Below the pieces are notes generated by a model. It saw nothing but the letters and a program-made list of their open reading frames with translations, was not told where the DNA came from and ran no database searches. 64,000 nt of DNA from a virus, in the IMG/VR virus record IMGVR_UViG_3300042465_007707, positions 1-64,000 of that record. One strand, 5' to 3'. A program made the translations under genes and the position numbers. This document shows positions 1 through 64,000 of this stretch, piece by piece (the first letter of the stretch is position 1; each line of letters begins with the position of its first letter).

Positions 1-99
1 TCAGAAATTAGAGAAATTCGGAGCGTGGTTCTTCAGAATTAAAACGCCAGTAGTAACAGTTCCTGACTGTGTGTGGGAATTAAACAGATATAAACCATG
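1..99 (+). repeat. 99-bp inverted repeat, left copy
   Basis: These 99 bases are the exact reverse complement of 61036-61134. Identity stops at base 100 (A here, G at the matching position in the other copy). The repeat runs to the window edge, so its true length may be greater. It covers most of a small gene present at both loci on opposite strands. It could be a real duplication, part of a longer inverted repeat, or an assembly overlap, because a match ending exactly at a contig end is suspicious. Confidence 0.95.
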
Positions 100-100
100 A
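2..100 (+). CDS. Partial small phage protein, 5' end off the window
   Basis: The frame is open from the window edge to a TGA at 98-100. It encodes the last 32 residues of a protein otherwise identical to the 38-residue protein at 61032-61148 (ends ...WELNRYKP instead of ...WELNRYKPW). Function is unknown: basic, aromatic-rich, no membrane segment. The stop differs because the two copies diverge in the last codon. After the stop, bases 101-246 hold only short broken frames and an AT-rich leader with a weak promoter-like sequence near 205-213. Confidence 0.5.
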   Translation, partial: QKLEKFGAWFFRIKTPVVTVPDCVWELNRYKP

Positions 101-246
101 GAATATGAGAAATGGAGGGAAAAAAGGTTTGTAGTACCGAGTGGAAATCTGAAACCTTGAAATACCCATTAAGATCGACAGTAAACACTCTTATCCATTT
201 CTTATATTATTTGTATAATTAATAAACAATTTAAAAAATAAACATC

Positions 247-471
247 ATGAAAAAGAACTTAGATTTATTGACAAAGTTGCACTACGAGTTGAACTTAGAC
301 AACTTTTTTACAGCGGAGATTTATAGCCATAAAGTTAATCTATTAGGATGGCATACTCCAGAACTAGAAAAATTATTATTTGATAAAGGTTATCAGGTGG
401 AATTTAAAGCAAGTCACAACCAATATGTTTACGATGAATTATTGTGTAAAATTACTCTTGCCGTAAAATAA
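247..471 (+). CDS. Hypothetical protein, 74 aa
   Basis: Small soluble protein of unknown function. It is acidic/hydrophobic mixed, has no signal peptide and no motif I recognise. The ATG follows an A-rich leader (aaaaaataaacatc), normal for Bacteroidetes, with no Shine-Dalgarno. It is the first complete gene of a plus-strand series ending at 2353. The next gene is separated from it by a strong hairpin, unlike the tightly packed genes further along. Confidence 0.55.
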   Translation: MKKNLDLLTKLHYELNLDNFFTAEIYSHKVNLLGWHTPELEKLLFDKGYQVEFKASHNQYVYDELLCKITLAVK

Positions 472-490
472 TCAATATAGGAATATTGAA

Positions 491-555
491 GGTAACGGTT
501 ACAGCTATACGTCAGGTTTTGTTTTTCACAAAACTTGCGTATAGGTGGTGTTAGC
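491..555 (+). repeat. attC-like folded element between small genes
   Basis: The 65-base spacer folds into a long imperfect hairpin. GGTAAC (491-496) opposes GTTAGC (550-555), CTATACG (505-511) opposes CGTATAG (538-544), and GTTTTG (516-521) opposes CAAAAC (529-534). Unpaired spacers lie between the outer and inner arms. This two-box layout resembles an integron attC site (outer R and inner L boxes), but the outer boxes do not match the strict RYYYAAC/GTTRRRY consensus. GTTAGCAGTA (550-559) returns inverted as TACTGCTAAC (1211-1220), so the two genes between are bracketed. It could simply be a terminator or a mobile hairpin. Confidence 0.4.
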
Positions 556-591
556 AGTAGTACGGATTATTAACAAACAAATTATATAAAG

Positions 592-879
592 ATGGAAAAT
601 AATGAAAAAGAACATACGTTAATTGACAATGATTATTGGAAAAGTGGCGAATGGAAGCAACCACCTGTGAAAATAAAACACGGAGATTTAGTAGATGTTA
701 AATGTGAAAACTACCCAATTATGCTTGGTAGGTATATTGGAAAAGGATTGGGTGTTGTTGAATTGTATAATTATGCAACAGGTGTTAGTTACCATATTGG
801 TAATGTTGTTTCAAGAGGATTAGATAGAAACCCACGCTTAATATCTGATGAAAATTTATTTGAGTTTATAAACGATTAA
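592..879 (+). CDS. Hypothetical protein, 95 aa
   Basis: Unknown soluble protein. Residues about 28-70 (HGDLVDVKCENYPIMLGRYI region) look like a small beta-barrel such as an SH3-like fold, but no family is recognised. It is 10 bp upstream of the next gene and probably co-transcribed. The pair is bracketed by inverted copies of GTTAGCAGTA at 550-559 and 1211-1220, which may mark a cassette-like unit. Confidence 0.55.
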   Translation: MENNEKEHTLIDNDYWKSGEWKQPPVKIKHGDLVDVKCENYPIMLGRYIGKGLGVVELYNYATGVSYHIGNVVSRGLDRNPRLISDENLFEFIND

Positions 880-889
880 AAAATATAAT

Positions 890-1207
890 ATGAAATTAGG
901 AGAATTTATCGAAAATTTTAGCCACAATAATGTGATTAGACTTGTGTACAAAAACAAAGGTGGACACGAAGTGGTATTGGAAGAATGGAACGATGTTTCA
1001 ATGGATTGGGAAGTAAATAAACAGAAAGGGAAATTTCGACATTTCATAAACAATGAAGTGCTTGGACTTGCAACTATCTCATTTGGTTATGGAACTGGAA
1101 TACATCACTCTGATGCTTTAAATATTATAATCGAAAAGTTAGACAACCAACCTTGTTTAGATGAAGTTATTGAAGAGCAAAATTGTCATTCCGAAGCAGT
1201 ATCGTAG
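890..1207 (+). CDS. Hypothetical protein, 105 aa
   Basis: Begins MKLGEFIENFSHNN and has a beta-rich middle (VIRLVYKNKGGHEVV) followed by a helical C-terminus. Similar short 'GEFIENFS' proteins occur in Bacteroidetes phages and mobile elements as far as I recall, but no function is known to me. It is the second gene of a two-gene unit with 592-879. The 73-bp spacer after it (1208-1280) contains TACTGCTAAC, the inverted partner of the upstream spacer motif. Confidence 0.55.
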   Translation: MKLGEFIENFSHNNVIRLVYKNKGGHEVVLEEWNDVSMDWEVNKQKGKFRHFINNEVLGLATISFGYGTGIHHSDALNIIIEKLDNQPCLDEVIEEQNCHSEAVS

Positions 1208-1280
1208 TATTACTGCTAACTAGCTGCTACCCGAACAATAGCGTATAAATGTTGTATAACCGATATAAAAAATAAATAAA

Positions 1281-1586
1281 ATGGCTTTAATTGAGATTGA
1301 CGGATATTGTAAAAATGAAGATATATTTAACAATTCGGAAACGCCTAGAGCGTACATAGGTTCTTACTTTAAAATAACAAAATTAAAGAATAAATTTCTT
1401 TTGAATACTTCGGAAATGAAAAGGGTTCTTAAATCAAACGAATACGATTATTCAGTAAATACGGATAGGGATTTAGGCTTATATTTGATTATAATAGTTA
1501 AAGATGAAAAGAAAGAATATTTTTGTAACATATTTGACAATGAAGAAGAAAGAGATAAGTTTTTTAATAGTTTAATTGGTAAATAA
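1281..1586 (+). CDS. Hypothetical protein, 101 aa
   Basis: Unknown soluble protein with a beta-rich core and an acidic C-terminal helix (DNEEERDKFFNSLIGK), reminiscent of a small PH-like fold, though that is only an impression. Its stop codon overlaps the ATG of the next gene (TAATG at 1584-1588), so the two are translationally coupled and form an operon with 1970-2353. Confidence 0.6.
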   Translation: MALIEIDGYCKNEDIFNNSETPRAYIGSYFKITKLKNKFLLNTSEMKRVLKSNEYDYSVNTDRDLGLYLIIIVKDEKKEYFCNIFDNEEERDKFFNSLIGK

Positions 1587-1963
1587 TGAGATTCACAGAA
1601 AAACAATTTGAAGTATTCGAAGCCAAAATGATTGAAGGTGGATATGTAAAAAGAAATTACAAGTTCAAGTCTGAAAGTTTCGGTTTTTGGAAAACATTCC
1701 ATAAAAGTTACGATGAAGAAACGGAAGATAAACAGATAGGTTATCAATTAGCTATTTTAGTATGGGATTGGCGTGAACACAGCCAATTTGATCCAATTTT
1801 AAACGAATACCCTTATGGAGTTCAATTAGATTTTATAGCAGGAAATAAAGCAACACCAGATGGAAGATTCGATTTTACTATTTCAGATGAAAAATGTACG
1901 GTTGAAAAACTTGAAAGTATTGCAGAAAGGATTTATCAATTGTTATTAACCGATTTTAAATAG
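1586..1963 (+). CDS. Hypothetical protein, 125 aa
   Basis: Unknown protein, acidic, no membrane segment. It overlaps the preceding gene by one base and is followed 6 bp later by another small gene. Residues such as YQLAILVWDWREH and YGVQLDFIAG suggest a compact alpha/beta fold. No catalytic motif is visible. Confidence 0.6.
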   Translation: MRFTEKQFEVFEAKMIEGGYVKRNYKFKSESFGFWKTFHKSYDEETEDKQIGYQLAILVWDWREHSQFDPILNEYPYGVQLDFIAGNKATPDGRFDFTISDEKCTVEKLESIAERIYQLLLTDFK

Positions 1964-1969
1964 AAAGGC

Positions 1970-2353
1970 ATGAAAGCGATAGTAAAACTAATTAATAAAG
2001 AACCATTTTTGATTGTAGAAAATGGAAATGATTCAAAAGCAAAATTATGTGAAGAATCTTTAGCGTGGATCAAAAAATATTCCACTTTATTAGAAAGCAA
2101 AGGTGTTGTATTTGATGTTTCTTTAACAGGTATGGGTTCTGGATATACTTTTTATTCGATATATCAAGTGATGAATTTTTACTACTTGAAATTTTCAAAA
2201 ACTGAATTGTTTGTATGTAACGATTCCGAAAGCACAAATGGTTTAGGTGTTACTGAAAAAGAAAACAAAGCAACTAGATTTACTTTTGATGTGGCTAGAG
2301 CTTTAAGAGAGGTGATACAACAATCGACAGAGGTTGTAAAAATAACTTATTAG
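1970..2353 (+). CDS. Hypothetical protein, 127 aa
   Basis: Unknown soluble protein, last gene of the plus-strand group. It has mixed alpha/beta character and no recognisable motif. A rho-independent terminator follows 11 bp after the stop, and the convergent minus-strand structural genes begin immediately beyond it. Confidence 0.6.
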   Translation: MKAIVKLINKEPFLIVENGNDSKAKLCEESLAWIKKYSTLLESKGVVFDVSLTGMGSGYTFYSIYQVMNFYYLKFSKTELFVCNDSESTNGLGVTEKENKATRFTFDVARALREVIQQSTEVVKITY

Positions 2354-2364
2354 AAAAATAAAAT

Positions 2365-2388
2365 GGGAGTGTTTAGCTCCCTTTTTTT
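2365..2388 (+). terminator. Rho-independent terminator (possibly bidirectional)
   Basis: Stem GGGAG/CTCCC with a 7-base loop followed by seven T. It ends the plus-strand genes. On the other strand the same stem is followed by an AT-rich run, so it may also stop the minus-strand operon ending at 2406. Confidence 0.8.
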
Positions 2389-2405
2389 ATTGTTATCTGA
2401 AATTA

Positions 2406-2675
2406 TTAAACAGCTATATTATTAACGTTTCTGCTTGTTCCATTCTTATTATAACAAAAGAATCCTTCAGGAGCTTTTTTTAAATCAACTTCATTACCCT
2501 TGCTGTCATAACATTTGCCGTTATTATCTAAATCTTTGAAGCATGGAACGTTTGTTGGTATAGTTTGTCCACAAGCGTTTTTAGCTCCAACCGCTTCAGG
2601 CTTTTTTCTAGTGTATAAGTAATAAGCTCCACCTAGTAAAACTATTCCTAATATTATTTTTGTGTTTTTATCCAT
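2406..2675 (-). CDS. Small membrane-anchored Cys-containing protein, 89 aa
   Basis: N-terminal membrane segment (about residues 6-22, IILGIVLLGGAYYLY) followed by a basic RKK and a 65-residue domain with four Cys (CG, PCF, KCY, FCY). The N-terminus is very like those at 5594-5725 and 22678-22926, a recurring anchor module in this window. The N-terminal position of the segment suggests the domain lies outside the cytoplasm or in the virion, with possible disulfides. Probably a minor virion membrane protein; function unknown. Confidence 0.65.
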   Translation of the reverse strand: MDKNTKIILGIVLLGGAYYLYTRKKPEAVGAKNACGQTIPTNVPCFKDLDNNGKCYDSKGNEVDLKKAPEGFFCYNKNGTSRNVNNIAV

Positions 2676-2691
2676 CTTTAGTTGTTTTTAA

Positions 2692-3348
2692 TTATACCAC
2701 TTGAGGCAAACTTGTTATTATTATATCTAATGCTCCGCCTTTACCCATCATTTTACGAATGTAATTTAGTGTTACTGAAGGTATATTTTTATAAATTTTT
2801 TCAGGTGTAGAAGTTGCTATTTTATTATTGTTAAAGCCTTTAAGTCCCCAATTATAATAAGGGATAACTCTATCCATTCGAATAGTCCCATTAGCATCCT
2901 TTCCCCAAGGTTGATCTATGAGCTGACCTAAAATAATTGAACCTATTAAAATGTTAAGTTCAGGCTTTAGATTATCTACAACAGTTATAGCTCTTGTTTT
3001 ACCATTTGCATTAAAATTAATTCCGTATGCAGATAATTTAGACTTTTCAGCGTCAGAAAGCCTTCCTGCCTTAAATTCATTCTCTAATTGAGATTTCATG
3101 TACGAAACATTTGCTTGCATCAAGTTTTTAGTATATCCTTTTCCTGCGTTATAGATGCCTCCACTTTCAACAACGCTAAAAGCTAACAAAACTGAAACAG
3201 GAATATTACTTTGAGCTGCTGCAAATTGAAAAAATTTAGAATACTTATTCCAAGTACCTTCTATTTGTCCTTTAATAGAACTATAGCTCCCCCAAGAAGA
3301 AGGTGAAGTTAATCCTTTTGTCGGTACATTTAACGTTAATACAGCCAT
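2692..3348 (-). CDS. Lytic transglycosylase (SLT/goose-lysozyme-like), 218 aa
   Basis: Predicted peptidoglycan-cleaving transglycosylase. Visible motifs: catalytic Glu61 in the VVESGG context, an NLMQ motif at 75-78 (usually GLMQ), and PYYNWG near residue 166, in the order expected for the SLT fold. There is no signal peptide, so it would act as a virion component during entry or depend on the lysis system for export. It begins a dense block of cell-wall hydrolases (2.7-8.3 kb). The start follows an A-rich stretch 2 bp after the preceding small gene. Confidence 0.7.
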   Translation of the reverse strand: MAVLTLNVPTKGLTSPSSWGSYSSIKGQIEGTWNKYSKFFQFAAAQSNIPVSVLLAFSVVESGGIYNAGKGYTKNLMQANVSYMKSQLENEFKAGRLSDAEKSKLSAYGINFNANGKTRAITVVDNLKPELNILIGSIILGQLIDQPWGKDANGTIRMDRVIPYYNWGLKGFNNNKIATSTPEKIYKNIPSVTLNYIRKMMGKGGALDIIITSLPQVV

Positions 3349-3350
3349 TT

Positions 3351-3518
3351 TTAATTTCTTTTAATTAATATTTGTCTATTTTTTTTGTTACCAATAGGTA
3401 ATTGAAGTAATTTCCATCCTTCATTGTTTTTCTTTTTTATGTAAACATAAATTCCTAGACCTATACCTGCTAAAGATATTAATCCAGTTATAATTAATGC
3501 TTTTCTACTTATTGCCAT
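3351..3518 (-). CDS. Small single-TM protein, 55 aa
   Basis: N-terminal membrane segment at about residues 6-27 (ALIITGLISLAGIGLGIYVY) followed by a basic 28-residue tail. It is only 2 bp upstream of the transglycosylase gene and co-directional, so probably expressed with it. Same architecture as many other small proteins here. Function unknown; likely a virion membrane or accessory protein. Confidence 0.6.
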   Translation of the reverse strand: MAISRKALIITGLISLAGIGLGIYVYIKKKNNEGWKLLQLPIGNKKNRQILIKRN

Positions 3519-3565
3519 AATAATAATTATTTATATACAAATGTACTATTATTAAATCTTTTTAC

Positions 3566-3597
3566 AAAAAAAAACCTTGCTAAATAAATAACAAGGT
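3566..3597 (-). terminator. Rho-independent terminator
   Basis: Read on the minus strand: ACCTTG stem, 12-base AT loop, CAAGGT, then a run of nine T. It lies downstream of 3683-3913 and ends that transcript. Confidence 0.8.
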
Positions 3598-3682
3598 CAA
3601 AACTATATTAATAAAAAGGAAAGTAATTATTTAAGTATAGTTTTATTTTTTATCCTAAGTCGTACCACGCAAATAGGATTTA

Positions 3683-3913
3683 TTATTTATCTTTTGTTTT
3701 AAAAATTTCATCAAAATCAATACTATTTATTACTAATAATGTTTCGATAACTATTATTGATAAAGATACTGCCGTATTAAATATTGGCGTAAATATCAAA
3801 AAATAATCACTAACCATAGGTTTTGTTCTGTGTGATGTTATATCTGTAAATAAATATATTAAATTTATTACCAAGCTAATAACATAGATTATTAATACTG
3901 TTTTAAGAATCAT
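3683..3913 (-). CDS. Two-TM membrane protein, 76 aa
   Basis: Two hydrophobic segments (residues about 3-22 and 39-65) with a short polar loop and an acidic/basic C-terminal tail (FDEIFKTKDK). It overlaps the upstream gene by 4 bp (ATGA-type), so it is translationally coupled to the DnaA-domain-like protein. Function unknown; size and topology would also fit a holin-like or envelope protein. Confidence 0.55.
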   Translation of the reverse strand: MILKTVLIIYVISLVINLIYLFTDITSHRTKPMVSDYFLIFTPIFNTAVSLSIIVIETLLVINSIDFDEIFKTKDK

Positions 3914-4284
3914 TTTTTTTCTGTTTTTATAAAATCGTTTTCAATTTTCATTTTTTTACTACAGCACATTATAATAAATTCATTTATTTCTACAATGTTT
4001 TTTTCAAATTCAAGAGATTTTTTCCTTTTTTTAACATAAAAAATAACAGTAGAGTGATGTAAATTTAAAGCAACACCAATCTTTTCAAGAGTTTTATATT
4101 TTTTAAACTTAGTATTATTTCTTACCCAAAACATTAATAAGAAATGAACCTTGTCTTTTAAATGTTGAATCCGATTCCTTTTATTTAATTTAAACTTTAA
4201 AATTGATCTTTCTAACACGAAGTCATAATCTTTACCTGTGTTTGTATTCACACTTTTAAGTGCTTCATTCCTGTACTTACCCAT
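3910..4284 (-). CDS. DnaA domain IV-like helix-turn-helix protein, 124 aa
   Basis: C-terminal half has the layout of the DnaA DNA-binding domain (Bac_DnaA_C). A long helix is followed by TLEKIGVALNLHHSTVIFYV, where IG..L.LHHSTV matches the DnaA-box signature (IG..F..RDHSTV). No AAA+ domain is present. I chose ATG at 4284 rather than 4347 because a TACATTTG promoter (4304-4311) lies inside the longer frame and the leader ACGACAAGATT sits directly before 4284. A second such protein is at 49642-50085. Possible role in origin recognition or transcription control. Confidence 0.6.
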   Translation of the reverse strand: MGKYRNEALKSVNTNTGKDYDFVLERSILKFKLNKRNRIQHLKDKVHFLLMFWVRNNTKFKKYKTLEKIGVALNLHHSTVIFYVKKRKKSLEFEKNIVEINEFIIMCCSKKMKIENDFIKTEKK

Positions 4285-4303
4285 AATCTTGTCGTTTATG
4301 GAG

Positions 4304-4311
4304 CAAATGTA
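4304..4311 (-). promoter_or_regulatory. Bacteroidetes -7 promoter element (TACATTTG)
   Basis: Minus strand TACATTTG matches TAnnTTTG. It is followed by an AT-rich leader containing ACGACAAGA directly before the ATG at 4284. Confidence 0.55.
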
Positions 4312-4364
4312 ATAATAAATTTGATTCAACAATATGTTTTTGCACATTATTTTCTTGAAAACAC

Positions 4365-4390
4365 AAATAGGAGCATAAAGCCCCTATTTA
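4365..4390 (-). terminator. Possible terminator hairpin
   Basis: Minus strand AAATAGGGGC ... GCTCCTATTT hairpin followed by a short T-rich stretch (TTTGTGTTTTC). It lies 45 bp downstream of the hydrolase/lysis operon end at 4435. Confidence 0.5.
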
Positions 4391-4434
4391 TCTTACCTAT
4401 CATATTTCATCTTAGTATTATCAGTACAAATATA

Positions 4435-4980
4435 CTAATTTATTTTAATTGCTTTATTTATTTGACGTACATAATCCTGAGGGAAAAATAGATTATTCAT
4501 ATCTTCCAATACGAATATCATTTCTAAATCTACAGCATAAGGCAAAACAAACATTGAGCAAATATCTCTATTGTAAATTTTTGTAGTTTTTAATTTAAAG
4601 CCAAACCATCTATTTAATACGGCTTTTGCTCCATTTATAAAGTCATATTTTATTTTTACCGAATCCTGCTTTTGTAGAATTTTACTCAGAGATTTATTAA
4701 TTAAATGTTGAGTTTTTGTTGATCTAACTATAGTGAAATCAGAATAACCTTCAATTCTTTCAGAAAGTCTTTCTGGATGAACTCCGTTTCCATTTGAATC
4801 AATTAAGAATAAAGCCCCACAAATATTTCCTACAACTCCAACATGATTATAATAAGCTTCCGAATCAGACTCTTGTATTATTTTAGAAAGTAATTTATGA
4901 CCTCTAAATAGAATTAAATCTCCTTGCTTAATTTCAGGACGTAACCGAGCGTACTTTTCTTTGATAAAATTTGAATCCAT
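4435..4980 (-). CDS. Papain-like NlpC/P60-superfamily hydrolase (YiiX/C92-like), 181 aa
   Basis: Resembles the permuted papain-like YiiX/YaeF family. It opens with QGDLILFRG, then YNHVGVV (His46), and later RDICSMFV with a candidate nucleophile Cys near residue 142. The His-before-Cys order is the circular permutation typical of this family. Members hydrolyse amide bonds in peptidoglycan peptides or lipoprotein substrates. No membrane segment. It is next to the GH73 gene (1 bp gap), so it probably belongs to the same wall-degrading set. Confidence 0.6.
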   Translation of the reverse strand: MDSNFIKEKYARLRPEIKQGDLILFRGHKLLSKIIQESDSEAYYNHVGVVGNICGALFLIDSNGNGVHPERLSERIEGYSDFTIVRSTKTQHLINKSLSKILQKQDSVKIKYDFINGAKAVLNRWFGFKLKTTKIYNRDICSMFVLPYAVDLEMIFVLEDMNNLFFPQDYVRQINKAIKIN

Positions 4981-4981
4981 G

Positions 4982-5584
4982 TTATTTGTTTTTTCGCAAA
5001 TATATTAATCCGCCTGCAATAATACCAATAATAATTAATGAAATTGATATATTTTTAACAGTTTCAAGTTTTTTAAATTTTAAATAACTAGCATCAACTG
5101 AATCTTTAACTGAATTATAAACCTGAGTAACTGTGTCGGCATAGTTGGTACTAGTTGCGTATCCTGCTTTCTTCAATTCACTCGCTTGTTCACTTACTGT
5201 TTTAACCTTTAAAACGTTTGAAAAACGAGGGTTTTCTTTTAAAAGCTTAACATAATCCTCAATTGAATCTTTTATGCTGTTATAAGCCCTGAAATCAGCA
5301 TTAACAATTACCTTTTTACCTTTAATTACTTCGCCAGTATCAATGTTATAAGTTTTTCCACTCCATTTTGTAGAACTCTTTATTCCGAAAAAATTATTTG
5401 ATTTACGACTTAGTTTTGATCCACCTACCTTCCAATCACCGTTTTCATCTGTTCCAGAACTTTCTAAAATAGCTTGAGCGATTAGAGTTCCTGCTAATAT
5501 TCCTGTACCTTTTACAGTTTTGTGAATAAAAGCTCCGTATTTATCAATAAATTCAGCTCTGGTATATGTATTTGAAGTACTCAA
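4982..5584 (-). CDS. GH73 (FlgJ-like) endo-beta-N-acetylglucosaminidase with C-terminal TM, 200 aa
   Basis: Peptidoglycan glucosaminidase of the GH73/mannosyl-glycoprotein endoglycosidase family. Evidence: AQAILESSG with the catalytic Glu41; NNFFGIKSS, the family's NxFGIK motif; FRAYNSIKDSIEDYVKLL; and YATSTNYADTV near the end. A C-terminal membrane segment (about 178-195) ending LRKNK anchors it. A membrane-tethered wall hydrolase without signal peptide suits a virion membrane enzyme used for entry. Confidence 0.8.
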   Translation of the reverse strand: MSTSNTYTRAEFIDKYGAFIHKTVKGTGILAGTLIAQAILESSGTDENGDWKVGGSKLSRKSNNFFGIKSSTKWSGKTYNIDTGEVIKGKKVIVNADFRAYNSIKDSIEDYVKLLKENPRFSNVLKVKTVSEQASELKKAGYATSTNYADTVTQVYNSVKDSVDASYLKFKKLETVKNISISLIIIGIIAGGLIYLRKNK

Positions 5585-5593
5585 AATATTAAT

Positions 5594-5725
5594 TTAATTA
5601 CAAGCTCCGCAAACAGAACTTTTTGTTTCTGTAATAGGTGCGATAACTTCTTTTTTTCTTTTTGTATATAAGTAAATAGCTGCGCCAACTAAAGCAATTC
5701 CTATTATTAAATTTTTATTTTCCAT
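5594..5725 (-). CDS. Small single-TM protein, 43 aa
   Basis: Starts MENKNLIIGIALVG. Residues 6-20 form a membrane segment, then TKRKKE and a short tail ending VCGACN with two Cys. The anchor closely resembles those at 2406-2675 and 22678-22926. It sits between the GH73 enzyme and the next membrane protein with 9-10 bp gaps. Function unknown, probably a virion membrane peptide. Confidence 0.6.
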   Translation of the reverse strand: MENKNLIIGIALVGAAIYLYTKRKKEVIAPITETKSSVCGACN

Positions 5726-5735
5726 TTTATTTTAT

Positions 5736-6101
5736 TTATAAATCTACTCCTTCAACTCCGTTTTCATTTGATACAGCACTCTCAACCCCTACAGCCTTTT
5801 CCGTTTCAGTTGGTTTTGCTTCAGCTTGTGGTTGTGCAGGTTGCTCTTTGTTTGCTTTATGCTTATTCCAAATGTAATATAAAGCAGAACCTACGATAAT
5901 TAATCCAATTATAAATTTACCCTTTTTAGTGAAAAATGGAACTTCTTTTTTTATTGGCGCAACATCTTCAATATCTGTATCATCTATCGGAATATCAATA
6001 TCTTTAACTACAGCATCTTTTGGATTTGAACCGTCGCTACTCATCATTCTTTCCATATATTGAGTGCCTGTTGGATGACCGTTTATTGAAAAATTATTCA
6101 T
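5736..6101 (-). CDS. Single-TM structural-type protein, 121 aa
   Basis: Residues 1-50 are polar and acidic and contain SSDGS, a weak relative of the DG motif seen in other virion candidates. A membrane segment follows (about 62-78, FIIGLIIVGSALYYIW), then a Pro/Ala/Glu-rich C-terminal tail. It shares one base with the upstream gene's stop, so translation is coupled. Function unknown. Confidence 0.6.
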   Translation of the reverse strand: MNNFSINGHPTGTQYMERMMSSDGSNPKDAVVKDIDIPIDDTDIEDVAPIKKEVPFFTKKGKFIIGLIIVGSALYYIWNKHKANKEQPAQPQAEAKPTETEKAVGVESAVSNENGVEGVDL

Positions 6102-6601
6102 TACACATTATTATTAATTCGGTAATTACGAATGTTTGCAATTGCATTTAAAACGCCTAAAGTAATAAGTCCGTAACGAACATATTTGTTTTGAATTTCA
6201 GTTCTTGTTCCTGCATAAATTAAAGCTCCTGAAATGACAACTGTACTTACAACTCTAGCTCTTTGACTTTGCTTGTACTCTGTAGTTGTAACATCTGTAT
6301 TACTTCCAATTCCATCAGCATTTATAAACTGATTAATACCTTTTTTTTCACGAAGTTTTCGCTTCATTTTAACTGCACGAATCATTTCTTTACTTCCATC
6401 TGTAGGAATTATCTTCCATTGAACAGTATCATTTTTATCAGTTGTTTTTTTATACGCAACTGAATCAACGTTTTTCTTCGCTAAAGAAATAGCCTCTTCA
6501 CCGTCAACGAATGTTTTTGAAAACATAAAGTTTGGATCTTGACCAATCCAATCAACTTTATATACCGATACTGGCTTTTGTTTTTGTCTATTTAAACTCA
6601 T
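6101..6601 (-). CDS. Membrane-associated structural-type protein, 166 aa
   Basis: An N-terminal soluble domain of about 100 residues is followed by FINADG (matching the recurrent [FY]-x-[NY]-x-D-G motif) and then one or two hydrophobic segments (VVSTVVISGALIYAG and GLITLGVLNAIANI). It lies between a single-TM protein and a DUF2272 enzyme, overlapping by one base on both sides. Probably part of the virion membrane assembly; not recognised. Confidence 0.6.
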   Translation of the reverse strand: MSLNRQKQKPVSVYKVDWIGQDPNFMFSKTFVDGEEAISLAKKNVDSVAYKKTTDKNDTVQWKIIPTDGSKEMIRAVKMKRKLREKKGINQFINADGIGSNTDVTTTEYKQSQRARVVSTVVISGALIYAGTRTEIQNKYVRYGLITLGVLNAIANIRNYRINNNV

Positions 6602-7272
6602 TAATTTTTGTATTTTAATTGTGCAAAATGCACAGGGTTTAACAATTTATTACTATCTGTCAATGGTACGTTTGTTTGTGCTACTGTATTGGATAAATTA
6701 CCCCCTTGAGTAACTGCATAATTTTTACCATTTATTTTTTTAATGTCAACTACAATGTCACCATGAGATAAAACTCCACTATTTATTGTGTCTAAGCTAG
6801 GATTAGTTCCTGCTCTTCCTTTTACTAGAATATCACCAACTTCAACCGCTTTATTCTCACTAGATTTATAAGCCCAATAAGATTTATTTAATTCATTTAA
6901 TCTGTTCTTTTTTGCATCCACAACATATCCTGAATGTGTTGATTTTGGATTGAAATTTCTATAACCAGACTTATCCACTAAATGACTAATATAAACAGCC
7001 GACCAAGGGTAACTTAAATGTGTACTCGTTTGCTGCATCTGTTTATTTGTAAAATCCATTCCTGCTAATTTCCAATAACCAACTAAATCGCTACTCATTG
7101 AAGGATCAGTTTCTGTTTTACCTTTCCAACGTCTTAAATCTTTTTTAGCTAAAAATTGTAATTTAGTATGGTTAATTATAAACCTTCTAAAAACATACGA
7201 AACAAGAAGAACGGAAGCAACCGAAACCGCAACCGTAATTAATTCTTTTTTATGTTCTTTTACAAAACTCAA
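6601..7272 (-). CDS. DUF2272-like putative amidase, membrane anchored, 223 aa
   Basis: N-terminal membrane segment (about residues 11-28) followed by a domain like DUF2272/CHAP-type cell-wall amidases. YPWSAVYISHLVDKSG occupies the position where family members have W(S/C)AxFxS, and LSHGDIVV supplies a candidate catalytic His. The usual nucleophile position is Ser or Cys in this family, so activity is uncertain. With the neighbouring GH73, C92 and SLT proteins it completes a set attacking both glycan and peptide bonds. Confidence 0.55.
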   Translation of the reverse strand: MSFVKEHKKELITVAVSVASVLLVSYVFRRFIINHTKLQFLAKKDLRRWKGKTETDPSMSSDLVGYWKLAGMDFTNKQMQQTSTHLSYPWSAVYISHLVDKSGYRNFNPKSTHSGYVVDAKKNRLNELNKSYWAYKSSENKAVEVGDILVKGRAGTNPSLDTINSGVLSHGDIVVDIKKINGKNYAVTQGGNLSNTVAQTNVPLTDSNKLLNPVHFAQLKYKN

Positions 7273-7856
7273 ACTATTCTAAATGTTTTTAAAATTACGC
7301 CTAATATAAATCCGAAACAAATAAGTAAGATTCCAAAAAACCAATATTTTATTCGAGAAAAAATTCTACTGATTAATGATCCATTGTTTATAGATTTTCC
7401 TTTTGATTCTTTTCTTAATGAAGTCCTGCTTGTTCTTCCAGACTGTTTGATAAATACCTTTTCATTTTTACCATCAATTCTAGTTTTAAGTCTTTTTTGA
7501 CGTGCTTCTAGTCTAATCTCCTGACGTGTTTTATGAATTATAATCGTATCGTATATTGTAATGAATTTAGTCTTTAAAATCGTATCAATTAATTGTTGTT
7601 TTATTTCGTACTGAACCTTAATAGAATCGTTTACATTGTAAGCAATAATAGTAATATATTTATCGTCCACGAAAACAGTATCTAAACCTTTTGCCTCTCC
7701 TTTAACTTCTTTACTTTTTACTGTAACAGTATCAACTTTTTCTTTTAAAATTGTTGGATCTTTTTTTACAGCTTTTTCTATTAACTTTGAAGCCGAACAG
7801 CTATTGATTAAATAGAATATAATCGAAATTATAAGTATGTAAAGTATTTTTCTCAT
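7269..7856 (-). CDS. Unimolecular spanin-like lipoprotein, 195 aa
   Basis: Begins with a lipoprotein signal ending LINSC (Cys20), so it should be lipid-anchored. It continues as a charged, coiled-coil/beta periplasmic region and ends with a strong membrane segment (about 172-190, YWFFGILLICFGFILGVIL). Outer-membrane lipid plus inner-membrane TM in one chain is the u-spanin architecture, which joins outer and inner membranes at lysis. It overlaps the lysozyme gene by 4 bp, and the holin is just upstream, forming a classic lysis cassette. Confidence 0.65.
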   Translation of the reverse strand: MRKILYILIISIIFYLINSCSASKLIEKAVKKDPTILKEKVDTVTVKSKEVKGEAKGLDTVFVDDKYITIIAYNVNDSIKVQYEIKQQLIDTILKTKFITIYDTIIIHKTRQEIRLEARQKRLKTRIDGKNEKVFIKQSGRTSRTSLRKESKGKSINNGSLISRIFSRIKYWFFGILLICFGFILGVILKTFRIV

Positions 7857-8293
7857 TTTTTTACGAATAAATCAGCTTCTAATTTTCTTCTTTTAACAAG
7901 CCCATTTAGTACTTTACCTCCACCTTTAATATAATTTGCAACCCACCAATCGTAAACGTGTTCAGATTTATTGTTTATTAAAGAAAATAAAGTTTTTGAG
8001 CTTCCACAATTCCAACAAAAAGAAACCAAAGCATCAAATTGATTTTGATTTAATGTAACTTTGATATTGGTGTCAACTGTTTTTTCGTATTTAGGCAATA
8101 GACTTAAAAGCAATTCTTCTGCTCTTGCTTGAGTTATAACATCTCCTAGTTTAAACTTGCTACCATCTGCTCTAGTCGTATTTCCATAACCAATAGTTAT
8201 TGGTAAATTACCAGTCGCAGGATCAGGATACGCCTTTAAGCTGCAACCTTCAAATTTTTTAATTAAATCTATACCTGATTGACTTGTTTTCAT
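7853..8293 (-). CDS. Phage lysozyme (GH24, T4-type muramidase), 146 aa
   Basis: Endolysin that hydrolyses the glycan backbone. Hallmarks: KKFEGCSLKAYPD with the catalytic Glu15, then ITIGYGNT, LNQNQFDALVSFCWNCG and the C-terminal LVKRRKLEADLF. Length fits GH24. I chose ATG at 8293, not 8320, because a TATCTTTG promoter element (8318-8325) overlaps the upstream candidate. No signal peptide, so release depends on the holin at 8526-8990. Confidence 0.85.
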   Translation of the reverse strand: MKTSQSGIDLIKKFEGCSLKAYPDPATGNLPITIGYGNTTRADGSKFKLGDVITQARAEELLLSLLPKYEKTVDTNIKVTLNQNQFDALVSFCWNCGSSKTLFSLINNKSEHVYDWWVANYIKGGGKVLNGLVKRRKLEADLFVKK

Positions 8294-8317
8294 AAAATAT
8301 CTTTTCAGTTTACCCAT

Positions 8318-8325
8318 CAAAGATA
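8318..8325 (-). promoter_or_regulatory. Bacteroidetes -7 promoter element (TATCTTTG)
   Basis: Minus-strand TATCTTTG, 24 bp before the chosen lysozyme start. It would drive lysozyme and spanin expression and decides the start codon choice. Confidence 0.45.
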
Positions 8326-8349
8326 AGCACTTAAAAAGTTTTTATAAAA

Positions 8350-8463
8350 TTAAAAATTATTTTTCGAATTTTTCTGACAATACTTCTCTGAAAATAATTT
8401 TTTTATTGTCCGATTCTGTTTTATTGTTGAGTAAATTAAAATGAAAAATATCAACAATACCAT
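8350..8463 (-). CDS. Possible tiny membrane protein, 37 aa (alternative frame in 8350-8539)
   Basis: Two frames compete in the 176 bp between lysozyme and holin. This one reads MVLLIFFILIYST, then a basic tail (KQNRTIKKLFSEK). The open frame extends upstream without ATG and adds more hydrophobic residues (VIAKVVVVSVLIAI), which looks like a real membrane segment, possibly with a non-ATG start. The other frame (8357-8539, 60 aa) has ATG and overlaps the holin by 14 bp, but is Cys/Ser/Lys-rich with no clear fold. I favour the membrane frame weakly. Confidence 0.35.
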   Translation of the reverse strand: MVLLIFFILIYSTIKQNRTIKKLFSEKYCQKNSKNNF

Positions 8464-8525
8464 AATAGCAATTAATACACTTACAACGACTACTTTTGCT
8501 ATGACCTGATAATACAATTCTAAAA

Positions 8526-8990
8526 TTATTCATTATCATTTTTTATAACATCGTCAAAATCTTTTTTAATCTTTTTTGCTCTACCTAGCATAGATTTAAT
8601 TTTTTCCCAAATATTTACACCTGTTGCTGCTTCAATATTTTCCGAGATACTTAATAACTCAATACCAACTAATAATGTAGCAACAACTTTTGTTAAAAAT
8701 AAAGGAATTGAAGTGAATATCAATATAAAATCACCAACTAAAAACTTTTCTAAAGCGAAAAATAAGATTACCGAAGCTTGATACAATACCATTTTAGATA
8801 CTATAGAAGATAAACCTTTGCTAGTTATTTTAGTACCTTCCTTTTTACATTTCCAAACACCGAAAATTGTATCTAAAAATATCATTAATCCAACCAATAT
8901 AAGTAATGGTTTAATAGGCATTAAAAACGCACTTAAAATAATTAATATTTTATCAAGTGTGATTCTTTTTAATAGAGCAATTTTCATCAT
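8526..8990 (-). CDS. Phage holin (Bacteroidetes phage_holin_4-like), 154 aa
   Basis: Three to four membrane segments (about 14-35, 38-52, 70-90, 95-112) with the motif FLDTIFGVWKCKK between them and a soluble, Lys/Asp-rich C-terminal tail. This matches the toxin-secretion/phage-lysis holin family (phage_holin_4_1). It forms the inner-membrane lesion that releases the lysozyme encoded downstream. A TACTTTTG promoter (9009-9016) lies 19 bp upstream. Confidence 0.75.
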   Translation of the reverse strand: MMKIALLKRITLDKILIILSAFLMPIKPLLILVGLMIFLDTIFGVWKCKKEGTKITSKGLSSIVSKMVLYQASVILFFALEKFLVGDFILIFTSIPLFLTKVVATLLVGIELLSISENIEAATGVNIWEKIKSMLGRAKKIKKDFDDVIKNDNE

Positions 8991-9008
8991 AATTTTAACT
9001 TCTTAGAT

Positions 9009-9016
9009 CAAAAGTA
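9009..9016 (-). promoter_or_regulatory. Bacteroidetes -7 promoter element (TACTTTTG)
   Basis: Minus-strand TACTTTTG upstream of the holin; likely lysis-cassette promoter. Confidence 0.5.
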
Positions 9017-9058
9017 GAAATTATAAATTCATTTATAAAATTTTTAGTTGAATTAAAT

Positions 9059-9087
9059 GAAAAAAGCCACCATATAGGTAGCTTTTT
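9059..9087 (-). terminator. Rho-independent terminator
   Basis: Minus-strand AAGCTACC/GGTGGCTT hairpin followed by six T; ends the transcript of 9106-9327 and insulates the lysis cassette. Confidence 0.75.
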
Positions 9088-9105
9088 CAATAGTTTTAGA
9101 TAAAA

Positions 9106-9327
9106 TTATGCTTGTGTTTCCGTAGAAATTTCAGATACAAACACTCTAGGGTAATTACCTTTAGTAGTTACAACTACTTCAGCACTTAATGTTAAGTTGT
9201 ATTTTTCTAAAATAGCTTCAACTTCATTAATAGCATTTTTGTAATCTTCTTCTCTAGTGTTTTCAGTATTCGTTGTTGTTTCTACTGTCATCGTTGGTGT
9301 AGGCATTTCCATTACTTTAGTTTCCAT
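9106..9327 (-). CDS. Hypothetical small protein, 73 aa
   Basis: Thr/Glu-rich N-terminus followed by a helical segment (YKNAINEVEAILEKYN) and a beta pair. No membrane segment. It is a monocistronic unit with its own TATATTTG promoter (9353-9360) and terminator (9059-9087), suggesting separate and perhaps strong expression. Leader AGACAAAATT before the ATG resembles the early-gene leader ACGACAAGA. Function unknown. Confidence 0.6.
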   Translation of the reverse strand: METKVMEMPTPTMTVETTTNTENTREEDYKNAINEVEAILEKYNLTLSAEVVVTTKGNYPRVFVSEISTETQA

Positions 9328-9352
9328 AATTTTGTCTTTTAAGTTTGAAATG

Positions 9353-9360
9353 CAAATATA
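9353..9360 (-). promoter_or_regulatory. Bacteroidetes -7 promoter element (TATATTTG)
   Basis: Perfect TATATTTG on the minus strand, 26 bp before the ATG at 9327. Confidence 0.65.
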
Positions 9361-9388
9361 CTAAAATAATTGATTGAGAATATTTTAA

Positions 9389-9736
9389 TTAATCTATAAT
9401 TATTTCAATATCATTTACTGAAATACCAAATGTACCAGCCATTTGTATTCTGAATCCTAAATAGTAAAGATAAGTTGTTGAATCTGTATAGTTCAAACCC
9501 GTTGGAACTTGATCTTTTACTAATTCATATAATGTATTAGTATCTTCTGCAGATACAGGATACATATTGTTTGCAATCATTTGACCGCTTTCACTTGAAT
9601 ATTCAAACATATAATTTGAATCAAATCCATATCTTAATTGTTGACTACAAGAGCTTAAAGTTCCTGTTACTAATCCTGTTTCTTGACCTGCAATTCCATT
9701 ATTGTAAGTTACTGGTACTAATGTTTTAATTTTCAT
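9389..9736 (-). CDS. Fibre-module accessory protein, 115 aa
   Basis: Start taken at MKIKTLVPVTY (9736) because the longer frame overlaps the preceding gene by 43 bp. Beta-rich, no membrane segment. It includes LVKDQVPTGLNYTDSTTYLYYLGFRIQ, a pattern reminiscent of small tail-fibre chaperones or tip proteins, but no family is recognised. Last gene of the spike/fibre operon (9.4-17.5 kb). Confidence 0.6.
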   Translation of the reverse strand: MKIKTLVPVTYNNGIAGQETGLVTGTLSSCSQQLRYGFDSNYMFEYSSESGQMIANNMYPVSAEDTNTLYELVKDQVPTGLNYTDSTTYLYYLGFRIQMAGTFGISVNDIEIIID

Positions 9737-9750
9737 ATTTATTTTTATTA

Positions 9751-10992
9751 TTATGCGTAAATTACTTCTGTTGTATCTATTGAGCAACTCCATTGTATAT
9801 TAGTTGTTGCTGCTCCTGTAACATTTACTGTTAAACATCCAAAACTTGTATTTGCTGCTAATGTAGGAGTTCCCCAAGCTGGTGTATTTTGAATTAAATT
9901 AACATTTGACAGTAATAAAGTTGTACTCCCTGCGGTTGTACCTCTTTGAATTATACCATCAATATCCCAAGCACTTGTATTTGTTGAGCCACTTTGTCTA
10001 CCTATAATTGTACCTTTGAATCTTACAGAACTATTATTAGCTAATGCTAACTGGTTATAAGATTGAGAAGTTGCATCATCTTCAAAGAAAGCTACTAATA
10101 TTTTTTCTGTTGCATTTGTCGTTCTTGTTCCAGATACAAATCTTGACGCTTGACACCCTCCTGATACAAATCCTTTCGTTGCAATCACTAACTTAGTCAT
10201 TGTACTATTAGCCGACCCCCTTGCGCCAAATAAAGCTGAACCTTGACCGTTATTTGTATGAAGATAGCCAGCTGTAAAAGTATCATAAGCTGATACTGTA
10301 TTTTGCCTTCCAGTAACTCCAGAATAGAAGCCACTTAATATATGTGATATGCCAACAGCAAAATTTCCACCTCCACTTGAAGTATTATTTTGACCAAATA
10401 AAGCGTGATAATTTCCTGTAGTTGTATTGCTTTCACCTCCTATTGTAGAACCTCCTACACAAGTATTACCATAACCCCCTACAATAGTTCCATAACTTCC
10501 AGTTGTAATAGTATTACCATAACCCCCACCAATAGAGTTGTTATCTCCTGCTGTTATCTGGTTGCTTTGACCTCCTGCAATAACGGAATAGTTAGCTGTA
10601 GCTACATTTGTAGCATTGTTACGCTTCATTTGTAAGTCAACAACTCCAACGCCTCTTTTAGTTCCTCCTGTAGTTGTATCGTCTGGAATATTTGCTAAAA
10701 TAGAACCTGTTCCCTTAGGTTTTATAACAAAATCTGCATTTGTTGTACTAGCTATAGCCGTTAAAGAATCTACGTTTACCGTTGCATTTGGTGAAGCTGT
10801 AGATTGTGCTTCTGTGAAATAAGTTAAACCACCTGCACCATACGCTACTTGTTGCCAAGATGTTGTGTACTGATATGTGTTTCCATTAGATAAGTTTGTG
10901 TATCTATCACCAGCTATAGCTGAATGGGTAGGAACACCTGTACCTGTTGATACATTAGAACTTTGATCTGTTTTTGTATATATTACTCCCAT
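9751..10992 (-). CDS. Spike/fibre protein with YadA-head-like repeats, 413 aa
   Basis: Probable receptor-binding protein. The N-terminal 100 residues resemble Bacteroidetes phage fibre shafts (NTYQYTTSWQQVAYGAGGL; TTNADFVIKPKGTGSIL). Residues about 135-260 carry repeats of the type SVIAGGQSN / NSIGGGYGN / TIVGGYGN, as in trimeric-autotransporter YadA heads. A C-terminal beta domain (ending CSIDTTEVIYA) probably forms the trimer tip. Third of three large fibre genes in a row. Confidence 0.7.
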   Translation of the reverse strand: MGVIYTKTDQSSNVSTGTGVPTHSAIAGDRYTNLSNGNTYQYTTSWQQVAYGAGGLTYFTEAQSTASPNATVNVDSLTAIASTTNADFVIKPKGTGSILANIPDDTTTGGTKRGVGVVDLQMKRNNATNVATANYSVIAGGQSNQITAGDNNSIGGGYGNTITTGSYGTIVGGYGNTCVGGSTIGGESNTTTGNYHALFGQNNTSSGGGNFAVGISHILSGFYSGVTGRQNTVSAYDTFTAGYLHTNNGQGSALFGARGSANSTMTKLVIATKGFVSGGCQASRFVSGTRTTNATEKILVAFFEDDATSQSYNQLALANNSSVRFKGTIIGRQSGSTNTSAWDIDGIIQRGTTAGSTTLLLSNVNLIQNTPAWGTPTLAANTSFGCLTVNVTGAATTNIQWSCSIDTTEVIYA

Positions 10993-10994
10993 TA

Positions 10995-11318
10995 TTAATT
11001 ATTTAAAAGTTCTAAACAAATAGCTAATACTTTGTCAACTGTTAACTTATCATTTTCATCTAATTCAGAAACAGTTAATACAATAGTTAATCCTGTTATA
11101 GGTTGTATGCCTAATTCATCATTATTAGTTGTATAACTACAATAATCAAATTCTTCAACCTGTGTTAGTAAAAATGTTTTTAAATCTAAAAAGGCTTGCA
11201 TTTGAACTTCTGTTAATTCAGATACAAATCTAATTTCTGTAGGTTCTGACTCTTCAGATGGCACTATTATTAAAGCTCCATCTAATTGTCTATACATTAT
11301 TTGTTTATACGTTTTCAT
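10995..11318 (-). CDS. Fibre-module accessory protein, 107 aa
   Basis: Small soluble protein between two fibre genes, 2 bp from the downstream one. Acidic. Its start, MKTYKQIMYRQLDGALIIVP, and mixed alpha/beta pattern suggest a chaperone or adaptor for the adjacent fibres, but this is inferred from position only. Confidence 0.6.
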   Translation of the reverse strand: MKTYKQIMYRQLDGALIIVPSEESEPTEIRFVSELTEVQMQAFLDLKTFLLTQVEEFDYCSYTTNNDELGIQPITGLTIVLTVSELDENDKLTVDKVLAICLELLNN

Positions 11319-11329
11319 TAATATATATT

Positions 11330-14299
11330 TTAATTTGTAAAGTATTGTGATGATAGCTCTGTACCACCAAATAAGACATTTCCTGTAAAACTAGCAGCCG
11401 TTGTTGAAGTCAAAACTATATTTGTTAATGCTGATAAAGTTAATGGCGCTGAAGGCCCTTCAACTAACCATAAACTACCAAAAGTAGTATTATAAGTTAT
11501 ACTAGCAAATAATAAAGTAGAAGCATTAATTAGTGTTATTAATTCATTCTGAATAACAACAATTGATTTTCCTGCACCAACAACACTAAAAGTTTGTGGT
11601 GCTACACCATCATTAATAGTAATACTTGTATTTGTATTTGCTAAAGAAACATCTAATCTAAAAATTCTACCATTACCTGAAGTTGAAGTTACAACTCCAC
11701 CTCTTCCATTTGATCTTGCATAACCTAAAACAATATTTCTTTCGGGTATTGTATTAACTGTGTAATTAACTAATAATCCCCAAGCATTTAAAATCAATCC
11801 ATTATTTATAAGAGTACCAGAAGTTTTGATAATTGTTGATGTAATATTATCACCAGTATTTGCTATTTCTACCGTACCATTATTTACAAAAGTACCTCCA
11901 TTTATGATTCGGACACAACCGTTTGCGGAAAAATAACTCCCATAACCTCTAAGTTTACCATAATTAAGAAATTTACCAGCACTTGTATAGGTTACATAAT
12001 TAGTTAATATATCACCATGATTTTCAAATGAACTACCAGCACCCATAGTAATAGTACCACAAACTAACTGACCATAATTGTAAAATGTTCCACCATTCAC
12101 ATTTATAGTTGGCCCACTTTGAGAATATGCATTGTGGTAAACACTACCATTTGTAATTGTAATACTGCCACTAATGATTGCATTTAAGAAATTGCATTGT
12201 GTCCATGTAGCGTAAGTTCCATTATTTATCAATGCTCCTTGAAATGTTCCATGTATCTCAGCAAATGAACCGTTGTTAAAAGTAGTAGCTATTACATTTC
12301 CGTAAAAATTAGACCTAAATGATGTTGGTGAACCCCCATTGCTTGTAGTCAAATCAGAACAGTTAAGATTTCCATAAAGGTTTAACATTGTGATATTAGC
12401 TACATTACCCGTAACATTCCCGTAAACATTAGCTTTATTTGCTGTCGGCAATGCTCTTACAGTTGTCGGACAAACTGTATCACCTATGATAGTATAATCA
12501 TTAAAACTTGCCATGTGACCACCTAACAATCCATAGGTGTAATTAACCTCCCAATATAATAGTGACCCATAAGCTTTACTTGCATAACCAAATACAGATT
12601 CCCACCTAGTCCCCTTTACGTAAAAGTTAATTATATTTAATGCGTTACTTGCATCACCTATTGCCCATGAAGTTCCTATTGTGTAGAAGTTGTTAAATTT
12701 CAGGAACCAATCTTGAACATCCGCATAAAGTATAGTACCTTTAGCAAATATAGAATTTGCATGTGTTCCATTAACATTCCATAGTGAAGTATAATGTGGT
12801 ATAATATAGTCTACATCAAATGAGAATAATGTTATTGCTCCAAAAGATATATCTGTTTTGTAAGTTCCTCCATCAATAAAGAATCCTTGTTTACAAATGG
12901 ATGAAGTAATAACAAAATCACCTATTAATACAACATTATAAGCCGTCCACCATGTAGCCGTTATAGTTGCATTAGCCGTACAAGTCTTGCTTAAAACTAT
13001 AGTATTTACAGTTTTAGAAACAACTGTTGAATTATAAGGTATTCCTGTTCCTGTAATATATTGACCTACTTGAATATTTGCTGTAGATGATACAGCTGTT
13101 AATGTTGCACTTAAATTTGTTGTTGTTGCTGTTACTGTACCTGTATTAGTTATATTTCCTAAAGCATATTCTGGAGTTAAATAAGGCTTGTTAATATCAC
13201 CCCTGCCAGTTGTTGCGTTTACTCCGTTTACAGAATCTACATAAATCGTGTTTGTTTGAGGAATTGCTGAAGAACCATCTACCCAACTAACAACTCCAGC
13301 CCCATTTGTAACTAAAGATTGTGTAGCCGTTCCATCCGTAGTTGGAAAAGTAAAAGCATTATTAACTGTTACCGCACCTTGTAAATAAGTATTTGCAATA
13401 GAAGTATTACCTAATTGAACCGTATTTGAGCCTTTACCTAAAGCTAAATATCCAATTACAATTTGATTGGTGTCATTGTTAGTTAAAGACCTTGTATTGT
13501 GACCTAAGAATACAGAGTTTTGAGGTGTTGTATTTGCAGTAGAACCGTTTGCTAAAAAACTACCTGCCCTATAACCAACTCCAGAATTATTTGAACCAGT
13601 TATATTACTCGACAAAACTTCAGAGCCAATAGCTGTATTATTTCCACCTGAAGTATTGTTAGTCATAGCGATTCGTCCAACCGCCGTATTATCTATAGCA
13701 TCATTTGAACGTAAAGAATCATGTCCAACAGCTGTATTTGCATATCCAGATATATTATTTTCTAAGGTTCTATTTCCTATTGCAGTATTACCGTCACCGA
13801 ATACGTTGCTATATAAAGCATTGTACCCAACAGCAACCATTTGTGAGCTATCGGTGTTTGAAAATAAAGCTCCATAACCAAATGCCGAATTATATTGACC
13901 TGTAGTATTTGAACCTAAAGATTTTGATCCAACTGTCGTATTGCTAGATATAGACCCACCTCCTTTACCAATCCTCACTCCGCTAAAATAAGAATCCTTA
14001 CTTACATAAATAGCTCCACTTCTTTGAATAGCTGCTGTTTTATTTGAGCCTGCATCAATATCTGTTCCTAATAAATACCACTCTGTAGAATCTACCGAAG
14101 GAGCTGCATAAGAAATGTATGCCGTTCCATTCCATATCCATGTCGAAGCATCTACGCTAGAAACGTAAAGAACATCTACTGTTTGTGGCGTGTTTGGATC
14201 AAAAACAACCCCAGCAGTTGTTGGCGTTACTTTGTCAAAACTAACTATCTCACTAGGCGTTACATTTGACGTAACATCTTTTTTTATTCCAAATCCCAT
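11330..14299 (-). CDS. Large spike protein: YadA-head-like plus beta-helix, 989 aa
   Basis: Probable trimeric receptor-binding spike. The N-terminus begins MGFGIKKD, like the LGFGITK start of the 739-aa neighbour, a shared short virion-attachment peptide. Residues about 120-300 hold head-like repeats (NTAIGNRTLEN, NTAVGHDSL, NNTAIGSEVL). Then comes a Bacteroidetes fibre linker (AFTFPTTDGTATQ; SLVTNGAGVVSWV), followed by an Asn/Gly/Thr-rich beta-helix region (about 600-860) and a C-terminal beta domain. Largest structural protein in the window. Confidence 0.75.
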   Translation of the reverse strand: MGFGIKKDVTSNVTPSEIVSFDKVTPTTAGVVFDPNTPQTVDVLYVSSVDASTWIWNGTAYISYAAPSVDSTEWYLLGTDIDAGSNKTAAIQRSGAIYVSKDSYFSGVRIGKGGGSISSNTTVGSKSLGSNTTGQYNSAFGYGALFSNTDSSQMVAVGYNALYSNVFGDGNTAIGNRTLENNISGYANTAVGHDSLRSNDAIDNTAVGRIAMTNNTSGGNNTAIGSEVLSSNITGSNNSGVGYRAGSFLANGSTANTTPQNSVFLGHNTRSLTNNDTNQIVIGYLALGKGSNTVQLGNTSIANTYLQGAVTVNNAFTFPTTDGTATQSLVTNGAGVVSWVDGSSAIPQTNTIYVDSVNGVNATTGRGDINKPYLTPEYALGNITNTGTVTATTTNLSATLTAVSSTANIQVGQYITGTGIPYNSTVVSKTVNTIVLSKTCTANATITATWWTAYNVVLIGDFVITSSICKQGFFIDGGTYKTDISFGAITLFSFDVDYIIPHYTSLWNVNGTHANSIFAKGTILYADVQDWFLKFNNFYTIGTSWAIGDASNALNIINFYVKGTRWESVFGYASKAYGSLLYWEVNYTYGLLGGHMASFNDYTIIGDTVCPTTVRALPTANKANVYGNVTGNVANITMLNLYGNLNCSDLTTSNGGSPTSFRSNFYGNVIATTFNNGSFAEIHGTFQGALINNGTYATWTQCNFLNAIISGSITITNGSVYHNAYSQSGPTINVNGGTFYNYGQLVCGTITMGAGSSFENHGDILTNYVTYTSAGKFLNYGKLRGYGSYFSANGCVRIINGGTFVNNGTVEIANTGDNITSTIIKTSGTLINNGLILNAWGLLVNYTVNTIPERNIVLGYARSNGRGGVVTSTSGNGRIFRLDVSLANTNTSITINDGVAPQTFSVVGAGKSIVVIQNELITLINASTLLFASITYNTTFGSLWLVEGPSAPLTLSALTNIVLTSTTAASFTGNVLFGGTELSSQYFTN

Positions 14300-14314
14300 A
14301 TTTTTTTTTATATT

Positions 14315-14557
14315 TTATAAGTAATAATTATTTCTAATTTCTATTGGAACGTTCTCCATTTGTTGAAATGTATAAAACAACAAAGGAGTTTGTTCAGTAA
14401 TAAATGAAGGAGTTTCAGCAATTGCTATAGCTTCATTTTCATATACCTTATAACTTGCTATATAGTTTTCAATTGTAACACTAGAAGGTTTTAAACAAAC
14501 ATTCGCTTCTAAATCATCTTCAATAACTGTTGTTGGTATTAATATAAATTGTTCCAT
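14315..14557 (-). CDS. Fibre-module accessory protein, 80 aa
   Basis: Small soluble protein between two spike genes, 2 bp after the 739-aa gene. Helix/beta mix (VTIENYIASYKVYENEA), no membrane segment. Likely adaptor or chaperone by position; not recognised. Confidence 0.55.
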   Translation of the reverse strand: MEQFILIPTTVIEDDLEANVCLKPSSVTIENYIASYKVYENEAIAIAETPSFITEQTPLLFYTFQQMENVPIEIRNNYYL

Positions 14558-14559
14558 AA

Positions 14560-16779
14560 TTATAATTGAGAATAAACACCTAATTTCATTAAATCAAATT
14601 GACCCGTACTTGTAACCGAAGTTACCGACATACATCTACTCGCAAAGAAATTTAATCCTTGAGAAGTCAAAGGTAAATTTGTCGAAACTGTACCACTTGC
14701 AACAGAACCAGTTTCGTTATTTTTCACCTCATATTTTACGTCCGTTGACATAGGTTGATTGTATAATTGAATACTATAAACAGTTGTTGAAATTGCACCT
14801 ACAGTTCTATTTGCAGGAAAATTAACTCCCAAATCAACCTTAGTTGCTGTACCAGTTGCATCATTATGAAAAACTGATAAGTTAGCATCTCCATTTTCAG
14901 AACCTATGCCTATTATATTAATCAACGTGCTTACTAAAATATTTGATGCAGTACCATAGTTTAAATCAGTTGTTTGACCAGCTAAACCATAAAATTGTTG
15001 ACATCCAGCAGAATATGAAGTATCTGAAATATTAAAATCACATATAAATCTAAATCCACCATGAATAAACCATAATAAAGCACTTCCCCTAGTCCCAGTA
15101 TATCTACCACCCGAAACCACCGTTGCACTATATCTTAATCGAATTTGTTTTGTTGAAAAATTAGTTGATGCAACAGATTGAGCAGTTGTTGATGCCGAAC
15201 TTGACATTGTAACGCCACCTTCAGAAATAACAGTTGTACTATTATTATTAATATTAATTCCCCTATAAGTTTCTAAAGCACTTAATTTTGGAATGAAATT
15301 AGCACTATTAAAAGTGTTCCAATCCGTAGAACTTAAATAACCATTTTGAGTAGCATTTGAAACTTGTTGTGAAATAGCTACCCCACTACCTATAATTGCA
15401 CCTGTTCCGCCTGTTATTGTTATTCCATCCGTACCTACATCAGTTAAATTACCTATCGTTAAAGCATCTTGTTTACCGTTAAAAGTAGTCCAATTTGCAG
15501 AACTTAAAGCCCCTCTATTAGTTGCGCTTGCAGTTGGTAAATTAAACGTATGAGTATCAGTAGCACTACTTATGTTAAAATCAGTTCCACTCGTTCCTAC
15601 AGCTAAATATTGAGTATTTGCATTTAATCCATTTAGCGAACTAATACCCCCTGCAAAGGTTGTTATAATTTGACATAAATGATTATCCTCTGTGTGTAAA
15701 GTAACTGTACGACCCCCAGAATTATCTACAACATAAACTCTTACAGCTAACCTATCTGTTGTTAGTAAAACAGTTTCTGGAACGGCTAAAGATGTTAAGT
15801 ATAAATCTATTGTAGTACCCCCTGTTATTTGTTCTGGGATTGCTATTGTACTTGAAATAGAAGTAAAAATAGTTCCGTTATATTTTAAAAGCTCAACATA
15901 GAATTTTGTGTTACCACCGACAGAACTCATAGAAAAAAACATTTCAAAATTCCAAGCTCCACTAGGTATTAAATTTCTATTAGGATTTGCTACGTTTGTT
16001 AAAAATTGAGCAATTAAACCATTACCTGTTAAATTAAAGTCAGTACCTGCGCCAATTATAGCTGTGTTATCTAATTGCTTGTAACCTATTACACTTGCAT
16101 TAATACTACCATTTAAATAGTAATATACTGAAGAACCACCACCTGTACTCGTTGGAAAAGTAGCTAATTGACCGTCACCTCTAATATATTGAGAAGAAAG
16201 CCCAGCACCTGTTACAGCAATAGCTCCGCTACCTGTTATTGGTGAATTACTTACTGTAAAAGCCGTAGGCATAGTTAAACCTACACTTGTTACCGTTCCT
16301 TTACCGTTAAATGTATTCCAATCCGTAGACGATAAGTAACCATCCGTAGTTGTATTTGCTTGCGAAATAGTAAACGTCCTATTTGCACTTAAATCACCAC
16401 CGCCAGCTAAAGGCGAGGTAGTCGAAATAGTAGTTGTTTTTAAAGTATAATTACTCCATTTATCAGCGTTTGTAAATGTCGAAGGCGAAACAAATTTATC
16501 AGTATTCGTTCCTGTATTTACTTCGCTTAAAGTAGCTTGATAAGGAGTTTCTGAATATTCCCACGTTACACCATTTGAGTAATACATACCTAAAGGGTAA
16601 TAAGTACCGCCAACAGAAAAAGGAAGCCATTTCGTTCCTTGACTAGCTTCACACCAATAAAATTTACCAGAAACGGTAGTAGCCGAAGGCAAAGCGGAGT
16701 AATTCGCAACCGTAGTTATCGTAGTTCCACCACCGCCACCTCCCGAAGAAGTTTTAGTTATACCAAAGCCTAAACTCAT
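14560..16779 (-). CDS. Spike/fibre protein, 739 aa
   Basis: Starts MSLGFGITKTSSGGGGGG, an attachment peptide plus Gly linker. Contains repeats of the phage-fibre motif (LSSTDWNTFNGK three times, at about 150, 420 and 490) alternating with GTVTSVGLTMPTAF-type shaft segments, then a lectin-like beta C-terminus. This repeat is common in Bacteroidetes phage tail fibres and host-recognition proteins. With the 989- and 413-aa proteins it gives three different adhesins. Confidence 0.75.
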   Translation of the reverse strand: MSLGFGITKTSSGGGGGGTTITTVANYSALPSATTVSGKFYWCEASQGTKWLPFSVGGTYYPLGMYYSNGVTWEYSETPYQATLSEVNTGTNTDKFVSPSTFTNADKWSNYTLKTTTISTTSPLAGGGDLSANRTFTISQANTTTDGYLSSTDWNTFNGKGTVTSVGLTMPTAFTVSNSPITGSGAIAVTGAGLSSQYIRGDGQLATFPTSTGGGSSVYYYLNGSINASVIGYKQLDNTAIIGAGTDFNLTGNGLIAQFLTNVANPNRNLIPSGAWNFEMFFSMSSVGGNTKFYVELLKYNGTIFTSISSTIAIPEQITGGTTIDLYLTSLAVPETVLLTTDRLAVRVYVVDNSGGRTVTLHTEDNHLCQIITTFAGGISSLNGLNANTQYLAVGTSGTDFNISSATDTHTFNLPTASATNRGALSSANWTTFNGKQDALTIGNLTDVGTDGITITGGTGAIIGSGVAISQQVSNATQNGYLSSTDWNTFNSANFIPKLSALETYRGININNNSTTVISEGGVTMSSSASTTAQSVASTNFSTKQIRLRYSATVVSGGRYTGTRGSALLWFIHGGFRFICDFNISDTSYSAGCQQFYGLAGQTTDLNYGTASNILVSTLINIIGIGSENGDANLSVFHNDATGTATKVDLGVNFPANRTVGAISTTVYSIQLYNQPMSTDVKYEVKNNETGSVASGTVSTNLPLTSQGLNFFASRCMSVTSVTSTGQFDLMKLGVYSQL

Positions 16780-16785
16780 TCTTAA

Positions 16786-17061
16786 TTAAGATTGAGCAAT
16801 AATTTCTAATGTGCAACCTGAAGGAGCTGTAATTACCAATCCAGAAATAACACCTGCCGATTGAGAAACAAAAGTTACCGTTTCGTTTTGTTCAACTGTT
16901 AAAGAATTTGAAACTCTAGCCCCTAAATTCATTTGACCTTGAACAGTTCCTGTAGTTGCTGAAGTACACAATATGCTTATTCCACGAACACCCATGTTGT
17001 CTGTAAGTGTTAAAACTTCATTCGTTAAAACGTATGTTCCTGTGTTTATGTTATTACTCAT
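16786..17061 (-). CDS. Small all-beta structural protein, 91 aa
   Basis: All-beta sequence (TNEVLTLTDNMGVRGISIL ... GCTLEIIAQS) that looks like a single small jelly-roll or beta-sandwich. It is 6 bp upstream of the 739-aa spike gene. Plausible spike base or vertex plug protein; no family recognised. Confidence 0.6.
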   Translation of the reverse strand: MSNNINTGTYVLTNEVLTLTDNMGVRGISILCTSATTGTVQGQMNLGARVSNSLTVEQNETVTFVSQSAGVISGLVITAPSGCTLEIIAQS

Positions 17062-17081
17062 TTTTTTTATTTTTTTATTAG

Positions 17082-17510
17082 TTAATCTTCACCGAAAATA
17101 TCTTCAAGAGTTAAACCTCTTAATGCTTTACTTTTATGGTAAAGAACAAATTTTAATTCACTTGCGTCTGTATTTTTACTTCCAATAAGGATATAAATTT
17201 CTTTTGCGTTAATATCTTCAACTTCAGCAACACTACTAATATAACCCTTCATAAAATTAGCAGTTAAGTAAGCTCTTTGCATTAAGTCAAATTTTACGTT
17301 TAGAATATCTCGATTGAAATCTAAACTTTTAGTTGCTCCTGTTACAGAATCCTTTTCCGTAATTCCTGAAACAGTTTTGAAGTACAAAGGTTCACAATCA
17401 TCCGTTTTTGTATGGATAAATATTGCTACTTTTTCCGTTTCAACATTGTTTTCTTTTGCGAATCTAACCAATGCCGACTTCATTATCTTTTTTACTTGTC
17501 CTTTTACCAT
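17082..17510 (-). CDS. Hypothetical protein, 142 aa
   Basis: First gene of the spike operon. Starts MVKGQVKK; alpha/beta, no membrane segment, C-terminal acidic tail (LEDIFGED). Promoter TATTTTTG at 17534-17541 lies 23 bp upstream, inside a 53-bp inverted repeat, so spike expression may be controlled here. Function unknown; possibly a spike scaffold or attachment protein. Confidence 0.6.
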   Translation of the reverse strand: MVKGQVKKIMKSALVRFAKENNVETEKVAIFIHTKTDDCEPLYFKTVSGITEKDSVTGATKSLDFNRDILNVKFDLMQRAYLTANFMKGYISSVAEVEDINAKEIYILIGSKNTDASELKFVLYHKSKALRGLTLEDIFGED

Positions 17511-17513
17511 TTT

Positions 17514-17566
17514 AATGCCTTATTAATTTAACGCAAAAATAGGTAAAAATAATTAATCAAGGCATT
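17514..17566 (-). promoter_or_regulatory. Spike-operon promoter inside an inverted repeat
   Basis: The -7 element TATTTTTG (17534-17541, minus strand) is enclosed by arms AATGCCTTATTAATT (17514-17528) and AATTAATCAAGGCATT (17551-17566), which are complementary apart from one inserted base. There is no T-run after the stem, so an operator or cruciform is more likely than a terminator. Confidence 0.5.
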
Positions 17567-17568
17567 TA

Positions 17569-18054
17569 TTACCCCATTAATTCTTTATAAGTAGCTGTGT
17601 ATGTAAAAGGCACTTTTAAATTCAATCCAAATTTATTTACTTTTATAGTTCCTTTCATTGTTAGAACTACATTTTCAATATTCAATCCTGTTTGTAATAG
17701 AACACCTGTATTTTGAATCAATGTATTAGGATTAAAAGACATTCTCAAAGGAATAGAAGTACTTCCGTTTGGCTTTATTGTTGTTGGAACTTGATTGAAT
17801 ATATTCGTTACTTTAACACCGTTTGCGTAAACATCAATATCAATACCATTAACACCTACTATCAATTCAGTTGGGTTATCAATAGTTAAAAAAAACTCTA
17901 AATCAATTTGTTTAGGAGTAAATTTTTTAATTACCGAACCTCTAATGCCGTAAATTAATTTACCACTCAATTCCGCTTGAAATTTAAGCCACAATCCAAT
18001 TCCGATTAATAAGCTAATAACACCTGCACCGATTAATGTTTTTTTAATATCCAT
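17569..18054 (-). CDS. LEA2/WHy-domain membrane-anchored protein, 161 aa
   Basis: N-terminal membrane segment (about residues 8-22) followed by a beta-sandwich resembling the LEA type 2 (WHy) domain. The pattern LEFFLTIDNPTELIVGVNGI contains the characteristic NPT turn, followed by DIDVYANGVKV and LRMSFNPNTL. LEA2 domains in bacteria are usually envelope-anchored and of unclear function. Here it heads the block of small membrane proteins and could be a virion membrane protein facing the capsid shell. Confidence 0.6.
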   Translation of the reverse strand: MDIKKTLIGAGVISLLIGIGLWLKFQAELSGKLIYGIRGSVIKKFTPKQIDLEFFLTIDNPTELIVGVNGIDIDVYANGVKVTNIFNQVPTTIKPNGSTSIPLRMSFNPNTLIQNTGVLLQTGLNIENVVLTMKGTIKVNKFGLNLKVPFTYTATYKELMG

Positions 18055-18416
18055 TACGCTTGTCTTGAAGATTTTACTTTTTTAATTACTACAATCATTA
18101 CTGTTATAGCCAATAAAGACCCTACAACGATTCCAGTTATCGCTAATGGTGACATTCCAGTAGACTGTTGTTGTTGACTAGCTTTCAGTTGTATTGCGTT
18201 AGCTATTGCTAAATCAGAATCAGCTTGTTTACCTTTAGTAGCTACATTTCCTTTAATCATTTCTGTTAAAGCGTCCCACATTTTTCCGTCACCAAAAGCG
18301 TTATCGTACTCTGCATTTTCGTTAAAATATGCGTATGGATCAATTCCGTCTGCATTATTGAAATTTCCTTTTTTAATCTCTAATATATCGCTATATTGTT
18401 CTGCGTTAAATCCCAT
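18054..18416 (-). CDS. Single-TM structural protein with DG motif, 120 aa
   Basis: N-terminus MGFNAEQYSDIL is paralogous to that of the upstream gene (MGFNIQQYSEVL). Residues 19-24 are FNNADG followed by IDPYAYF. The C-terminal membrane segment (about 92-112) ends with a basic KKVKSSRQA tail. It overlaps both neighbours by one base. Likely a virion membrane protein, tail on the inside by the positive-inside rule. Confidence 0.65.
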   Translation of the reverse strand: MGFNAEQYSDILEIKKGNFNNADGIDPYAYFNENAEYDNAFGDGKMWDALTEMIKGNVATKGKQADSDLAIANAIQLKASQQQQSTGMSPLAITGIVVGSLLAITVMIVVIKKVKSSRQA

Positions 18417-19093
18417 TATTTCCTATTTTTATAAATTATAATTCCAATTACTGTTGCTAATAATATTCCACCGCCAATTAAAGAGTACATTAATACATTA
18501 CTACCGCTATCAGGAGTATCATCTAAAGTTGTAGGTTTAGATGGAGTAGGTGATACAGGTGCGTTTGGATCTGGAACTAAAGGTGGATTTCCTTTAATTA
18601 AATCATCTAAAGTTGTAGGTTTAGATGGAGTAGGTGATACAGGTGCGTTTGGAACTGTAACAAAAGCTGGATTTCCGTTTTCACAAAACTCTCTTTTTTC
18701 ACGACTAAAAGGATGAAGAAATAAACACTTTGTACTGCTACTGCTGGTTGAACTTATCTTTATTCCTTTTTCACAATTACTTCTTCTAATTTTACTAAAA
18801 GGATGAAGGATTGCACATTTTTTATTAACTGAAGATTTAACTTTTGAAGGTCTGTTTTTTTCACAAGCTGCCCTTCTTACTTTGTTGAAAGGATGAAGTA
18901 TTAAGCAACCTCCTGCGTAAGAATAAGCATCGTCACCTCCTGCGTAAGAATACGGATCGTCACCTCCTAAATAAGAATACGGATCGTCACCCCCTGCATA
19001 AGAATATGGATCAAATCCATCTACGTTGTTAAAGCTATCTACTGAATCATTAACAGATAAAACTTCGCTGTATTGTTGTATGTTAAATCCCAT
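18416..19093 (-). CDS. Repeat-rich single-TM structural protein, 225 aa
   Basis: Modular protein. The N-terminal MGFNIQQYSEVL is followed by FNNVDG (21-26), four tandem nine-residue repeats DDPYSYAGG (27-bp DNA repeats), three copies of a Cys-flanked unit C-x-x-LHPF-[NS]-[KR]-x-x-R-x-x-CE, two copies of a Pro-rich repeat (NAPVSPTPSKPTTLDD), then a membrane segment ending YKNRK. The Cys units might bind metal or form disulfides. I know of no family with this layout; a spike stalk or membrane-capsid linker is possible. Confidence 0.6.
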   Translation of the reverse strand: MGFNIQQYSEVLSVNDSVDSFNNVDGFDPYSYAGGDDPYSYLGGDDPYSYAGGDDAYSYAGGCLILHPFNKVRRAACEKNRPSKVKSSVNKKCAILHPFSKIRRSNCEKGIKISSTSSSSTKCLFLHPFSREKREFCENGNPAFVTVPNAPVSPTPSKPTTLDDLIKGNPPLVPDPNAPVSPTPSKPTTLDDTPDSGSNVLMYSLIGGGILLATVIGIIIYKNRK

Positions 19094-19113
19094 TGTATTT
19101 ATTTATTTATTAA

Positions 19114-19668
19114 TTAATATGGATTTCCTAAACCGTAAGCCTTAGAAAAATTAATTCGTTTATCTTTTACTTCATTGTAAGTTGCTGAATCTTTACCCAT
19201 TATAATCTTTAAAGCATTTACAGATTTAGATCCAAAAATTCCGTCTAAAGTTAAAGGCTTGATATTAGCTACAGCTAATCTTCTTGATTCTTTAGCATCT
19301 GATGAAGAACTGTCAACAGGCATATATCCGAAAGCATCAACATAAATCAATCCTTGAGTTGGATTAATAGTGTTTTTAACTCCTGATTTCACTTTTTTAG
19401 CGTCACTAATTATATTATTCAAACATTGTTGAATTGTTTTTGCTTCATCTCCTTTAGAACCCATAGAAATTACTTTATCAGGATTAAAAGAAGGTTTACT
19501 AGCTGTTTTGCTTTCTGGTTCAAAGCTTCCTAAAACTAAATCAACAGGTAGTGTAAAATCTTCCGTTCCTCTATTTGATATAATCTTTTTAATCAATCTA
19601 TATCCTCCGTATAAAGCTACCAAAGAAACTACTGAAATAACTCCTATTTTAATGTATTTTTTATTCAT
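19114..19668 (-). CDS. Membrane-anchored peptidoglycan-binding domain protein, 184 aa
   Basis: N-terminal membrane segment (about 5-25), an acidic linker, then a PG_binding_1-like domain split by an insertion: MGSKGDEAKTIQQCLN, and LDGIFGSKSVNALK further on, matching the family's G..G..V..LQ and DG.FG..T..A blocks. It would hold the virion or a hydrolase at the cell wall. It overlaps the next gene by 8 bp. Confidence 0.6.
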   Translation of the reverse strand: MNKKYIKIGVISVVSLVALYGGYRLIKKIISNRGTEDFTLPVDLVLGSFEPESKTASKPSFNPDKVISMGSKGDEAKTIQQCLNNIISDAKKVKSGVKNTINPTQGLIYVDAFGYMPVDSSSSDAKESRRLAVANIKPLTLDGIFGSKSVNALKIIMGKDSATYNEVKDKRINFSKAYGLGNPY

Positions 19669-19966
19669 AATTCCATTTTGTTTTTAATGTTTCAATTTCT
19701 TTATTTTCAGATTCAATTAAATCTTTTTTATTAATAAGTTCAGATAATCTATTCAATTGTTTTTTTGATAAATTATGAACTTTTTTAACCATTTTAATCT
19801 CTTTTTCAGGATCAATTCCTTTTATTAATTCTGAATCTACACATTTCAATTTAAAAGATTCAAAATCTTTTTTATTAGCATTGAAAACAAAAGAATAAGA
19901 AAGGTAACAAGCCGTTGCTGTTATTCCTAGAGTTATTAATATACCTCCTGCTTTTTTCCAATTCAT
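19661..19966 (-). CDS. Single-TM coiled-coil protein, 101 aa
   Basis: Start taken at MNWKKAGG (19966), 4 bp after the preceding stop, rather than 20002, which overlaps by 32 bp. Membrane segment at about 6-24, then a Lys/Glu-rich helical C-terminus likely to form a coiled coil (KKQLNRLSELINKKDL). Function unknown. Confidence 0.55.
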   Translation of the reverse strand: MNWKKAGGILITLGITATACYLSYSFVFNANKKDFESFKLKCVDSELIKGIDPEKEIKMVKKVHNLSKKQLNRLSELINKKDLIESENKEIETLKTKWNYE

Positions 19967-19970
19967 TTTA

Positions 19971-20309
19971 TTAGCTGCATTTTTTTCTACACTCGTAAAC
20001 AAGCCCTATACCAACTACTGGTATTAAAAGCTGTCTATTGCATTTAGTTTTACAATCATCAATACGTTTTTTAGTATCTGCATCTATCACAGCTTGTGCT
20101 TCAGCATTTTTAGTTTCTAATGCCAAACGTTCAGCTTCAGCTTTTGCTGCCACCATAGGATCAACTCCTGTAGATGTAGCTGTGCTTGTCATGTCACTTC
20201 GCTTTGTCATTGTACCGCTAGGTTTCATTTTTTTAATTAAAAAATAAGTTCCTCCACCCACCGCAGCTAACACAATTACCCCTATTAATACTTTTGTTCC
20301 TGTTCCCAT
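19971..20309 (-). CDS. Single-TM protein, MGTGTKVLIGV family, 112 aa
   Basis: N-terminus MGTGTKVLIGV plus membrane segment (about 6-24) is shared with the next gene upstream. The rest differs: Ala/Lys helix (AKAEAERLALETKNAEAQ) and a C-terminal Cys cluster (CKTKCNR ... CRKKCS). Tandem genes with a common anchor but different heads suggest modular virion membrane proteins. Confidence 0.6.
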   Translation of the reverse strand: MGTGTKVLIGVIVLAAVGGGTYFLIKKMKPSGTMTKRSDMTSTATSTGVDPMVAAKAEAERLALETKNAEAQAVIDADTKKRIDDCKTKCNRQLLIPVVGIGLVYECRKKCS

Positions 20310-20310
20310 T

Positions 20311-20661
20311 TTACTTTAAATTTTGCAAACCTTTTCGTATATCTTCATTCCAAACTTTCATTTGATATAAAGCGTGAGCTACATCTGAAATTTCTAAAGA
20401 AGCATATTCATTAGATTTAGTCCATCTAGTAGAATCTTTAGCTCTTTCATTAGTTATGAGTTCTAACCATCCTTTTAAATCACTTAATTGAGTCGCTGTA
20501 AGTTTTGATTTCAAGTAGTCAGAAAGAGTTGAATTAGTAACACCAGAAACAGAACCAACAGAAGAACCTGATTTTTTTACATATTTAACAATAAAAAAAG
20601 CCGAAACTCCAATTACCGCTAATCCTAAAACCCCTATCAATACTTTTGTTCCTGTTCCCAT
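20311..20661 (-). CDS. Single-TM protein, MGTGTKVLIGV family, 116 aa
   Basis: Same N-terminal anchor (MGTGTKVLIGVLGLAVIG) as the downstream gene, followed by a helical domain (LSDYLKSKLTATQLSDLKG; YASLEISDVAHALYQMKVW). 1-bp gaps on both sides. Function unknown; virion membrane protein candidate. Confidence 0.6.
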   Translation of the reverse strand: MGTGTKVLIGVLGLAVIGVSAFFIVKYVKKSGSSVGSVSGVTNSTLSDYLKSKLTATQLSDLKGWLELITNERAKDSTRWTKSNEYASLEISDVAHALYQMKVWNEDIRKGLQNLK

Positions 20662-20662
20662 A

Positions 20663-20914
20663 CTACCATTTTTTTAACGGACAGCCATCATTCTTATATT
20701 TTGCTTTATCGTCTATTTTACAACCACAAAGTTCTTTCTTTTCACCATTATACTCAACTGTACCTCCTAAAAATAACGTACCACAACTTCTTGTTGTTCT
20801 ATTTAAAAAGGGACAACCATTACAAGTTGCTATTCTCCTATTGTACAATTCAACAGTTACTTTATCAGTATCTTTTCCTTGTGCTTTTTTTATAACGTCA
20901 AACAGTAAACTCAT
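20663..20914 (-). CDS. Cys-rich (zinc-ribbon-like) small protein, 83 aa
   Basis: Soluble protein with six Cys arranged CNGC ... SCG ... CGC ... CPLKKW, likely a zinc or Fe-S binding knuckle. Similar 'CNGCPF...CPLKKW' proteins occur in phages as far as I recall, with no known function. It is the only clearly soluble gene in this run of membrane proteins. Confidence 0.6.
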   Translation of the reverse strand: MSLLFDVIKKAQGKDTDKVTVELYNRRIATCNGCPFLNRTTRSCGTLFLGGTVEYNGEKKELCGCKIDDKAKYKNDGCPLKKW

Positions 20915-20931
20915 ATTAATTATTTTAATTA

Positions 20932-21234
20932 TTACACAGCAAATGTATCAGCCCTACGAGATATACTATTATTTGCAATCTTAGGTTGTATCTGTACTCT
21001 ATTAACCGTTTCGCCTGTAGCTATTTTCATCTTAGCATCGTGTTCTGTTCGATAAACTGGTGCTTTTTTTAAAACAAATGGCTTTAATGGAGTTGAAGTT
21101 GCACCTATTGGAGTTGCATCTATTGGAGTTAACGCTAATGATTTCTTCTTTTTTTTATCATTATAAAGATAAAAAGCAACTCCGCCTCCTATAACTAATA
21201 CAGAAACTAGAAATATTATCTTTCTTTTATCCAT
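20932..21234 (-). CDS. Single-TM protein, 100 aa
   Basis: Starts MDKRKIIFLVSVLVIGG: membrane segment about 5-23, then DKKKKKS and a polar tail with a tandem Pro-Ile-Ala-Thr pattern (TPIDATPIGATSTPLKP). Anchor resembles those at 2406, 5594 and 22678. Function unknown, virion membrane candidate. Confidence 0.6.
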   Translation of the reverse strand: MDKRKIIFLVSVLVIGGGVAFYLYNDKKKKKSLALTPIDATPIGATSTPLKPFVLKKAPVYRTEHDAKMKIATGETVNRVQIQPKIANNSISRRADTFAV

Positions 21235-21238
21235 CTTA

Positions 21239-21946
21239 TTAATCTTTTTTATTCAATAAAATAACGCCTAAAACCATTACTATTAGTATTGAAGATCCTA
21301 CAACAATATATTTAGTATTGCTTGATGTTTTAGCAGATAATAATTGTACTTGCTTATCAGCTTCAGTTTTTCTAAGTAAGGCATCAGCAACGCCCTGAGA
21401 AGCTTTTAATACAGCTTCAGGAGTAGTTCCTTTTGTAGCTAAAGACGCTCTAGCCACAGCTTCAGCATCAGTTTTAATTTTTAAATTTTTAGCTGCAGCT
21501 ACTCTTTCTACTTCAGCAATATCTTCATCCGTTCTATCAGCCAAACCTTTATTAGCTACTGCAAGTTTCCCTTCATAATCTAAAATAAGACTATTATTTG
21601 TAGCAATACTTGAATCCAAAGCGGTTATTAAGCCAGACCATTTTACTTTTCCAGCTTGTTTATCAGCTTTAGCGTCTTGACAAACTCCACAAGGATTCAT
21701 GGCATTATATTTATCATAAGTAGCTTGTGCAATAACACGATTTTTCGCCAAAGTTTCCTTTGTTTTGTAAAACTCTGTTAATTTAGCTTTTATAGCGTCA
21801 ATTTGACTTCTCCAATCATCTTGATCTCCTGTAACAAAATTAGACCAGCCATCTCCATCAGCATAACTCATACCTTCATCCCAAACTTGAGCTTTAGTTG
21901 AAGAATATTTCATTCTTTCTAATTCTTTATCTATATCGTAACCCAT
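21239..21946 (-). CDS. Coiled-coil, C-terminally anchored structural protein, 235 aa
   Basis: Residues about 25-31 are MSYADGD, matching the recurrent DG motif. Long Ala/Lys/Glu helices (likely coiled coil) include a CGVCQDAK Cys pair. The C-terminal membrane segment (about 214-231) ends NKKD. Size and design suit a rod or scaffold projecting from the virion membrane. Function not recognised. Confidence 0.6.
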   Translation of the reverse strand: MGYDIDKELERMKYSSTKAQVWDEGMSYADGDGWSNFVTGDQDDWRSQIDAIKAKLTEFYKTKETLAKNRVIAQATYDKYNAMNPCGVCQDAKADKQAGKVKWSGLITALDSSIATNNSLILDYEGKLAVANKGLADRTDEDIAEVERVAAAKNLKIKTDAEAVARASLATKGTTPEAVLKASQGVADALLRKTEADKQVQLLSAKTSSNTKYIVVGSSILIVMVLGVILLNKKD

Positions 21947-21957
21947 CTTCTTTTTAT

Positions 21958-22473
21958 TTAAAATTTATATCTTATTCCTTTTCCTAACCAATTCTTGTTT
22001 ATAGAAACTAGCCTAGAATCAGATAAACCTCCGTACTCAGTACCTAATTCAGACCGAACGAAGGTAAATAAATCTCTTTCTCCGCCTTCTGGAATACCAA
22101 AAATATATCCTTGACGTTTTCCAAACTCCTTAACTAAATAATTAACATCTAAGTCGTTTTTCATTTTCTTTAAAACTTCCTCAACACTTCCGTAATTATC
22201 ACCAAGCCCATATCTCATACCTTCGTAAATCTGATTCGCCATAGCAGGATATTGACTTAAAGGAAATGAAGCTCTTAATTTTGTTTTATTTTTATCTAAT
22301 TCCTCGTCATTTGACTTTGCTAAAGATTTATCAGCAACATCTTCACTTGATCTATTGAAAATACTTTTCAAGCCTTTTATACCATAAAAAATACCAACAA
22401 CAGCTACTCCTGTAACTGCAACTGCAATAGTTCCTTTAGCCCAAGGCGGTAAATTATTAAAAGTGTTACTCAT
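21958..22473 (-). CDS. Single-TM structural-type protein, 171 aa
   Basis: Membrane segment at about 15-32, then a linker rich in Ser/Asp/Lys and a C-terminal folded domain (YPAMANQIYEGMRYGLGD; LGTEYGGLSDSRLVSINKNW). The domain looks like a small helical 'annealing of wall/tape' type seen in phage virion proteins but is not recognised. 2 bp from the next small gene. Confidence 0.6.
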   Translation of the reverse strand: MSNTFNNLPPWAKGTIAVAVTGVAVVGIFYGIKGLKSIFNRSSEDVADKSLAKSNDEELDKNKTKLRASFPLSQYPAMANQIYEGMRYGLGDNYGSVEEVLKKMKNDLDVNYLVKEFGKRQGYIFGIPEGGERDLFTFVRSELGTEYGGLSDSRLVSINKNWLGKGIRYKF

Positions 22474-22475
22474 AA

Positions 22476-22604
22476 TTATTTTTTTTGTTTCAAAGCAAAG
22501 ATAACTATTGAAAAAAGAATTATAAAACTTCCACCTAATAAAAATGCTTTATATGTTTTTTTGCTTTTAATTATTGATTCTGATTCTGTTAAATTATCTT
22601 CCAT
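22476..22604 (-). CDS. Tiny single-TM protein, 42 aa
   Basis: Acidic N-terminus (MEDNLTESES), basic KSKK, membrane segment (about 19-37), ends LKQKK. The ATG is at 22604, after an intergenic terminator. It ends 2 bp before the following gene's ATG. Likely virion membrane peptide, similar in size to small PRD1/PM2 membrane proteins. Confidence 0.55.
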   Translation of the reverse strand: MEDNLTESESIIKSKKTYKAFLLGGSFIILFSIVIFALKQKK

Positions 22605-22622
22605 TATTTTTTATATTACATT

Positions 22623-22654
22623 AAAAAAAAGCTAACATTTCTATTAGCTTTTTT
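22623..22654 (-). terminator. Rho-independent terminator
   Basis: Minus-strand AAAGCTAA / TTAGCTTT hairpin followed by T8, just downstream of the 22678-22926 stop. Confidence 0.8.
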
Positions 22655-22677
22655 GTTTGTTTTTTTTTAATTAAAGA

Positions 22678-22926
22678 TTAAAATCTTCTATTAGCTTTTT
22701 TGTATTGCTCATCAATACCAGCACAACATCCTCTTTTAGTTCCTGCACAAAATCTAGTTATACCATCTGCACAAGTTACGTTTGATCCTGTAGCTTTTGA
22801 CATTTCATCTCCTTTAGATACAGGCGTCATAATAGACGTTTCTTTTTGTTTTTTATCGTATCTGTAGTATAAATACCCAGCCAACGCTAAAACTCCTAAT
22901 CCCATTAACATTTTTTTGTTTTCCAT
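22678..22926 (-). CDS. Small membrane-anchored Cys protein, 82 aa
   Basis: Anchor MENKKMLMGLGVLALAGYLY is followed by basic residues and a C-terminal domain with CADG, FCAG and GCCAG (four Cys), presumably oxidised outside the cytoplasm. Same anchor class as 2406-2675, 5594-5725 and 20932-21234. Function unknown. Confidence 0.6.
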   Translation of the reverse strand: MENKKMLMGLGVLALAGYLYYRYDKKQKETSIMTPVSKGDEMSKATGSNVTCADGITRFCAGTKRGCCAGIDEQYKKANRRF

Positions 22927-22963
22927 CTTTGTTTTTATTTATTGTTTATTATTTAATTTACTT

Positions 22964-23125
22964 TTAATTCTCGTAACGAGATGTGTTTTTTGAAGCCGCA
23001 ACAGGGAAATGATAAGTAATAGTCATGCCCACAATTTTATCAATTTTTGCACCTCTTTTTTTTAATCCAGCTTGATGTTTTGCAAAAGCCGTTTTGTTTG
23101 TGTGTTTTCTAGTGTAAGTTTTCAT
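22964..23125 (-). CDS. Small basic protein, 53 aa
   Basis: Very basic (MKTYTRKHTNKTAFAKHQAG, then LKKRGAKIDKIVG), no membrane segment. Resembles small nucleic-acid-binding or ribosomal-like phage peptides, and could bind packaged DNA inside the virion; this is inferred from charge only. The frame is clean and is followed 16 bp upstream by the metallopeptidase gene. Confidence 0.5.
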   Translation of the reverse strand: MKTYTRKHTNKTAFAKHQAGLKKRGAKIDKIVGMTITYHFPVAASKNTSRYEN

Positions 23126-23141
23126 TATATTTATTTTTAAA

Positions 23142-23891
23142 TTACATACAAATTCTATATTTCAACTCTTCAAAATTATCAATGAAGGCTTTAATATATT
23201 GGTAACGTTCTTTATTTTGTTCCGAAGGAGTTCCTTTGAATACATTTAAAAAACTCATGTGAGCTTCTATTACAGGATAACCTAATCCTAAATAAATTTT
23301 CAAAGCATTTAGATCAGCTTCAATCTCATCTTTTTGAACTACGTTTAAATTGAAATGAGAAAATTCATGTAGAATAATCGCCATTCTCATCGGCACAGTA
23401 TAAGAAGTGAAATGTTTTTTAGAAATTTCCATTCTTCCAGTTGTGTTACTTATTCTAGCAGGAGTTTTAATTTCTCTTCCTTGATGCTTTATGACATTCA
23501 TATAGTCAATTCTATATTTTTTGTCATTTGAAAAATAAGTACCTTCGCTTAGTACTGAAGCTTGTTCGCAAAACTCTTGAGCAAACTTTACAAAACTAGC
23601 GACTTTTGGCGAATTAAAACAATTACTAAATTGATTCAATTTTTTCTTTTCAACCGAAACAACTCTAACATCATTACCACCACCAACTCTTAATGTTACC
23701 GAATCACAATTCTGAGGCATCCTAACTTCAAATTCACTTATCCCATCTACTGTTTTTACTCTATCTGTATAGAATGTTTTAGGTCTATTAGAATTAAAAA
23801 CAGCAAGTCTTATTTTTTGAGGACGAGATACACTAATCTTTATAACAAGATTTGTAGGTTCTCCCTTACATGGTATCTGAATATCCTTCAT
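23142..23891 (-). CDS. Zinc metallopeptidase (HExxH), 249 aa
   Basis: N-terminal beta domain (about 1-85) then a catalytic domain with HEFSH at about 173-177 in a hydrophobic helix (MAIILHEFSHFNLN) and a downstream DEIEADLNALKIYLGLG, where Glu/Asp supplies the third ligand (gluzincin-like pattern). No signal peptide. Lying among structural genes, it may be a maturation protease that processes virion proteins, or an entry factor. Candidate enzyme for the shared DG motif in neighbouring proteins (hypothesis). Confidence 0.65.
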   Translation of the reverse strand: MKDIQIPCKGEPTNLVIKISVSRPQKIRLAVFNSNRPKTFYTDRVKTVDGISEFEVRMPQNCDSVTLRVGGGNDVRVVSVEKKKLNQFSNCFNSPKVASFVKFAQEFCEQASVLSEGTYFSNDKKYRIDYMNVIKHQGREIKTPARISNTTGRMEISKKHFTSYTVPMRMAIILHEFSHFNLNVVQKDEIEADLNALKIYLGLGYPVIEAHMSFLNVFKGTPSEQNKERYQYIKAFIDNFEELKYRICM

Positions 23892-23895
23892 AAAA

Positions 23896-24369
23896 TTATT
23901 TTTTCTTCATTAATGAGTAAACTCCAAATCCAATAGCAACCACTCCAACAGCAACAGCTATTTTTGTTATAGGTGTCATTCTCTCCTTTTCAGGCAAGAC
24001 GTATTGATTTGTGCTTTTGTTTGATAATCCTGAAAAAATTCCTAAACCTGTAGTAGCTAAACCTAAAGCTTTACTTATTATACTTTTTCTTTTTAAAAAA
24101 GCATCTATATCTTTAGAATATCCTTTACCTACAGCTTTCCAATAAGACTTAAGCTCATCTTCCTTGTATTTTGTATCTTCAGAACCATCTAACTGAGCGT
24201 AACAATGCTCTTTTTTAGATGAATTTTCAACTCTTTGACAGATAGTTTTTATATCAGCTTCACCTATTATGTTTGAATTATTTTCTTCAGCTATAATAGA
24301 ATGAATAATTGCTTCATCTTGACTTTCTACTCCTGCATCAATATAAGGTTGGTATAATATAGTTCCCAT
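23896..24369 (-). CDS. C-terminally anchored structural-type protein, 157 aa
   Basis: Soluble helical N-terminal region (QSQDEAIIHSIIAEENNSN-like, acidic) with two Cys, a weakly hydrophobic middle (GLATTGLGIFSGL), and a C-terminal membrane segment (about 134-152) ending LMKKK. Overlaps the downstream gene by one base. Function unknown. Confidence 0.6.
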   Translation of the reverse strand: MGTILYQPYIDAGVESQDEAIIHSIIAEENNSNIIGEADIKTICQRVENSSKKEHCYAQLDGSEDTKYKEDELKSYWKAVGKGYSKDIDAFLKRKSIISKALGLATTGLGIFSGLSNKSTNQYVLPEKERMTPITKIAVAVGVVAIGFGVYSLMKKK

Positions 24370-24746
24370 TATTTTTTATTTTTAGATTGGTAAATAACCA
24401 CAGCTGCAATACCGATAACAACAACTCCAATTCCAATCCATACATTTCTTGAAATAGTTTTTTGTACAGTTACACATACGCCTTGAGCATCTTTTTCGTA
24501 ACCATCAGAACATGGAGTATCTTGAATCAATGGAGTTCCAGAGTTTATTCCAAATTTAGAATGTAAAATAGAAGATGTAGCGTTCAATGTTTGATCTATC
24601 CATCCACTACCCACAGCTTTATTCATAAAGTCTTTAAACGGAGTGCTAGTGTCACCTGTAGCATTTACATATTCTTTGTATGCTTGGTTCATCGTAAGGT
24701 CTTGTTCAGCCTTTTTCTGAAGTGCCAATTGGATATTGCTATTCAT
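24369..24746 (-). CDS. C-terminally anchored structural-type protein, 125 aa
   Basis: Helical N-terminal half, then PCSDGYEKDAQGVCV, a Cys-flanked loop of a type common in Bacteroidetes surface and phage proteins, then a membrane segment (about 102-119) ending SKNKK. Function unknown, virion membrane candidate. Confidence 0.6.
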   Translation of the reverse strand: MNSNIQLALQKKAEQDLTMNQAYKEYVNATGDTSTPFKDFMNKAVGSGWIDQTLNATSSILHSKFGINSGTPLIQDTPCSDGYEKDAQGVCVTVQKTISRNVWIGIGVVVIGIAAVVIYQSKNKK

Positions 24747-24748
24747 AA

Positions 24749-25342
24749 TTATTTATTTGATTTTTTATAAAAAAAGTAAGCAGCTCCAGCAATTAATATT
24801 ATTGGAATAATATTTTTTCTTAAAAAGCTTTTTTGTTCTACAACAGGTGCTACTTTAGATGTTTCTGAATCCATTGATCCACCACCGCCACCAATACCTC
24901 CACCAGCACTACCATCGCTAGTAATAACAGGCGTTGCTAAAATTGGAATTGTAGCAACTCCAACAGTTCCAATTGGCATTGGTGGTCTTGGATAACCTGA
25001 CACAGGAGGTAATGTATATGTTCTTGGATTAGGTGCAATAAACCTTCCTTCAGTAGCCTCAGTTACTCTAGTAGGTTCTCCGTATGTTCTAGGAGGCCTA
25101 ACAGTTGTTCCTTCAGTAGGCGTAGCAGTTCCTTCAGTAGGCGTAGCAGTTCCTATAGTAGGTCTAGCATTTCTTACACCTTCATTTTCAGAAATTGATA
25201 AAATAGGTGCAGTTCTTGTAGGTTGTGTAACTGGTATGGTAGTAGATTGACCAAATGATTCGCTAGTAGGTGCAGTAAAATTTGAATACGAATTTTTGCC
25301 TATTAAAGCATCCATTGAATGATTGTAATTTCTTCTTGACAT
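24749..25342 (-). CDS. Pro/Thr/Gly-rich C-terminally anchored protein, 197 aa
   Basis: Low-complexity Pro/Thr-rich region with tandem GTATPTE units (21-bp DNA repeats around 25112-25155), a Gly cluster (SAGGGIGGGGGS) and a C-terminal membrane segment (about 177-192) ending FYKKSNK. Looks like an extended stalk on the membrane. The repeat makes it prone to length variation. Function unknown. Confidence 0.6.
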   Translation of the reverse strand: MSRRNYNHSMDALIGKNSYSNFTAPTSESFGQSTTIPVTQPTRTAPILSISENEGVRNARPTIGTATPTEGTATPTEGTTVRPPRTYGEPTRVTEATEGRFIAPNPRTYTLPPVSGYPRPPMPIGTVGVATIPILATPVITSDGSAGGGIGGGGGSMDSETSKVAPVVEQKSFLRKNIIPIILIAGAAYFFYKKSNK

Positions 25343-25344
25343 AA

Positions 25345-25812
25345 TTATATTTTTTTAACTATTAATAATGCTATAGCAATTACTATTAATTGCCTAGCTG
25401 TAAATCCTAAGTATTTTTTTTCTGGATTGTTATTAATATAATCCAAATCGTGTTGAATTTGATTTCCTAAAGTATTAGCTTCGTCTTTTACAATTGTAGA
25501 ATCAATAAGAACTACTTCTTCAGAAATAGGTTTTGTAAATTCCAAAGGAATTAACCACATTCCGCTACTATCTTCATTTCTAACCATGAATCCTTTACCT
25601 TGTCCGTATTGAACAAAATTACCATTTCTCATTTTTCTTTGAAGTTTAGCCTCAACAGGTTCGCCCATAAAAGAACCATCTTTCATAAATGTTTTAACAG
25701 TACCTTCTTTAGAAGTATTTTCAGTTAATATATCTAAATTAAAATCTTTAGATACTGAAAAAGGACGAATCCCTTTGCCATCTAATTTCTTATATTGAAC
25801 TTTTGCAATCAT
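25345..25812 (-). CDS. C-terminally anchored beta protein, 155 aa
   Basis: Beta-rich soluble domain (about 1-110), an Asp/Asn-rich helix, then a membrane segment (about 136-152) ending VKKI. Overlaps the upstream gene by 4 bp. The N-terminal domain resembles that of the next protein in size and beta content (both include phrases like GQGKGFMVR / TDQGFVLPK), so the two may be paralogues. Function unknown. Confidence 0.6.
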   Translation of the reverse strand: MIAKVQYKKLDGKGIRPFSVSKDFNLDILTENTSKEGTVKTFMKDGSFMGEPVEAKLQRKMRNGNFVQYGQGKGFMVRNEDSSGMWLIPLEFTKPISEEVVLIDSTIVKDEANTLGNQIQHDLDYINNNPEKKYLGFTARQLIVIAIALLIVKKI

Positions 25813-26267
25813 TTTTTATCTTCATTAACGTAATTACTATACATATTCCCACCTACAAATCCTAATACAGAGCCTATAGTAGAAAACAATAGCTTGTTCT
25901 TTGTTTTAGCTAAAGCGTAGGCAAAACCTACAATTAAACCAACAACAGCACCTTGAACAGCAACTTTGCTTTTAACTTTTAAAATATTTGCCATGTTGGA
26001 TTTTATTCCTTCTGGCATACTTATTTTTTTTGACTTATCTTCTATTACTTCAGCATATTCAATATCTTCATAACCACTTGCATTTTGCATCATTGGTTTA
26101 AGATTTGACTTCGGCAAAACAAAGCCTTGGTCGGTTCTGAACATTTTAGCATCAATTAAATTACCCGATACTCTTTGACCAACTTTAAATTCCTTGTAAA
26201 TAACATTACTTCCTTCCTTTTTAGGAGAACGAAAGCCTTTTGTTACTTCACAATTAATCACGCCCAT
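25809..26267 (-). CDS. Membrane protein with N-terminal beta domain, 152 aa
   Basis: N-terminal SH3-like beta domain (about 1-65) and a C-terminal half with a glycine-zipper-like membrane region (AVVGLIVGFAYALA ... STIGSVLGFVGGNMY). Glycine-zipper segments can span membranes or oligomerise. Pairs with the downstream gene. Function unknown; virion membrane candidate. Confidence 0.6.
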   Translation of the reverse strand: MGVINCEVTKGFRSPKKEGSNVIYKEFKVGQRVSGNLIDAKMFRTDQGFVLPKSNLKPMMQNASGYEDIEYAEVIEDKSKKISMPEGIKSNMANILKVKSKVAVQGAVVGLIVGFAYALAKTKNKLLFSTIGSVLGFVGGNMYSNYVNEDKK

Positions 26268-26268
26268 C

Positions 26269-26769
26269 TTACTTTTGTTTTAAAGCTATAAAAGCAACAA
26301 CACCACCTAAAATAAGAACACCTGTAATAAGTACAATTGGAGTCCAATTAGTTTTAGGGCTTAACTCTTGTAATAAAGCTAATTTCAACTGATTTCTATC
26401 AGCCTCTTGTTGAGCTTTTCTATCTACATTACCTGATATAGCTCCTGCTATTCCTCCAAAAATTCCTCCCATCGCACCTAATATTGAATTTGCACTTTTC
26501 TCACCTGCATCTCCGTCTGCATTATTGTATTGAGAAAGTATAGATTTACTTATCTCACCTCTAAACGCTGCGTTATCATAAAGAGCATCAACTACTTTAT
26601 GAATCAAATCTCTTTTAGATATAGATCGTGAAGTAGCAACATTAGATTTATTTAAATTTTCAATCAATACTTGTGGTTTGCTATCTAGCAACTTATGAAT
26701 TTCACTAAGCAAAATATCTTTAGTCATTTCATTATCTTTAGATAATATAGCTCCGTTAAAATTACTCAT
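26269..26769 (-). CDS. C-terminally anchored structural protein with DG motif, 166 aa
   Basis: Start chosen at MSNFNGAI (26769), because a clear Shine-Dalgarno GGAGGAG lies 6 bp upstream, rare in this window; the longer frame begins at 26790. Helical N-terminus, YNNADG (about residues 81-86), a Gly/Ala-rich glycine-zipper segment (ILGAMGGIFGGIAGAISG) and a C-terminal membrane segment ending ALKQK. Likely virion membrane protein with high expression. Confidence 0.65.
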   Translation of the reverse strand: MSNFNGAILSKDNEMTKDILLSEIHKLLDSKPQVLIENLNKSNVATSRSISKRDLIHKVVDALYDNAAFRGEISKSILSQYNNADGDAGEKSANSILGAMGGIFGGIAGAISGNVDRKAQQEADRNQLKLALLQELSPKTNWTPIVLITGVLILGGVVAFIALKQK

Positions 26770-26801
26770 TAAATCTCCTCCGTATATCATAATATTTTTT
26801 T

Positions 26802-27212
26802 TTACTTCTTGAAAACGATAGCTAAACCAATAACTAAAATTCCACCTATGATTAACAATTTATGATCTCCGCCTTTTTCATTTCCATTAGCATTTGAAAC
26901 GTTATTTTTCAAATCTGAAATTTCCTGCTTAATCATTTGTCCGTCCATGTTCCAGAAATTAGAATTAGAATTAGAAGATTTATCTTCATGTTCTTTTTTT
27001 ATCTTTTCTTTAAACATATCTATCTGTTGTTGGAATAAGCCTAAATCTGGGTGAATCATAGCTACTTTATTCAAAGCATCTTGACCATTTCTAGCTACAA
27101 CGCTAGCTAATTGTTGACTTAATCCTTTTTTATCAGCACGAATACCATAACTTTCCACGATTTCTCTAGCTCCGTTCGGATTGTTGATAGCTGTATATTG
27201 ATATATATTCAT
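26802..27212 (-). CDS. C-terminally anchored structural protein with DG motif, 136 aa
   Basis: Helical N-terminal domain (ARNGQDALNKVAMIHPDLGL), a polar Asn/Ser linker with FWNMDG, a short coiled coil, and a C-terminal membrane segment (about 119-134) ending VFKK. First gene of the long membrane-protein operon. A terminator for the capsid unit precedes it, so it needs its own promoter; none is obvious in 27213-27234. Confidence 0.6.
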   Translation of the reverse strand: MNIYQYTAINNPNGAREIVESYGIRADKKGLSQQLASVVARNGQDALNKVAMIHPDLGLFQQQIDMFKEKIKKEHEDKSSNSNSNFWNMDGQMIKQEISDLKNNVSNANGNEKGGDHKLLIIGGILVIGLAIVFKK

Positions 27213-27234
27213 TACTTATTTTTTTTAACTTTTC

Positions 27235-27270
27235 AAAAAAAAAGGTAGGTAGCATTAACCACCTACCTTT
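27235..27270 (-). terminator. Strong rho-independent terminator
   Basis: Minus-strand AGGTAGGT...ACCTACCT hairpin followed by nine T, 25 bp after the capsid-like gene. Isolates that gene as a separate transcription unit. Confidence 0.85.
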
Positions 27271-27295
27271 CAGGGTATCTAAAAACTCAGATTAA

Positions 27296-27958
27296 TTATC
27301 CTACAAGTCCTCTATTAGAAGGCATTTGTAATTGAGATAAATTAGGTTTAGAGTATGCTTTAGCAACTGTTTGACCACTCAATGAACGAGCAACATCAAT
27401 TTGTTCTTTAGGATATAAAGAAACGATTAAAGTAGCTGAACCTAAGATAGTAGTAGCGATAGAAGTAAAAGAGTTAACTGTGAACTCAGTTCTAACTATA
27501 GAAACACCAGCTTGATTTTGCATTGGGTCTAATCTTGGGTTGATTGGCAACTCAACTTTTCTACCATTAGCTTCACGATTTGTAATCGTTAAAGTTTTGA
27601 ATGGTTGGTTTGCGTTAGCAGACTGTAAGTACATTTGACCTACTTTAAAAGGAGAAGACTTGATGTCTTGCAAGAACTCAGCGTAAGTAATAGTACCGTC
27701 CATAGTAATAGTAATTGCAGCAGCATTACCAAATGAAACAGTAGTAGTATTACCAGCTAAATTGGCATTTAAAAATACAACATTTGCAACGTCAGCCGTA
27801 GTTGAGTTAGAAATATTGATTACGAATGGTAAAGAACTTAAAGCAGTTCCTTCTGATCCACCGTCAGCATAGTTGTAATCATCTGTGAAGTTGTTCCAAC
27901 CATCATAGTTTGAGAAGTTCTCGTTAGCGAAGTTTTCCGCTGTGTCAAAATAATTCAT
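27296..27958 (-). CDS. Candidate major capsid protein, 220 aa
   Basis: Soluble, beta-rich protein without catalytic motifs. The N-terminal arm is rich in Asn/Asp/aromatics and has FSNYDG (15-20) and YNYADG (28-33). The C-terminal 120 residues (ITYAEFLQDIKSSPF; LPINPRLDPMQNQAGV) are homologous to the 326-aa protein at 30232-31212 (SYSELLNELQSQPY; RPRVDPMQNQLAI). It has its own strong terminator and less AT-rich codon choice than its neighbours, both signs of very high expression. Major capsid protein is inferred from these facts, not from a recognised fold. It could be a cleaved precursor. Confidence 0.55.
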   Translation of the reverse strand: MNYFDTAENFANENFSNYDGWNNFTDDYNYADGGSEGTALSSLPFVINISNSTTADVANVVFLNANLAGNTTTVSFGNAAAITITMDGTITYAEFLQDIKSSPFKVGQMYLQSANANQPFKTLTITNREANGRKVELPINPRLDPMQNQAGVSIVRTEFTVNSFTSIATTILGSATLIVSLYPKEQIDVARSLSGQTVAKAYSKPNLSQLQMPSNRGLVG

Positions 27959-27992
27959 TTTTTTTGTTTTTTAAGGTTTGTAGAAAAATGGA

Positions 27993-28106
27993 TTATACAG
28001 AAGCTTTAGCTGTAATTTTCTTTAATTGCTCATAAGCAACCATTCCAACCGCAACACCAATAGCAACTGGTAACGCACTTTTCAAAATTTCGATAACTGA
28101 TTTCAT
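27993..28106 (-). CDS. Tiny single-TM protein, 37 aa
   Basis: MKSVIEILKSALPVAIGVAV followed by GMVAYEQLKKITAKASV: amphipathic N-terminus, central hydrophobic glycine-containing segment, basic tail. Clean frame with ATG 34 bp upstream of the capsid-like gene in the same transcription unit. Comparable to the tiny membrane peptides co-encoded with capsid proteins in membrane-containing phages. Function unknown. Confidence 0.6.
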   Translation of the reverse strand: MKSVIEILKSALPVAIGVAVGMVAYEQLKKITAKASV

Positions 28107-28347
28107 TTTTTTCGTTTTTTAATTTTACACAAAATTTATTTTTCGTTCTCCATCGTACACACAATGGAACGATTAACACTACAAAAGTGTTGGTATTTAA
28201 AGTTTTTATAAAACACACAGTTAACATAATTTAAGTTTAAACTATATATAACATTGATTATCAGTTATTAAATTATTTAAAAATGTTAAAATTAACTTGC
28301 TTTTGAACTTGTTTTAATAAGTAATTTAGCAAAACAAAATAAAACAA
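28107..28347. promoter_or_regulatory. Divergent promoter region between capsid and glycosyltransferase units
   Basis: AT-rich 241-bp region with no gene. It contains a short hairpin (AACACTACAAAAGTGTT near 28170) and a TAATTTAG sequence on the plus strand near 28320 that imperfectly matches the -7 box. No perfect TAnnTTTG is present for the capsid unit; CACTTTTG on the minus strand is the nearest match. Confidence 0.35.
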
Positions 28348-29064
28348 ATGGAAGAAAAACAGAACAATTTACCAAAAGTATTAATTTGCGCCCCTCAACA
28401 TGAGTCAAAAAACTATTGTTGGGAAACTTGGTTTAACAACGTGAATAACTTTACATATCCAAAAGATAGGCTTGAAATTTTTATTGCAGATAATTCACCA
28501 ACAAAAGACAATTACACTAAATTGAGGTTTCAAGGAATTACAGCAGTACATACTCCTGTAAATTCAAAAGGAATATTATTTACAATTAATGATTCACATG
28601 AAGCTTGCCGTCAATATGCAATAGATAATAAATTCGATTTTATTCTACATTTAGAAACGGATATAATACCTCCTATTGACGTTATTGAAAGATTATTAAA
28701 CAATAAGAAGAAAGTTTGTTGTGGTATTTATGATTTGTTCTACGGAACTGAAAGACGACCAATGATTCAATTGGATGAACCGTATGACCGTAATATTCGA
28801 GAATATAGAAATCCTGAATTTGTTACTGTTGAAGAACCTTTATTTTTTGATGGTACAGTAAAACAAGTTTATCATGCAGGTCTTGGTTGTGCCTTAATTC
28901 ATAGTTCGGTATTTAGCTTGTTCCCATTCAGAGTTATTGAAGGAACGGATATTCATACCGACACTTGGTTTGCAAATGATTGCTATTTATTAAATATAAA
29001 CATATTCGCTGATACAAACGTTCAATGTCAACATTTGAATAGTACTTGGTTGGGTAAAAAATAA
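28348..29064 (+). CDS. GT-A fold glycosyltransferase (GT2-like), 238 aa
   Basis: Nucleotide-sugar transferase. VLICAPQHESKNYCWETW starts the Rossmann-like half, IFIADNSP follows, and FILHLETDIIPP carries the acidic metal-binding motif (ETD in place of DxD) near residue 115. YHAGLGCALIHSSVF and the C-terminal CQHLNS are typical of GT2 relatives. No membrane segment. Phages use such enzymes to decorate capsids or alter host surface sugars. Encoded divergently from the capsid-like gene. Confidence 0.7.
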   Translation: MEEKQNNLPKVLICAPQHESKNYCWETWFNNVNNFTYPKDRLEIFIADNSPTKDNYTKLRFQGITAVHTPVNSKGILFTINDSHEACRQYAIDNKFDFILHLETDIIPPIDVIERLLNNKKKVCCGIYDLFYGTERRPMIQLDEPYDRNIREYRNPEFVTVEEPLFFDGTVKQVYHAGLGCALIHSSVFSLFPFRVIEGTDIHTDTWFANDCYLLNINIFADTNVQCQHLNSTWLGKK

Positions 29065-29083
29065 TAATTTAAAACAAAATAAA

Positions 29084-29932
29084 ATGACGGAAAAATTAAC
29101 AAAGCTATTATATAGAAAACAAATAGCAGAATCAAACTTAGAAAAATACGCTAATGGATTAGCAATATATTCAAATCTTTGTGACCAAATAGATTCAACT
29201 TTAAAAACTAGTGATTTAAGCTTTTTAGAACGTGCCAGATTAGAAGCTGAATTAGATAAGTACAATTGGGAAGCTAGAATATTCGCCACTAACTACAAAA
29301 CAACTCAAAGAGATTACCAACATAATATACTACCTATAATTGATACGGAAGCAACTGAAGAGGAAAAAAAATCAATTGAGTTCAAAGATTTAAGTGAGGA
29401 AGCAAAAGAATTAGCTGAAAATGAAATATTCGGGAAAGCGGTAAAAGAACCTGCGAATATCGAACACGTTGAAATGATTGAAAGTATTAAAAAATATTTA
29501 GCGATACTTAAAAATACAAGCAAGGAATTAACTAAAAAACTTGAATCAGACAAGATTATTTCAAAACTTGAAATTTGTAAACTTCAAAAAGAATTATATG
29601 ATACGGACGTTCATATTAAATGTTTAGAAAAAAGATTAAATAACCGTACAGATTACTATGTTAATCAGTTCCTGCCTGTTTATACAGTTGAATTAGCTGA
29701 AGCAAAAGAAAAACTTGAATCCTACTACGAAAGAGGGGTTAAACTAGCTGAATCTGGTATTGACGTTCAACTTCAATTTGTGATTCAAAAATATGAAGAG
29801 CATAAAAATAGCGAAGAGAGAATATGGCTATACTATACAGCTTTAAAATCTCGTGTAAATTCTTTAATTGAAGAAATTAAAAGTGATCCGATTAAGTATA
29901 AGGATTTACAACATCTAACAAGTCCTGTATAA
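29084..29932 (+). CDS. Coiled-coil protein, 282 aa
   Basis: Almost entirely charged alpha helix, with heptad-like stretches at about 1-90, 130-200 and 210-270. No enzymatic motif, no membrane segment. Overlaps the next gene by one base. May be a scaffolding or virion-internal rod protein; only inferred from composition. Confidence 0.6.
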   Translation: MTEKLTKLLYRKQIAESNLEKYANGLAIYSNLCDQIDSTLKTSDLSFLERARLEAELDKYNWEARIFATNYKTTQRDYQHNILPIIDTEATEEEKKSIEFKDLSEEAKELAENEIFGKAVKEPANIEHVEMIESIKKYLAILKNTSKELTKKLESDKIISKLEICKLQKELYDTDVHIKCLEKRLNNRTDYYVNQFLPVYTVELAEAKEKLESYYERGVKLAESGIDVQLQFVIQKYEEHKNSEERIWLYYTALKSRVNSLIEEIKSDPIKYKDLQHLTSPV

Positions 29933-30201
29933 TGAAGCTGCCTTACGAAAGCAAGCGTATTGCTGTTTTAGTTAATTTATTAGAGCAAAAAGAAAATGAC
30001 TTAAAAATAGCGAACGAAGTTACTTTGCAATTCATAAAAGATAAAGTTGATTTAAATACTTTAGAACTCCAGATAACAAAAAGAAATTTGCTTTTTATTG
30101 ATATTTCAGGTATTAATTCACAGATAAAAAACCTTCAAAGAGGAAAATATCAGTACGGTTTAGAGATTCAAGAAAGGGACGTAAAGAAATGGACAGATTG
30201 A
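29932..30201 (+). CDS. Small coiled-coil protein, 89 aa
   Basis: Starts MKLPYESKRIAVLVNLLEQK and remains helical (VTLQFIKDKVDLNTLELQI). Translationally coupled to the preceding coiled-coil gene (TAATG). A terminator follows 4 bp after the stop. Possibly a partner of the 282-aa protein. Confidence 0.55.
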   Translation: MKLPYESKRIAVLVNLLEQKENDLKIANEVTLQFIKDKVDLNTLELQITKRNLLFIDISGINSQIKNLQRGKYQYGLEIQERDVKKWTD

Positions 30202-30205
30202 AATT

Positions 30206-30233
30206 AAGGGAGTTTTTTTAACTCCCTTTTTTT
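30206..30233 (+). terminator. Rho-independent terminator between convergent genes
   Basis: AAGGGAGTT / AACTCCCTT stem (9 bp, five-T loop) followed by T-run to 30233. It touches the stop of the minus-strand gene at 30232 and may work both ways. Confidence 0.85.
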
Positions 30234-31212
30234 ATAATTCTTTAAAATCTAATCCGTCAAATGAATTGTAAACATCTTCATCTGTAACATCGCTAAAATC
30301 TACTTTACTTACTACTTTTTCTTTAATTGAAATTTTTTTAGAAGTAGTTTCTCCAACTAAATCAAATAAAGGGTTTATTGACTCTTGCATAATTATTATT
30401 TTTTCTATTGTTTTTGGAGCTATTATTTCTTCAAATTTTTCTTGATTTATTTCCGACATATCAATTCTACTATAATAAAACCACATTCTAACAGATTCAA
30501 GTGCTTTCATATTATAGTTTATAGCATTTATAGGGCTTGGAATAAATTTCGTATCAATGCCTTCAATTGCAAGTTGATTTTGCATAGGATCAACTCTAGG
30601 TCTATTAAAATCAACTGAAACTACTCCTGTAGCTAACTTTGTTGTTTTCTTCAACCGCTGCATAGCTTGAACCTGAGTATTAGCATACACATTAACCGTA
30701 TTAATTATATACGGTTGAGATTGAAGTTCATTAAGCAACTCCGAATAAGATATATTTGTTCCTGTTGATACAACTACTGTTGTTCCTGATATAGCTATCC
30801 ATGGATTTCCAGCAGGATAAGATACATTAGGCGTTAAAGACGAAAATATAGTTGGAACAAATGTTGGATTTATAATCCTAATTATTAAAGTATAATTTGG
30901 AGAAATTCCATTTGGAGCATAAGAAAAAAAAGCGTATCCTAAACCTGTGAATAAAAACGCATTAAGGTCAGCTATTAACAAGTCAATTGTAGCTAATAAA
31001 GGAGAGGTGAAATAATTATTAGGAACGCCCCCTAAAGTGTAGTCTAATTTAAATTGATTAACTAAGGTAAAAGGAAAATTAATTCGATAATAAGTCGTTG
31101 TGTTGCTCGAAGAACTACCACTTAATCCGCCCGAAAATAAATTTATCTCACTATCGGCATTGGCAATGTTAGTTAATTCTAATGATATTAATTCGCTTTC
31201 TGGATTCTTCAT
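30232..31212 (-). CDS. Capsid-like structural protein related to the 220-aa protein, 326 aa
   Basis: Start placed at MKNPESEL (31212), since the longer frame adds an improbable hydrophobic leader. N-terminal half is an all-beta domain (YYRINFPFTLVNQFKLDYTL; ISPNYTLIIRIINP). The C-terminal half aligns with 27296-27958: SYSELLNELQSQPY and RPRVDPMQNQLAIEGID versus NPRLDPMQNQAGVSIV. The extra domain makes it the size of a double jelly-roll capsid or penton protein. C-terminal tail (DVYNSFDGLDF) is acidic. Role as second capsid or vertex protein is inference. Confidence 0.55.
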   Translation of the reverse strand: MKNPESELISLELTNIANADSEINLFSGGLSGSSSSNTTTYYRINFPFTLVNQFKLDYTLGGVPNNYFTSPLLATIDLLIADLNAFLFTGLGYAFFSYAPNGISPNYTLIIRIINPTFVPTIFSSLTPNVSYPAGNPWIAISGTTVVVSTGTNISYSELLNELQSQPYIINTVNVYANTQVQAMQRLKKTTKLATGVVSVDFNRPRVDPMQNQLAIEGIDTKFIPSPINAINYNMKALESVRMWFYYSRIDMSEINQEKFEEIIAPKTIEKIIIMQESINPLFDLVGETTSKKISIKEKVVSKVDFSDVTDEDVYNSFDGLDFKEL

Positions 31213-31250
31213 AATTGCAAATATAATTGTTTTTAAATAAATTATAAAAT

Positions 31251-31281
31251 AAAAAAAGCTTACCCAATGTACGGGCAAGCT
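31251..31281 (-). terminator. Rho-independent terminator
   Basis: Minus-strand AAGCTTGCCC / GGGTAAGCTT hairpin followed by T7, downstream of 31306-31488. Confidence 0.8.
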
Positions 31282-31305
31282 TTAAATTTCATTAAAATAA
31301 GATAA

Positions 31306-31488
31306 TTATTCGTGAGAAAGTTTAGCTTCGTCTTTAGAAATTTTCATTTCTTCCATCTTCATTTTACCCAGCTTTAATTGGTTACGGTAATAAAGAATCA
31401 TAAATACAGAAACTCCTACTGTAAGAATAAATAGTAATTGTTTTCCTTCAGTTGACTGACCATCTGACATTCTTTGAATATTAATCAT
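31306..31488 (-). CDS. Small single-TM protein, 60 aa
   Basis: N-terminal polar stretch with MSDGQS, then a membrane segment (about 17-34, LLFILTVGVSVFMILYY), then a charged Lys/Met/Glu helix. It lies between the acidic GWGLK-tagged protein and the capsid-like gene, with flanking promoter and terminator. Virion membrane candidate. Confidence 0.6.
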   Translation of the reverse strand: MINIQRMSDGQSTEGKQLLFILTVGVSVFMILYYRNQLKLGKMKMEEMKISKDEAKLSHE

Positions 31489-31506
31489 TTTAATTTATTT
31501 TAGTTT

Positions 31507-31917
31507 TTACCAATTCGATAGGTTTTTAAGTCCCCATCCTCCGTTTTTTTCTTCTTCTTTATGTTCCTCTACAACTTCTGGATTCGTAACGTGAGAAACG
31601 ATATTTTGAGGTTGTTCAACGATTGGAGCAACTACTACAGGTTTTTCAACTAATAAAGGTTCGTCTTCACGTTCACTTTCTGTATCATATTCCTCTTCCT
31701 CTTCCTCTTCCTCTTCATCGTCGCTATTTGCGTAGTGCCATGCTGCAATATCGTCTGCAATATCTACAGATAAGCCTTCCAACAAAACAATTGTTTCGGT
31801 TTTAGTCGCTAATCTTTGCTTGTTATTCCAAGTTCTTATAGCTGTTTTAATCTCTGAAGGTAAATCGCTTGCAGTTATACCTAATTCTCTAATTACTTCT
31901 TGATGTGCGTATTCCAT
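31507..31917 (-). CDS. Acidic protein with GWGLKxLxNW C-terminal tag, 136 aa
   Basis: N-terminal helical domain (about 1-65), then a run of nine Glu (CTTC-type DNA repeats at 31690-31720), a Pro/Val-rich linker and the C-terminus GGWGLKNLSNW. The last residues match the C-terminus of the otherwise unrelated 686-aa protein next door (SGWGLKFLNW). A shared terminal peptide on unrelated proteins suggests a targeting or packaging tag. Promoter TATATTTG at 31944-31951. Function unknown. Confidence 0.6.
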   Translation of the reverse strand: MEYAHQEVIRELGITASDLPSEIKTAIRTWNNKQRLATKTETIVLLEGLSVDIADDIAAWHYANSDDEEEEEEEEEYDTESEREDEPLLVEKPVVVAPIVEQPQNIVSHVTNPEVVEEHKEEEKNGGWGLKNLSNW

Positions 31918-31943
31918 TTTATATAAGTTTAAAATTCAAGGCA

Positions 31944-31951
31944 CAAATATA
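31944..31951 (-). promoter_or_regulatory. Bacteroidetes -7 promoter element (TATATTTG)
   Basis: Perfect minus-strand TATATTTG 26 bp upstream of the ATG at 31917; drives the acidic protein and the 60-aa membrane protein. Confidence 0.65.
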
Positions 31952-31958
31952 AGCAAAA

Positions 31959-31988
31959 GTTGGTTACATTTTACATAGTAACCAACTC
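31959..31988 (-). terminator. Terminator hairpin
   Basis: Minus-strand AGTTGGTTAC / GTAACCAACT 10-bp stem followed by TTTTG. Ends the polyvalent-protein transcript (32000) and partly overlaps the next promoter region. Confidence 0.65.
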
Positions 31989-31999
31989 CATTTTGTTTA

Positions 32000-34060
32000 C
32001 TACCAATTAAGGAATTTTAATCCCCAACCTGAAGCATTTTTGCCTATTTCTCCACCGTCTTTAAATTGAGGTTTACCTTTAGTCTTAACAATTGCATATT
32101 TACCTTTTGAATCATTTTTATACTCAATGTAAGTGCTTTGTTCTGGGTAAGATTTTTTTATTTCTTTTTGTTTGTATTCAATTGCCATAGGTAAATTATC
32201 AACCTCAGATTCATAAATTTTCCCTAGAATTTCTCCACCGTCTTCGAATTTATCTTCTTTGCTCATATCACCTCTATTCAAACGATTCTCGTAATAGACA
32301 GACCCATCTGCCGAAACTCTTTTTCCTAAAGGTAGGGCTTCACGTTTTCTGTCTGAAGATTCGCTTCTTTTGTGACCTTTACTTGGTTCGTTGCTTGGTG
32401 TTGCACCTTTTTTAGCTTTCAATTTAGCAACTAGCTTTTTGTGGTCTGCTTTTGCTGGTTTATTTTTTTGTTTGTAAGATTCTGAAAGTTTATTTCTTTC
32501 ATTTAAAGCCATTTTATTCCATTCCGATTCTGTCAAGTCAAAGAATTTAATAACTTTTAAATCATCACCAACAACTTTGCTTTTAATACCAGTTTTAACA
32601 ACCACTTTTTTAGCAACAGCCTTTTTGATTGGTGCTTTTCTAGTTGTTGGTTTTTTAGTTGTTGCTGTAGCTTTTTTAAATAAAGCCAATTCTTTTTCGT
32701 CACGTTTTCTTTGAGTTTCAGAAATAGTTTTATCTTTTAGACTAGCTTCTAAATTTTTAACTTTAGCTCCAACGTAATCTTCAGCCTTAAATCTTTCGTA
32801 TTTTTCGATTGATCCAAAACCATATATCTTATTTTTGTTTTTATTAGCTAATTCTTTTGCGCTTTTTTCTGCATTTGCTAATGTTGAATGTTTAGATATA
32901 ATTTCGTATGTAGCATCTTCATATACAACGTATTCATCTTTATGTTCTTCTTTTTCCTCTGCTTTAGTTTCCTTGCTTTCGTGTAATTGCTTTTTTAACT
33001 TTTCTATTTCATCTTTTGCTTTATCTTTAGCAAATTGAGGAAAATCTCCATCTATAACAGCTTGTAAATCTTCAATTTTTGATTGGATTTCTCCACCACC
33101 TTCGTATTGACCTTCTCTAATATGTTTTTGTAAAGAAAGTTTTACATATCTTGGTAAATTAACATATTTTGTTTCAACTATTTTATCATTATCAACAAAC
33201 CTAAATCCAATTTCTGCACCTTTAGAACCTTGTATTCTTTTTGTTGTTTTTATTTTTTCATTATAAAATTCTTCATCAAATCCTATTTCGTTAACGTGGT
33301 CTGATAAAAAATGATATTTTTGGTCTAAATTCCAACTATTATCCCAAATATCCCCCTCGTATCTGTTTTTATATTGATTTTCAATACTACCACCACCTTC
33401 AAAAAACCCAAAACGTTTCTTTTTAGCAACAGGAGTTTCTGAAAAGCTAATTACTTCATAAGGTTCAACAAATCTCTCTCCGTCATCTGTGCCAACTATA
33501 TAGCTGCTACCTTTTTTCTCTCTTATAATTCCACTTCTCGGAGTTCCGTAGTCACCTTTAAAGCTTATTGTGTTACCTATTTCACCACCTACAGCAAACA
33601 TTCTCTCGTCTTTATATCCTTTTCTCATTGGTTTATCTTTTGCGTATCTTGTTTCGTAATCTTCACTTTTATTTACATATCTTTTTTCAATAACGTTTCC
33701 GCCTTTTGAAAACATTTTAGATTCTCCGTCTTTTTTGTCGCTTATAGAATCAATATATTTTATAATTGTACTTCTAATTGCACCATCTTTTGGATTTTTT
33801 GATCTATACTCCCATTTTCTATCGTAACGACCAACACTTGAATTTTCATTATAAATATTCAAATAATAAATAGAACCTTTATTTATTCCGTCAGTTCCAT
33901 TATTATCTGTTTCAGCTGTAAAAGTATAGTCACCTAAATTACCTTCGTATGAATGAAAAACCCTATTAGGTTCGTCTTTTCTAGCTCGAAATTCATTTTT
34001 AGTTATGTTAACTTTCATTTTATCATCACCAACACCGCCACCGTTATCTTGTTTTGTCAT
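32000..34060 (-). CDS. Modular 'polyvalent-type' protein with GG motifs, 686 aa
   Basis: Made of short domains separated by the motif [FY]-x-x-G-G-x-[IVL]: FSKGGNV, FAVGGEI, FEGGGSI, YEGGGEI, FEDGGEI and FKDGGEI. A Lys/Ala-rich basic segment lies near 470-560. The C-terminus is SGWGLKFLNW, shared with the 136-aa protein. No catalytic motif is clear. The architecture matches phage polyvalent proteins (Iyer et al. class), large chains thought to enter the host with the DNA and counter defences. The GG sites could be cleavage points. Confidence 0.55.
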   Translation of the reverse strand: MTKQDNGGGVGDDKMKVNITKNEFRARKDEPNRVFHSYEGNLGDYTFTAETDNNGTDGINKGSIYYLNIYNENSSVGRYDRKWEYRSKNPKDGAIRSTIIKYIDSISDKKDGESKMFSKGGNVIEKRYVNKSEDYETRYAKDKPMRKGYKDERMFAVGGEIGNTISFKGDYGTPRSGIIREKKGSSYIVGTDDGERFVEPYEVISFSETPVAKKKRFGFFEGGGSIENQYKNRYEGDIWDNSWNLDQKYHFLSDHVNEIGFDEEFYNEKIKTTKRIQGSKGAEIGFRFVDNDKIVETKYVNLPRYVKLSLQKHIREGQYEGGGEIQSKIEDLQAVIDGDFPQFAKDKAKDEIEKLKKQLHESKETKAEEKEEHKDEYVVYEDATYEIISKHSTLANAEKSAKELANKNKNKIYGFGSIEKYERFKAEDYVGAKVKNLEASLKDKTISETQRKRDEKELALFKKATATTKKPTTRKAPIKKAVAKKVVVKTGIKSKVVGDDLKVIKFFDLTESEWNKMALNERNKLSESYKQKNKPAKADHKKLVAKLKAKKGATPSNEPSKGHKRSESSDRKREALPLGKRVSADGSVYYENRLNRGDMSKEDKFEDGGEILGKIYESEVDNLPMAIEYKQKEIKKSYPEQSTYIEYKNDSKGKYAIVKTKGKPQFKDGGEIGKNASGWGLKFLNW

Positions 34061-34116
34061 TTTTTCAATATTTTGTTTGTAAAGTTAATTGTTTTGTAAT
34101 GATTTATAAAATCAAA

Positions 34117-34150
34117 AATAATAGGTAGCTTTGAATAGCTACCTATTATT
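34117..34150 (-). terminator. Rho-independent terminator
   Basis: Minus-strand AATAGGTAGCT / AGCTACCTATT hairpin followed by ATTATTTTT; ends the transcript of 34155-45481 genes before the 686-aa gene. Confidence 0.75.
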
Positions 34151-34154
34151 TATT

Positions 34155-34499
34155 TTAAACTAAAGTTAAAATCATTTGCAAACCTCTTATTTGTTTTTCA
34201 ACGATAGCTTTTTGTTCATCTTCTAACATAGGCACTAAAAGTTTTAAACCTCTAATCTGTTTTTCAACAATAGATTTTTGAGATTCATTTGATCCTTCAG
34301 TAATAACCTTTTCTACATTTTGATTTTGATATTTTTCAACTTTTTCTTTTATCTCAATAAATATAGGTTCTCTTTCCGATAAATACTTTAATTCTGGATC
34401 GGTTAAAATTTCTGTCTTAATGAAATTAGAAAATTGTTCTGGCAGTTTAGAGTAATCTAAATTTCTAAAATACGACTCTACTATAGTATATTTACTCAT
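34155..34499 (-). CDS. Protein with QIRGL C-terminal repeats, 114 aa
   Basis: N-terminal helical domain, then two copies of VEKQIRGL-x-LL (KSIVEKQIRGLKLLVPML; KAIVEKQIRGLQMILTLV). The same tandem ends the 770-aa protein at 43169-45481 (TQVRGLELLVPML; IEKQIRGLKLLINIV). Two proteins from one operon therefore share a C-terminal tag of about 40 residues, possibly an oligomerisation or virion-loading module. Function unknown. Confidence 0.6.
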   Translation of the reverse strand: MSKYTIVESYFRNLDYSKLPEQFSNFIKTEILTDPELKYLSEREPIFIEIKEKVEKYQNQNVEKVITEGSNESQKSIVEKQIRGLKLLVPMLEDEQKAIVEKQIRGLQMILTLV

Positions 34500-34500
34500 T

Positions 34501-37500
34501 TTATATAAGTTTTGCTAATTGAATTAGTTTCTGTTTTATTCTAGCTACTTTATTAGGCTCTGATATATTTTCATAATTTCTATCATTAGGAATTTCCATA
34601 CCACCTTTTTCAAGTACATTGTAATCTCTAGTTGAAGCATCTATGACCATATATCCATCAACAACATTTTTAAGCTCGTCTAGGGCTTCTTTGCCTTTTG
34701 AAAAGAAATCATCAATAACTGACACAGGGACAAACCTTCCAGTTTTTTGATACCTTGAAAGCATCCTTTCTTTAACTTCTTTATAAGGAACTTTATCCAT
34801 ATAAACTATAAATACTTTGTAACCTAACCTTTTTAAAGTGCCTATTAATGGTAAATAGTTTTTAGTGCTATTCATTGTGCCATCATAGATCATATCAAAT
34901 TGACAAGGAACTCCGATTTCTTTATCTGTAAGTAAAGTATTAATTATATCCTTCGTTTCTAAATGTGTAGAGTTTGCGTTCCAACCTTTATACTCAGGTA
35001 ATTTAGCTCTAACTTCATCAGCATCTATTTTAAATATAGCATCGTTCAACAAATAAGGTGCATAAGTTTTAAGGAAACTTGATTTACCAGAAGCAGGGCT
35101 ACCACCTGTTAAAATAGCTATTGGCTGTTCATCTTTTAAACAATTAATTTGCTCTTTTAATTCGTTAATTATTTCGTAATGTAATAATTTTCTTTCTTCC
35201 GTATAATCTCCGTTAATATCAATGTGCATTGATTTTGTTTGCGGTAAAGATTCAACACACTCTGTAAGTTTCTTTATAGAATCGTCATCTATTTTACGAA
35301 CCCCTTCTCCGTCCAATAATTCACAACTTTCATAAACTAATTTTTCTTTTTTAGGTTCTTTTAATCGTTTAATACTTAATAAATAGTTAAGTCTTTCAAA
35401 TTCCTTTACTAAAGTAGGTACGCTTTTTAATTCATATTTATTTTTTTCCCTATCTAATATAATTTCTTCAGTCCTTTTACCTACATATTCTGGAGAAGCT
35501 AAAAATTTAACTTCTTCACTTAAAGCAATAACCTTTTGTTTACTTTCGTCTATGTAAGAATCAATTCTTTCTACTTTTATGCTACGAGGATTTAAAAGGT
35601 CTTTATTTTCTTTTTCTACAAGCCTTTTACTTTCTATAGAATAATCTAACCAATAAGGTCTAAAAGGTCTTTGAACATTTGAAATATCCTCTTGTTTGAA
35701 TTTTTTAAGTATTTCGTCCATAGCATATCTTCTATCATAATCAGTTATTATTATCTTACCAAAATCATCTTTTGGATATTCTGACTTAAAGAAAGTAATT
35801 AAGAAATTAACCTTTTGAATAATATCTAAATCTTTTTTTGAAGGTGCTATTTGAGTTAGTAATTCATCAATTTCATCTTTATAGCGACTTAATGTATCTA
35901 AACTTGATTTATATGCAATTAACCTATCTTGAACACTTTTTAATGAATTTATATCATCTTGAATTTTAGTGTTTTTAACCTCAATCTCAAATAAAGCAAT
36001 AACTTTTGGGTCTTTTATAAGTGCATATTTTATTTCTTGTGGATCAATTTCCTCAATTTTTAATACACTTTTACCATCGTTGCTCCAAATACTGTTTATT
36101 CTAGCTGTTTTTTCTTCTAATTTCTGGAACATAAATATATCAATACTATCAATCATTAATGGATTGACAATACGAACATTCATAAACTCATTTTGTTGAC
36201 GCCAAATTCTACCTTGTAACTGAATCATATCAGTAGGATTCCAATCTAAAAAACAATTGTATAAACAAGTTGATTTTTTTTGTAGGTTAATGCCTTCCTT
36301 TATAGAACTTGAACCTAGTAAAATTTTCATTCTCTGAGAATCACTAATATTTTCGTATTCTTTGGTTTTTTCATCATACCTTCTACCTAAAAAAGAATCC
36401 TGAGATATTCTTTTTTTATCGACACTCATTTTAGCAGTTATTTGTCCTACTTCGTGTTTTTCAAAACCAATTTCGTTAATAAGATAATCAATTATAAGAT
36501 TAAAGTATTTTAAACCACGATCCATATAAATAACCTGACCTGACATTGGCTCGTTATGTTCTTCATGGTATTTTTTAATTGATCTAATACACTCCATTAC
36601 ATATTTAAGCTTAGGGCTTGTGTTTATGTAATCTAAATATGTTGGCTCTCCTAAATCATTGTATTCATATAAATAAGGGCTTAAAGCTATGTTTCTAGCA
36701 AAATTCATGCTTCTTAATGCACGAACTCCCGATTTTTCTTTATCGGTTAAACTATCATCGTCTATTGTATCTTCATCAGATGAATCATTTAATTTTTCAG
36801 AATCTATATCGTCTGCGTTAGAATGTTTTATCAAACCTAGTTCAATTTTGCCTTCTGCGTAACTAACTACATCAGACATGAATCTTTTTTGAGCAAAAGA
36901 CATTTCTATATTACAAGTAACTTCCTCCTCTTTTGATAATCTAACTACTTCATTGTTCACTAATTTTTTAGTAAATGGAATAACTATTTTATTAGGTCGA
37001 ATAACCCCAATATCATCACCCTCTTTATAGTTGAAATATCTTAATATTATTTTTTGCAGCGAAGGTAAATTATTGAACCCTTTAACGATTTCTTTATATT
37101 GTGGCTGTAATTTATGATTTACAATTAATTCACTATTTACATCAATATAATTATCAAAAAAGTCTGTTATATTTTTTAACCCTAAACTATCTAATTGATT
37201 ATAAGCAACCATTGATAGCATACTAAACACTTCCAAAGGTGAATTTGTAAATGGTGTTGCAGTCAACATTAATACATTTCTGTTTTTATTGTTTTTCAGA
37301 ATATATTGGCTAATCATAAAACCTTTCAATGCAGTATCTGAAGGGCTACCAGATTGTATTTTATATTGTTGTTTTGCTTTTTTTCCAGAAGATTCAGCTT
37401 CACCTTTTACGGATGTAAAAACTTTTTTCAAGGCGTGAGCTTCATCAAAACAAACAAAATCTAATCCAAGTGCTTCTATTTCTACATTAGTCCCTTTAAG

Positions 37501-39543
37501 TCCTTTACCTATTAATGTTTCTAACTTGCTGTAAAAACTTGCTTTTTTCTTTTCAGACATCATTTCATCTGCACCACCTTGATTCAATATTTCATAAAGT
37601 TCAGTCAAAAGTTCATTTTCAGTTTTTTGACTAAATCCTAATTTTGCAAAACCTTCGTAAGTTAATACAGTAATTGAACCCTCATCAAGTTTTCTTACAT
37701 TATTATTTTCATCTAAAATTTCATCAGAATAATCAACACCTAAATTAAATAATCCATTTATTTTTCTATGTGGTAGTAATCCTTTTATCTCTGATAACCA
37801 TTGTTTATAGGTTTGATTAGGCACTACTACAAAAGGTCTTTTTGAATATCCAGCAATAATAAATTGCTCCATAACCATAATAGCTGACATTGTTTTACCT
37901 ACACCCACATCGTATGCTAAACATCCACTACCTTCATTGAAAATGAAAGATACAGCTTCTCTTTTTTCTGGCTTAATAATAAACGGCTGTTCGTCATAAA
38001 AACTTTCTGTTATATTAAAAGCTACTGGAATTTTTAAAAAATCTGGCTTTAAATAGTTATTAAACTGCGAGTTCCATTGTGTTTCAATAGTAACTTTTTG
38101 CGATAAAGACAATTCTTCTTTAAGAAATAAAGAAAATAAACGATTACCTTCTTCTGTTGCTTTGGCTTTTGTTCGTGCAATTTGAGCCTTCCATTTTTCA
38201 ACTTCTGAATCGTTTAAATAAGAAGGTGCTTGTTTAGACCTTTTTTCAATGTAATAGTATATTATATCATTATATGATAAATTTCCCTTAATATCTAATT
38301 TATTTCTATTGATAGCAAGCCACAAACAATAGGCATCTGTTAAAGATAATTTATTAAATGTAGTTTGTTGGTAGCTTCTACCTTCTAATTTATAAAAATC
38401 TGGTTTCCCTTTATTTTCTGCTTTTCCAATTTCCCACCATTTAAAAACGTCAATAGAATTAGTATTTTCTATAAAATTATTTTTAGCAAATTTTGAAATT
38501 GGTTTTAGAATCAAAGATTTTGCATCATCGTTTCCTGTAATCGTTAATCTATTATCATAAACTTTTTGAAAAGAATTATTTAAAACAACTAACTGATTTT
38601 TTAATACATCTTCACCATAGGTTTTAGTAATAAAATCAATATCTTGACCAGAATTTTCTCCACCTTTAACTATCTTGCTTATTTTCTCGTAAATATCACC
38701 ACTTGCATAAAGTGGTAATGGTAAATAACTTCCTTTATAGTAAAACAAAATACCTTCATTTACCCAGTCTTTTAGCTTTTCTTCTATTGATCTTGTGTCC
38801 TCACCATATTTAGCCATTAAATACCAATCTTCAGAAAGCTCTTGACCTATACTTTCTTTGTAGTATATATATGCTTTTAATTCCTCGTTGGATATATTTT
38901 CATTTAGGGCTTGATATACCTGTTGATATGTTTGTAATTTAGCAACAGGAGCTTCGTAATCCTCGTTAAGACTTTCTTCTTTTTTAACTTTTTTAGCGAC
39001 AGCCTTTTTACCTATATCATTATTTGATCTTTCAATAATTTTAATTAAAAATTGTTCATTTTCAACCTTTAATATCTCTTGAGAAATCGTCATTTTAATA
39101 TCACTAACTCCGATATTAATATTTTTAATAAATTGGTCGAAATCGTCTGGTGCATCAATATTAGTTAATACTGTTATATCTCCAGTTAAAACTTGAATTT
39201 CTTTACCATATCTGCTTTTGTCAATTTTTATATTACCTAAAAGTTTCGTGTTATTTTTTTTATACCAATTACCACCGTATAAGTCCTCAATAGAATTATC
39301 TTCTTTATCAATAATATTAATTTCTTCTTCATCAATAACATCAATTTCTTTTTGTTCTGGGTATTTACCCAATATAAAATCTATTGCTTTTTGAAGGTAT
39401 TGTTTATCTTCTTCAGATGCTGTTTCTATGCTTTCTCTAAACTCTTGAAGTTCGGATTTTACATCATCGGGCATTAAGATTCCACCGCCATTGAATTTTT
39501 TTATAGCGTGTTGAATATTTTTTGGAGAAATGTTATCTATCAT
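34501..39543 (-). CDS. Giant SNF2-type helicase fused to zeta-toxin kinase, 1680 aa
   Basis: Polyvalent-type protein. FNGGGIL near the N-terminus; an SF2/SNF2 ATPase with DVGVGKTMS (Walker A, about 541-549), FDEAHALKK (Walker B, about 697), MLTATPF (motif III) and QLQGRIWRQ (motif VI, about 1110); a coiled-coil region (about 1170-1440); and a C-terminal zeta-toxin/P-loop kinase with TGGSPASGKSSF (about 1480) and KIDADEVRAKLPEY. Similar helicases occur in phage P1 DarB-type anti-restriction proteins. The zeta domain phosphorylates UDP-GlcNAc in toxin families. Overlaps the next gene by 4 bp. Likely delivered with phage DNA to protect it (inference). Confidence 0.75.
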   Translation of the reverse strand: MIDNISPKNIQHAIKKFNGGGILMPDDVKSELQEFRESIETASEEDKQYLQKAIDFILGKYPEQKEIDVIDEEEINIIDKEDNSIEDLYGGNWYKKNNTKLLGNIKIDKSRYGKEIQVLTGDITVLTNIDAPDDFDQFIKNINIGVSDIKMTISQEILKVENEQFLIKIIERSNNDIGKKAVAKKVKKEESLNEDYEAPVAKLQTYQQVYQALNENISNEELKAYIYYKESIGQELSEDWYLMAKYGEDTRSIEEKLKDWVNEGILFYYKGSYLPLPLYASGDIYEKISKIVKGGENSGQDIDFITKTYGEDVLKNQLVVLNNSFQKVYDNRLTITGNDDAKSLILKPISKFAKNNFIENTNSIDVFKWWEIGKAENKGKPDFYKLEGRSYQQTTFNKLSLTDAYCLWLAINRNKLDIKGNLSYNDIIYYYIEKRSKQAPSYLNDSEVEKWKAQIARTKAKATEEGNRLFSLFLKEELSLSQKVTIETQWNSQFNNYLKPDFLKIPVAFNITESFYDEQPFIIKPEKREAVSFIFNEGSGCLAYDVGVGKTMSAIMVMEQFIIAGYSKRPFVVVPNQTYKQWLSEIKGLLPHRKINGLFNLGVDYSDEILDENNNVRKLDEGSITVLTYEGFAKLGFSQKTENELLTELYEILNQGGADEMMSEKKKASFYSKLETLIGKGLKGTNVEIEALGLDFVCFDEAHALKKVFTSVKGEAESSGKKAKQQYKIQSGSPSDTALKGFMISQYILKNNKNRNVLMLTATPFTNSPLEVFSMLSMVAYNQLDSLGLKNITDFFDNYIDVNSELIVNHKLQPQYKEIVKGFNNLPSLQKIILRYFNYKEGDDIGVIRPNKIVIPFTKKLVNNEVVRLSKEEEVTCNIEMSFAQKRFMSDVVSYAEGKIELGLIKHSNADDIDSEKLNDSSDEDTIDDDSLTDKEKSGVRALRSMNFARNIALSPYLYEYNDLGEPTYLDYINTSPKLKYVMECIRSIKKYHEEHNEPMSGQVIYMDRGLKYFNLIIDYLINEIGFEKHEVGQITAKMSVDKKRISQDSFLGRRYDEKTKEYENISDSQRMKILLGSSSIKEGINLQKKSTCLYNCFLDWNPTDMIQLQGRIWRQQNEFMNVRIVNPLMIDSIDIFMFQKLEEKTARINSIWSNDGKSVLKIEEIDPQEIKYALIKDPKVIALFEIEVKNTKIQDDINSLKSVQDRLIAYKSSLDTLSRYKDEIDELLTQIAPSKKDLDIIQKVNFLITFFKSEYPKDDFGKIIITDYDRRYAMDEILKKFKQEDISNVQRPFRPYWLDYSIESKRLVEKENKDLLNPRSIKVERIDSYIDESKQKVIALSEEVKFLASPEYVGKRTEEIILDREKNKYELKSVPTLVKEFERLNYLLSIKRLKEPKKEKLVYESCELLDGEGVRKIDDDSIKKLTECVESLPQTKSMHIDINGDYTEERKLLHYEIINELKEQINCLKDEQPIAILTGGSPASGKSSFLKTYAPYLLNDAIFKIDADEVRAKLPEYKGWNANSTHLETKDIINTLLTDKEIGVPCQFDMIYDGTMNSTKNYLPLIGTLKRLGYKVFIVYMDKVPYKEVKERMLSRYQKTGRFVPVSVIDDFFSKGKEALDELKNVVDGYMVIDASTRDYNVLEKGGMEIPNDRNYENISEPNKVARIKQKLIQLAKLI

Positions 39544-41699
39544 AGGTATTTTATTGCTTTTTTAAGACTTTCTATAAGTTTATCGGGCTTGTCAGTATAT
39601 TTACCTGCCTTTTCTAAAATGTCTATCCTTTTTTGTAGTTTTTCTTTTTCTGAACTAATTTCCAAAGGTAACACATTTTTATCAAATTTTTCTTTTATGT
39701 TAATTGATTTAATTACGGATTCGTCTGTTTCTTTAACGAAAATAGTATCGAATATCTCGTCTGGAGTTAAATTATTTCCAAATAAACCTGATCCGCTATT
39801 TTCGTCCACACCCTTATTATATTTTAACAAAGCATTTTTAAAGGAGTTAGCTTTTTGATTTAAAAACCAATTTATTATAATTGCCTTTTCAGTTTTTAAG
39901 TCCTCATCGTCCTCAAATATACTTTGTTCTGTAACGTATTGCTTAACCGACTTATAGTTGTTTAAAACCATTTGATTTTGAATAAGCATAGCTTTGTTAA
40001 GATCCTCTATTAAACTACCTTCCTTAAATGATTTATTTTTAATTAAAGGTATAATAGCATTAACAACATTTTTAGTTACCGACTTGATACCTTCATTTTG
40101 GCTTATTTCAATAGCATCTGAATTTAAAACAAGACTTACCAAAATAGTTTCGTAAAAAACCTTTCCATTTTCAGTTAGAGAAGTATCAGTAAACAGATTT
40201 GATATTTCATTTTCTGTTATTATTCCACATTCTAAAATTGTTTTTTTAAACCTATTTACGGCATTTCTATCATTGTATAGTTCACTAACTATATCTTGTT
40301 CTGAAATAATTGAAATTAAAGCATTTCTACACCCTTCATTATCTTTTATTTGTTGAGATAGTCTAATACCTAAATCTATTTGTCTTTCAGACTTTGCTGT
40401 AGATTTATTATACCTATTTAGTTCTGAAGTTACATAGGAGTTAAAATCAAGATCAAACCTAACTAAAACTGGTTGTTTAAATTTAGCATAAACTTGCTCC
40501 ATATTAATTCCATACCCACCATATTTTAATTCATTATATAGTGTTTTAACGTATGAATCATAATTTTGTTTATAGTTTTTTGTTGCTAACTTTAAACTCA
40601 TTACCCTATTATTACCACTTACTACAATACCATCTATTGTAATTATAGGAGTTCCATTAGCTGTAGGGCTTGTAGTTATTATAATTTCTGGAGTTAATTT
40701 TTCTGCTACCGAAATAACTTTAGCTTGTGCGTTTTTATCACCAGAATAATTCCTATCGTTCACATTCCTTCCTTTATCATCAGTAGGGTAATTTTCAGAA
40801 TTACCAAAAGTTTGTTCGTTATGAGATGCTATTATATTTTCTAATTCAACAACAGCAAAAATAGATTTGTTCTTTTTATTATCAGGAAAAACAAGCTCTC
40901 TTTCTCTACCTAAAACTATATTCGTTTCTAAAAAGTTTTTTCTATATCCTATTTTAAAAAATCCTTCGTTTTTTAATTTCGATATGTTTATTTCAGTTAA
41001 AAGATCAATGTTTGAAACGTTATTTTCTTCTATTGGTTCTGTTGGTTTAAAATCTAATTTTGATTCAATATCTTTTATTTCTGGTATTTTTTCTTCGTCA
41101 AAAACAAAAGTTGTTAAAGGTTTTGCTTGGTATCTATCTTCTTTATAGTCTATATTATTTTTAAGCCAAGATTCTTTTGAATTTAATTTAACAGCATAAT
41201 ATAACTCTTTGAAATTAGTAACAGCACCTATTTTTGTATCTGTTTTTCCTTTGTATAAATTCTTATTTTTCCAATTATCTTCGTTTATGACACCATTTAA
41301 TATTTTAAAATAATCAATGTTATCTCTACCTATTATTCCGTCAAAAGAAAAATTATTACTTTTTAATTCTTTTTTTTCATTATAATAAACCCATAAATCA
41401 AAAAATGATTGTTGGTTTTTGCTATATTCACATTTTTGCAGTTCAGATGCAATTTTAGATATTAAATCTTCTAAACTTTTTTCTTTTGTTGAACCAGCAT
41501 ATCTTACATAAGTTTCTATATTACAACCGAAATTATCAATTTTCCACTTTATAAATTCCTCACCCATTAAATCGGGCGTTTTTATTCTCGAATTATAAGA
41601 ACCTTTGTCATAGCCAGAGGTCATTCTATTATAGCTTACGCCAAATTTATTTATTAAAATTTCGGCTTCTTTTTTCCAATAATCGTAATCTTTATACAT
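39540..41699 (-). CDS. DdrB-like ParB-superfamily polyvalent protein, 719 aa
   Basis: The middle of the protein contains ITIDGIVVSGNNRVMSLKLA (about 355-375), the G-N-x-R motif of the DdrB/ParB-like domain, which in P1 Ddr/Dar proteins lies beside helicase and methylase domains. N-terminal part is a helical module; C-terminal part is helical and acidic. Sits between the giant helicase and the methyltransferase, coupled by ATGA overlap to the former. Probably a defence-avoidance component. Confidence 0.55.
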   Translation of the reverse strand: MYKDYDYWKKEAEILINKFGVSYNRMTSGYDKGSYNSRIKTPDLMGEEFIKWKIDNFGCNIETYVRYAGSTKEKSLEDLISKIASELQKCEYSKNQQSFFDLWVYYNEKKELKSNNFSFDGIIGRDNIDYFKILNGVINEDNWKNKNLYKGKTDTKIGAVTNFKELYYAVKLNSKESWLKNNIDYKEDRYQAKPLTTFVFDEEKIPEIKDIESKLDFKPTEPIEENNVSNIDLLTEINISKLKNEGFFKIGYRKNFLETNIVLGRERELVFPDNKKNKSIFAVVELENIIASHNEQTFGNSENYPTDDKGRNVNDRNYSGDKNAQAKVISVAEKLTPEIIITTSPTANGTPIITIDGIVVSGNNRVMSLKLATKNYKQNYDSYVKTLYNELKYGGYGINMEQVYAKFKQPVLVRFDLDFNSYVTSELNRYNKSTAKSERQIDLGIRLSQQIKDNEGCRNALISIISEQDIVSELYNDRNAVNRFKKTILECGIITENEISNLFTDTSLTENGKVFYETILVSLVLNSDAIEISQNEGIKSVTKNVVNAIIPLIKNKSFKEGSLIEDLNKAMLIQNQMVLNNYKSVKQYVTEQSIFEDDEDLKTEKAIIINWFLNQKANSFKNALLKYNKGVDENSGSGLFGNNLTPDEIFDTIFVKETDESVIKSINIKEKFDKNVLPLEISSEKEKLQKRIDILEKAGKYTDKPDKLIESLKKAIKYL

Positions 41700-41701
41700 T
41701 A

Positions 41702-41920
41702 TTAATCAATATTATTAACTGAATAAAGTCTTTCAACTTCTACTATTGCTTCCGAAATATTGATTTTCCTTGACAAAATCGTTTCAGCTATTGTTTGTAA
41801 TAAAGCATTTCTCAATTCAATATTAGAGTAGTTGTAACAAACTACAGGAGTAACAGATGAATCGCAAAATTCTAACTCTGTTTGAATCTGAATGTAAAGT
41901 TTTTCTAGTAAATTTTCCAT
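41702..41920 (-). CDS. Hypothetical protein, 72 aa
   Basis: Small helical protein (LLEKLYIQIQTELEFCDSS; AETILSRKINISEAIVEVER) with no known motif, 2-3 bp from each neighbour within the polyvalent operon. Possible partner or regulator of the adjacent methyltransferase. Confidence 0.55.
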   Translation of the reverse strand: MENLLEKLYIQIQTELEFCDSSVTPVVCYNYSNIELRNALLQTIAETILSRKINISEAIVEVERLYSVNNID

Positions 41921-41923
41921 TTT

Positions 41924-43156
41924 TTATCTTTTTTTAAATACAACAATTTCAGACGATACGCCAGTTCTTTCAAATATATTAATAGGTAATCTGTAGGCAT
42001 CTATTAAATCAGCTTTTTCAAATATAATTTCTTTAACCTTTGATAATGGCGAATCTAAAAATAATGATCCACCATTATATTGTTCAGCACCTACAATGTA
42101 TATTAAAAGTCCACCTTGAACTAATAAATCTAATCCCCTTGTAATAAAATACTCAGTAAAGTTACCTGCTTTAGTAAAAGAATCCTCTCCCATAGCTATA
42201 TATTTAGAATCTAGTTTACCATAAGGCGGATTTCCTATAACTAACGAATATTTATCTAAATTTTCAGTTTTGTTTTTAATTGTCATATTGCCTTTTAAGA
42301 AGTTTTGCTCAAAATATTTTAGTTCTACTTTAGCGTTTGGATATAGTATTTCACAAATTTTAACTGAGTATTCATTGATTTCATTTGCTACCAACTTAAC
42401 GTCTTTAGGCGCATATTTTAAAAAAGCACCTATACCAACTGAAGGCTCAAAAACAGAATTGTCTGCTATCGTTCCATATCCATATTTATAAGCCAAAGCC
42501 CACATTTTTTTTACAACTGCATCAGGAGTATAAAATTCATACATTAACCCTTTCATTCGTTCTATTCCTATTTCACCAAACTTTTCAAGTCCACCATATC
42601 CAGAATAATAAGATATAAACTCTAGTTCATCATTAGAATAGTTGTCGCTATCTCCTTTTTGTTCTAAAAGCCTTTCGATTGCTTTATTTATTTCATACGG
42701 ATTTTTATAGCTTTCAATATCAGTTTTAATTTCTGGTATTAATTCTTCTTCAATATCTTCTTCTTCATCAATATCTTCACCAATTATTTTAGATAATTTT
42801 TTTGGATCAAAATAAAAATCTAATTCTGTATAATTTTTAAGTTCCTCAATATCTATATAACCTAATTCAGCATCTTCCATATCTCCATTTAGAATAGTGA
42901 ATCCAAACGCTTGTAATTGTTCTTCCTCAATATCTTTCTCTAATATGTACCAATCACTAGACGAACTGAAGTAATGTAAATAAGCTATTTTTTGTAATTT
43001 CGGTATTCCGTCCGTTTCGTATGTTTTCGGCATAGTAGTAATAGTTGTGTATAAATCATCTATTACTTCATTATAGCTATCTAAATTGCTTTTAACTACT
43101 TCATATTGCCCTTTTCCGAAAAACGGCTTTACAACCTTTAATTTATCTATTTCCAT
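41924..43156 (-). CDS. N6-adenine DNA methyltransferase, 410 aa
   Basis: SAM-dependent methyltransferase. YEFYTPDAVVKKMW (about 213) leads into VFEPSVGIGAFL (motif I, about 236-247), then VIGNPPYGK (motif IV NPPY, about 305), GGLLIYIVGAEQYN and FERTGVSSEIVVF. The N-terminal 200 residues are acidic and less conserved. It resembles the methylase part of P1 DarB, here as a separate gene beside the helicase. Likely modifies phage or incoming DNA against restriction. Confidence 0.8.
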   Translation of the reverse strand: MEIDKLKVVKPFFGKGQYEVVKSNLDSYNEVIDDLYTTITTMPKTYETDGIPKLQKIAYLHYFSSSSDWYILEKDIEEEQLQAFGFTILNGDMEDAELGYIDIEELKNYTELDFYFDPKKLSKIIGEDIDEEEDIEEELIPEIKTDIESYKNPYEINKAIERLLEQKGDSDNYSNDELEFISYYSGYGGLEKFGEIGIERMKGLMYEFYTPDAVVKKMWALAYKYGYGTIADNSVFEPSVGIGAFLKYAPKDVKLVANEINEYSVKICEILYPNAKVELKYFEQNFLKGNMTIKNKTENLDKYSLVIGNPPYGKLDSKYIAMGEDSFTKAGNFTEYFITRGLDLLVQGGLLIYIVGAEQYNGGSLFLDSPLSKVKEIIFEKADLIDAYRLPINIFERTGVSSEIVVFKKR

Positions 43157-43168
43157 TTTGTTTTATTT

Positions 43169-45481
43169 TTATACAATGTTAATCAAAAGTTTTAACCCTC
43201 GTATCTGTTTTTCTATAATATTTTTTTGATCCCCTTCAAGCATAGGTACTAACAATTCTAAACCACGAACCTGAGTTTCTAAAATTGATTCTTCGCTTTC
43301 TTGTTCTATTGTTTCGTGTTTTAAAGCTTTTTCAAACTCATCAATACTTTTCTTTTCTGTTTTTTTATCCCTTCCATCAATAGAACCTAAAGAATAAGCT
43401 TCAATTGATTTAGCCCCATTAAAATCTGGAACATAACCAAATTGATACGCTGTGTTTTCATATCCTTTTGTGTAAAAATCGTATAGTTCAACTATATCTT
43501 CATTTTCCTTTTCCATTTTAGCTAGATCCTCGTAATATTCTGGATTCTCCTTAATATGTGTTTTTGCCGTTTCAACAACTGCTTGTTCTGGTGTTAATTT
43601 ACGTTCAGCTACCTTTTTTAATGTAGCCAAATGTTCCATTTCGTGTTCAGTTCCTTTTGCTAGTTCTCCACCACCTTTGAATTTTTTAGTTTTAATATAT
43701 TCTTTTGCGTCTTCAATGTAAGTTTCTATTTCATCAATTACACTATCAAAAGAATCATCACCACTAAAATATATTTGAGGTCTATTTTGTTGAAACCTTC
43801 CCCTTGTAGCATCTTTATTTGCTATAACAACCGATAAGCTCCTATCTATACCATAAGGTAGATTAGATTCATTTTGTGAATGATCCGCAATCCTTAATTG
43901 AATAGAACCTATTGAATCATTTTCTTCGTTTGTATCGTCCTCTGAATAAACATCAATAGTGTTATACTTATAATTTCCGAATTTATTTTTAGCCCACTCT
44001 TGAACTTCATCTAATAAATCTTCTGAACTGGAATTAATAGCTGAAACAACTCTATTTTCAATGTTTTCAAATTCTCCTTCTTCAGTTAATTCATAGTAAT
44101 AAGAATCATCATAATATTCTTCAATTGGATAATCGTCTATACTTTCTTCCTCATCTAATTCATAAATAAATTTATATTTATCAATCTTTTTTTCTAATGA
44201 AACGCTAAATTCACTATCTCCAAAATCACCAATAGTAGCCCCTTCGTATTCACTTTTAGCATCTTCGTAACTCATTGTTACAAGTTTAATTTCAGAATCA
44301 TCGTCCGTATCAAATCTAACTTGGTAAAGTTCTAATTCAACTTCGTCACCAATTCCACCACCACCTTTGAATTTCTTCTCTGAATTAGGCATCCTTTTCA
44401 TTGAATAAAAATCGCTATTTACTACAAATCCAAATTTACTATAATAGTTGATTAGATATTCCTTCGTAATTTTAGATTTCTTTTCTTCGTTGTCTAAAAA
44501 GTAAGTGTGTTTAGGGCTTGGTTCTAAATAAATAGTAACCTTAAACTCGTCTGCTTTATCAACTATTTTTTGTAAATATTTTTTAGCATCAATTGATTGA
44601 TTTTTTTTCTCAAAAACATCTAAAATAACAACATTATTTTCTTTGTAAGGTTGGATTTCATTTGGCAAAGAAAAAGAAATATTCATTTCATCTGAAATCG
44701 GCTTATACCAATCAATAAACCATTTACTAAATGATTGTACACCTTGTATTCCACCACCACCTTCAAATTTTTTAGTAGGTTTGTGTCCCCAGATTAATAG
44801 GGCTGTATGTTTTCTAGTTTTACGACCTTTATCATCGTAAAGCTCACCTTTCATACCACTCATTCGCTTGATAAATGATATTTGCTTTTTAGCCCAACGC
44901 CACATATCAGAACTCCATAGTTTATATGGTATATCCTTCATTTTCATTAGCCACCTTGCGGATTCTCTACCTGAATCAATACCTTGCTTGTTCGCTTCAG
45001 ATTCACTCAATCCTGCTTGTTTTCCTTCTGGTGAATTATAGAAATTTGTTATCTCAGATTTACTCATATTTACAAGTGACTTCCACTCGGCATAAGTTTC
45101 AGCATCTAATTTTTTGCCTTCTGGTGTGTTGTAAAAAGCTTTTAGCTCAGATGGTGTCATGTTGGATATATTACCACCTTGTATATATTTAGCCAGAATT
45201 TCAGCTTCTTCATCACCAATAGCAACACCATTTCCTTCCATTTGATTTAATGTAGAAAGTATTTCTTTTGGCGTTCCTTTTACGGTTAAAACCTTGTCAG
45301 ATTGAACGGTCTTTTTGTTTATTATAACCTCGTTCCCTTCAAGTTCTACAGGAGTACCACCTTGGTCGGTTACAATAGCTTTAATACCACCTAGTGAATT
45401 GCCCTCTGAATCGTAATGTGCTTTGCCTTTCAGCATACCGCCTTTTGATCCATTATTAGTTTCGAAAAATCTTTTAGCCAT
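43169..45481 (-). CDS. Modular polyvalent-type protein with GG motifs and QIRGL tag, 770 aa
   Basis: N-terminal domain GGMLKGKAHYDSEGNSLGG and VELEGNEVIINKK, typical of Bacteroidetes phage head-associated 'GG' proteins, then MSGMKGELYDDKGRKTRKHT (DUF5872-like impression). Modules are divided by IQGGNI, FEGGGGI, FKGGGGI and FKGGGEL. The C-terminus carries the QIRGL tandem tag also found at 34155-34499. First gene of the 11-kb operon, with promoter TAAATTTG at 45499-45506. Function unknown; injected defence-evasion protein is plausible. Confidence 0.55.
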   Translation of the reverse strand: MAKRFFETNNGSKGGMLKGKAHYDSEGNSLGGIKAIVTDQGGTPVELEGNEVIINKKTVQSDKVLTVKGTPKEILSTLNQMEGNGVAIGDEEAEILAKYIQGGNISNMTPSELKAFYNTPEGKKLDAETYAEWKSLVNMSKSEITNFYNSPEGKQAGLSESEANKQGIDSGRESARWLMKMKDIPYKLWSSDMWRWAKKQISFIKRMSGMKGELYDDKGRKTRKHTALLIWGHKPTKKFEGGGGIQGVQSFSKWFIDWYKPISDEMNISFSLPNEIQPYKENNVVILDVFEKKNQSIDAKKYLQKIVDKADEFKVTIYLEPSPKHTYFLDNEEKKSKITKEYLINYYSKFGFVVNSDFYSMKRMPNSEKKFKGGGGIGDEVELELYQVRFDTDDDSEIKLVTMSYEDAKSEYEGATIGDFGDSEFSVSLEKKIDKYKFIYELDEEESIDDYPIEEYYDDSYYYELTEEGEFENIENRVVSAINSSSEDLLDEVQEWAKNKFGNYKYNTIDVYSEDDTNEENDSIGSIQLRIADHSQNESNLPYGIDRSLSVVIANKDATRGRFQQNRPQIYFSGDDSFDSVIDEIETYIEDAKEYIKTKKFKGGGELAKGTEHEMEHLATLKKVAERKLTPEQAVVETAKTHIKENPEYYEDLAKMEKENEDIVELYDFYTKGYENTAYQFGYVPDFNGAKSIEAYSLGSIDGRDKKTEKKSIDEFEKALKHETIEQESEESILETQVRGLELLVPMLEGDQKNIIEKQIRGLKLLINIV

Positions 45482-45498
45482 AAAATATAAAATATAGA

Positions 45499-45506
45499 CA
45501 AATTTA
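45499..45506 (-). promoter_or_regulatory. Bacteroidetes -7 promoter element (TAAATTTG)
   Basis: Minus-strand TAAATTTG 17 bp before the 770-aa start; promoter of the polyvalent operon. A separate hairpin GTAGGCtcaacGCCTAC (45551-45567) lies just upstream and may be an operator or leftover terminator. Confidence 0.55.
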
Positions 45507-45605
45507 CCTTTAATTATTTTATTTACGAAATTTTGATTATATTTGACCTCGTAGGCTCAACGCCTACATTCTTTACTATTCTTGTCGGAATTACTTGTTG
45601 AAGAA

Positions 45606-45641
45606 AAAAAAGTAGGATAACGCTCGTTGTCCTACTTTTTT
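45606..45641 (-). terminator. Rho-independent terminator
   Basis: Minus-strand AAGTAGGA / TCCTACTT hairpin followed by T8, downstream of 45652-45876. Confidence 0.8.
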
Positions 45642-45651
45642 GTTTTAATGC

Positions 45652-45876
45652 TTATCTAATAAATCTCCTTCTGGAACTTTTTATCTTCCTTGCTTTTTTA
45701 ATAGCTTTTGACGAGTTTTTCCTTTGCTTTATCATTTTCTTTTTTGAAAACTTATCATAGTTTGAAATAATTTTTTCACGATTCTCTTTATCTTGATTGT
45801 GAGAAACCCCTTTGTTGTAGTTTAAACCACTGTAGCAGGACATTAAAAGTAAAAGCAATAAGAATATGAGTTTCAT
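45652..45876 (-). CDS. Small basic lipoprotein, 74 aa
   Basis: Lipoprotein signal (MKLIFLLLLLLMSCYSG; Cys14 in a LMSC lipobox) followed by a very basic tail (KKARKIKSSRRRFIR). Overlaps the upstream gene at TAATG. A lipid-anchored cationic peptide could act in the envelope, e.g. superinfection exclusion; this is a guess from layout. Confidence 0.55.
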   Translation of the reverse strand: MKLIFLLLLLLMSCYSGLNYNKGVSHNQDKENREKIISNYDKFSKKKMIKQRKNSSKAIKKARKIKSSRRRFIR

Positions 45877-45971
45877 TATTTTTCGTCCTCTTCAGGTGAT
45901 TTATTGAATTGTTTTATTCTAATTTGGATCAATTCATTTTCAGATTTAACTTGTTCAGTTGATTTGCTCAT
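45876..45971 (-). CDS. Tiny charged peptide, 31 aa
   Basis: MSKSTEQVKSENELIQIRIK followed by QFNKSPEEDEK: charged single helix. Stop and next start share TAATG, and the start overlaps the preceding gene by 17 bp. Short, so support is mainly the tight coupling. Confidence 0.4.
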   Translation of the reverse strand: MSKSTEQVKSENELIQIRIKQFNKSPEEDEK

Positions 45972-46347
45972 TAATTACATTTTTTAAACTCCATATAAAG
46001 TTTGGTTGATTATACCTACCCATTTTTTTTTCTCCTGTCATGTTTAAAATACCATGATCCGTTAGCTTTGTCATAGCACGTCTAATTGAAGTTATAGGAA
46101 CTGAATCATAAAGTTTTTCGTAAGCTTCTAAAACTTCATAAGGAGTCATTCCATTGCCGTTTTCTCTGATTATAGATTCAACCCTAGATTCTTGATTTTT
46201 ATCGTTTAAAACAATTCTTTTCCCCCTTACTTCAGGAACAGTAGTAAAATTATCTTTAACGATTGCCGTTGCTCCTTGGTTGCTGCCGAATAAAGTATTC
46301 TCAGTAACTAAAATCCCTTCTTTATTTCTTTTAAAAAAACTAAACAT
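45955..46347 (-). CDS. Winged-helix DNA-binding protein, 130 aa
   Basis: N-terminal disordered part (NTLFGSNQGATAIVKDNF) and a C-terminal winged helix: MTPYEVLEAYEKL, ITSIRRAMTKLTDHGIL, then the wing GEKKMGRYNQPNFIW. Recognition-helix pattern T-S-I-R-R-A-M-T-K-L resembles MarR-like or replication-initiator wHTH domains. Likely transcription regulator of the phage. Confidence 0.6.
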   Translation of the reverse strand: MFSFFKRNKEGILVTENTLFGSNQGATAIVKDNFTTVPEVRGKRIVLNDKNQESRVESIIRENGNGMTPYEVLEAYEKLYDSVPITSIRRAMTKLTDHGILNMTGEKKMGRYNQPNFIWSLKNVINEQIN

Positions 46348-46362
46348 AACTTTGAATTTAAA

Positions 46363-46391
46363 AATTAGGGAGGGTTTAATCTCCCTAAAAA
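46363..46391 (-). terminator. Rho-independent terminator
   Basis: Minus-strand TTAGGGAG / CTCCCTAA hairpin followed by TTTTT; ends 46398-46883. Confidence 0.8.
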
Positions 46392-46397
46392 TGAATA

Positions 46398-46883
46398 TTA
46401 ATTTTCTTCTACTACTTCAGGTGCTACTCTTGAAATTTCTTTATCCAGTTCTTCTTTATATGGAAAAACGTCAACGATTGGCGAAATTGATACTGATAAT
46501 ATTGTATAATCAGCAATTAAGTGAGTTAAAGATTCTTTTAAGTTATCGCAAGCGTTAGAAACTGAATCCGCTTTTACTAAATATTTAGCTTTAATCATTT
46601 TTATTTTATCGCTTTCTAAAGTAGCATCCTGCATTGAAGCTATAATTACATACCAGTCATCATGATTTTCGTAATCGAAAATATCAACTATAGGAAAAGG
46701 AACTAAACCTACTACTGAAAATTCACCACGAATTGTACTACCTAGCTCTTCATAAACCCTGCTTTCTGCATCCGTATAGCTTAATGCTGAAAATAAATGA
46801 GTATCTGTAACTCTTTTGAAAGTACCATCTTCGCTTTGTTTTGTGTACTTTACTTTTCCTTGAAACCAATTGTTTGTTGTCAT
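46398..46883 (-). CDS. DUF4494 family protein, 161 aa
   Basis: Bacteroidetes phage/plasmid family DUF4494: starts NWFQGKVKYTKQSEDGTFKR, then THLFSALSYTDAESRVYEEL, the typical 'W-x-V-x-Y..EDG...DA.S.TEAE' pattern, followed by a second half repeating the fold. Function of the family is unknown. Supports a Bacteroidetes host. Confidence 0.75.
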   Translation of the reverse strand: MTTNNWFQGKVKYTKQSEDGTFKRVTDTHLFSALSYTDAESRVYEELGSTIRGEFSVVGLVPFPIVDIFDYENHDDWYVIIASMQDATLESDKIKMIKAKYLVKADSVSNACDNLKESLTHLIADYTILSVSISPIVDVFPYKEELDKEISRVAPEVVEEN

Positions 46884-46913
46884 AATTGTCTGTTTTTATT
46901 TATTATTACTTGT

Positions 46914-47243
46914 TTAATTACTTAATTTATAGCTTGAAAAAGCTAAATTTTGCTCGTTCCATTCTTTAACGTCAATATCCCAGTTCTTTTTATTTTTTAA
47001 AGCGAAAAGAATCTGACTAAGACGATCTTTATTATTAACCATTATTTTCTTCTGATAATAATTTAAATCATCTGTATCCAATAAAATATCAATATTTGGA
47101 ATTATGATCTCGTATGTCGTTTTATAAAAATCCTTACAATAAGCCGAACCTTCGCAAAAAATCAAAGTTTTTGGTATATCTCCTGAAGATAAGAGCTGAA
47201 AAGCTTCCTCTCTTAAATCTGAATAAAGGACGTTTTCACTCAT
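46914..47243 (-). CDS. Hypothetical protein, 109 aa
   Basis: Soluble alpha/beta protein (YSDLREEAFQLLSSGDIPK; NIDILLDTDDLNYYQKKI). Overlaps the upstream gene by one base. No motif recognised. Confidence 0.55.
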   Translation of the reverse strand: MSENVLYSDLREEAFQLLSSGDIPKTLIFCEGSAYCKDFYKTTYEIIIPNIDILLDTDDLNYYQKKIMVNNKDRLSQILFALKNKKNWDIDVKEWNEQNLAFSSYKLSN

Positions 47244-47446
47244 TACCTAATTGCAATAGATGAATTAAGTATCGGTGTAATAGAAAGCGAATCGGTCGAT
47301 TCTTTATCGTATTTTACCAAAATAATACCGTCATAAATACCTCTTTTAATAATGTACTTAACCCCTTTTACAGTTAATGTAATGGCCTCAACTTCATCTA
47401 ATGATAGCAAGCCTTCTTTTCGCTTATCTCCTATTTCTAATCTCAT
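47243..47446 (-). CDS. Hypothetical protein, 67 aa
   Basis: Small beta-rich protein (EAITLTVKGVKYIIKRGIYD). Leader AACGACAAAATC directly precedes the ATG, a variant of the recurring ACGACAAGA leader. Coupled to the downstream gene. Function unknown. Confidence 0.55.
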   Translation of the reverse strand: MRLEIGDKRKEGLLSLDEVEAITLTVKGVKYIIKRGIYDGIILVKYDKESTDSLSITPILNSSIAIR

Positions 47447-47460
47447 GATTTTGTCGTTTT

Positions 47461-47697
47461 TTAATTATTAGTACCGTTGAATTTATCTGAAAAAAAAGAT
47501 TTAATACCAAAACAGTATAAATTTTCTCCCATATCTTTCATTTGAAAGGCTGACTTTGGAAACCAGTTTTTTGATCCATGTATATCAATTAACACAGCTT
47601 TTTCAGTAGATTTTTCTACATTAGCAAAAAAATTGCCTACCATGTGAATACAACCATTCGATTGTACTTGTTTGTTTAATTCTTCTATTGCGCTCAT
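47461..47697 (-). CDS. Hypothetical protein, 78 aa
   Basis: Start chosen at MSAIEELNKQVQSNG (47697), since a TATATTTG promoter (47717-47724) lies inside the longer frame and the leader ACGACAAGATT precedes this ATG. Alpha/beta protein (GCIHMVGNFFANVE; VLIDIHGSKNWFPKSAFQ) with a small OB/Sm-like impression. Function unknown. Confidence 0.55.
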   Translation of the reverse strand: MSAIEELNKQVQSNGCIHMVGNFFANVEKSTEKAVLIDIHGSKNWFPKSAFQMKDMGENLYCFGIKSFFSDKFNGTNN

Positions 47698-47716
47698 AAT
47701 CTTGTCGTATTTTTGA

Positions 47717-47762
47717 CAAATATACAAATTAAATTGAATCAACAAATTATTTTGTAAAATAA
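47717..47762 (-). promoter_or_regulatory. Early promoter with palindromic operator
   Basis: -7 box TATATTTG at 47717-47724. Palindrome TTATTTTGTAAAATAA at 47747-47762, 22 bp further upstream, overlaps the expected -33 region. The same palindrome occurs at four other early promoters. Confidence 0.6.
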
Positions 47763-48656
47763 TTATTTTTTTATTTGTTTTGAATCAGGATTACCATAAA
47801 AATCTCTCATATACGTTGCAATTATGTGTTTTACAGCTACTGATCTGTCTTTATGAACTAGATTACCAGTATGAATATCACGCTTTTTAACTTCTTTTTC
47901 AATGATTGAATAATTATCCGTTAAATAGTCCTCAACGGCTTTTTGAAATTCAGCACGAGAAAAATTTCCTTTAACTTTTTTCATGTCTTTATCAACGAAT
48001 AAAAAGAAACGTTCGTCACCACCTCTATATTTGTTTTCAACTAATTTTTCAGCTAAATGCAAGTGAGTAACATCTGTTCCGAATTTATTTTCGTGTTTTT
48101 TTACAGTATCTTCAGTTTTATGAATCCTTAACCAATTACAATTAGCCCACAACTTAGGGTGCGCCATTTTTCCAACTGACTGAAAGTGCAAAATAATATC
48201 ACAACTTTTATGTCTTTGAGTACAAATAGCTCCAATTAAATCACTTGGTAATGAATCTGAAAGGAACTTAGTAATATCCTCAATAAGTAATAAACCATTT
48301 TTAAAGTTCTCCAGAATAACACCTAAAGCATCAGCAGTTTCTTTTAAAGTCATTTGACCACCACCTTCTTTTAAAATAGTTACCCTTCTAGCTTCTACTA
48401 TACCATTGTGACACCATTTACCTATATCCGATAAACGGATAGCTCTAATATGTGCAAAGTTTGGGTTTTGATCCGACTGAACATTTCCAAATTCATTATT
48501 TACATCTAAAATAAGAACCTTTCTAGGCTTTGCTCCTATACTTGTATTTCCTCTTAAAGTTGGTTGCATCATAGCGAGAGTAGAGTAGGATTTACCCACT
48601 CCCTTCATTCCTATTGCAATTCCTAATTGTGCTTCCCTATATTTAATTTCTGCCAT
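47763..48656 (-). CDS. FtsK/HerA/Zot-type ATPase, candidate genome-packaging motor, 297 aa
   Basis: P-loop ATPase with GMKGVGKSYS near residue 20 (Walker A), GLLLIEDIT near 122 (Walker B), ICTQRHKSCDIILHFQSV (sensor-like Gln), and no helicase or terminase nuclease domain. The same compact layout is used by packaging ATPases of PRD1-like phages and by Zot of filamentous phages. Start ATG 48656 preferred to a TTG at 48662. Located by the DnaA-like and GRKPK proteins. With no terminase in the window, it is the best motor candidate. Confidence 0.6.
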   Translation of the reverse strand: MAEIKYREAQLGIAIGMKGVGKSYSTLAMMQPTLRGNTSIGAKPRKVLILDVNNEFGNVQSDQNPNFAHIRAIRLSDIGKWCHNGIVEARRVTILKEGGGQMTLKETADALGVILENFKNGLLLIEDITKFLSDSLPSDLIGAICTQRHKSCDIILHFQSVGKMAHPKLWANCNWLRIHKTEDTVKKHENKFGTDVTHLHLAEKLVENKYRGGDERFFLFVDKDMKKVKGNFSRAEFQKAVEDYLTDNYSIIEKEVKKRDIHTGNLVHKDRSVAVKHIIATYMRDFYGNPDSKQIKK

Positions 48657-48658
48657 AA

Positions 48659-49645
48659 TCAATCCTCCATCATTTGTGCTTCAATATCTTCAACTGACAT
48701 TTTAGCTGTTGCTACTTTCATTTCTACTACATTATTTTCTTCTTTTGGTTTCGACTCAATTGAATCAGGAGTATATGTTTGAACAGGCGGTTGAATAACT
48801 ATTTCAGCTCTATTGTTAGCTGTTGCTGTTGCAAAATGTTTTAACATTTGATTTCCTTGTTTTTTCATTCCGATAATAACTACCATTTTCATAGCTAAAT
48901 CTTTTCCAAACATTCCCAATAAATACTGTTCATCGGTAACACCCCATCCTTTTTTCTGAAATACACGAATCATAGCAGGCTTAACTTTTTCACCAAATTC
49001 AGGATCATAAGTTAAAGCTTCAGTTACTTGCTGGTTGTGTGTTTGAGCATATTCAACAGCATTAACATCTGAACCGTCCTCGGAAATTGGAACTCTTAAC
49101 TCGGAATCAATTTCACCATTTATAATTTTTTCGTAAATTTTAGCTTCATCAATCTTAGCAACTTTCGCCCCTAATTCATGAATCATAGCGTACCCTTCAA
49201 GAACAGAATTAACCAATTGCGTAGCTGCCATTTTTTTATCCTTGTTATCTAAATCAGACATTGCAGGATTAGTAACATTATCAAATGCACTTGGTTCTTT
49301 TGGTTGTTCTACTTCAGGAGCTTCCTCTTCCTTAAAATCTTCAAACGTAAGGTTTTGATCTCCAAAATCAGGTTCTTCTATATCTCCAATTTCTGAAATT
49401 ACTTCAGTTTTATTATAAATACGTTCTATTACAGGTTCATTAATAGGGCTATATTCAAAACTTGGCACTTCAAAATCATCTACTTTTTCACTCATTATCG
49501 GTTCTATTTTTGGTTCAACTATATTTTCTTTAATTTCTTCTACTTCTACCTTTTCAATTGTTGGTACTTCTCTTTTTTTTACAACTCTTTTAGCGATTAA
49601 GTTACCCTCTTTAGGTTTTCTGCCTCTTGTCTTTATTTCTGTCAT
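48659..49645 (-). CDS. Protein with AT-hook-like N-terminus, 328 aa
   Basis: Starts with TRGRKPKEGN, an AT-hook-like DNA-binding patch, then an acidic Glu/Pro linker (about 20-110) and a helical folded C-terminal domain (MAATQLVNSVLEGYAMIHEL; QVTEALTYDPEFGEKVKPAM; YLLGMFGKDLAMKMVVIIGM). Unknown family. Coupled to the ATPase by a 3-bp gap, so it may be its DNA-recognition partner in packaging. Confidence 0.55.
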   Translation of the reverse strand: MTEIKTRGRKPKEGNLIAKRVVKKREVPTIEKVEVEEIKENIVEPKIEPIMSEKVDDFEVPSFEYSPINEPVIERIYNKTEVISEIGDIEEPDFGDQNLTFEDFKEEEAPEVEQPKEPSAFDNVTNPAMSDLDNKDKKMAATQLVNSVLEGYAMIHELGAKVAKIDEAKIYEKIINGEIDSELRVPISEDGSDVNAVEYAQTHNQQVTEALTYDPEFGEKVKPAMIRVFQKKGWGVTDEQYLLGMFGKDLAMKMVVIIGMKKQGNQMLKHFATATANNRAEIVIQPPVQTYTPDSIESKPKEENNVVEMKVATAKMSVEDIEAQMMED

Positions 49646-50085
49646 TCTGATATTTTTTGTTTATAAATTTCTATATCTATATCAATTGCTTTATAATAAT
49701 CCAGATAAATTTTATGTTCTTTTATTTTTTCATTTTTATTCTTAAAATCAGTCAAAGCATGAGATACTATAGAGTGATTTTTATTATCGAACAAATTGGA
49801 AACTTCTAAATGAGATAAGTTTAAATGTTTTTTTACTAATACCATTACCATGCTCCTGCTGGTGAATAATTCACTAGAAAGAAACGATTTATTTAAATCG
49901 GACGGATTTACATTAAAAGATAAGCAAACTTTATTTTTTATAAAATCAATTACTTTTTGGTCGTAATTATTAATTCCAGACCTACATAGTTTCTCTAATG
50001 CAGTCATCACATTTTTTACGCCAACCTTTTTAAAAGTCTTGTATAATTTAGATACAACTTCTACTATTTCTTTTTCTTCTGACAT
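49642..50085 (-). CDS. DnaA domain IV-like DNA-binding protein, 147 aa
   Basis: C-terminal half aligns with the DnaA C-terminal domain: SMVMVLVKKHLNLSHLEVSN then FDNKNHSIVSHALTDF, with NHSIV matching the DHSTV DNA-contact motif. N-terminal half is a separate helical domain. No ATPase. Overlaps 48659-49645 by 4 bp. Promoter TAAATTTG at 50107-50114. May recognise DnaA-box-like sites at the phage origin or in promoters. Confidence 0.65.
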   Translation of the reverse strand: MSEEKEIVEVVSKLYKTFKKVGVKNVMTALEKLCRSGINNYDQKVIDFIKNKVCLSFNVNPSDLNKSFLSSELFTSRSMVMVLVKKHLNLSHLEVSNLFDNKNHSIVSHALTDFKNKNEKIKEHKIYLDYYKAIDIDIEIYKQKISE

Positions 50086-50106
50086 ATTTCTTTAACACTA
50101 TAAACG

Positions 50107-50114
50107 CAAATTTA
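50107..50114 (-). promoter_or_regulatory. Bacteroidetes -7 promoter element (TAAATTTG)
   Basis: Minus-strand TAAATTTG 21 bp upstream of the DnaA-domain protein; drives the DnaA-like/GRKPK/ATPase operon. Confidence 0.55.
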
Positions 50115-50136
50115 ATGTTTTTTTTGTTATTTATGC

Positions 50137-50556
50137 CTAGATTTCAAGTAAAAAAATAATATAACCTTCACTATTAGTCCATAGTTTTGAAGCATGAAGA
50201 AAACATATCGTAGAATCATCCGTTAAAAGAGTTCCTGATTGAGTTAAGGCATCCTTCATTCCTTTCGTGAGATTATCTAGGTCTGGCTTTTGAATGTGAA
50301 TTTTTCCTTCTATTCGGGCTTTTTTACCTCCTTTTACCGTAATAGGGTATGGTATTCCAAATGTTACATTTAGAGTAGTGTAATCTTTAGGATTAACTTT
50401 CAATTGTTTTAATATCAAACAAAGTTCATCTTTGTACTGTTGGTATTCAGGTGGGTAATATGTGCAATTTATACCTTTACCATTTTTGTAAATAGTTTTA
50501 ACCCTTGGTCTTGGCGTAGGTTTCGGCTTAATCTTTATTAAAATCTGTTTATTCAT
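50137..50556 (-). CDS. RusA-family Holliday junction resolvase, 139 aa
   Basis: Resolves four-way DNA junctions during phage recombination or before packaging. Motifs: PTPRPRVKT at the N-terminus, KPDLDNLTKGMKDALT (catalytic Asp pair, about 93-108) and LLTDDSTI with the third Asp. Length is normal for RusA. Preceded by the tRNA-like/ncRNA locus and followed by the DnaA-like gene. Confidence 0.9.
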   Translation of the reverse strand: MNKQILIKIKPKPTPRPRVKTIYKNGKGINCTYYPPEYQQYKDELCLILKQLKVNPKDYTTLNVTFGIPYPITVKGGKKARIEGKIHIQKPDLDNLTKGMKDALTQSGTLLTDDSTICFLHASKLWTNSEGYIIFLLEI

Positions 50557-50572
50557 AATTATAAAAGTAAGT

Positions 50573-50642
50573 TTGTAATTAAGAGATTCAAACTCTTATC
50601 TATCGGATCAACCGACATTTTAACCAATTAAACTAAATTACA
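50573..50642 (-). tRNA. tRNA-like sequence (anticodon uncertain)
   Basis: On the minus strand, TGTAATT and AATTACA form a perfect 7-bp acceptor stem. AAGAG-TTTGAAT-CTCTT is a canonical T arm with 5-bp stem and GTTTGAATC signature. TAGTTTAATTGGTTAAAA matches a tRNA D arm with GG in the loop. The anticodon stem TGTCG/CGATA leaves the loop GTTGATC (anticodon TGA), but the variable loop is only about 3 nt, odd for a Ser tRNA; no CCA is encoded. It may be degenerate or a tRNA mimic. Confidence 0.5.
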
Positions 50643-50784
50643 AACTTTAAAAGCTACTGAAGCCCCTCTGAGCATTGACCAGATTAACAATATCTATTTC
50701 GAAATTCAATATTGAAGGAGTAAGCTGTGCTACCTTTTTAAAAGACTAAGAAGCTGTTCTAAAGGTAAGCTGTCAAAGTACTGT
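50643..50784 (-). ncRNA. Putative structured non-coding RNA
   Basis: Non-coding stretch directly downstream of a TATATTTG promoter and upstream of the tRNA-like sequence. Minus-strand pairings include TACCTTT with AAAGGTA (separated by 23 nt) and CAATAT with ATATTG around TTTCGAAA. ACAGCTT recurs three times. No frame over 30 codons fits. It could be the precursor leader of the tRNA-like RNA or a phage small RNA. Confidence 0.35.
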
Positions 50785-50789
50785 TGCCA

Positions 50790-50797
50790 CAAATATA
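50790..50797 (-). promoter_or_regulatory. Bacteroidetes -7 promoter element (TATATTTG) for the RNA locus
   Basis: Perfect minus-strand TATATTTG pointing into the gene-free 50573-50784 region; supports a transcribed non-coding RNA. Confidence 0.6.
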
Positions 50798-50801
50798 AGC
50801 A

Positions 50802-50990
50802 TTAAAATAATAAAAATAACCTATCTGCCGAATATATAGCAATAAGCCAACATATCAAAAACATTAACATTGTTTTCGGTTTTAAATAGCCCTCCAAACG
50901 ATCCGCTGCAACTTCTTGATATAAATATAATCCTCCAATAACTCCAGAAATTAAAAGTATGCTATAAATTATAATTTGATATTTTATCAT
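50802..50990 (-). CDS. Two-TM small protein, 62 aa
   Basis: Two hydrophobic segments (about 4-23 and 41-60) with a short polar loop (YQEVAADRLEGYLKPK). Promoter TAAATTTG at 51003-51010. Function unknown; perhaps an envelope or exclusion protein. Confidence 0.55.
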   Translation of the reverse strand: MIKYQIIIYSILLISGVIGGLYLYQEVAADRLEGYLKPKTMLMFLICWLIAIYSADRLFLLF

Positions 50991-51002
50991 AATGTTTTTT
51001 TA

Positions 51003-51010
51003 CAAATTTA
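51003..51010 (-). promoter_or_regulatory. Bacteroidetes -7 promoter element (TAAATTTG)
   Basis: Minus-strand TAAATTTG 12 bp before the ATG at 50990. Confidence 0.45.
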
Positions 51011-51012
51011 AT

Positions 51013-51738
51013 TTAAAAAGGGGTTTTATCAAAATTGATTGTTAAATTAGGTTCAGCAACTGTAACCAATTTACTTGTAGATTCAGTTACTTTTTGTTTA
51101 AACTCTATAGCGTTTGAATTGCTATCTGATAAATGAATTAAGACTATATTGTTAGTTTGTGTTAAATCGTTTGCTTGTAATAGTTTTATGCAATTCTGAA
51201 CCGATAGGTGACTATTAATTACCCTAGAAGGTAGAAAACCATCACTACTACTAACTAGATTTTCACAATAATTTGCTTCGATAATCCAATTTGCAATTCC
51301 ATTGAAAGAATATTTACTATAAACTAAATCCGTTAAAAACACAATCTTTCCAGATTCAAAATGGTTTATCAAAAAACCAAACGTATCTATTGTTGGATCG
51401 TGACGAACTAAAAATGGTATTACTGAAAAACTACCTACATTGAATTGTTTATTCGGCTCTACTATCTTTAAATTACTCGTTTCACCGCCAAATTTCTCAA
51501 CTACCGATTTATTGCTATAAACTTTAATTCCAGAACTTGTAAAGTCATTTATATATTTAGAATGATCCATGTGTAAATGTGAAGACAAAGCACCAACAAC
51601 TCCAGTTAAATCAAAATTAAGGGCTTCTTTTACTTTTGAAAACTTCTCGCCACATTCTAAAATTAGAATCTCTCCTGATGAAGATTTTAATAAATAGCAA
51701 TTTCCTGAGCTGCCTGAATTAATTACTGTTAGATTCAT
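51013..51738 (-). CDS. Metallo-beta-lactamase-fold hydrolase (YycJ-like), 241 aa
   Basis: MBL-fold metal hydrolase: GSSGNCYLL at the start, SSHLHMDHS (HxHxDH metal motif, about 53-61), FLVRHDP, VFLTDL (Asp ligand) and INSHLS (His). This matches the YycJ/phage MBL family that often sits with RecT/SbcC-like proteins and may be a 5'-3' exonuclease. Leader ACGACAAGA directly before ATG. Likely part of the recombination module. Confidence 0.75.
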   Translation of the reverse strand: MNLTVINSGSSGNCYLLKSSSGEILILECGEKFSKVKEALNFDLTGVVGALSSHLHMDHSKYINDFTSSGIKVYSNKSVVEKFGGETSNLKIVEPNKQFNVGSFSVIPFLVRHDPTIDTFGFLINHFESGKIVFLTDLVYSKYSFNGIANWIIEANYCENLVSSSDGFLPSRVINSHLSVQNCIKLLQANDLTQTNNIVLIHLSDSNSNAIEFKQKVTESTSKLVTVAEPNLTINFDKTPF

Positions 51739-51770
51739 TCTTGTCGTATTTTTATGAGTATAAATGTAAT

Positions 51771-51797
51771 AAAAAAAGCGAACCGAAGCTCGCTCTT
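51771..51797 (-). terminator. Rho-independent terminator
   Basis: Minus-strand GAGCGA-gcttcgg-TTCGCT hairpin followed by T7, 22 bp after 51820-53055. Confidence 0.8.
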
Positions 51798-51819
51798 TAA
51801 AATTTATTTTTTTTTTGAT

Positions 51820-53055
51820 TTATGCTCCCATAACACATCTTTCATTTATGCTTTTTTTTTCTGCATTTTTTTTCGTGTATTTACGTTTTGGTTTTGGCTC
51901 GTTTAATTCGATTGCTTTAGACCATATTACTTTAGCTAAATTAGTTCTAAGTTCAAAAGACTCCTCCATTTTTCCCTTTCTAAAAACATATAAAAAATCG
52001 TCCCATTTTTTAAAAATATCTAATCTTTGAAAGTTAAAACTAGAAATTCTAAAATCAACCTTATTTTTAATCTCAGTAATGGATTCAACATCATTTTGGT
52101 TAACCTGCTGTTTCATTTTAAGCTTAGTTTCACAACTAGGTCTGGTTACTTCGATTGGATTTTCCAGAACTTTTTTAAGATTTTTAGCTAAAAACTGTGT
52201 TGCAATATTTTCATTATATTTATTGATAGCTAGATTAAAACTATGATTTTGTTGGTCAACTTTTTTAGATAAACTATTTAACTTAGTATCATTTGCTGAA
52301 AAATTAGTGTCTAGTTTTACAAGTCTATCTGCTACTTTACCTACATTATCTCTTTGCTCTTTAACTCCTTTAATGACTTCATTTAAACAATGACTTTGTT
52401 CTATAACCTTCAAATTTAAAGAATCAATTTCTTTTAGTTTTTTTAGCAAATCTTTAATCTTATCGAAATTTCTTTGAACCCTATTAAATTGATCCGTTGT
52501 TCTTTCGAAATTACCTGCTGATATATGTACATTTTGATTAAATCTTAAATTTAAATCATCTACCAAATTAAAAACTTCAGTTATCCTGATTTCGTAACTG
52601 TTTTTTTTCATTATAAGTTTATCAAGTTCTCTACAAGCTATATTTAACTGCTGCTTGTCAAGTTCTTTTGTAATCAAAATTTCTTCCTGAGAATCTGAAA
52701 CTGTATTCACTTTTTCATCTAAACCTTGAATTATAGAATCGAACTCCTTAAATATATCTAAATTATCAAGATTTATTTGAGATTGTATTTCTGACAACTC
52801 TTCTAATTTACTAAATCTTTCATGAGAAATATCCCAATTTTCATCCTGACCTTTTGAGTTTTTATTTGCAATTTCAAAATGTTTCATTACAACTTTCTGA
52901 AAGTCTATAGAAATATTATCACGTTCCGTTTCTGAATCGGAAAGCTTTTTGAAGAACTCGGTTCTTAATTTTGAAATTTTAAATATTAAACTCAAGATCC
53001 AAAAAATTAATAAAATATAAGGTATTAATATTGATGCTATTATTATAATTTCCAT
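51820..53055 (-). CDS. Membrane-anchored coiled-coil protein, 411 aa
   Basis: N-terminal membrane segment (about 3-27), long coiled coil (about 30-290), then a charged C-terminal region with PKRKYTKKNAEKK. Resembles RmuC/SMC-like or phage 'anchor' proteins but has no nuclease motif. Might tether replication complexes to the membrane. Lies between the MBL hydrolase and RecT genes. Confidence 0.55.
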   Translation of the reverse strand: MEIIIIASILIPYILLIFWILSLIFKISKLRTEFFKKLSDSETERDNISIDFQKVVMKHFEIANKNSKGQDENWDISHERFSKLEELSEIQSQINLDNLDIFKEFDSIIQGLDEKVNTVSDSQEEILITKELDKQQLNIACRELDKLIMKKNSYEIRITEVFNLVDDLNLRFNQNVHISAGNFERTTDQFNRVQRNFDKIKDLLKKLKEIDSLNLKVIEQSHCLNEVIKGVKEQRDNVGKVADRLVKLDTNFSANDTKLNSLSKKVDQQNHSFNLAINKYNENIATQFLAKNLKKVLENPIEVTRPSCETKLKMKQQVNQNDVESITEIKNKVDFRISSFNFQRLDIFKKWDDFLYVFRKGKMEESFELRTNLAKVIWSKAIELNEPKPKRKYTKKNAEKKSINERCVMGA

Positions 53056-53066
53056 TTTTTTTGTTG

Positions 53067-53522
53067 TTATATAAAATTATTAATTCTTTCTATTAGAATA
53101 CTAGAGTATGTTTCCATGACTATTAATTGCTTATTCAATCTCTCTTGTTCTGCTACATCTATTTTTTCTTTAAAGAAGTCTGATTTAGTGAAATTTGTTA
53201 GATCAATTACTTTTACTTGCAAATCTCTCAATTCACTAACAACTCTTTGTTCATGAGATTCAAATATGTCTTTTTTATAATTTAAATCAATACCTGTCTT
53301 TATGTATGAATCTTCAAAAACATCTATTGGCGACCAACTAATATAGCCTTTATGTTTTTGGTGATTTACCTTTTGGATTGTTCCTGACTCAATGTTTTCA
53401 ACTAAAAATCCTTCATCCTGACCGTTTTCTTCACTTGGCAACTCCCAACCTCTATAATCGTTATATTCTTTACGATTCATTGGTTTAGCTATAATTTCTT
53501 TTACTCCTGTGTACTTTTCCAT
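53067..53522 (-). CDS. Hypothetical protein, 151 aa
   Basis: Starts MEKYTGVKEIIAKPMNRKEY then YRGWELPSEENGQDEGFLVE and GYISWSPIDVFEDSY; these phrases match a widespread phage protein of unknown function that often accompanies recombination genes. Helical C-terminus (LRDLQVKVIDL). 3 bp from RecT. Confidence 0.6.
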   Translation of the reverse strand: MEKYTGVKEIIAKPMNRKEYNDYRGWELPSEENGQDEGFLVENIESGTIQKVNHQKHKGYISWSPIDVFEDSYIKTGIDLNYKKDIFESHEQRVVSELRDLQVKVIDLTNFTKSDFFKEKIDVAEQERLNKQLIVMETYSSILIERINNFI

Positions 53523-53525
53523 AAC

Positions 53526-54410
53526 TTAAAATCCTGCATCTGGTTTAATTGCGCTTACTGTTGGTTCTTCGAATAAATCTTTAGCCGTTTCTTTTTTAGC
53601 TTCTACTTTTGGAGTTTCAACTTCAACTACTTCATCAAAATCAATTACTTCTGTATTTGCGAACTCTTCGATTTCATCGTTTACCACTTCTTCAGTTGTT
53701 GGTGGTGTTTTTTCATCGTACAATCCACCATCATCACTTGAACCGATTACAATTTTTAAAGCTCTATTGATTACTGACTTTTTCGCCATTTCATCAGAGA
53801 AGTTTTGGTGAGCAGGTGAATTACCTTTTGCTTTTCCTTGATTCCATGCCGACTTAATTTGCTCCATGTTCATTATCTCTACACTCGTGCTATCGTCATT
53901 GTAAATAACAATTGCATAAGCTCCTTTAATTTTTGATAAATTAATGTTTTCTAAAGATGGTTTATGTTTTAAGATTTTCAACCTTCCTGTGTTTACATCA
54001 ATTTCATAATCAAAATCGTCACCATCAAAAATACAATTAGCTCTAACTTCTTTTACATTACCAACTCTTTTAGCTACAGCAATTGCCCCTAAGTAACTTC
54101 TTGATAATTGTAATTTGTTACCGTAAGCGATAAAGTAACATTGTTTTTTAACAGGCGAAAGCCCCTGAACAACCATATCTAGCAAACAGTTTGCAATTGA
54201 TACTTTTGTACAAGCTTCTAAAACAGGTTTTTTATTCAAATCAACTGTTTCCTGCAAAATTAACCAAGCCGATTTCAAGGCATTTTCTGGACTGTATGAA
54301 GAAGGTAAAGTTAATTCTCCATTTTGTTGAAAAGTATTGATTTTAGCCAATACTTGATTTGTAATAACTTTGTCCTCGACTAAAGCTACTTGTTCTGTCG
54401 TTTTGCTCAT
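53526..54410 (-). CDS. RecT-family single-strand annealing protein, 294 aa
   Basis: Phage recombinase that anneals complementary single strands. YSPENALKSAWLILQETVDL, KVSIANCLLDMVVQGLSP, KQCYFIAYGNKLQLSRSYLG and EVRANCIFDGDDFDYEID are the RecT core order. C-terminal acidic tail (VEVETPKVEAKKETAKDLFE). Promoter TATATTTG at 54445-54452 with a nearby ACGACAA. Forms a recombination module with the MBL-fold, SbcC-like and RusA proteins. Confidence 0.9.
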   Translation of the reverse strand: MSKTTEQVALVEDKVITNQVLAKINTFQQNGELTLPSSYSPENALKSAWLILQETVDLNKKPVLEACTKVSIANCLLDMVVQGLSPVKKQCYFIAYGNKLQLSRSYLGAIAVAKRVGNVKEVRANCIFDGDDFDYEIDVNTGRLKILKHKPSLENINLSKIKGAYAIVIYNDDSTSVEIMNMEQIKSAWNQGKAKGNSPAHQNFSDEMAKKSVINRALKIVIGSSDDGGLYDEKTPPTTEEVVNDEIEEFANTEVIDFDEVVEVETPKVEAKKETAKDLFEEPTVSAIKPDAGF

Positions 54411-54444
54411 TTTTACTTGTTTTTATTATTAATAATTGTCGTAT

Positions 54445-54452
54445 CAAATATA
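54445..54452 (-). promoter_or_regulatory. Bacteroidetes -7 promoter element (TATATTTG)
   Basis: Minus-strand TATATTTG followed directly by ATACGACAA; drives recT and the downstream genes. Confidence 0.6.
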
Positions 54453-54456
54453 GTTA

Positions 54457-54792
54457 TTAATTCGATTCACTATAAGATTTTTCGTGTTTTATTTTAAGTT
54501 CATAATAGCCCTCACAAATTTCTTTTAATATATTCTCAAATAAGCCTGACCTTCTTAAATAAACAATTTCTTCTTCTATAAATTTATCCAAGCTTTTTGG
54601 TTCTGGAACATCTTTTATTTTAACTACAAAATGATTCATTCCACAACAAGCAATAAAAGTTTTATTTGAAATAGACAAACTTTTTAGTTCAAATAAATCA
54701 CTAAAAGGAGGTTCTTTTAATTCTGTAACTCCTTGCCCATCTCTATCTATCCAAGATATAAAATCTAGCTCTATTGATTTATATTTTCTCAT
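54457..54792 (-). CDS. Hypothetical protein, 111 aa
   Basis: Soluble protein (FISWIDRDGQGVTELKEPPF; DKFIEEEIVYLRRSGLFENI), 7 bp after the SbcC-like gene. No motif recognised. Likely accessory to recombination by position. Confidence 0.55.
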   Translation of the reverse strand: MRKYKSIELDFISWIDRDGQGVTELKEPPFSDLFELKSLSISNKTFIACCGMNHFVVKIKDVPEPKSLDKFIEEEIVYLRRSGLFENILKEICEGYYELKIKHEKSYSESN

Positions 54793-54799
54793 TTTTTTA

Positions 54800-56761
54800 T
54801 TACTTTACAGTTAATTTTTCGCAACCAGAATCAACGATTAAATTGATTATTTGATTATCTGTTTTTATTAGGCTTGTAATACTTTCTCTACCGTCAATAA
54901 TTACAGGGCAATTAATCTCGTAAAAATCGCTTAAAACATTTATTACTTCAATTCCTGCGTTAATTTTAGCTGCTGTATTTACATCGTTAAAACCAACTCC
55001 ATTAACTAAACAAGTACAATCTTCTGAAATACCTCCATTAACTAAATTTTGGAACATTTTAAACTTAACAAATTTGAATTTTGCGTTTACCTTTTCCTCA
55101 ATCATTTTCATTTTTGAGTTTTCGAATTGATCTATAATCATTTCAGTTTTTTCAAGACTTGCTATTTCCTGAGATAAAGTTTTTTGTTGTTGGTTTAGTT
55201 CTTCAATCCTAGCCGTTCCTTTTTCGATTTGAACCTTATCATGTAGTTTTAACTTTAAAATGTCTATACTAGCTTGTACTTCTGTTTTTCTCAACTTTAA
55301 AGCTGAATTATCAATTGCCGTAACTTCTGGAATAACTATTTCCGAAATTTCGGATTGCAACTCCGTTACTTTTATCGAAACTGTTTTTTCTGAAGCAAAT
55401 TGAACCTCGAAAGCTTTGATTTTATCTTCAATAATTTTTAGTTCTGCTTCTTTTGTTTCGATAATTTCATCTAAACTAATTTTTGCTTTTTTAAATACTT
55501 CAATATCGAATTGGTAATTTTCAATTTGAGTTTTATTTTTTTGACCTCTACCTCTAATTTCTGAAATAACTTCTTCCTGCTGTGCTTTGAATTTTAATAA
55601 AGCATTTGCTTTAATTTCTTCAATTTTGTCTGTATCATATTCACGTTGACAACTATTGCAGGAGAAGGCTGTTGAATCGAATGTAAAATCCTTTGCATTT
55701 TCATCTGTAAACTTTTTTCTTAATTCGTCATTGGCTGTTTCGTGACGTTTTATTTTACCTTCTAACTCCTGAATTAATTCAACCTGCTGTTTTGAATTAT
55801 TTTTATTTAACTGGATTATATGTTTCACGTTACTGGAATCGGAAACCAAAATATTGTAACCCTTTTTTGATTCAGCAATTTCTTCATTTATTACTGCCTG
55901 AAGCTCCTGATCCTTTTGGAATTTAATTTGTTTTACTTTGTTTACTTCAGCAAACTTCGAATCCATTTGTTTTGTAGCATCCTCAATTTGAGTATCAATA
56001 TCTTTTATTTCGTTTGTATAATTTTCAATTGTTTTTTCTACTAAATCCCAATTTTTAGAATCTGGTAAACTTCTTGTCGCTTCGTCAATTCTTGAAGGAA
56101 TTAAATCCAACTCATCTTTTATTTTTTTACGTTTTACGGAGTATTCTCGCTTGTAATCAGCTAAAGTCTTATCTGAAGAAAGTAGGGCTTGTATTTCAGT
56201 TTGTTTATCCTTAGAAAAATTACTGTAAACCTCTGAATCTAATATTTCACCAACTATTTTTGATAAAACAACTCTTCTATCATTCCATTTCATTACAGAA
56301 TTAAAGTATAATGGATTTGATAGTAATTTTTGAAACTCTTCTGATATTATTCCATCGACTTTCATTTTATATTCTGAAAGTGAACAAGGCACTCCGTTAA
56401 AAAAGAAGTCTGTACTATGACCTGTTAACTCTTGTTGCTCTGCACCCTTCTTCTTAGTCCATTTCTCGCTGTAAACACGTTTCAAAGTTAATTCTGAATC
56501 ATCTACCATAAACACGCCTTCTACTGAATGGTTTAGGTTATGAATTGGATCATTATTTGTGTCTAGTGTTTTTATTCCAAAATCGGTTTGGTTCTGGCTA
56601 TTTTTACCAAATAACAACCACGAATAAGCATCTGCTACAGTTGTTTTGCCTGAACCATTTTTACCATGGATATTAGTTTCCTGAGAATCGAAATCTAAAG
56701 TATAATGTTTGATCCCTTTAAAATTGGTTAATACCAACTTATTTAATACTATTTTTTTCAT
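54800..56761 (-). CDS. SbcC/Rad50-like recombination ATPase, 653 aa
   Basis: ABC-type ATPase: NIHGKNGSGKTTVADAYSWL (Walker A, about 36), long coiled coils (about 190-330 and 400-570) meeting at FSCNSCQREYD (CxxC hook, about 368), and C-terminal PVIIDGRESITSL (degenerate Walker B region, about 620). Short compared with cellular SbcC (about 1000 aa), as usual for phage versions. Probably pairs with the MBL-fold hydrolase at 51013 as nuclease partner. Leader AACGACAAGAAAG before ATG. Confidence 0.8.
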   Translation of the reverse strand: MKKIVLNKLVLTNFKGIKHYTLDFDSQETNIHGKNGSGKTTVADAYSWLLFGKNSQNQTDFGIKTLDTNNDPIHNLNHSVEGVFMVDDSELTLKRVYSEKWTKKKGAEQQELTGHSTDFFFNGVPCSLSEYKMKVDGIISEEFQKLLSNPLYFNSVMKWNDRRVVLSKIVGEILDSEVYSNFSKDKQTEIQALLSSDKTLADYKREYSVKRKKIKDELDLIPSRIDEATRSLPDSKNWDLVEKTIENYTNEIKDIDTQIEDATKQMDSKFAEVNKVKQIKFQKDQELQAVINEEIAESKKGYNILVSDSSNVKHIIQLNKNNSKQQVELIQELEGKIKRHETANDELRKKFTDENAKDFTFDSTAFSCNSCQREYDTDKIEEIKANALLKFKAQQEEVISEIRGRGQKNKTQIENYQFDIEVFKKAKISLDEIIETKEAELKIIEDKIKAFEVQFASEKTVSIKVTELQSEISEIVIPEVTAIDNSALKLRKTEVQASIDILKLKLHDKVQIEKGTARIEELNQQQKTLSQEIASLEKTEMIIDQFENSKMKMIEEKVNAKFKFVKFKMFQNLVNGGISEDCTCLVNGVGFNDVNTAAKINAGIEVINVLSDFYEINCPVIIDGRESITSLIKTDNQIINLIVDSGCEKLTVK

Positions 56762-56780
56762 CTTTCTTGTCGTTTATTTA

Positions 56781-57221
56781 TTATTTGTTTAAATATTTAG
56801 CGTTTAGCAAAAACTCGTTCGCCATTTTTGTAGCCGTTATTTTTGTAATATAAGTGTATCTACCATCATTATCACGAATATTTATTTCATTTGGTATGTT
56901 TGCAAATAAATTTAATGAATAGTTACCCATATCAATCATTACATCAACCTTTCCTTTTTTTGCTACTAATGTTTTTAAAGCATTTGCGAAGTCTATTAAT
57001 TCTTCTTGTTCAGTAAGATATATTGATCCAATGTCATTAATATATTTATAAGCTTGATTTTTGAAGCTATAATAAAAATAAGTCGATGTATCCATTCCAT
57101 TTTTTACATCCATTGTAATATCCCATCTACCTGTACCTGTTGCTATTTTTTTAGATATAGTCATTTGAGAGAAACTGTTTGTAGCGATAAGCATTGCCGC
57201 ACTAATAATAATCTTTTTCAT
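56781..57221 (-). CDS. Secreted protein, 146 aa
   Basis: Signal peptide MKKIIISAAMLIATNSFSQ (cleavage after FS-Q likely) and a mature beta-rich domain (GRWDITMDVKNGMD; VDVMIDMGNYSLNLFANIPN). A periplasmic protein among recombination genes is unexpected. Its promoter (TATATTTG, 57246-57253) and palindrome are of early type. May be an early-expressed envelope-modifying or exclusion protein. Confidence 0.6.
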   Translation of the reverse strand: MKKIIISAAMLIATNSFSQMTISKKIATGTGRWDITMDVKNGMDTSTYFYYSFKNQAYKYINDIGSIYLTEQEELIDFANALKTLVAKKGKVDVMIDMGNYSLNLFANIPNEINIRDNDGRYTYITKITATKMANEFLLNAKYLNK

Positions 57222-57245
57222 TTTCTTGTCGTTTTAAATATAGAG

Positions 57246-57290
57246 CAAATATATATAAAAATTTGAATTGAAAGTTATTTTATAAAATAA
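57246..57290 (-). promoter_or_regulatory. Early promoter with palindromic operator
   Basis: -7 box TATATTTG at 57246-57253; TTATTTTATAAAATAA palindrome at 57275-57290, 21 bp upstream, almost the same spacing as at 47717-47762. Confidence 0.6.
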
Positions 57291-57302
57291 TTTATTAAAA
57301 TA

Positions 57303-57334
57303 AAAAAAAGCTACTCAAATCAATGAATAGCTTT
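57303..57334 (-). terminator. Rho-independent terminator
   Basis: Minus-strand AAAGCTA / TAGCTTT hairpin followed by T8, immediately after the methyltransferase remnant. Confidence 0.75.
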
Positions 57335-57338
57335 GGAT

Positions 57339-57392
57339 TTATAGTGCTTGCCTACCACCTGACATTCCGTCAAATAAACTTAATACATTCAT
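57339..57392 (-). pseudogene. Remnant of a C5-cytosine DNA methyltransferase (17 codons)
   Basis: The short frame reads MNVLSLFDGMSGGRQAL then stops. Phage C5-cytosine methyltransferases begin MNVLSLFDGMSCGxxAL (motif I, SAM binding), so this is very probably the first 17 codons of a deleted methylase gene, with Cys changed to Gly. A terminator follows at once. The ancestor may have used cytosine methylation; the present phage keeps only the N6-adenine enzyme. Confidence 0.55.
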
Positions 57393-57410
57393 ATCCTTAT
57401 CTTTTTTACT

Positions 57411-58220
57411 TTATAAATATTTATTCAATAATTTCTTCGGATCAACATTTTTTTCAATCCACTCCTGAAACTTACGTTCTACAGCACAATCTCTAGCAAC
57501 TGTTCTCGAAGCGTGTTCTGGTATTCCACCTTTTAAAGACATTACAGAACGAATAAATACATTCTCTTTATTCACGTTCAATGAATTATCTAAAAGTCTT
57601 TTATTTGCTTCTAGCATCAAAAGTTTCTTTTGCTCATCTGTGAGAATTAAAAGTTTTGATCTTGATAAAAAATTGTAGGTAGAATTGCCTAAGTCCGAGA
57701 ATACTTTTGTTTCCTTGTATTTTTCAAAGTTTACTATCGTTGCTTTAGCCATATATTGATCCACTTCTTCCTGAGTTTTCTCTTGAGATTTTTCTAAATC
57801 AATATCACGCTTTTTAATTTCGTACTCAATCAAGGCTTTGCTCCTGTTAATCTTGTACGCTTGAAGGATTTTACTAATCCAAATAACGTTCATTGTACCG
57901 TAATTATTTAAATCATCTATATCTAGTTGGTATGATAAAGCCATTGTAAATGAAGTTTCTATTTCTTTTTGAGAAAAATCTGAATAAGCTTCTTTTAAAA
58001 ATATTACTATTGACTTTAAAATATCATTTGTAGGCTTCTGAACTCCTGAAATTTGACAAAGCTTAACTAAATAGATATATAATGATTTATAATCTTCCTC
58101 ATTATAATTTTTTATCTTTTTATATTCAAAATGTATTGGAATATATTTACGACTTTCAGGACGCAAGGTCTGAAAAATCAATTGATTCTGCTCCTTGTTG
58201 TAAACTTGAATATTTGTCAT
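57411..58220 (-). CDS. Replication-module protein, 269 aa
   Basis: Mostly helical (YKSLYIYLVKLCQISGVQKP; LKEAYSDFSQKEIETSFTMA; GTMNVIWISKILQAYKINR), a layout seen in Bacteroidetes phage helicase-loader or DnaT/DnaD-like proteins, but I do not recognise a defined family. It overlaps the preceding gene by 65 bp; a TTG preceded by AAGGAG offers a start 13 codons downstream. Likely replisome accessory. Confidence 0.5.
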   Translation of the reverse strand: MTNIQVYNKEQNQLIFQTLRPESRKYIPIHFEYKKIKNYNEEDYKSLYIYLVKLCQISGVQKPTNDILKSIVIFLKEAYSDFSQKEIETSFTMALSYQLDIDDLNNYGTMNVIWISKILQAYKINRSKALIEYEIKKRDIDLEKSQEKTQEEVDQYMAKATIVNFEKYKETKVFSDLGNSTYNFLSRSKLLILTDEQKKLLMLEANKRLLDNSLNVNKENVFIRSVMSLKGGIPEHASRTVARDCAVERKFQEWIEKNVDPKKLLNKYL

Positions 58221-58794
58221 TTTGACTTGATTTAATTTGATTTAAAATACTTGTAAAATTTTTGTTTAATGTAGGGAGTGAAAGCTTTTTATTTACAGTC
58301 CACCACGAAGGTAATTTTTCAAAGAATATGCAAAAACTATCGAAACGAATATCCTCAGTAATAACATCGTTTTTAACTTTTATTAATTCGTCCATTTTAG
58401 ACATTATATTCAAGGCATAACGAAAATGTTTTTCTAGTTCTGGGTAATCAAAATCGTGTTTAAAGTAAAATTCTTTCAGGAACTTTCGAAGCCTTCCGTT
58501 GTATTCAATATCGGAACTATCTGTTGACTTTTTTACAACCTTAACAACTTCCGCTAGTTCTTCTTTTTCAGCAAATTTTATTATCCTCATCCCACCTTTT
58601 AATTTCATTAAATGAAACTTATGATTTGAACCTAAAAACCTATATAATGAAGTTTTTGGTATTGAAAACAGTTTACAAATTTCTGAAACTTTAAAAGTTG
58701 TAATTCCTTTCTTGTCTGATTCAAGCCACAAATATAAAATTAACGAAAATTGTTTTTTATTTATTAGCTGTAGCCCTTTTAAATATTCCTTCAT
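58156..58794 (-). CDS. Winged-helix replication/regulatory protein, 212 aa
   Basis: N-terminal wHTH (about 10-65): SLILYLWLESDKKGITTFKV and CKLFSIPKTSLYRFLGSNH, the recognition helix, then a beta wing. C-terminal helical domain with FCIFFEKLPSWWTVN. Resembles plasmid/phage replication initiators. Shares one base with the upstream XRE gene and overlaps the downstream gene. Candidate initiator with the 269-aa protein. Confidence 0.55.
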   Translation of the reverse strand: MKEYLKGLQLINKKQFSLILYLWLESDKKGITTFKVSEICKLFSIPKTSLYRFLGSNHKFHLMKLKGGMRIIKFAEKEELAEVVKVVKKSTDSSDIEYNGRLRKFLKEFYFKHDFDYPELEKHFRYALNIMSKMDELIKVKNDVITEDIRFDSFCIFFEKLPSWWTVNKKLSLPTLNKNFTSILNQIKSSQNDKYSSLQQGAESIDFSDLAS

Positions 58795-59042
58795 TATTCA
58801 TAATCAATTATCTCATTAGGGGAAACATTTAAAGCTCCGCAAATCCTTATAATTGTAGAGGTCTTATAGTCTGGATTTGATCCTGTAACAACCGTATTAA
58901 GATGACTAATTGAAATTGGAAAATCTGGATACAATTCATCAATCATTTTTTTTAATTTTCTTTGAGATATTCTTTTTGAATGAAGGATTGCTTGTAGTTT
59001 AGTTTTACCCTCTAACTGTTCGTAGGTATATACCTTTCTCAT
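58794..59042 (-). CDS. XRE-type helix-turn-helix regulator, 82 aa
   Basis: LQAILHSKRISQRKLKKMID, DFPISISHLNTVVTGSNP, YKTSTIIRICGALNVSPNEI: a single XRE/Cro-like domain covering nearly the whole chain. The only clear Cro/CI-type protein in the window. It could bind the TTATTTTnnAAAATAA palindromes upstream of early genes. Overlaps the next gene by 4 bp. Confidence 0.7.
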   Translation of the reverse strand: MRKVYTYEQLEGKTKLQAILHSKRISQRKLKKMIDELYPDFPISISHLNTVVTGSNPDYKTSTIIRICGALNVSPNEIIDYE

Positions 59043-59254
59043 TTTATATCGTATTTAAATGTTGTTTTATTTCTTCGATTAATTTCTTTTGTCACTTCTA
59101 AAGCATCTTGTAAAGTTGCTTTATCTCCTTTCTCCATAATCAATTTGTAGGATTGAATAACTACTTCCAGTATCTTTTCGTGTACTTCAATTCCTTGAAT
59201 AGATAAAGCGTGCTTCATCCAAGTTAATTCGTCTTTTAATCTTTTTTCTTTCAT
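59039..59254 (-). CDS. Hypothetical protein, 71 aa
   Basis: Charged helical protein (ELTWMKHALSIQGIEVHEKI; KGDKATLQDALEVTKEINR). No motif recognised. Part of a string of small early genes with 1-4 bp gaps or overlaps. Confidence 0.55.
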   Translation of the reverse strand: MKEKRLKDELTWMKHALSIQGIEVHEKILEVVIQSYKLIMEKGDKATLQDALEVTKEINRRNKTTFKYDIK

Positions 59255-59256
59255 AA

Positions 59257-59496
59257 CTATTTCTTTTTAAATTGTTCTATATAATATCTTGCTGTTGTTT
59301 CACTTACAGAACTAGTATTAGCTAAATCTGGATTTGAGATAATAAATTGCATAAAAGCAATCATCTCTCCCTCACTATACATTCTTTCAGCTTGCCATTC
59401 AGCACCAGCAATCCAATTATCAGTTTTACATAAATTTGGATCAGCAAGACTTGCAGCAACTTCTTCTAGTTTAACTAATTCAAAACTTTCCATCAC
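59257..59496 (-). CDS. Hypothetical protein, 79 aa
   Basis: Short acidic protein (FELVKLEEVAASLADPNLCK; NWIAGAEWQAERMYSEGEM), a composition commonly seen in phage early proteins of unknown role. Overlaps the downstream start by 4 bp. Confidence 0.55.
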   Translation of the reverse strand: MMESFELVKLEEVAASLADPNLCKTDNWIAGAEWQAERMYSEGEMIAFMQFIISNPDLANTSSVSETTARYYIEQFKKK

Positions 59497-59678
59497 TCAA
59501 TTATTTTACCGTAAACAATAGCTATTCTTAATTCATAAGAAATAACCCTACTTGAAACCAAAAACTTCTCTCCGTTAAGCAAAACAACATCGTTTGCAAA
59601 CGGTAGAACATTATCCTTCATTTTGTGAATAAGATTTTTACTTTCAAAATCCCGAAACTTTAATTCAAATTCATTCAT
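59493..59678 (-). CDS. Hypothetical protein, 61 aa
   Basis: Small alpha/beta protein (NEFELKFRDFESKNLIHKMK; EKFLVSSRVISYELRIAIVY). Ends overlapping the next gene's ATG by 4 bp. No motif recognised. Confidence 0.5.
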   Translation of the reverse strand: MNEFELKFRDFESKNLIHKMKDNVLPFANDVVLLNGEKFLVSSRVISYELRIAIVYGKIIE

Positions 59679-59681
59679 AAT

Positions 59682-59909
59682 TTAAATCATTTCATCTGTA
59701 CAAACGCTGCATACTCTTAATAGCTCGTAATTTGTTTTCATTACGATTGAAAAAGGTTCTATTCCTTCATAATCCATGTTAAATGAAGTTAAAGCTTCAA
59801 TCATTGATTCCGCAAATACGTTTACTCCTTTTGAATATTTATCACCTGTATTCTTAAAATATACTATGTGATACTCTTTTAATTTTAAATTTTGTTCTTT
59901 ACTTTTCAT
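59682..59909 (-). CDS. Hypothetical protein, 75 aa
   Basis: Beta-alpha-beta pattern (LKEYHIVYFKNTGDKYSKGV; VNVFAESMIEALTSFNMDYE) ending CSVCTDEMI. Similar short proteins with this fold occur among phage early genes. First gene of an early operon with promoter TATATTTG (59936-59943) and leader ACGACAGGA. Confidence 0.55.
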   Translation of the reverse strand: MKSKEQNLKLKEYHIVYFKNTGDKYSKGVNVFAESMIEALTSFNMDYEGIEPFSIVMKTNYELLRVCSVCTDEMI

Positions 59910-59935
59910 TTTTCCTGTCGTTTTTAAATTGTTTT

Positions 59936-59966
59936 CAAATATAATAATAATTATTTTATAAAATAA
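59936..59966 (-). promoter_or_regulatory. Early promoter with palindromic operator
   Basis: -7 box TATATTTG at 59936-59943; palindrome TTATTTTATAAAATAA at 59951-59966, only 7 bp upstream of the box, closer than at 47.7 and 57.2 kb. Confidence 0.6.
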
Positions 59967-60008
59967 CTTTTGTTAGTTTATTTTTGTTTACAATCAGTTT
60001 TTAATTTA

Positions 60009-60149
60009 TCACTCATCATCCTTGAATTTCATCTTTTTTATTACCTTACCTTTTGGCTTTACTTTTTTATCCGATTTAACTTTCTTTAAATCTCCATTTG
60101 TTAACCATTGATTATAATTAATTTCTTTATCAAATTCACTTTTTTTCAT
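60009..60149 (-). CDS. Small basic protein, 46 aa
   Basis: MKKSEFDKEINYNQWLTNGD followed by a Lys-rich tail (KPKGKVIKKMKFKDDE). The ATG shares its first base with the stop of the upstream gene (60149). Function unknown, possibly nucleic-acid binding. Confidence 0.5.
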   Translation of the reverse strand: MKKSEFDKEINYNQWLTNGDLKKVKSDKKVKPKGKVIKKMKFKDDE

Positions 60150-60499
60150 TACACAAACTTTAATTCAACATTTAACATTAATCTACATAGGTCTTGAAAT
60201 TTATGTAGCTGGTTTGCTTCTTTTATTACTACTGAACCAGATGTTACATTGCATCCGCTATTTTCATTTCCGTAAAACAAAACTTCAATTAAAAAGTTTC
60301 CATTATACCTGTAAAAAACACTTTGAATCCTCTCAAATCCTGCTTTAACCAATAGCTCTTCAGTCAACATCATAGGCTTATATCTTCGCTCTTCCAATAC
60401 GTTCCCCCATTGTAGCTTTACAATATCATCCGAATCAATAACATAAGGTTTTCCAGAAACCTCTACCATACTTCCAACCCTTACTTCTGAACACTTCAT
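60149..60499 (-). CDS. Hypothetical protein, 116 aa
   Basis: Matches a common Bacteroidetes phage protein type by its opening MKCSEVRVGSMVEVSGKPYV and later PMMLTEELLVKAGFERI ... YRYNGNFLIEVLFY. Family function unknown. Leader AAGACAAGATG and promoter TATATTTG at 60522-60529. Confidence 0.65.
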   Translation of the reverse strand: MKCSEVRVGSMVEVSGKPYVIDSDDIVKLQWGNVLEERRYKPMMLTEELLVKAGFERIQSVFYRYNGNFLIEVLFYGNENSGCNVTSGSVVIKEANQLHKFQDLCRLMLNVELKFV

Positions 60500-60521
60500 C
60501 TTGTCTTTTTTTTAATTTGAA

Positions 60522-60550
60522 CAAATATATAAAATTATTTTACAAAATAA
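60522..60550 (-). promoter_or_regulatory. Early promoter with palindromic operator
   Basis: -7 box TATATTTG at 60522-60529 and palindrome TTATTTTACAAAATAA at 60535-60550, 5 bp upstream. Confidence 0.6.
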
Positions 60551-60560
60551 CTATTTATAG

Positions 60561-60593
60561 AAAAAAAATAACCACTCCTTTTGAGAATGGTTA
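60561..60593 (-). terminator. Rho-independent terminator
   Basis: Minus-strand TAACCA..TCTC / GGAG.TGGTTA hairpin followed by T8; ends the 61148-60617 operon. Confidence 0.75.
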
Positions 60594-60616
60594 AGTTTAC
60601 TATTGTTTATACTTGT

Positions 60617-60928
60617 TTACTTGTTTGTAATACTTATATTTTTCAATAAATAAAGAATCGTATCAGTTGTTGGTTCACAAATCAATTCCCATTCATTGTT
60701 ATATGTATTATATTTTCTGATTACAACTTTGAAATTAAGATGAATAACATCTTTAAGTATTCCCTTTTCTTTTCTCCAAGGTTTAACTCTAAATGTTGCT
60801 TTAGAAAAATCTTTGTTATTTGTTTCTATAATATCTCCTACCATAGGCACATAATCCATTTCTTTTAATGAATATAAAACGAACATTCCATCGTTTTTTT
60901 CATTACATCTAAACCATACTCTTGTCAT
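60617..60928 (-). CDS. Hypothetical protein, 103 aa
   Basis: Start taken at MTRVWFRCNEKNDG (60928), directly after the 34-residue ORF, rather than 60973. Beta-rich (LKEMDYVPMVGDIIETN; VIHLNFKVVIRKYNTYN), no membrane segment. Function unknown. Confidence 0.55.
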   Translation of the reverse strand: MTRVWFRCNEKNDGMFVLYSLKEMDYVPMVGDIIETNNKDFSKATFRVKPWRKEKGILKDVIHLNFKVVIRKYNTYNNEWELICEPTTDTILYLLKNISITNK

Positions 60929-60933
60929 TTTTT

Positions 60934-61038
60934 CTACAAATTTACTGATAAATTTTGATTGGCATCGAACCACTCGGTTGTAATCTGGTAAATAGAAGGC
61001 GCACCAACTTCCCCGAACTCGTTAAATATTTCTACCAT
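60934..61038 (-). CDS. Small protein, 34 aa
   Basis: MVEIFNEFGEVGAPSIYQIT followed by TEWFDANQNLSVNL. Starts inside the last codons of the upstream gene (ATGG, 7-bp overlap) and ends 5 bp before the next ATG, a typical packed phage operon. Function unknown. Confidence 0.5.
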   Translation of the reverse strand: MVEIFNEFGEVGAPSIYQITTEWFDANQNLSVNL

Positions 61039-61148
61039 GGTTTATATCTGTTTAATTCCCACACACAGTCAGGAACTGTTACTACTGGCGTTTTAATTCT
61101 GAAGAACCACGCTCCGAATTTCTCTAATTTCTGATTAATTTTTTTCAT
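61032..61148 (-). CDS. Small basic protein, 38 aa
   Basis: MKKINQKLEKFGAWFFRIKT and then PVVTVPDCVWELNRYKPW. Most of it lies in the 99-bp sequence repeated in inverse orientation at the left window edge. Promoter TATATTTG (61169-61176) and leader ACGACAAG immediately before ATG support expression. Function unknown. Confidence 0.6.
   Translation of the reverse strand: MKKINQKLEKFGAWFFRIKTPVVTVPDCVWELNRYKPW
61036..61134 (-). repeat. 99-bp inverted repeat, right copy
   Basis: Exact reverse complement of 1-99. Covers codons 6-38 of the 38-aa gene (through CCA and into TGG) and the start of the 34-aa gene. The flanks differ from the left copy on the 3' side; the 5' flank of the left copy is outside the window. 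Confidence 0.95.
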
Positions 61149-61164
61149 CTTGTCGTATATTTAT

Positions 61165-61215
61165 GTGTCAAATATAGTAAATATATTGACACGACAACAT
61201 TATTTTACAAAATAA
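61165..61215 (-). promoter_or_regulatory. Early promoter with two operator-like palindromes
   Basis: -7 box TATATTTG (61169-61176) is inside a 28-bp near-palindrome with arms GTGTCAA (61165-61171) and TTGACAC (61186-61192). A second palindrome, TTATTTTACAAAATAA, is at 61200-61215, 23 bp upstream of the box. A one-mismatch copy lies at 61279-61294. The most elaborate control region seen here. Confidence 0.6.
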
Positions 61216-61298
61216 TAAAAAAAAGGTTAAGTTATTGATTTTAAGGTTGTGTGTTGATTACTAGTAGGTAATAAATAATTCTTTTATAAAATAATAAA

Positions 61299-61318
61299 GG
61301 GTAAGACTAATCTTACCC
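61299..61318 (-). terminator. Rho-independent terminator
   Basis: 8-bp stem GGGTAAGA / TCTTACCC with 4-base loop. On the minus strand it is followed by TTTATTATTTT, ending the polymerase-like operon (61659-63845). Confidence 0.75.
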
Positions 61319-61500
61319 CATTTTAACTGATTTTGTCGGATCGTACAATACGCAAACGACCTTCTAAATATATCGGTTGTAATTTAGTGTTATTTTCGTA
61401 AAATATTGGTTCACTATATAAAAATAATTTTGTTTATGAAGAAAGTTCCTAAAAATTCCTTTTTATTCCTTTTTTTACTTATTGTTTACTTTTTTTTTGA
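61319..61500. other. Gene-free AT-rich region before the iterons
   Basis: No convincing gene. Contains AT-rich stretches and three TTCCT repeats (about 61446-61472). A 29-codon plus-strand frame from 61436 ends in the iterons and is probably chance. The region lies between the terminator and the iteron cluster, the sort of AT-rich sequence found beside replication origins. Confidence 0.4.
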
Positions 61501-61501
61501 A

Positions 61502-61542
61502 GATTCGAGGTTGATTCGAGTTTGATTCGAGGTTGATTCGAG
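61502..61542. repeat. Iteron-like array: four GATTCGAG repeats at 11-bp spacing
   Basis: GATTCGAG starts at 61502, 61513, 61524 and 61535 exactly, with spacers GTT and TTT alternating. An 11-bp period places each on the same DNA face, typical of initiator-binding iterons. Adjacent to AT-rich DNA and to genes with replication-like motifs, so an origin candidate. Confidence 0.6.
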
Positions 61543-61559
61543 TTTCAAACCGCACCAAG

Positions 61560-61655
61560 TTTGTTCCAAAAGTGACCAAATTTTTCCCAAACTGCGTTGT
61601 AAGTAATTGATAATCAATAAAATTTTGTTCCAAAAAAAACCACATTTTTCCCAAA
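61560..61655. repeat. Two 32-bp direct repeats beside the iterons
   Basis: 61560-61591 and 61624-61655 match at 28 of 32 bases (TTTGTTCCAAAA ... ATTTTTCCCAAA). They lie between the iterons and the 169-aa gene, spaced 64 bp start to start (about six helical turns). Probably binding sites of the same regulatory or replication system. Confidence 0.6.
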
Positions 61656-61658
61656 TGG

Positions 61659-62168
61659 TTAAAATTTAACAACCATTTTTTCAATTTCATCTAAGTTTAA
61701 AACCCCTTCTTTATGTAGTTTGAAATACTCCTTTAAATTTTCAGTTCTTAAAACGTCTGCTTTTTCATTATTTTCAATGATAGTCCTTAACGTTTCAGCT
61801 TCAGATTCAAGTTCTTTTATATATTCCTGCTCTTCCCATCCAATTATCGGACAATCGAAGTCGAATACCACCTCAAAGCGTTCCTCCTTCATGTGAAGTC
61901 TTAATCTCATTGGTGGACGTGTTTCCTTTGTAAATTCATACTTTGCAATTTCAAGAAATCTATGTAGGTAAATTTTAATTTGTTGGCTTTCTTCATCTGT
62001 GACTATTGGAAAAGTTTCTCCTAGAAGCGTGAATGATTTAAAACCGTATGTATTGAGCATTTCAACTATGTATTCATAAGCTCCAAAAGGATTTACAGAG
62101 CAACTCATAACTTTCTTATTGTTTATGTTACCATGTAAATTAAACAACCCTAAACCCCTTCTTTTCAT
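61659..62168 (-). CDS. Hypothetical protein, 169 aa
   Basis: Third gene of the polymerase-like operon, 1 bp after its neighbour. N-terminal MKRRGLGLFNLHGNINN, middle alpha/beta domain (YIVEMLNTYGFKSFTLLGET; EIAKYEFTKETRPPMRL) and a C-terminal coiled coil (LESEAETLRTIIENNEK). Function unknown; possibly an initiator binding the repeats just downstream. Confidence 0.55.
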   Translation of the reverse strand: MKRRGLGLFNLHGNINNKKVMSCSVNPFGAYEYIVEMLNTYGFKSFTLLGETFPIVTDEESQQIKIYLHRFLEIAKYEFTKETRPPMRLRLHMKEERFEVVFDFDCPIIGWEEQEYIKELESEAETLRTIIENNEKADVLRTENLKEYFKLHKEGVLNLDEIEKMVVKF

Positions 62169-62169
62169 A

Positions 62170-63081
62170 TTATTTCTCTTTTGTTATTTTTGATCCATAC
62201 TGCATTAATTTATAGGCTTCAGCGAGTGAAACTTTACTTTTTGCTTTTTTAGAACCGTCTGGATTCCAACTAAAAAGTTTTGATGATTTTCCCAATTCAG
62301 AATAAACTAAAAAAGTTCTATTTAGGAACTCAACTTTCGAAACGTCCTCTGGTTTACATTCGTAACTACAGGATTCCAAAAATTCCTTTACTTTTTTAAT
62401 GTTTTCATCTGTTTTCTTAAAGTAAATACCGTCAACCCAATAGAATATAAAGTCCTCACCTAAAGACTTCATTAAATCCTGCATAACGTCCGAAACTCGT
62501 TTACAGATAGCAAACCAAAGGTTTTCTGTTTCGTAGCTTCTAATCGTTTCAACGTGACGATAAATCGAACCGTCATAAGTATATACCTCTTTTCTTTTTG
62601 CTAATGATCCCAAGGAAGCCAAGCGTGTAATTTTGTCTTTTTTCAGTCCTTCAAGGTAGATTTCTTTTGAAATAACACCCATCATCAAAGCTGTTTGCCA
62701 ATAAGCTCCATTAATATCTAAGCAGCAAACATTCTCAAATACATCACCCTCTTTGATAGTTCCCTTTATCGAAAAATATTCAATATCCATAAGTCTATAG
62801 ACGTTTTCCCTATATCTCATAGCCACATAGTTATCAATCGAATATTTCTTTACCTTCTTAACGAAATTCATATCCTCTGGACGAAAAAATTTACTCATTG
62901 ACCTACAATTCCATTCGTCACTATACAATTCAACTGAACTCCCAGAATTTACAATCGTAAATGGTAGTTTCAACCTATGAAGGTACTCAGCCTTAGAATC
63001 CAAACTATTTTTGTCAACCTGAAATATTTTACGTTTCACGTTCTTCAAGGCACTATTATTTGCTTTTTTCAATTCGCTCAT
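62170..63081 (-). CDS. Compact family-B DNA polymerase-like palm protein, 303 aa
   Basis: VCCLDINGAYWQTALMMGVI (about 120-139) looks like PolB motif A (D-x-N-S-x-Y-P). ITRLASLGSLAKRK, about 32 residues later, stands where motif B (K-x-x-x-N-x-x-Y-G) belongs, and FIFYWVDGIYFKK (about 215) like motif C (Y-x-D-T-D-S). There is no exonuclease domain and the chain is much shorter than any normal PolB. Key residues are altered (motif C has VDG, not DTD), so it may be a divergent polymerase, a primase-like palm or an inactive relative. Leader ACGACAAG before ATG. Confidence 0.5.
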   Translation of the reverse strand: MSELKKANNSALKNVKRKIFQVDKNSLDSKAEYLHRLKLPFTIVNSGSSVELYSDEWNCRSMSKFFRPEDMNFVKKVKKYSIDNYVAMRYRENVYRLMDIEYFSIKGTIKEGDVFENVCCLDINGAYWQTALMMGVISKEIYLEGLKKDKITRLASLGSLAKRKEVYTYDGSIYRHVETIRSYETENLWFAICKRVSDVMQDLMKSLGEDFIFYWVDGIYFKKTDENIKKVKEFLESCSYECKPEDVSKVEFLNRTFLVYSELGKSSKLFSWNPDGSKKAKSKVSLAEAYKLMQYGSKITKEK

Positions 63082-63845
63082 CTTGTCGTTATTCTTATTT
63101 CTTTTAAAACCCTATTAAACTCAATTACAACCTGATAGTTACCCCCTTTTTCTCGTTCATCAGTCATTTCCTCAACGCGTTCCTTAATATCGTTAATCAA
63201 CTCAAAGTTATTGGTAGGAATAACATATTTTAAACCGTCCAAATAGATAACATTGTAAATTTTTGAATCCAGAATATCTGTAATGTTACTATTCAAATCC
63301 CAAATACCAACATTCGTACTGAAAACTTCTCCTGAAGGAACATGGGGAGTAATATCCAAATCCGTTGGCTTGAATCCATGAATATTCAAGTCCATCAAAG
63401 ATTTCAAATCACTCAATTCAGCATCCAACTTAGCTAATTCCTTACACTTAGCCTTCTTTATCGAAGCTTCCTTCTTACGTTCCTTTGCCGAAAGTTTTTT
63501 ACCTTCCAACTCCTGATCCCTTTTCTCAATTGACTTACACAAATACTTAATCCTAGAACTCAGTTTTCGCTTCTTAGACTTCAATTTAGCGTACTTCTTA
63601 CCGCACTTGAATAGTTTTACCTTGTACCTGTCAATCTTAACGTCAATCCTTCCTAAACGCCTTGAAGCAATTTCCAATCTCTTTTCACTCAATTCACCAG
63701 ATGTAATCGAAACATTCAATCGTTTACGCTCAACATACAACTTTGACCTTTCTTTGTTGTACTTAACGCATAACTCCTGCTGTGTAGAACGCTGTCGTTT
63801 ACCTTCGTTATTTTGCTCCTTAGAAACTTTACCCCCCTTTCTCAT
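63078..63845 (-). CDS. Lys-rich coiled-coil protein, 255 aa
   Basis: Residues 1-150 are extremely basic coiled coil (KKYAKLKSKKRKLSSRIKYL). Residues about 160-250 form an acidic/hydrophobic domain (STNVGIWDLNSNITDILDSK; YNVIYLDGLKYVIPTNNFEL). It overlaps the polymerase-like gene by 4 bp. In protein-primed systems (phi29, PRD1) a basic terminal-protein gene immediately precedes the polymerase gene, so it is a terminal-protein candidate by position only. Could equally be a DNA-binding scaffold. Confidence 0.55.
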   Translation of the reverse strand: MRKGGKVSKEQNNEGKRQRSTQQELCVKYNKERSKLYVERKRLNVSITSGELSEKRLEIASRRLGRIDVKIDRYKVKLFKCGKKYAKLKSKKRKLSSRIKYLCKSIEKRDQELEGKKLSAKERKKEASIKKAKCKELAKLDAELSDLKSLMDLNIHGFKPTDLDITPHVPSGEVFSTNVGIWDLNSNITDILDSKIYNVIYLDGLKYVIPTNNFELINDIKERVEEMTDEREKGGNYQVVIEFNRVLKEIRITTR

Positions 63846-64000
63846 ATCAATATACCAATTATTGTTTTTTAATAGCTTAAATCGAAAGTTTTGAAGTTAA
63901 ATAGTCAAATACTCCTTTCAATTACTAAAGATAAGCATTTTTTAAACACTAAACACATTGATATACAACTTTTTAACTACAAAAATAGACGAAAATGAAC
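63846..64000. promoter_or_regulatory. Upstream region of the polymerase-like operon
   Basis: AT-rich 155 bp. TATCTTTA on the minus strand near 63930 is close to TAnnTTTG. A possible plus-strand start (ATGAAC, 63995) suggests a divergent gene beyond the window. No hairpin terminator seen. Confidence 0.35.

What the first reader, a model, noticed from the sequence alone, without database searches (positions are those of the whole stretch)
34501..43156. Split DarB-like anti-defence operon: SNF2 helicase-zeta kinase fusion, DdrB/ParB-like protein and N6-adenine methylase
In phage P1, helicase and methylase domains lie in one virion-borne DarB protein. Here they occur as neighbouring genes, with the helicase (1680 aa) ending in an intact zeta-toxin kinase domain (TGGSPASGKSS) and a DdrB-like GNNR protein between. 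The zeta kinase on an injected protein could attack the host cell wall precursor pool or a defence system.
Basis: partly seen in the sequence, partly recalled or inferred. Interest (0 to 1): 0.78.

Follow-up and report, generated by a model that had tools for sequence, protein, structure and literature searches.

The report
Split DarB-type phage cargo operon
A virus of Bacteroidota-type bacteria carries a set of four enzyme domains (DNA methylase, DNA-tracking motor, DdrB-like protein and a toxin-family kinase) that most likely travels with its DNA to protect it from host defences; the parts are known, but the way they are split, fused and tagged here is new.

Summary
On the minus strand, window 34501-43156 encodes an N6-adenine methylase (410 aa), a small ORF, a DdrB-ParB protein (719 aa) and an SNF2 ATPase ending in an intact zeta-family kinase (1680 aa). 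They belong to a tight six-gene operon, 45481 to 34155, followed by a strong terminator. The closest known kind is the DarB/DdrB "polyvalent protein" class (Iyer 2017), which already includes all four domains. New here: (1) one clade keeps the methylase apart from the helicase and fuses, or as here splits, DdrB, SNF2 and zeta; collinear relatives show domain-boundary fission and fusion. (2) The same four domains recur, differently split, in tailed phages (TerL-portal-[MTase-SNF2]-DdrB-zeta). (3) The split clade sits in a virus lineage with a HerA/TrwB-like ATPase, a beta-sandwich capsid candidate and an HExxH peptidase; terminase and portal models gave no match, so it is probably not a tailed phage. 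(4) Adjacent cargo proteins in three of these viruses share virus-specific C-terminal tags. Delivery in virions and anti-restriction are inferred from phage P1; the kinase's target is unknown. New variant of a known kind.

The parts
41924..43156 (-). N6-adenine methylase gene, 410 aa; GYGG (LPD36-like GxGG motif) at residue 186, EFYTP 207, EPSVGIGAF 237, NPPY 309-312
   Evidence: Pfam Eco57I 2.9e-9, N6_Mtase 3.7e-8; PHROG 1685/11801/10089; motifs
41702..41920 (-). 72-aa ORF between methylase and DdrB, conserved in G001 (77 aa)
   Evidence: blastp E 2.4e-4
39540..41699 (-). DdrB-like protein, 719 aa; DdrB-ParB domain about 40458-40880, GNNR at residue 362
   Evidence: Pfam ddrB-ParB 1.7e-16; fused to SNF2-zeta in G001, G002 and G005
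34501..39543 (-). SNF2 ATPase + zeta kinase fusion, 1680 aa; overlaps the ddrB gene by 4 nt (ATGA)
36004..38112 (-). SNF2/helicase core (residues 478-1180)
34642..35163 (-). Zeta/PezT-family kinase domain (residues 1461-1634)
   Evidence: Pfam Zeta_toxin 2.8e-19; family profile vs PDB: PezT 1.6e-14, zeta 7.4e-12, Pnkp1 1.3e-9
34155..34499 (-). 114-aa protein 1 nt after the helicase; its C-terminus carries the tag shared with the 770-aa protein
43169..45481 (-). First gene of the operon, 770 aa, polyvalent-like; GG-motif linkers; C-terminal tag; homologous to part of the G001 1579-aa protein, which carries ART-PolyVal and GNAT domains
43172..43279 (-). C-terminal tag of the 770-aa protein (last 36 aa)
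   Evidence: alignment score 124 to the 114-aa protein; null 99.9% = 37, maximum 48 of 8133
34158..34265 (-). C-terminal tag of the 114-aa protein (last 36 aa)
34116..34151 (-). Terminator-like 15-bp stem with T tail, closing the operon
32000..34060 (-). Next gene downstream, 686 aa, with 6 distinct GG-motif linkers; possibly further cargo
47763..48662 (-). HerA/TrwB-like ATPase (putative packaging ATPase)
   Evidence: DUF87 0.0017; G001 homologue TrwB_AAD_bind 2.9e-4, both below Pfam cut-offs; found in 25 viral loci
27296..27958 (-). Beta-sandwich capsid candidate, 220 aa
   Evidence: AF2 mean pLDDT 80, pTM 0.78 for the trimmed core; conserved with the ATPase
30232..31278 (-). Paralogue of the capsid candidate
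   Evidence: profile match
23142..23891 (-). Putative zincin peptidase, HEFSH at 175 and E.EADLNAL at 189
   Evidence: no Pfam family matched

Best explanation
This is a DarB/DdrB-type polyvalent cargo operon of a probably non-tailed Bacteroidota virus. Most likely mechanism: the proteins are made late, sorted into the particle and enter the next host with the DNA (inferred). There the separate methylase and the SNF2 motor act together, as the fused halves of DarB do, the motor moving along the incoming duplex while DNA is methylated or restriction complexes are displaced, protecting it from restriction (inferred from P1 DarB). DdrB promotes loading of the SNF2 protein into the particle, as P1 DdrB aids DarB addition to the capsid, and may act as an NTPase or nuclease (inferred). 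The zeta kinase rides on the motor and phosphorylates a small host substrate: a nucleotide sugar is the family precedent, another nucleotide or an RNA end the alternative (inferred). Shown here: domains, intact motifs, operon layout, domain-boundary fission and fusion, recurrence of the same four-domain set in tailed phages, and shared terminal tags on neighbouring cargo genes.
For: Domains and motifs. Operon: intergenic gaps of 12, 3, 2, -4 and 1 nt, then a terminator. Fission/fusion: MTase | DdrB-SNF2-zeta fused in G001 (L002/L016), G002 (L017) and G005 (L054); all separate in G013 (L132); DdrB split from SNF2-zeta here; SNF2-zeta again in the Flavobacteriales contig L139. The same four domains in tailed phages L027, L028, L029, L032, L060, L078 as [MTase-SNF2] - DdrB - zeta; in L027 TerL and portal stand upstream. 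DdrB with zeta: 8 of 9 DdrB loci versus 1 of 38 without, Fisher 2.5e-7 at 85% dereplication. Polyvalent-type neighbours in relatives: ART-PolyVal, GNAT and RelA_SpoT domains. P1 DarB and DdrB are virion proteins, DdrB 'aids DarB addition to capsid' and the DarB N-terminal 30 aa direct a reporter to the capsid (PMC9024508). Shared C-terminal tags on neighbouring cargo genes in the window, G013 and G017, and a shared N-terminus between the DarB-like and zeta proteins of L033 and L037.
Against: No virion proteomics or activity data exist for this virus. In the window the tag is on the 770-aa and 114-aa proteins, not demonstrably on the SNF2-zeta, DdrB or methylase proteins. The cargo is accessory: helicase in 1 of 21 further ATPase-lineage records, zeta in 3 of 21 (many are fragments). 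The DdrB-zeta association is not independent of descent: 4 of 6 independent pairs agree and 0 disagree, sign-test p 0.125, and 85% dereplication hides some DdrB-without-zeta tailed phages (L034, L035, L038, L055). The methylase is short, and no separate target-recognition domain was identified.
Confidence: 0.6

Rival explanations
1. The operon is expressed in the infected cell but not packaged: the methylase and SNF2 protein modify or remodel progeny DNA, and DdrB and zeta act as intracellular take-over or superinfection-exclusion factors.
For: No direct packaging evidence; the virus also carries RecT and SbcC-like genes, so it does encode intracellular DNA enzymes; zeta occurs without the helicase in G017 and G021.
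Against: Homologous P1 proteins are virion components; in the tailed phage L027 the same set lies just after the terminase and portal genes; neighbouring cargo proteins share terminal tags.
Confidence: 0.22
2. The zeta-type domain is not a cell-wall toxin but a nucleic-acid end kinase or other small-molecule kinase that helps repair or disarm defences, for instance by re-phosphorylating cleaved RNA or DNA ends. (This concerns the kinase step only and is compatible with the best explanation for the rest.)
For: The single-sequence PDB search finds a bacterial Pnkp first (1.2e-4) and the family profile also finds Pnkp1, tRNA-Sec kinase and T4 Pnk; the PezT/zeta 'EGT' motif is 'DGT' in all 11 aligned cargo domains; it is fused to a DNA motor.
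Against: The profile is nearest to PezT (1.6e-14) and zeta (7.4e-12); Pfam Zeta_toxin is the best family.
Confidence: 0.3
3. The zeta domain is a toxin-antitoxin or prophage-maintenance module, and its fusion to the SNF2 protein is incidental.
For: Zeta domains are classical TA toxins; a member of the ATPase lineage appears integrated in a Fluviicola contig.
Against: No epsilon-like or PezA-like antitoxin was recognised in the operon; the domain recurs with DdrB and DarB in unrelated viruses.
Confidence: 0.08

Closest known systems
Phage P1 DarB (Dar antirestriction system)
   Same: Gamma-class N6-adenine methylase plus SNF2-type ATPase of the same PHROG family; sits with a DdrB-like gene.
   Different: P1 has methylase and helicase in one 251-kDa protein and no zeta domain was found described for it in the passages read; here the methylase is a separate gene and the SNF2 protein ends in a zeta kinase; the virus has no detected terminase or portal.
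Phage P1 DdrB / DdrB-ParB domain (PF18763)
   Same: ParB/Srx-type domain with the GNNR motif.
   Different: No C-terminal metallopeptidase domain was found on the 719-aa protein; an HExxH protein is encoded apart at 23142-23891; in three relatives DdrB is fused to SNF2-zeta.
Polyvalent proteins (Iyer et al. 2017, PMC5512222)
   Same: All four domain types are listed there, including zeta kinases and the methylase-helicase dyad; ART, GNAT and RelA_SpoT neighbours as in that class.
   Different: Zeta was reported there from Verrucomicrobium and proteobacterial conjugative elements and on MuF proteins; the DdrB-SNF2-zeta fusion, the C-terminal tags and the HerA-ATPase virus context are not in the sections read.
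PezT / zeta toxins (PF06414)
   Same: Walker A, Asp and Arg motifs conserved; nearest solved structures by profile.
   Different: Part of a virus SNF2 protein, no antitoxin recognised, 'DGT' instead of 'EGT'.
Leptospira phage LE1 putative methylase (CAE14681.1)
   Same: Best annotated-phage match to the helicase (30% identity, pieces within residues 253-1179).
   Different: Annotated as one 'putative methylase' gene in a tailed phage; the match stops before the zeta domain.

Membership tests
DarB-like methylase-helicase dyad | Gamma-class N6-adenine methylase with TP motif and NPP(Y/F) | tested here: met
   EFYTP 207, NPPY 309-312; Pfam N6_Mtase and Eco57I
DarB-like methylase-helicase dyad | LPD36 GxG[GAS] motif N-terminal to the methylase | tested here: met
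   GYGG at residue 186; motif match only, no LPD36 profile was run
DarB-like methylase-helicase dyad | SWI2/SNF2 ATPase fused C-terminal to the methylase | tested here: not met
   SNF2 present but in another gene, with DdrB between; so 'DarB-like module', not a DarB protein
DarB-like methylase-helicase dyad | Protein in the virion head and protection of DNA from restriction | not testable with these tools
   needs virions and plating assays
DdrB-like ParB domain | DdrB-ParB profile with the conserved active-site Arg | tested here: met
   PF18763 1.7e-16, over cut-off; GNNR
Polyvalent proteins | Two or more domains of disparate activity in one polypeptide | tested here: met
   SNF2 + zeta here; DdrB + SNF2 + zeta in G001, G002, G005
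Polyvalent proteins | Zincin metallopeptidase domain in the same protein (the commonest hub domain, not obligatory) | tested here: not met
   no peptidase domain in the three genes; a separate HEFSH protein lies at 23142-23891
Zeta/PezT kinase | Walker A, Asp before LPEY, RY..GR segment | tested here: met
   alignment of relatives and profile vs PDB
Zeta/PezT kinase | Phosphorylates UDP-N-acetyl amino sugars and is neutralised by a cognate antitoxin | not testable with these tools
   no antitoxin recognised nearby; activity needs an assay
Tailed phage (Caudoviricetes) | Large terminase and portal | tested here: not met
   PF17289 and PF04860 absent from G000, G001, G002, G005, G013, G022, G028 but found in the tailed control G006; PF03354 found in none, G006 included; record may be incomplete
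Tailless jelly-roll virus (Varidnaviria-like) | Jelly-roll capsid protein plus FtsK/HerA-type packaging ATPase | tested here: inconclusive
   ATPase weakly HerA/TrwB-like, below cut-offs; beta-sandwich model pLDDT 80, PDB matches all E > 0.001, among them PRD1 P5 and satellite-virus coats

The most novel reading that the evidence does not exclude
A lineage of roughly 50-100 kb non-tailed, membrane-protein-rich viruses of Bacteroidota (HerA-like ATPase, paired beta-sandwich capsid candidates, trans-encoded HExxH peptidase, sometimes inverted terminal repeats) delivers DarB/DdrB/zeta polyvalent cargo. Each virus marks its cargo with its own short C-terminal tag, and the long cargo proteins may be cut at GG-motif linkers by the separate peptidase, replacing the built-in metallopeptidase of classical polyvalent proteins.
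Probability: 0.25. Interest if true: 0.8.

Novelty: new variant of a known kind. Interest (0 to 1): 0.5.

Why it matters
It shows the DarB dyad working as separable parts that are reshuffled together with DdrB and a zeta-family kinase in two very different virus types, arguing that these four activities form one functional set. It supplies natural fused and split versions for testing which contacts matter, and candidate C-terminal sorting tags for loading proteins into particles. If the viruses are tailless, DarB-type anti-restriction cargo is not confined to tailed phages and plasmids, and the question of how such particles deliver large proteins becomes open to experiment.

Tried and rejected
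Helicase scan with a single protein or the two-row alignment gave only G001; the three-row core alignment gave 78 loci. ATPase scan with one sequence gave nothing; the five-row alignment gave 25 viral loci. The 249-aa conserved protein 23142-23891 was first suspected to be a capsid protein and rejected when HEFSH was seen. First fold model of 27296-27958 was poor (pLDDT 61); the trimmed model was good but had no decisive fold match. An N-terminal tag shared by DarB, DdrB and zeta in tailed phages was looked for: only L033 and L037 scored clearly. Programmed frameshifting joining ddrB and helicase was considered and dropped: the 4-nt ATGA overlap fits ordinary coupled translation. A PDB search with the methylase found nothing. 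PADLOC and NCBIfam gave only partial helicase and methylase similarities to defence proteins, far below NCBIfam cut-offs. End repeats of G000: none found. Literature searches for GG-motif processing, zeta polyvalent proteins and this virus lineage gave nothing specific in the titles and abstracts listed.

Full report
OBSERVATION. The window is nearly all of a 64,176-bp virus record, 30% GC. The methylase and helicase match different parts of the same 'DarB-like antirestriction' PHROG. Key motifs are intact in all three proteins.

ANATOMY. The genes form a tight minus-strand series: 770 aa (43169-45481), methylase, 72 aa, DdrB, SNF2-zeta and 114 aa (34155-34499), with gaps of 12, 3, 2, -4 and 1 nt, followed by a 15-bp terminator-like stem at 34151-34116. 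The ddrB stop and helicase start overlap as ATGA. The next gene, 686 aa at 32000-34060, follows the terminator.

RELATIVES. G001 (IMGVR_UViG_3300042868_006184, 63,287 bp) has a 1202-aa protein ending in the methylase, a 77-aa ORF, and a 2136-aa protein in which DdrB, SNF2 and zeta are one chain. Thus the window's DdrB and SNF2-zeta genes are collinear with one fused relative. A scan with the helicase core gave 78 loci. Domain maps show: nearly all have methylase and helicase fused; G001, G002 and G005 have the methylase separate and DdrB-SNF2-zeta fused; tailed phages such as L027 have [methylase-SNF2], DdrB and zeta as three consecutive genes, with terminase and portal upstream in L027. In G013 all four are separate. 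A tree of 50 helicase cores puts the window, G001, G002, G005, G013, L018 and L022 in one group (SH-aLRT 100); parsimony needs two changes between fused and split methylase-helicase (quick method). DdrB and zeta occur together more than expected in 47 dereplicated loci (p 2.5e-7), but a test that respects descent has too few pairs (4 agree, 0 disagree, p 0.125), and some tailed relatives have DdrB without zeta.

VIRUS TYPE. Models for terminase (PF17289) and portal (PF04860) found nothing in seven records of this lineage, and found both in the tailed control; PF03354 was silent everywhere, the control included. No terminase, portal or HK97 capsid family was reported for the large window ORFs scanned with PHROGs. 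Instead the window shares with 25 viral loci an ATPase resembling HerA/TrwB (weakly, below cut-offs), and most of those loci also hold a beta-sandwich protein and an HExxH protein nearby. The beta-sandwich core is predicted with pLDDT 80, but no PDB match passes E 0.001; PRD1 vertex protein and satellite-virus coats are among the best. Many small proteins have one membrane-type hydrophobic segment and share such tails. G001 ends in a perfect 127-bp inverted repeat, which fits terminal repeats but could also reflect assembly, since 127 is a common k-mer size. Records in genome assemblies are mostly Bacteroidota, including a Fluviicola isolate contig where the virus genes lie next to apparent host genes. 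A non-tailed virus is therefore likely but unproven.

TAGS AND LINKERS. In three viruses, neighbouring cargo genes end alike: window 770 aa and 114 aa (score 124), G013 DdrB and helicase (105), and three consecutive G017 genes ending ...YL.MFLGK (91, 64, 47); random internal windows give 37 at the 99.9% level and a maximum of 48. The tags differ between viruses. In two tailed phages the DarB-like and zeta proteins instead share an N-terminal segment (score 91). Long cargo proteins of the lineage are also rich in a [FYM]..GG.[IVLM] motif: 6 distinct sites in the 686-aa protein against 0.26 expected, and many in the G001 1127-aa protein. Sorting by tags and cutting at linkers are hypotheses; recombination between cassettes is another explanation for shared ends.

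FUNCTION. P1 DarB and DdrB are virion proteins, DdrB aids DarB addition, and the DarB N-terminus directs cargo to the head (PMC9024508). The polyvalent-protein paper describes the methylase-helicase dyad, DdrB-ParB and zeta kinases and proposes injection with the DNA (PMC5512222). By analogy this operon most likely protects incoming DNA from restriction, with DdrB helping assembly and the kinase acting on a small host substrate. The profile of 11 cargo kinases is nearest to PezT and zeta toxins, then Pnkp1 and tRNA-Sec kinase; the 'DGT' motif in place of 'EGT' leaves the substrate open. Steps shown: domains, motifs, order, fission and fusion, co-occurrence, tags. Steps inferred: packaging, injection, anti-restriction, kinase target.

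LIMITS. All relatives are metagenomic or draft records, many incomplete; the scans depend on short peptide patterns; the tree is a quick one; absence from flanks of 10 kb is not absence from the virus. In the window itself the tag is not on the SNF2-zeta or DdrB protein.

Noticed in passing
window 23142-23891, 27296-27958, 30232-31278, 47763-48662; loci L103-L127: A lineage of mostly 50-100 kb viruses sharing a HerA/TrwB-like ATPase, beta-sandwich capsid candidates and an HExxH peptidase; no match to the capsid candidate or the ATPase in 50,697 GenBank phage records.
   Followed up: partly
L004:1-127 and the end of L006 (ends of G001): Perfect 127-bp inverted terminal repeat on the 63,287-bp contig; none found on the window's record.
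   Followed up: partly
L133:9420-13885: Three consecutive G017 genes, one with a zeta domain, all end in a near-identical ...YL.MFLGK tag.
   Followed up: partly
window 32000-34060 and 43169-45481; L002:15164-18547: Recurrent [FYM]..GG.[IVLM] linkers spaced along large proteins, far above shuffled expectation.
   Followed up: partly
L005:6814-15223 and window 18054-27958: N-terminal YSNA/DGDYSN or DPYSYAGG-like repeats in putative structural proteins, and single membrane-type segments shared between small proteins.
   Followed up: no
L136 (NZ_VLPL01000008.1) and L135 (CP034120.1): The ATPase and a capsid-like gene sit in a Fluviicola contig and a Glaciecola-labelled chromosome next to similar apparent host genes; suggests integration.
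   Followed up: partly
window 7853-8320, 4435-4980, 28348-29064, 51013-51738: Phage lysozyme (1.2e-31), a weak C92 papain-like amidase match, a glycosyltransferase-like gene conserved in G001, and a metal-dependent hydrolase.
   Followed up: no
L002:67-4806 and L002:15164-18547; L054:14375-16675: Further polyvalent-type domains in relatives: ART-PolyVal, GNAT and RelA_SpoT.
   Followed up: partly
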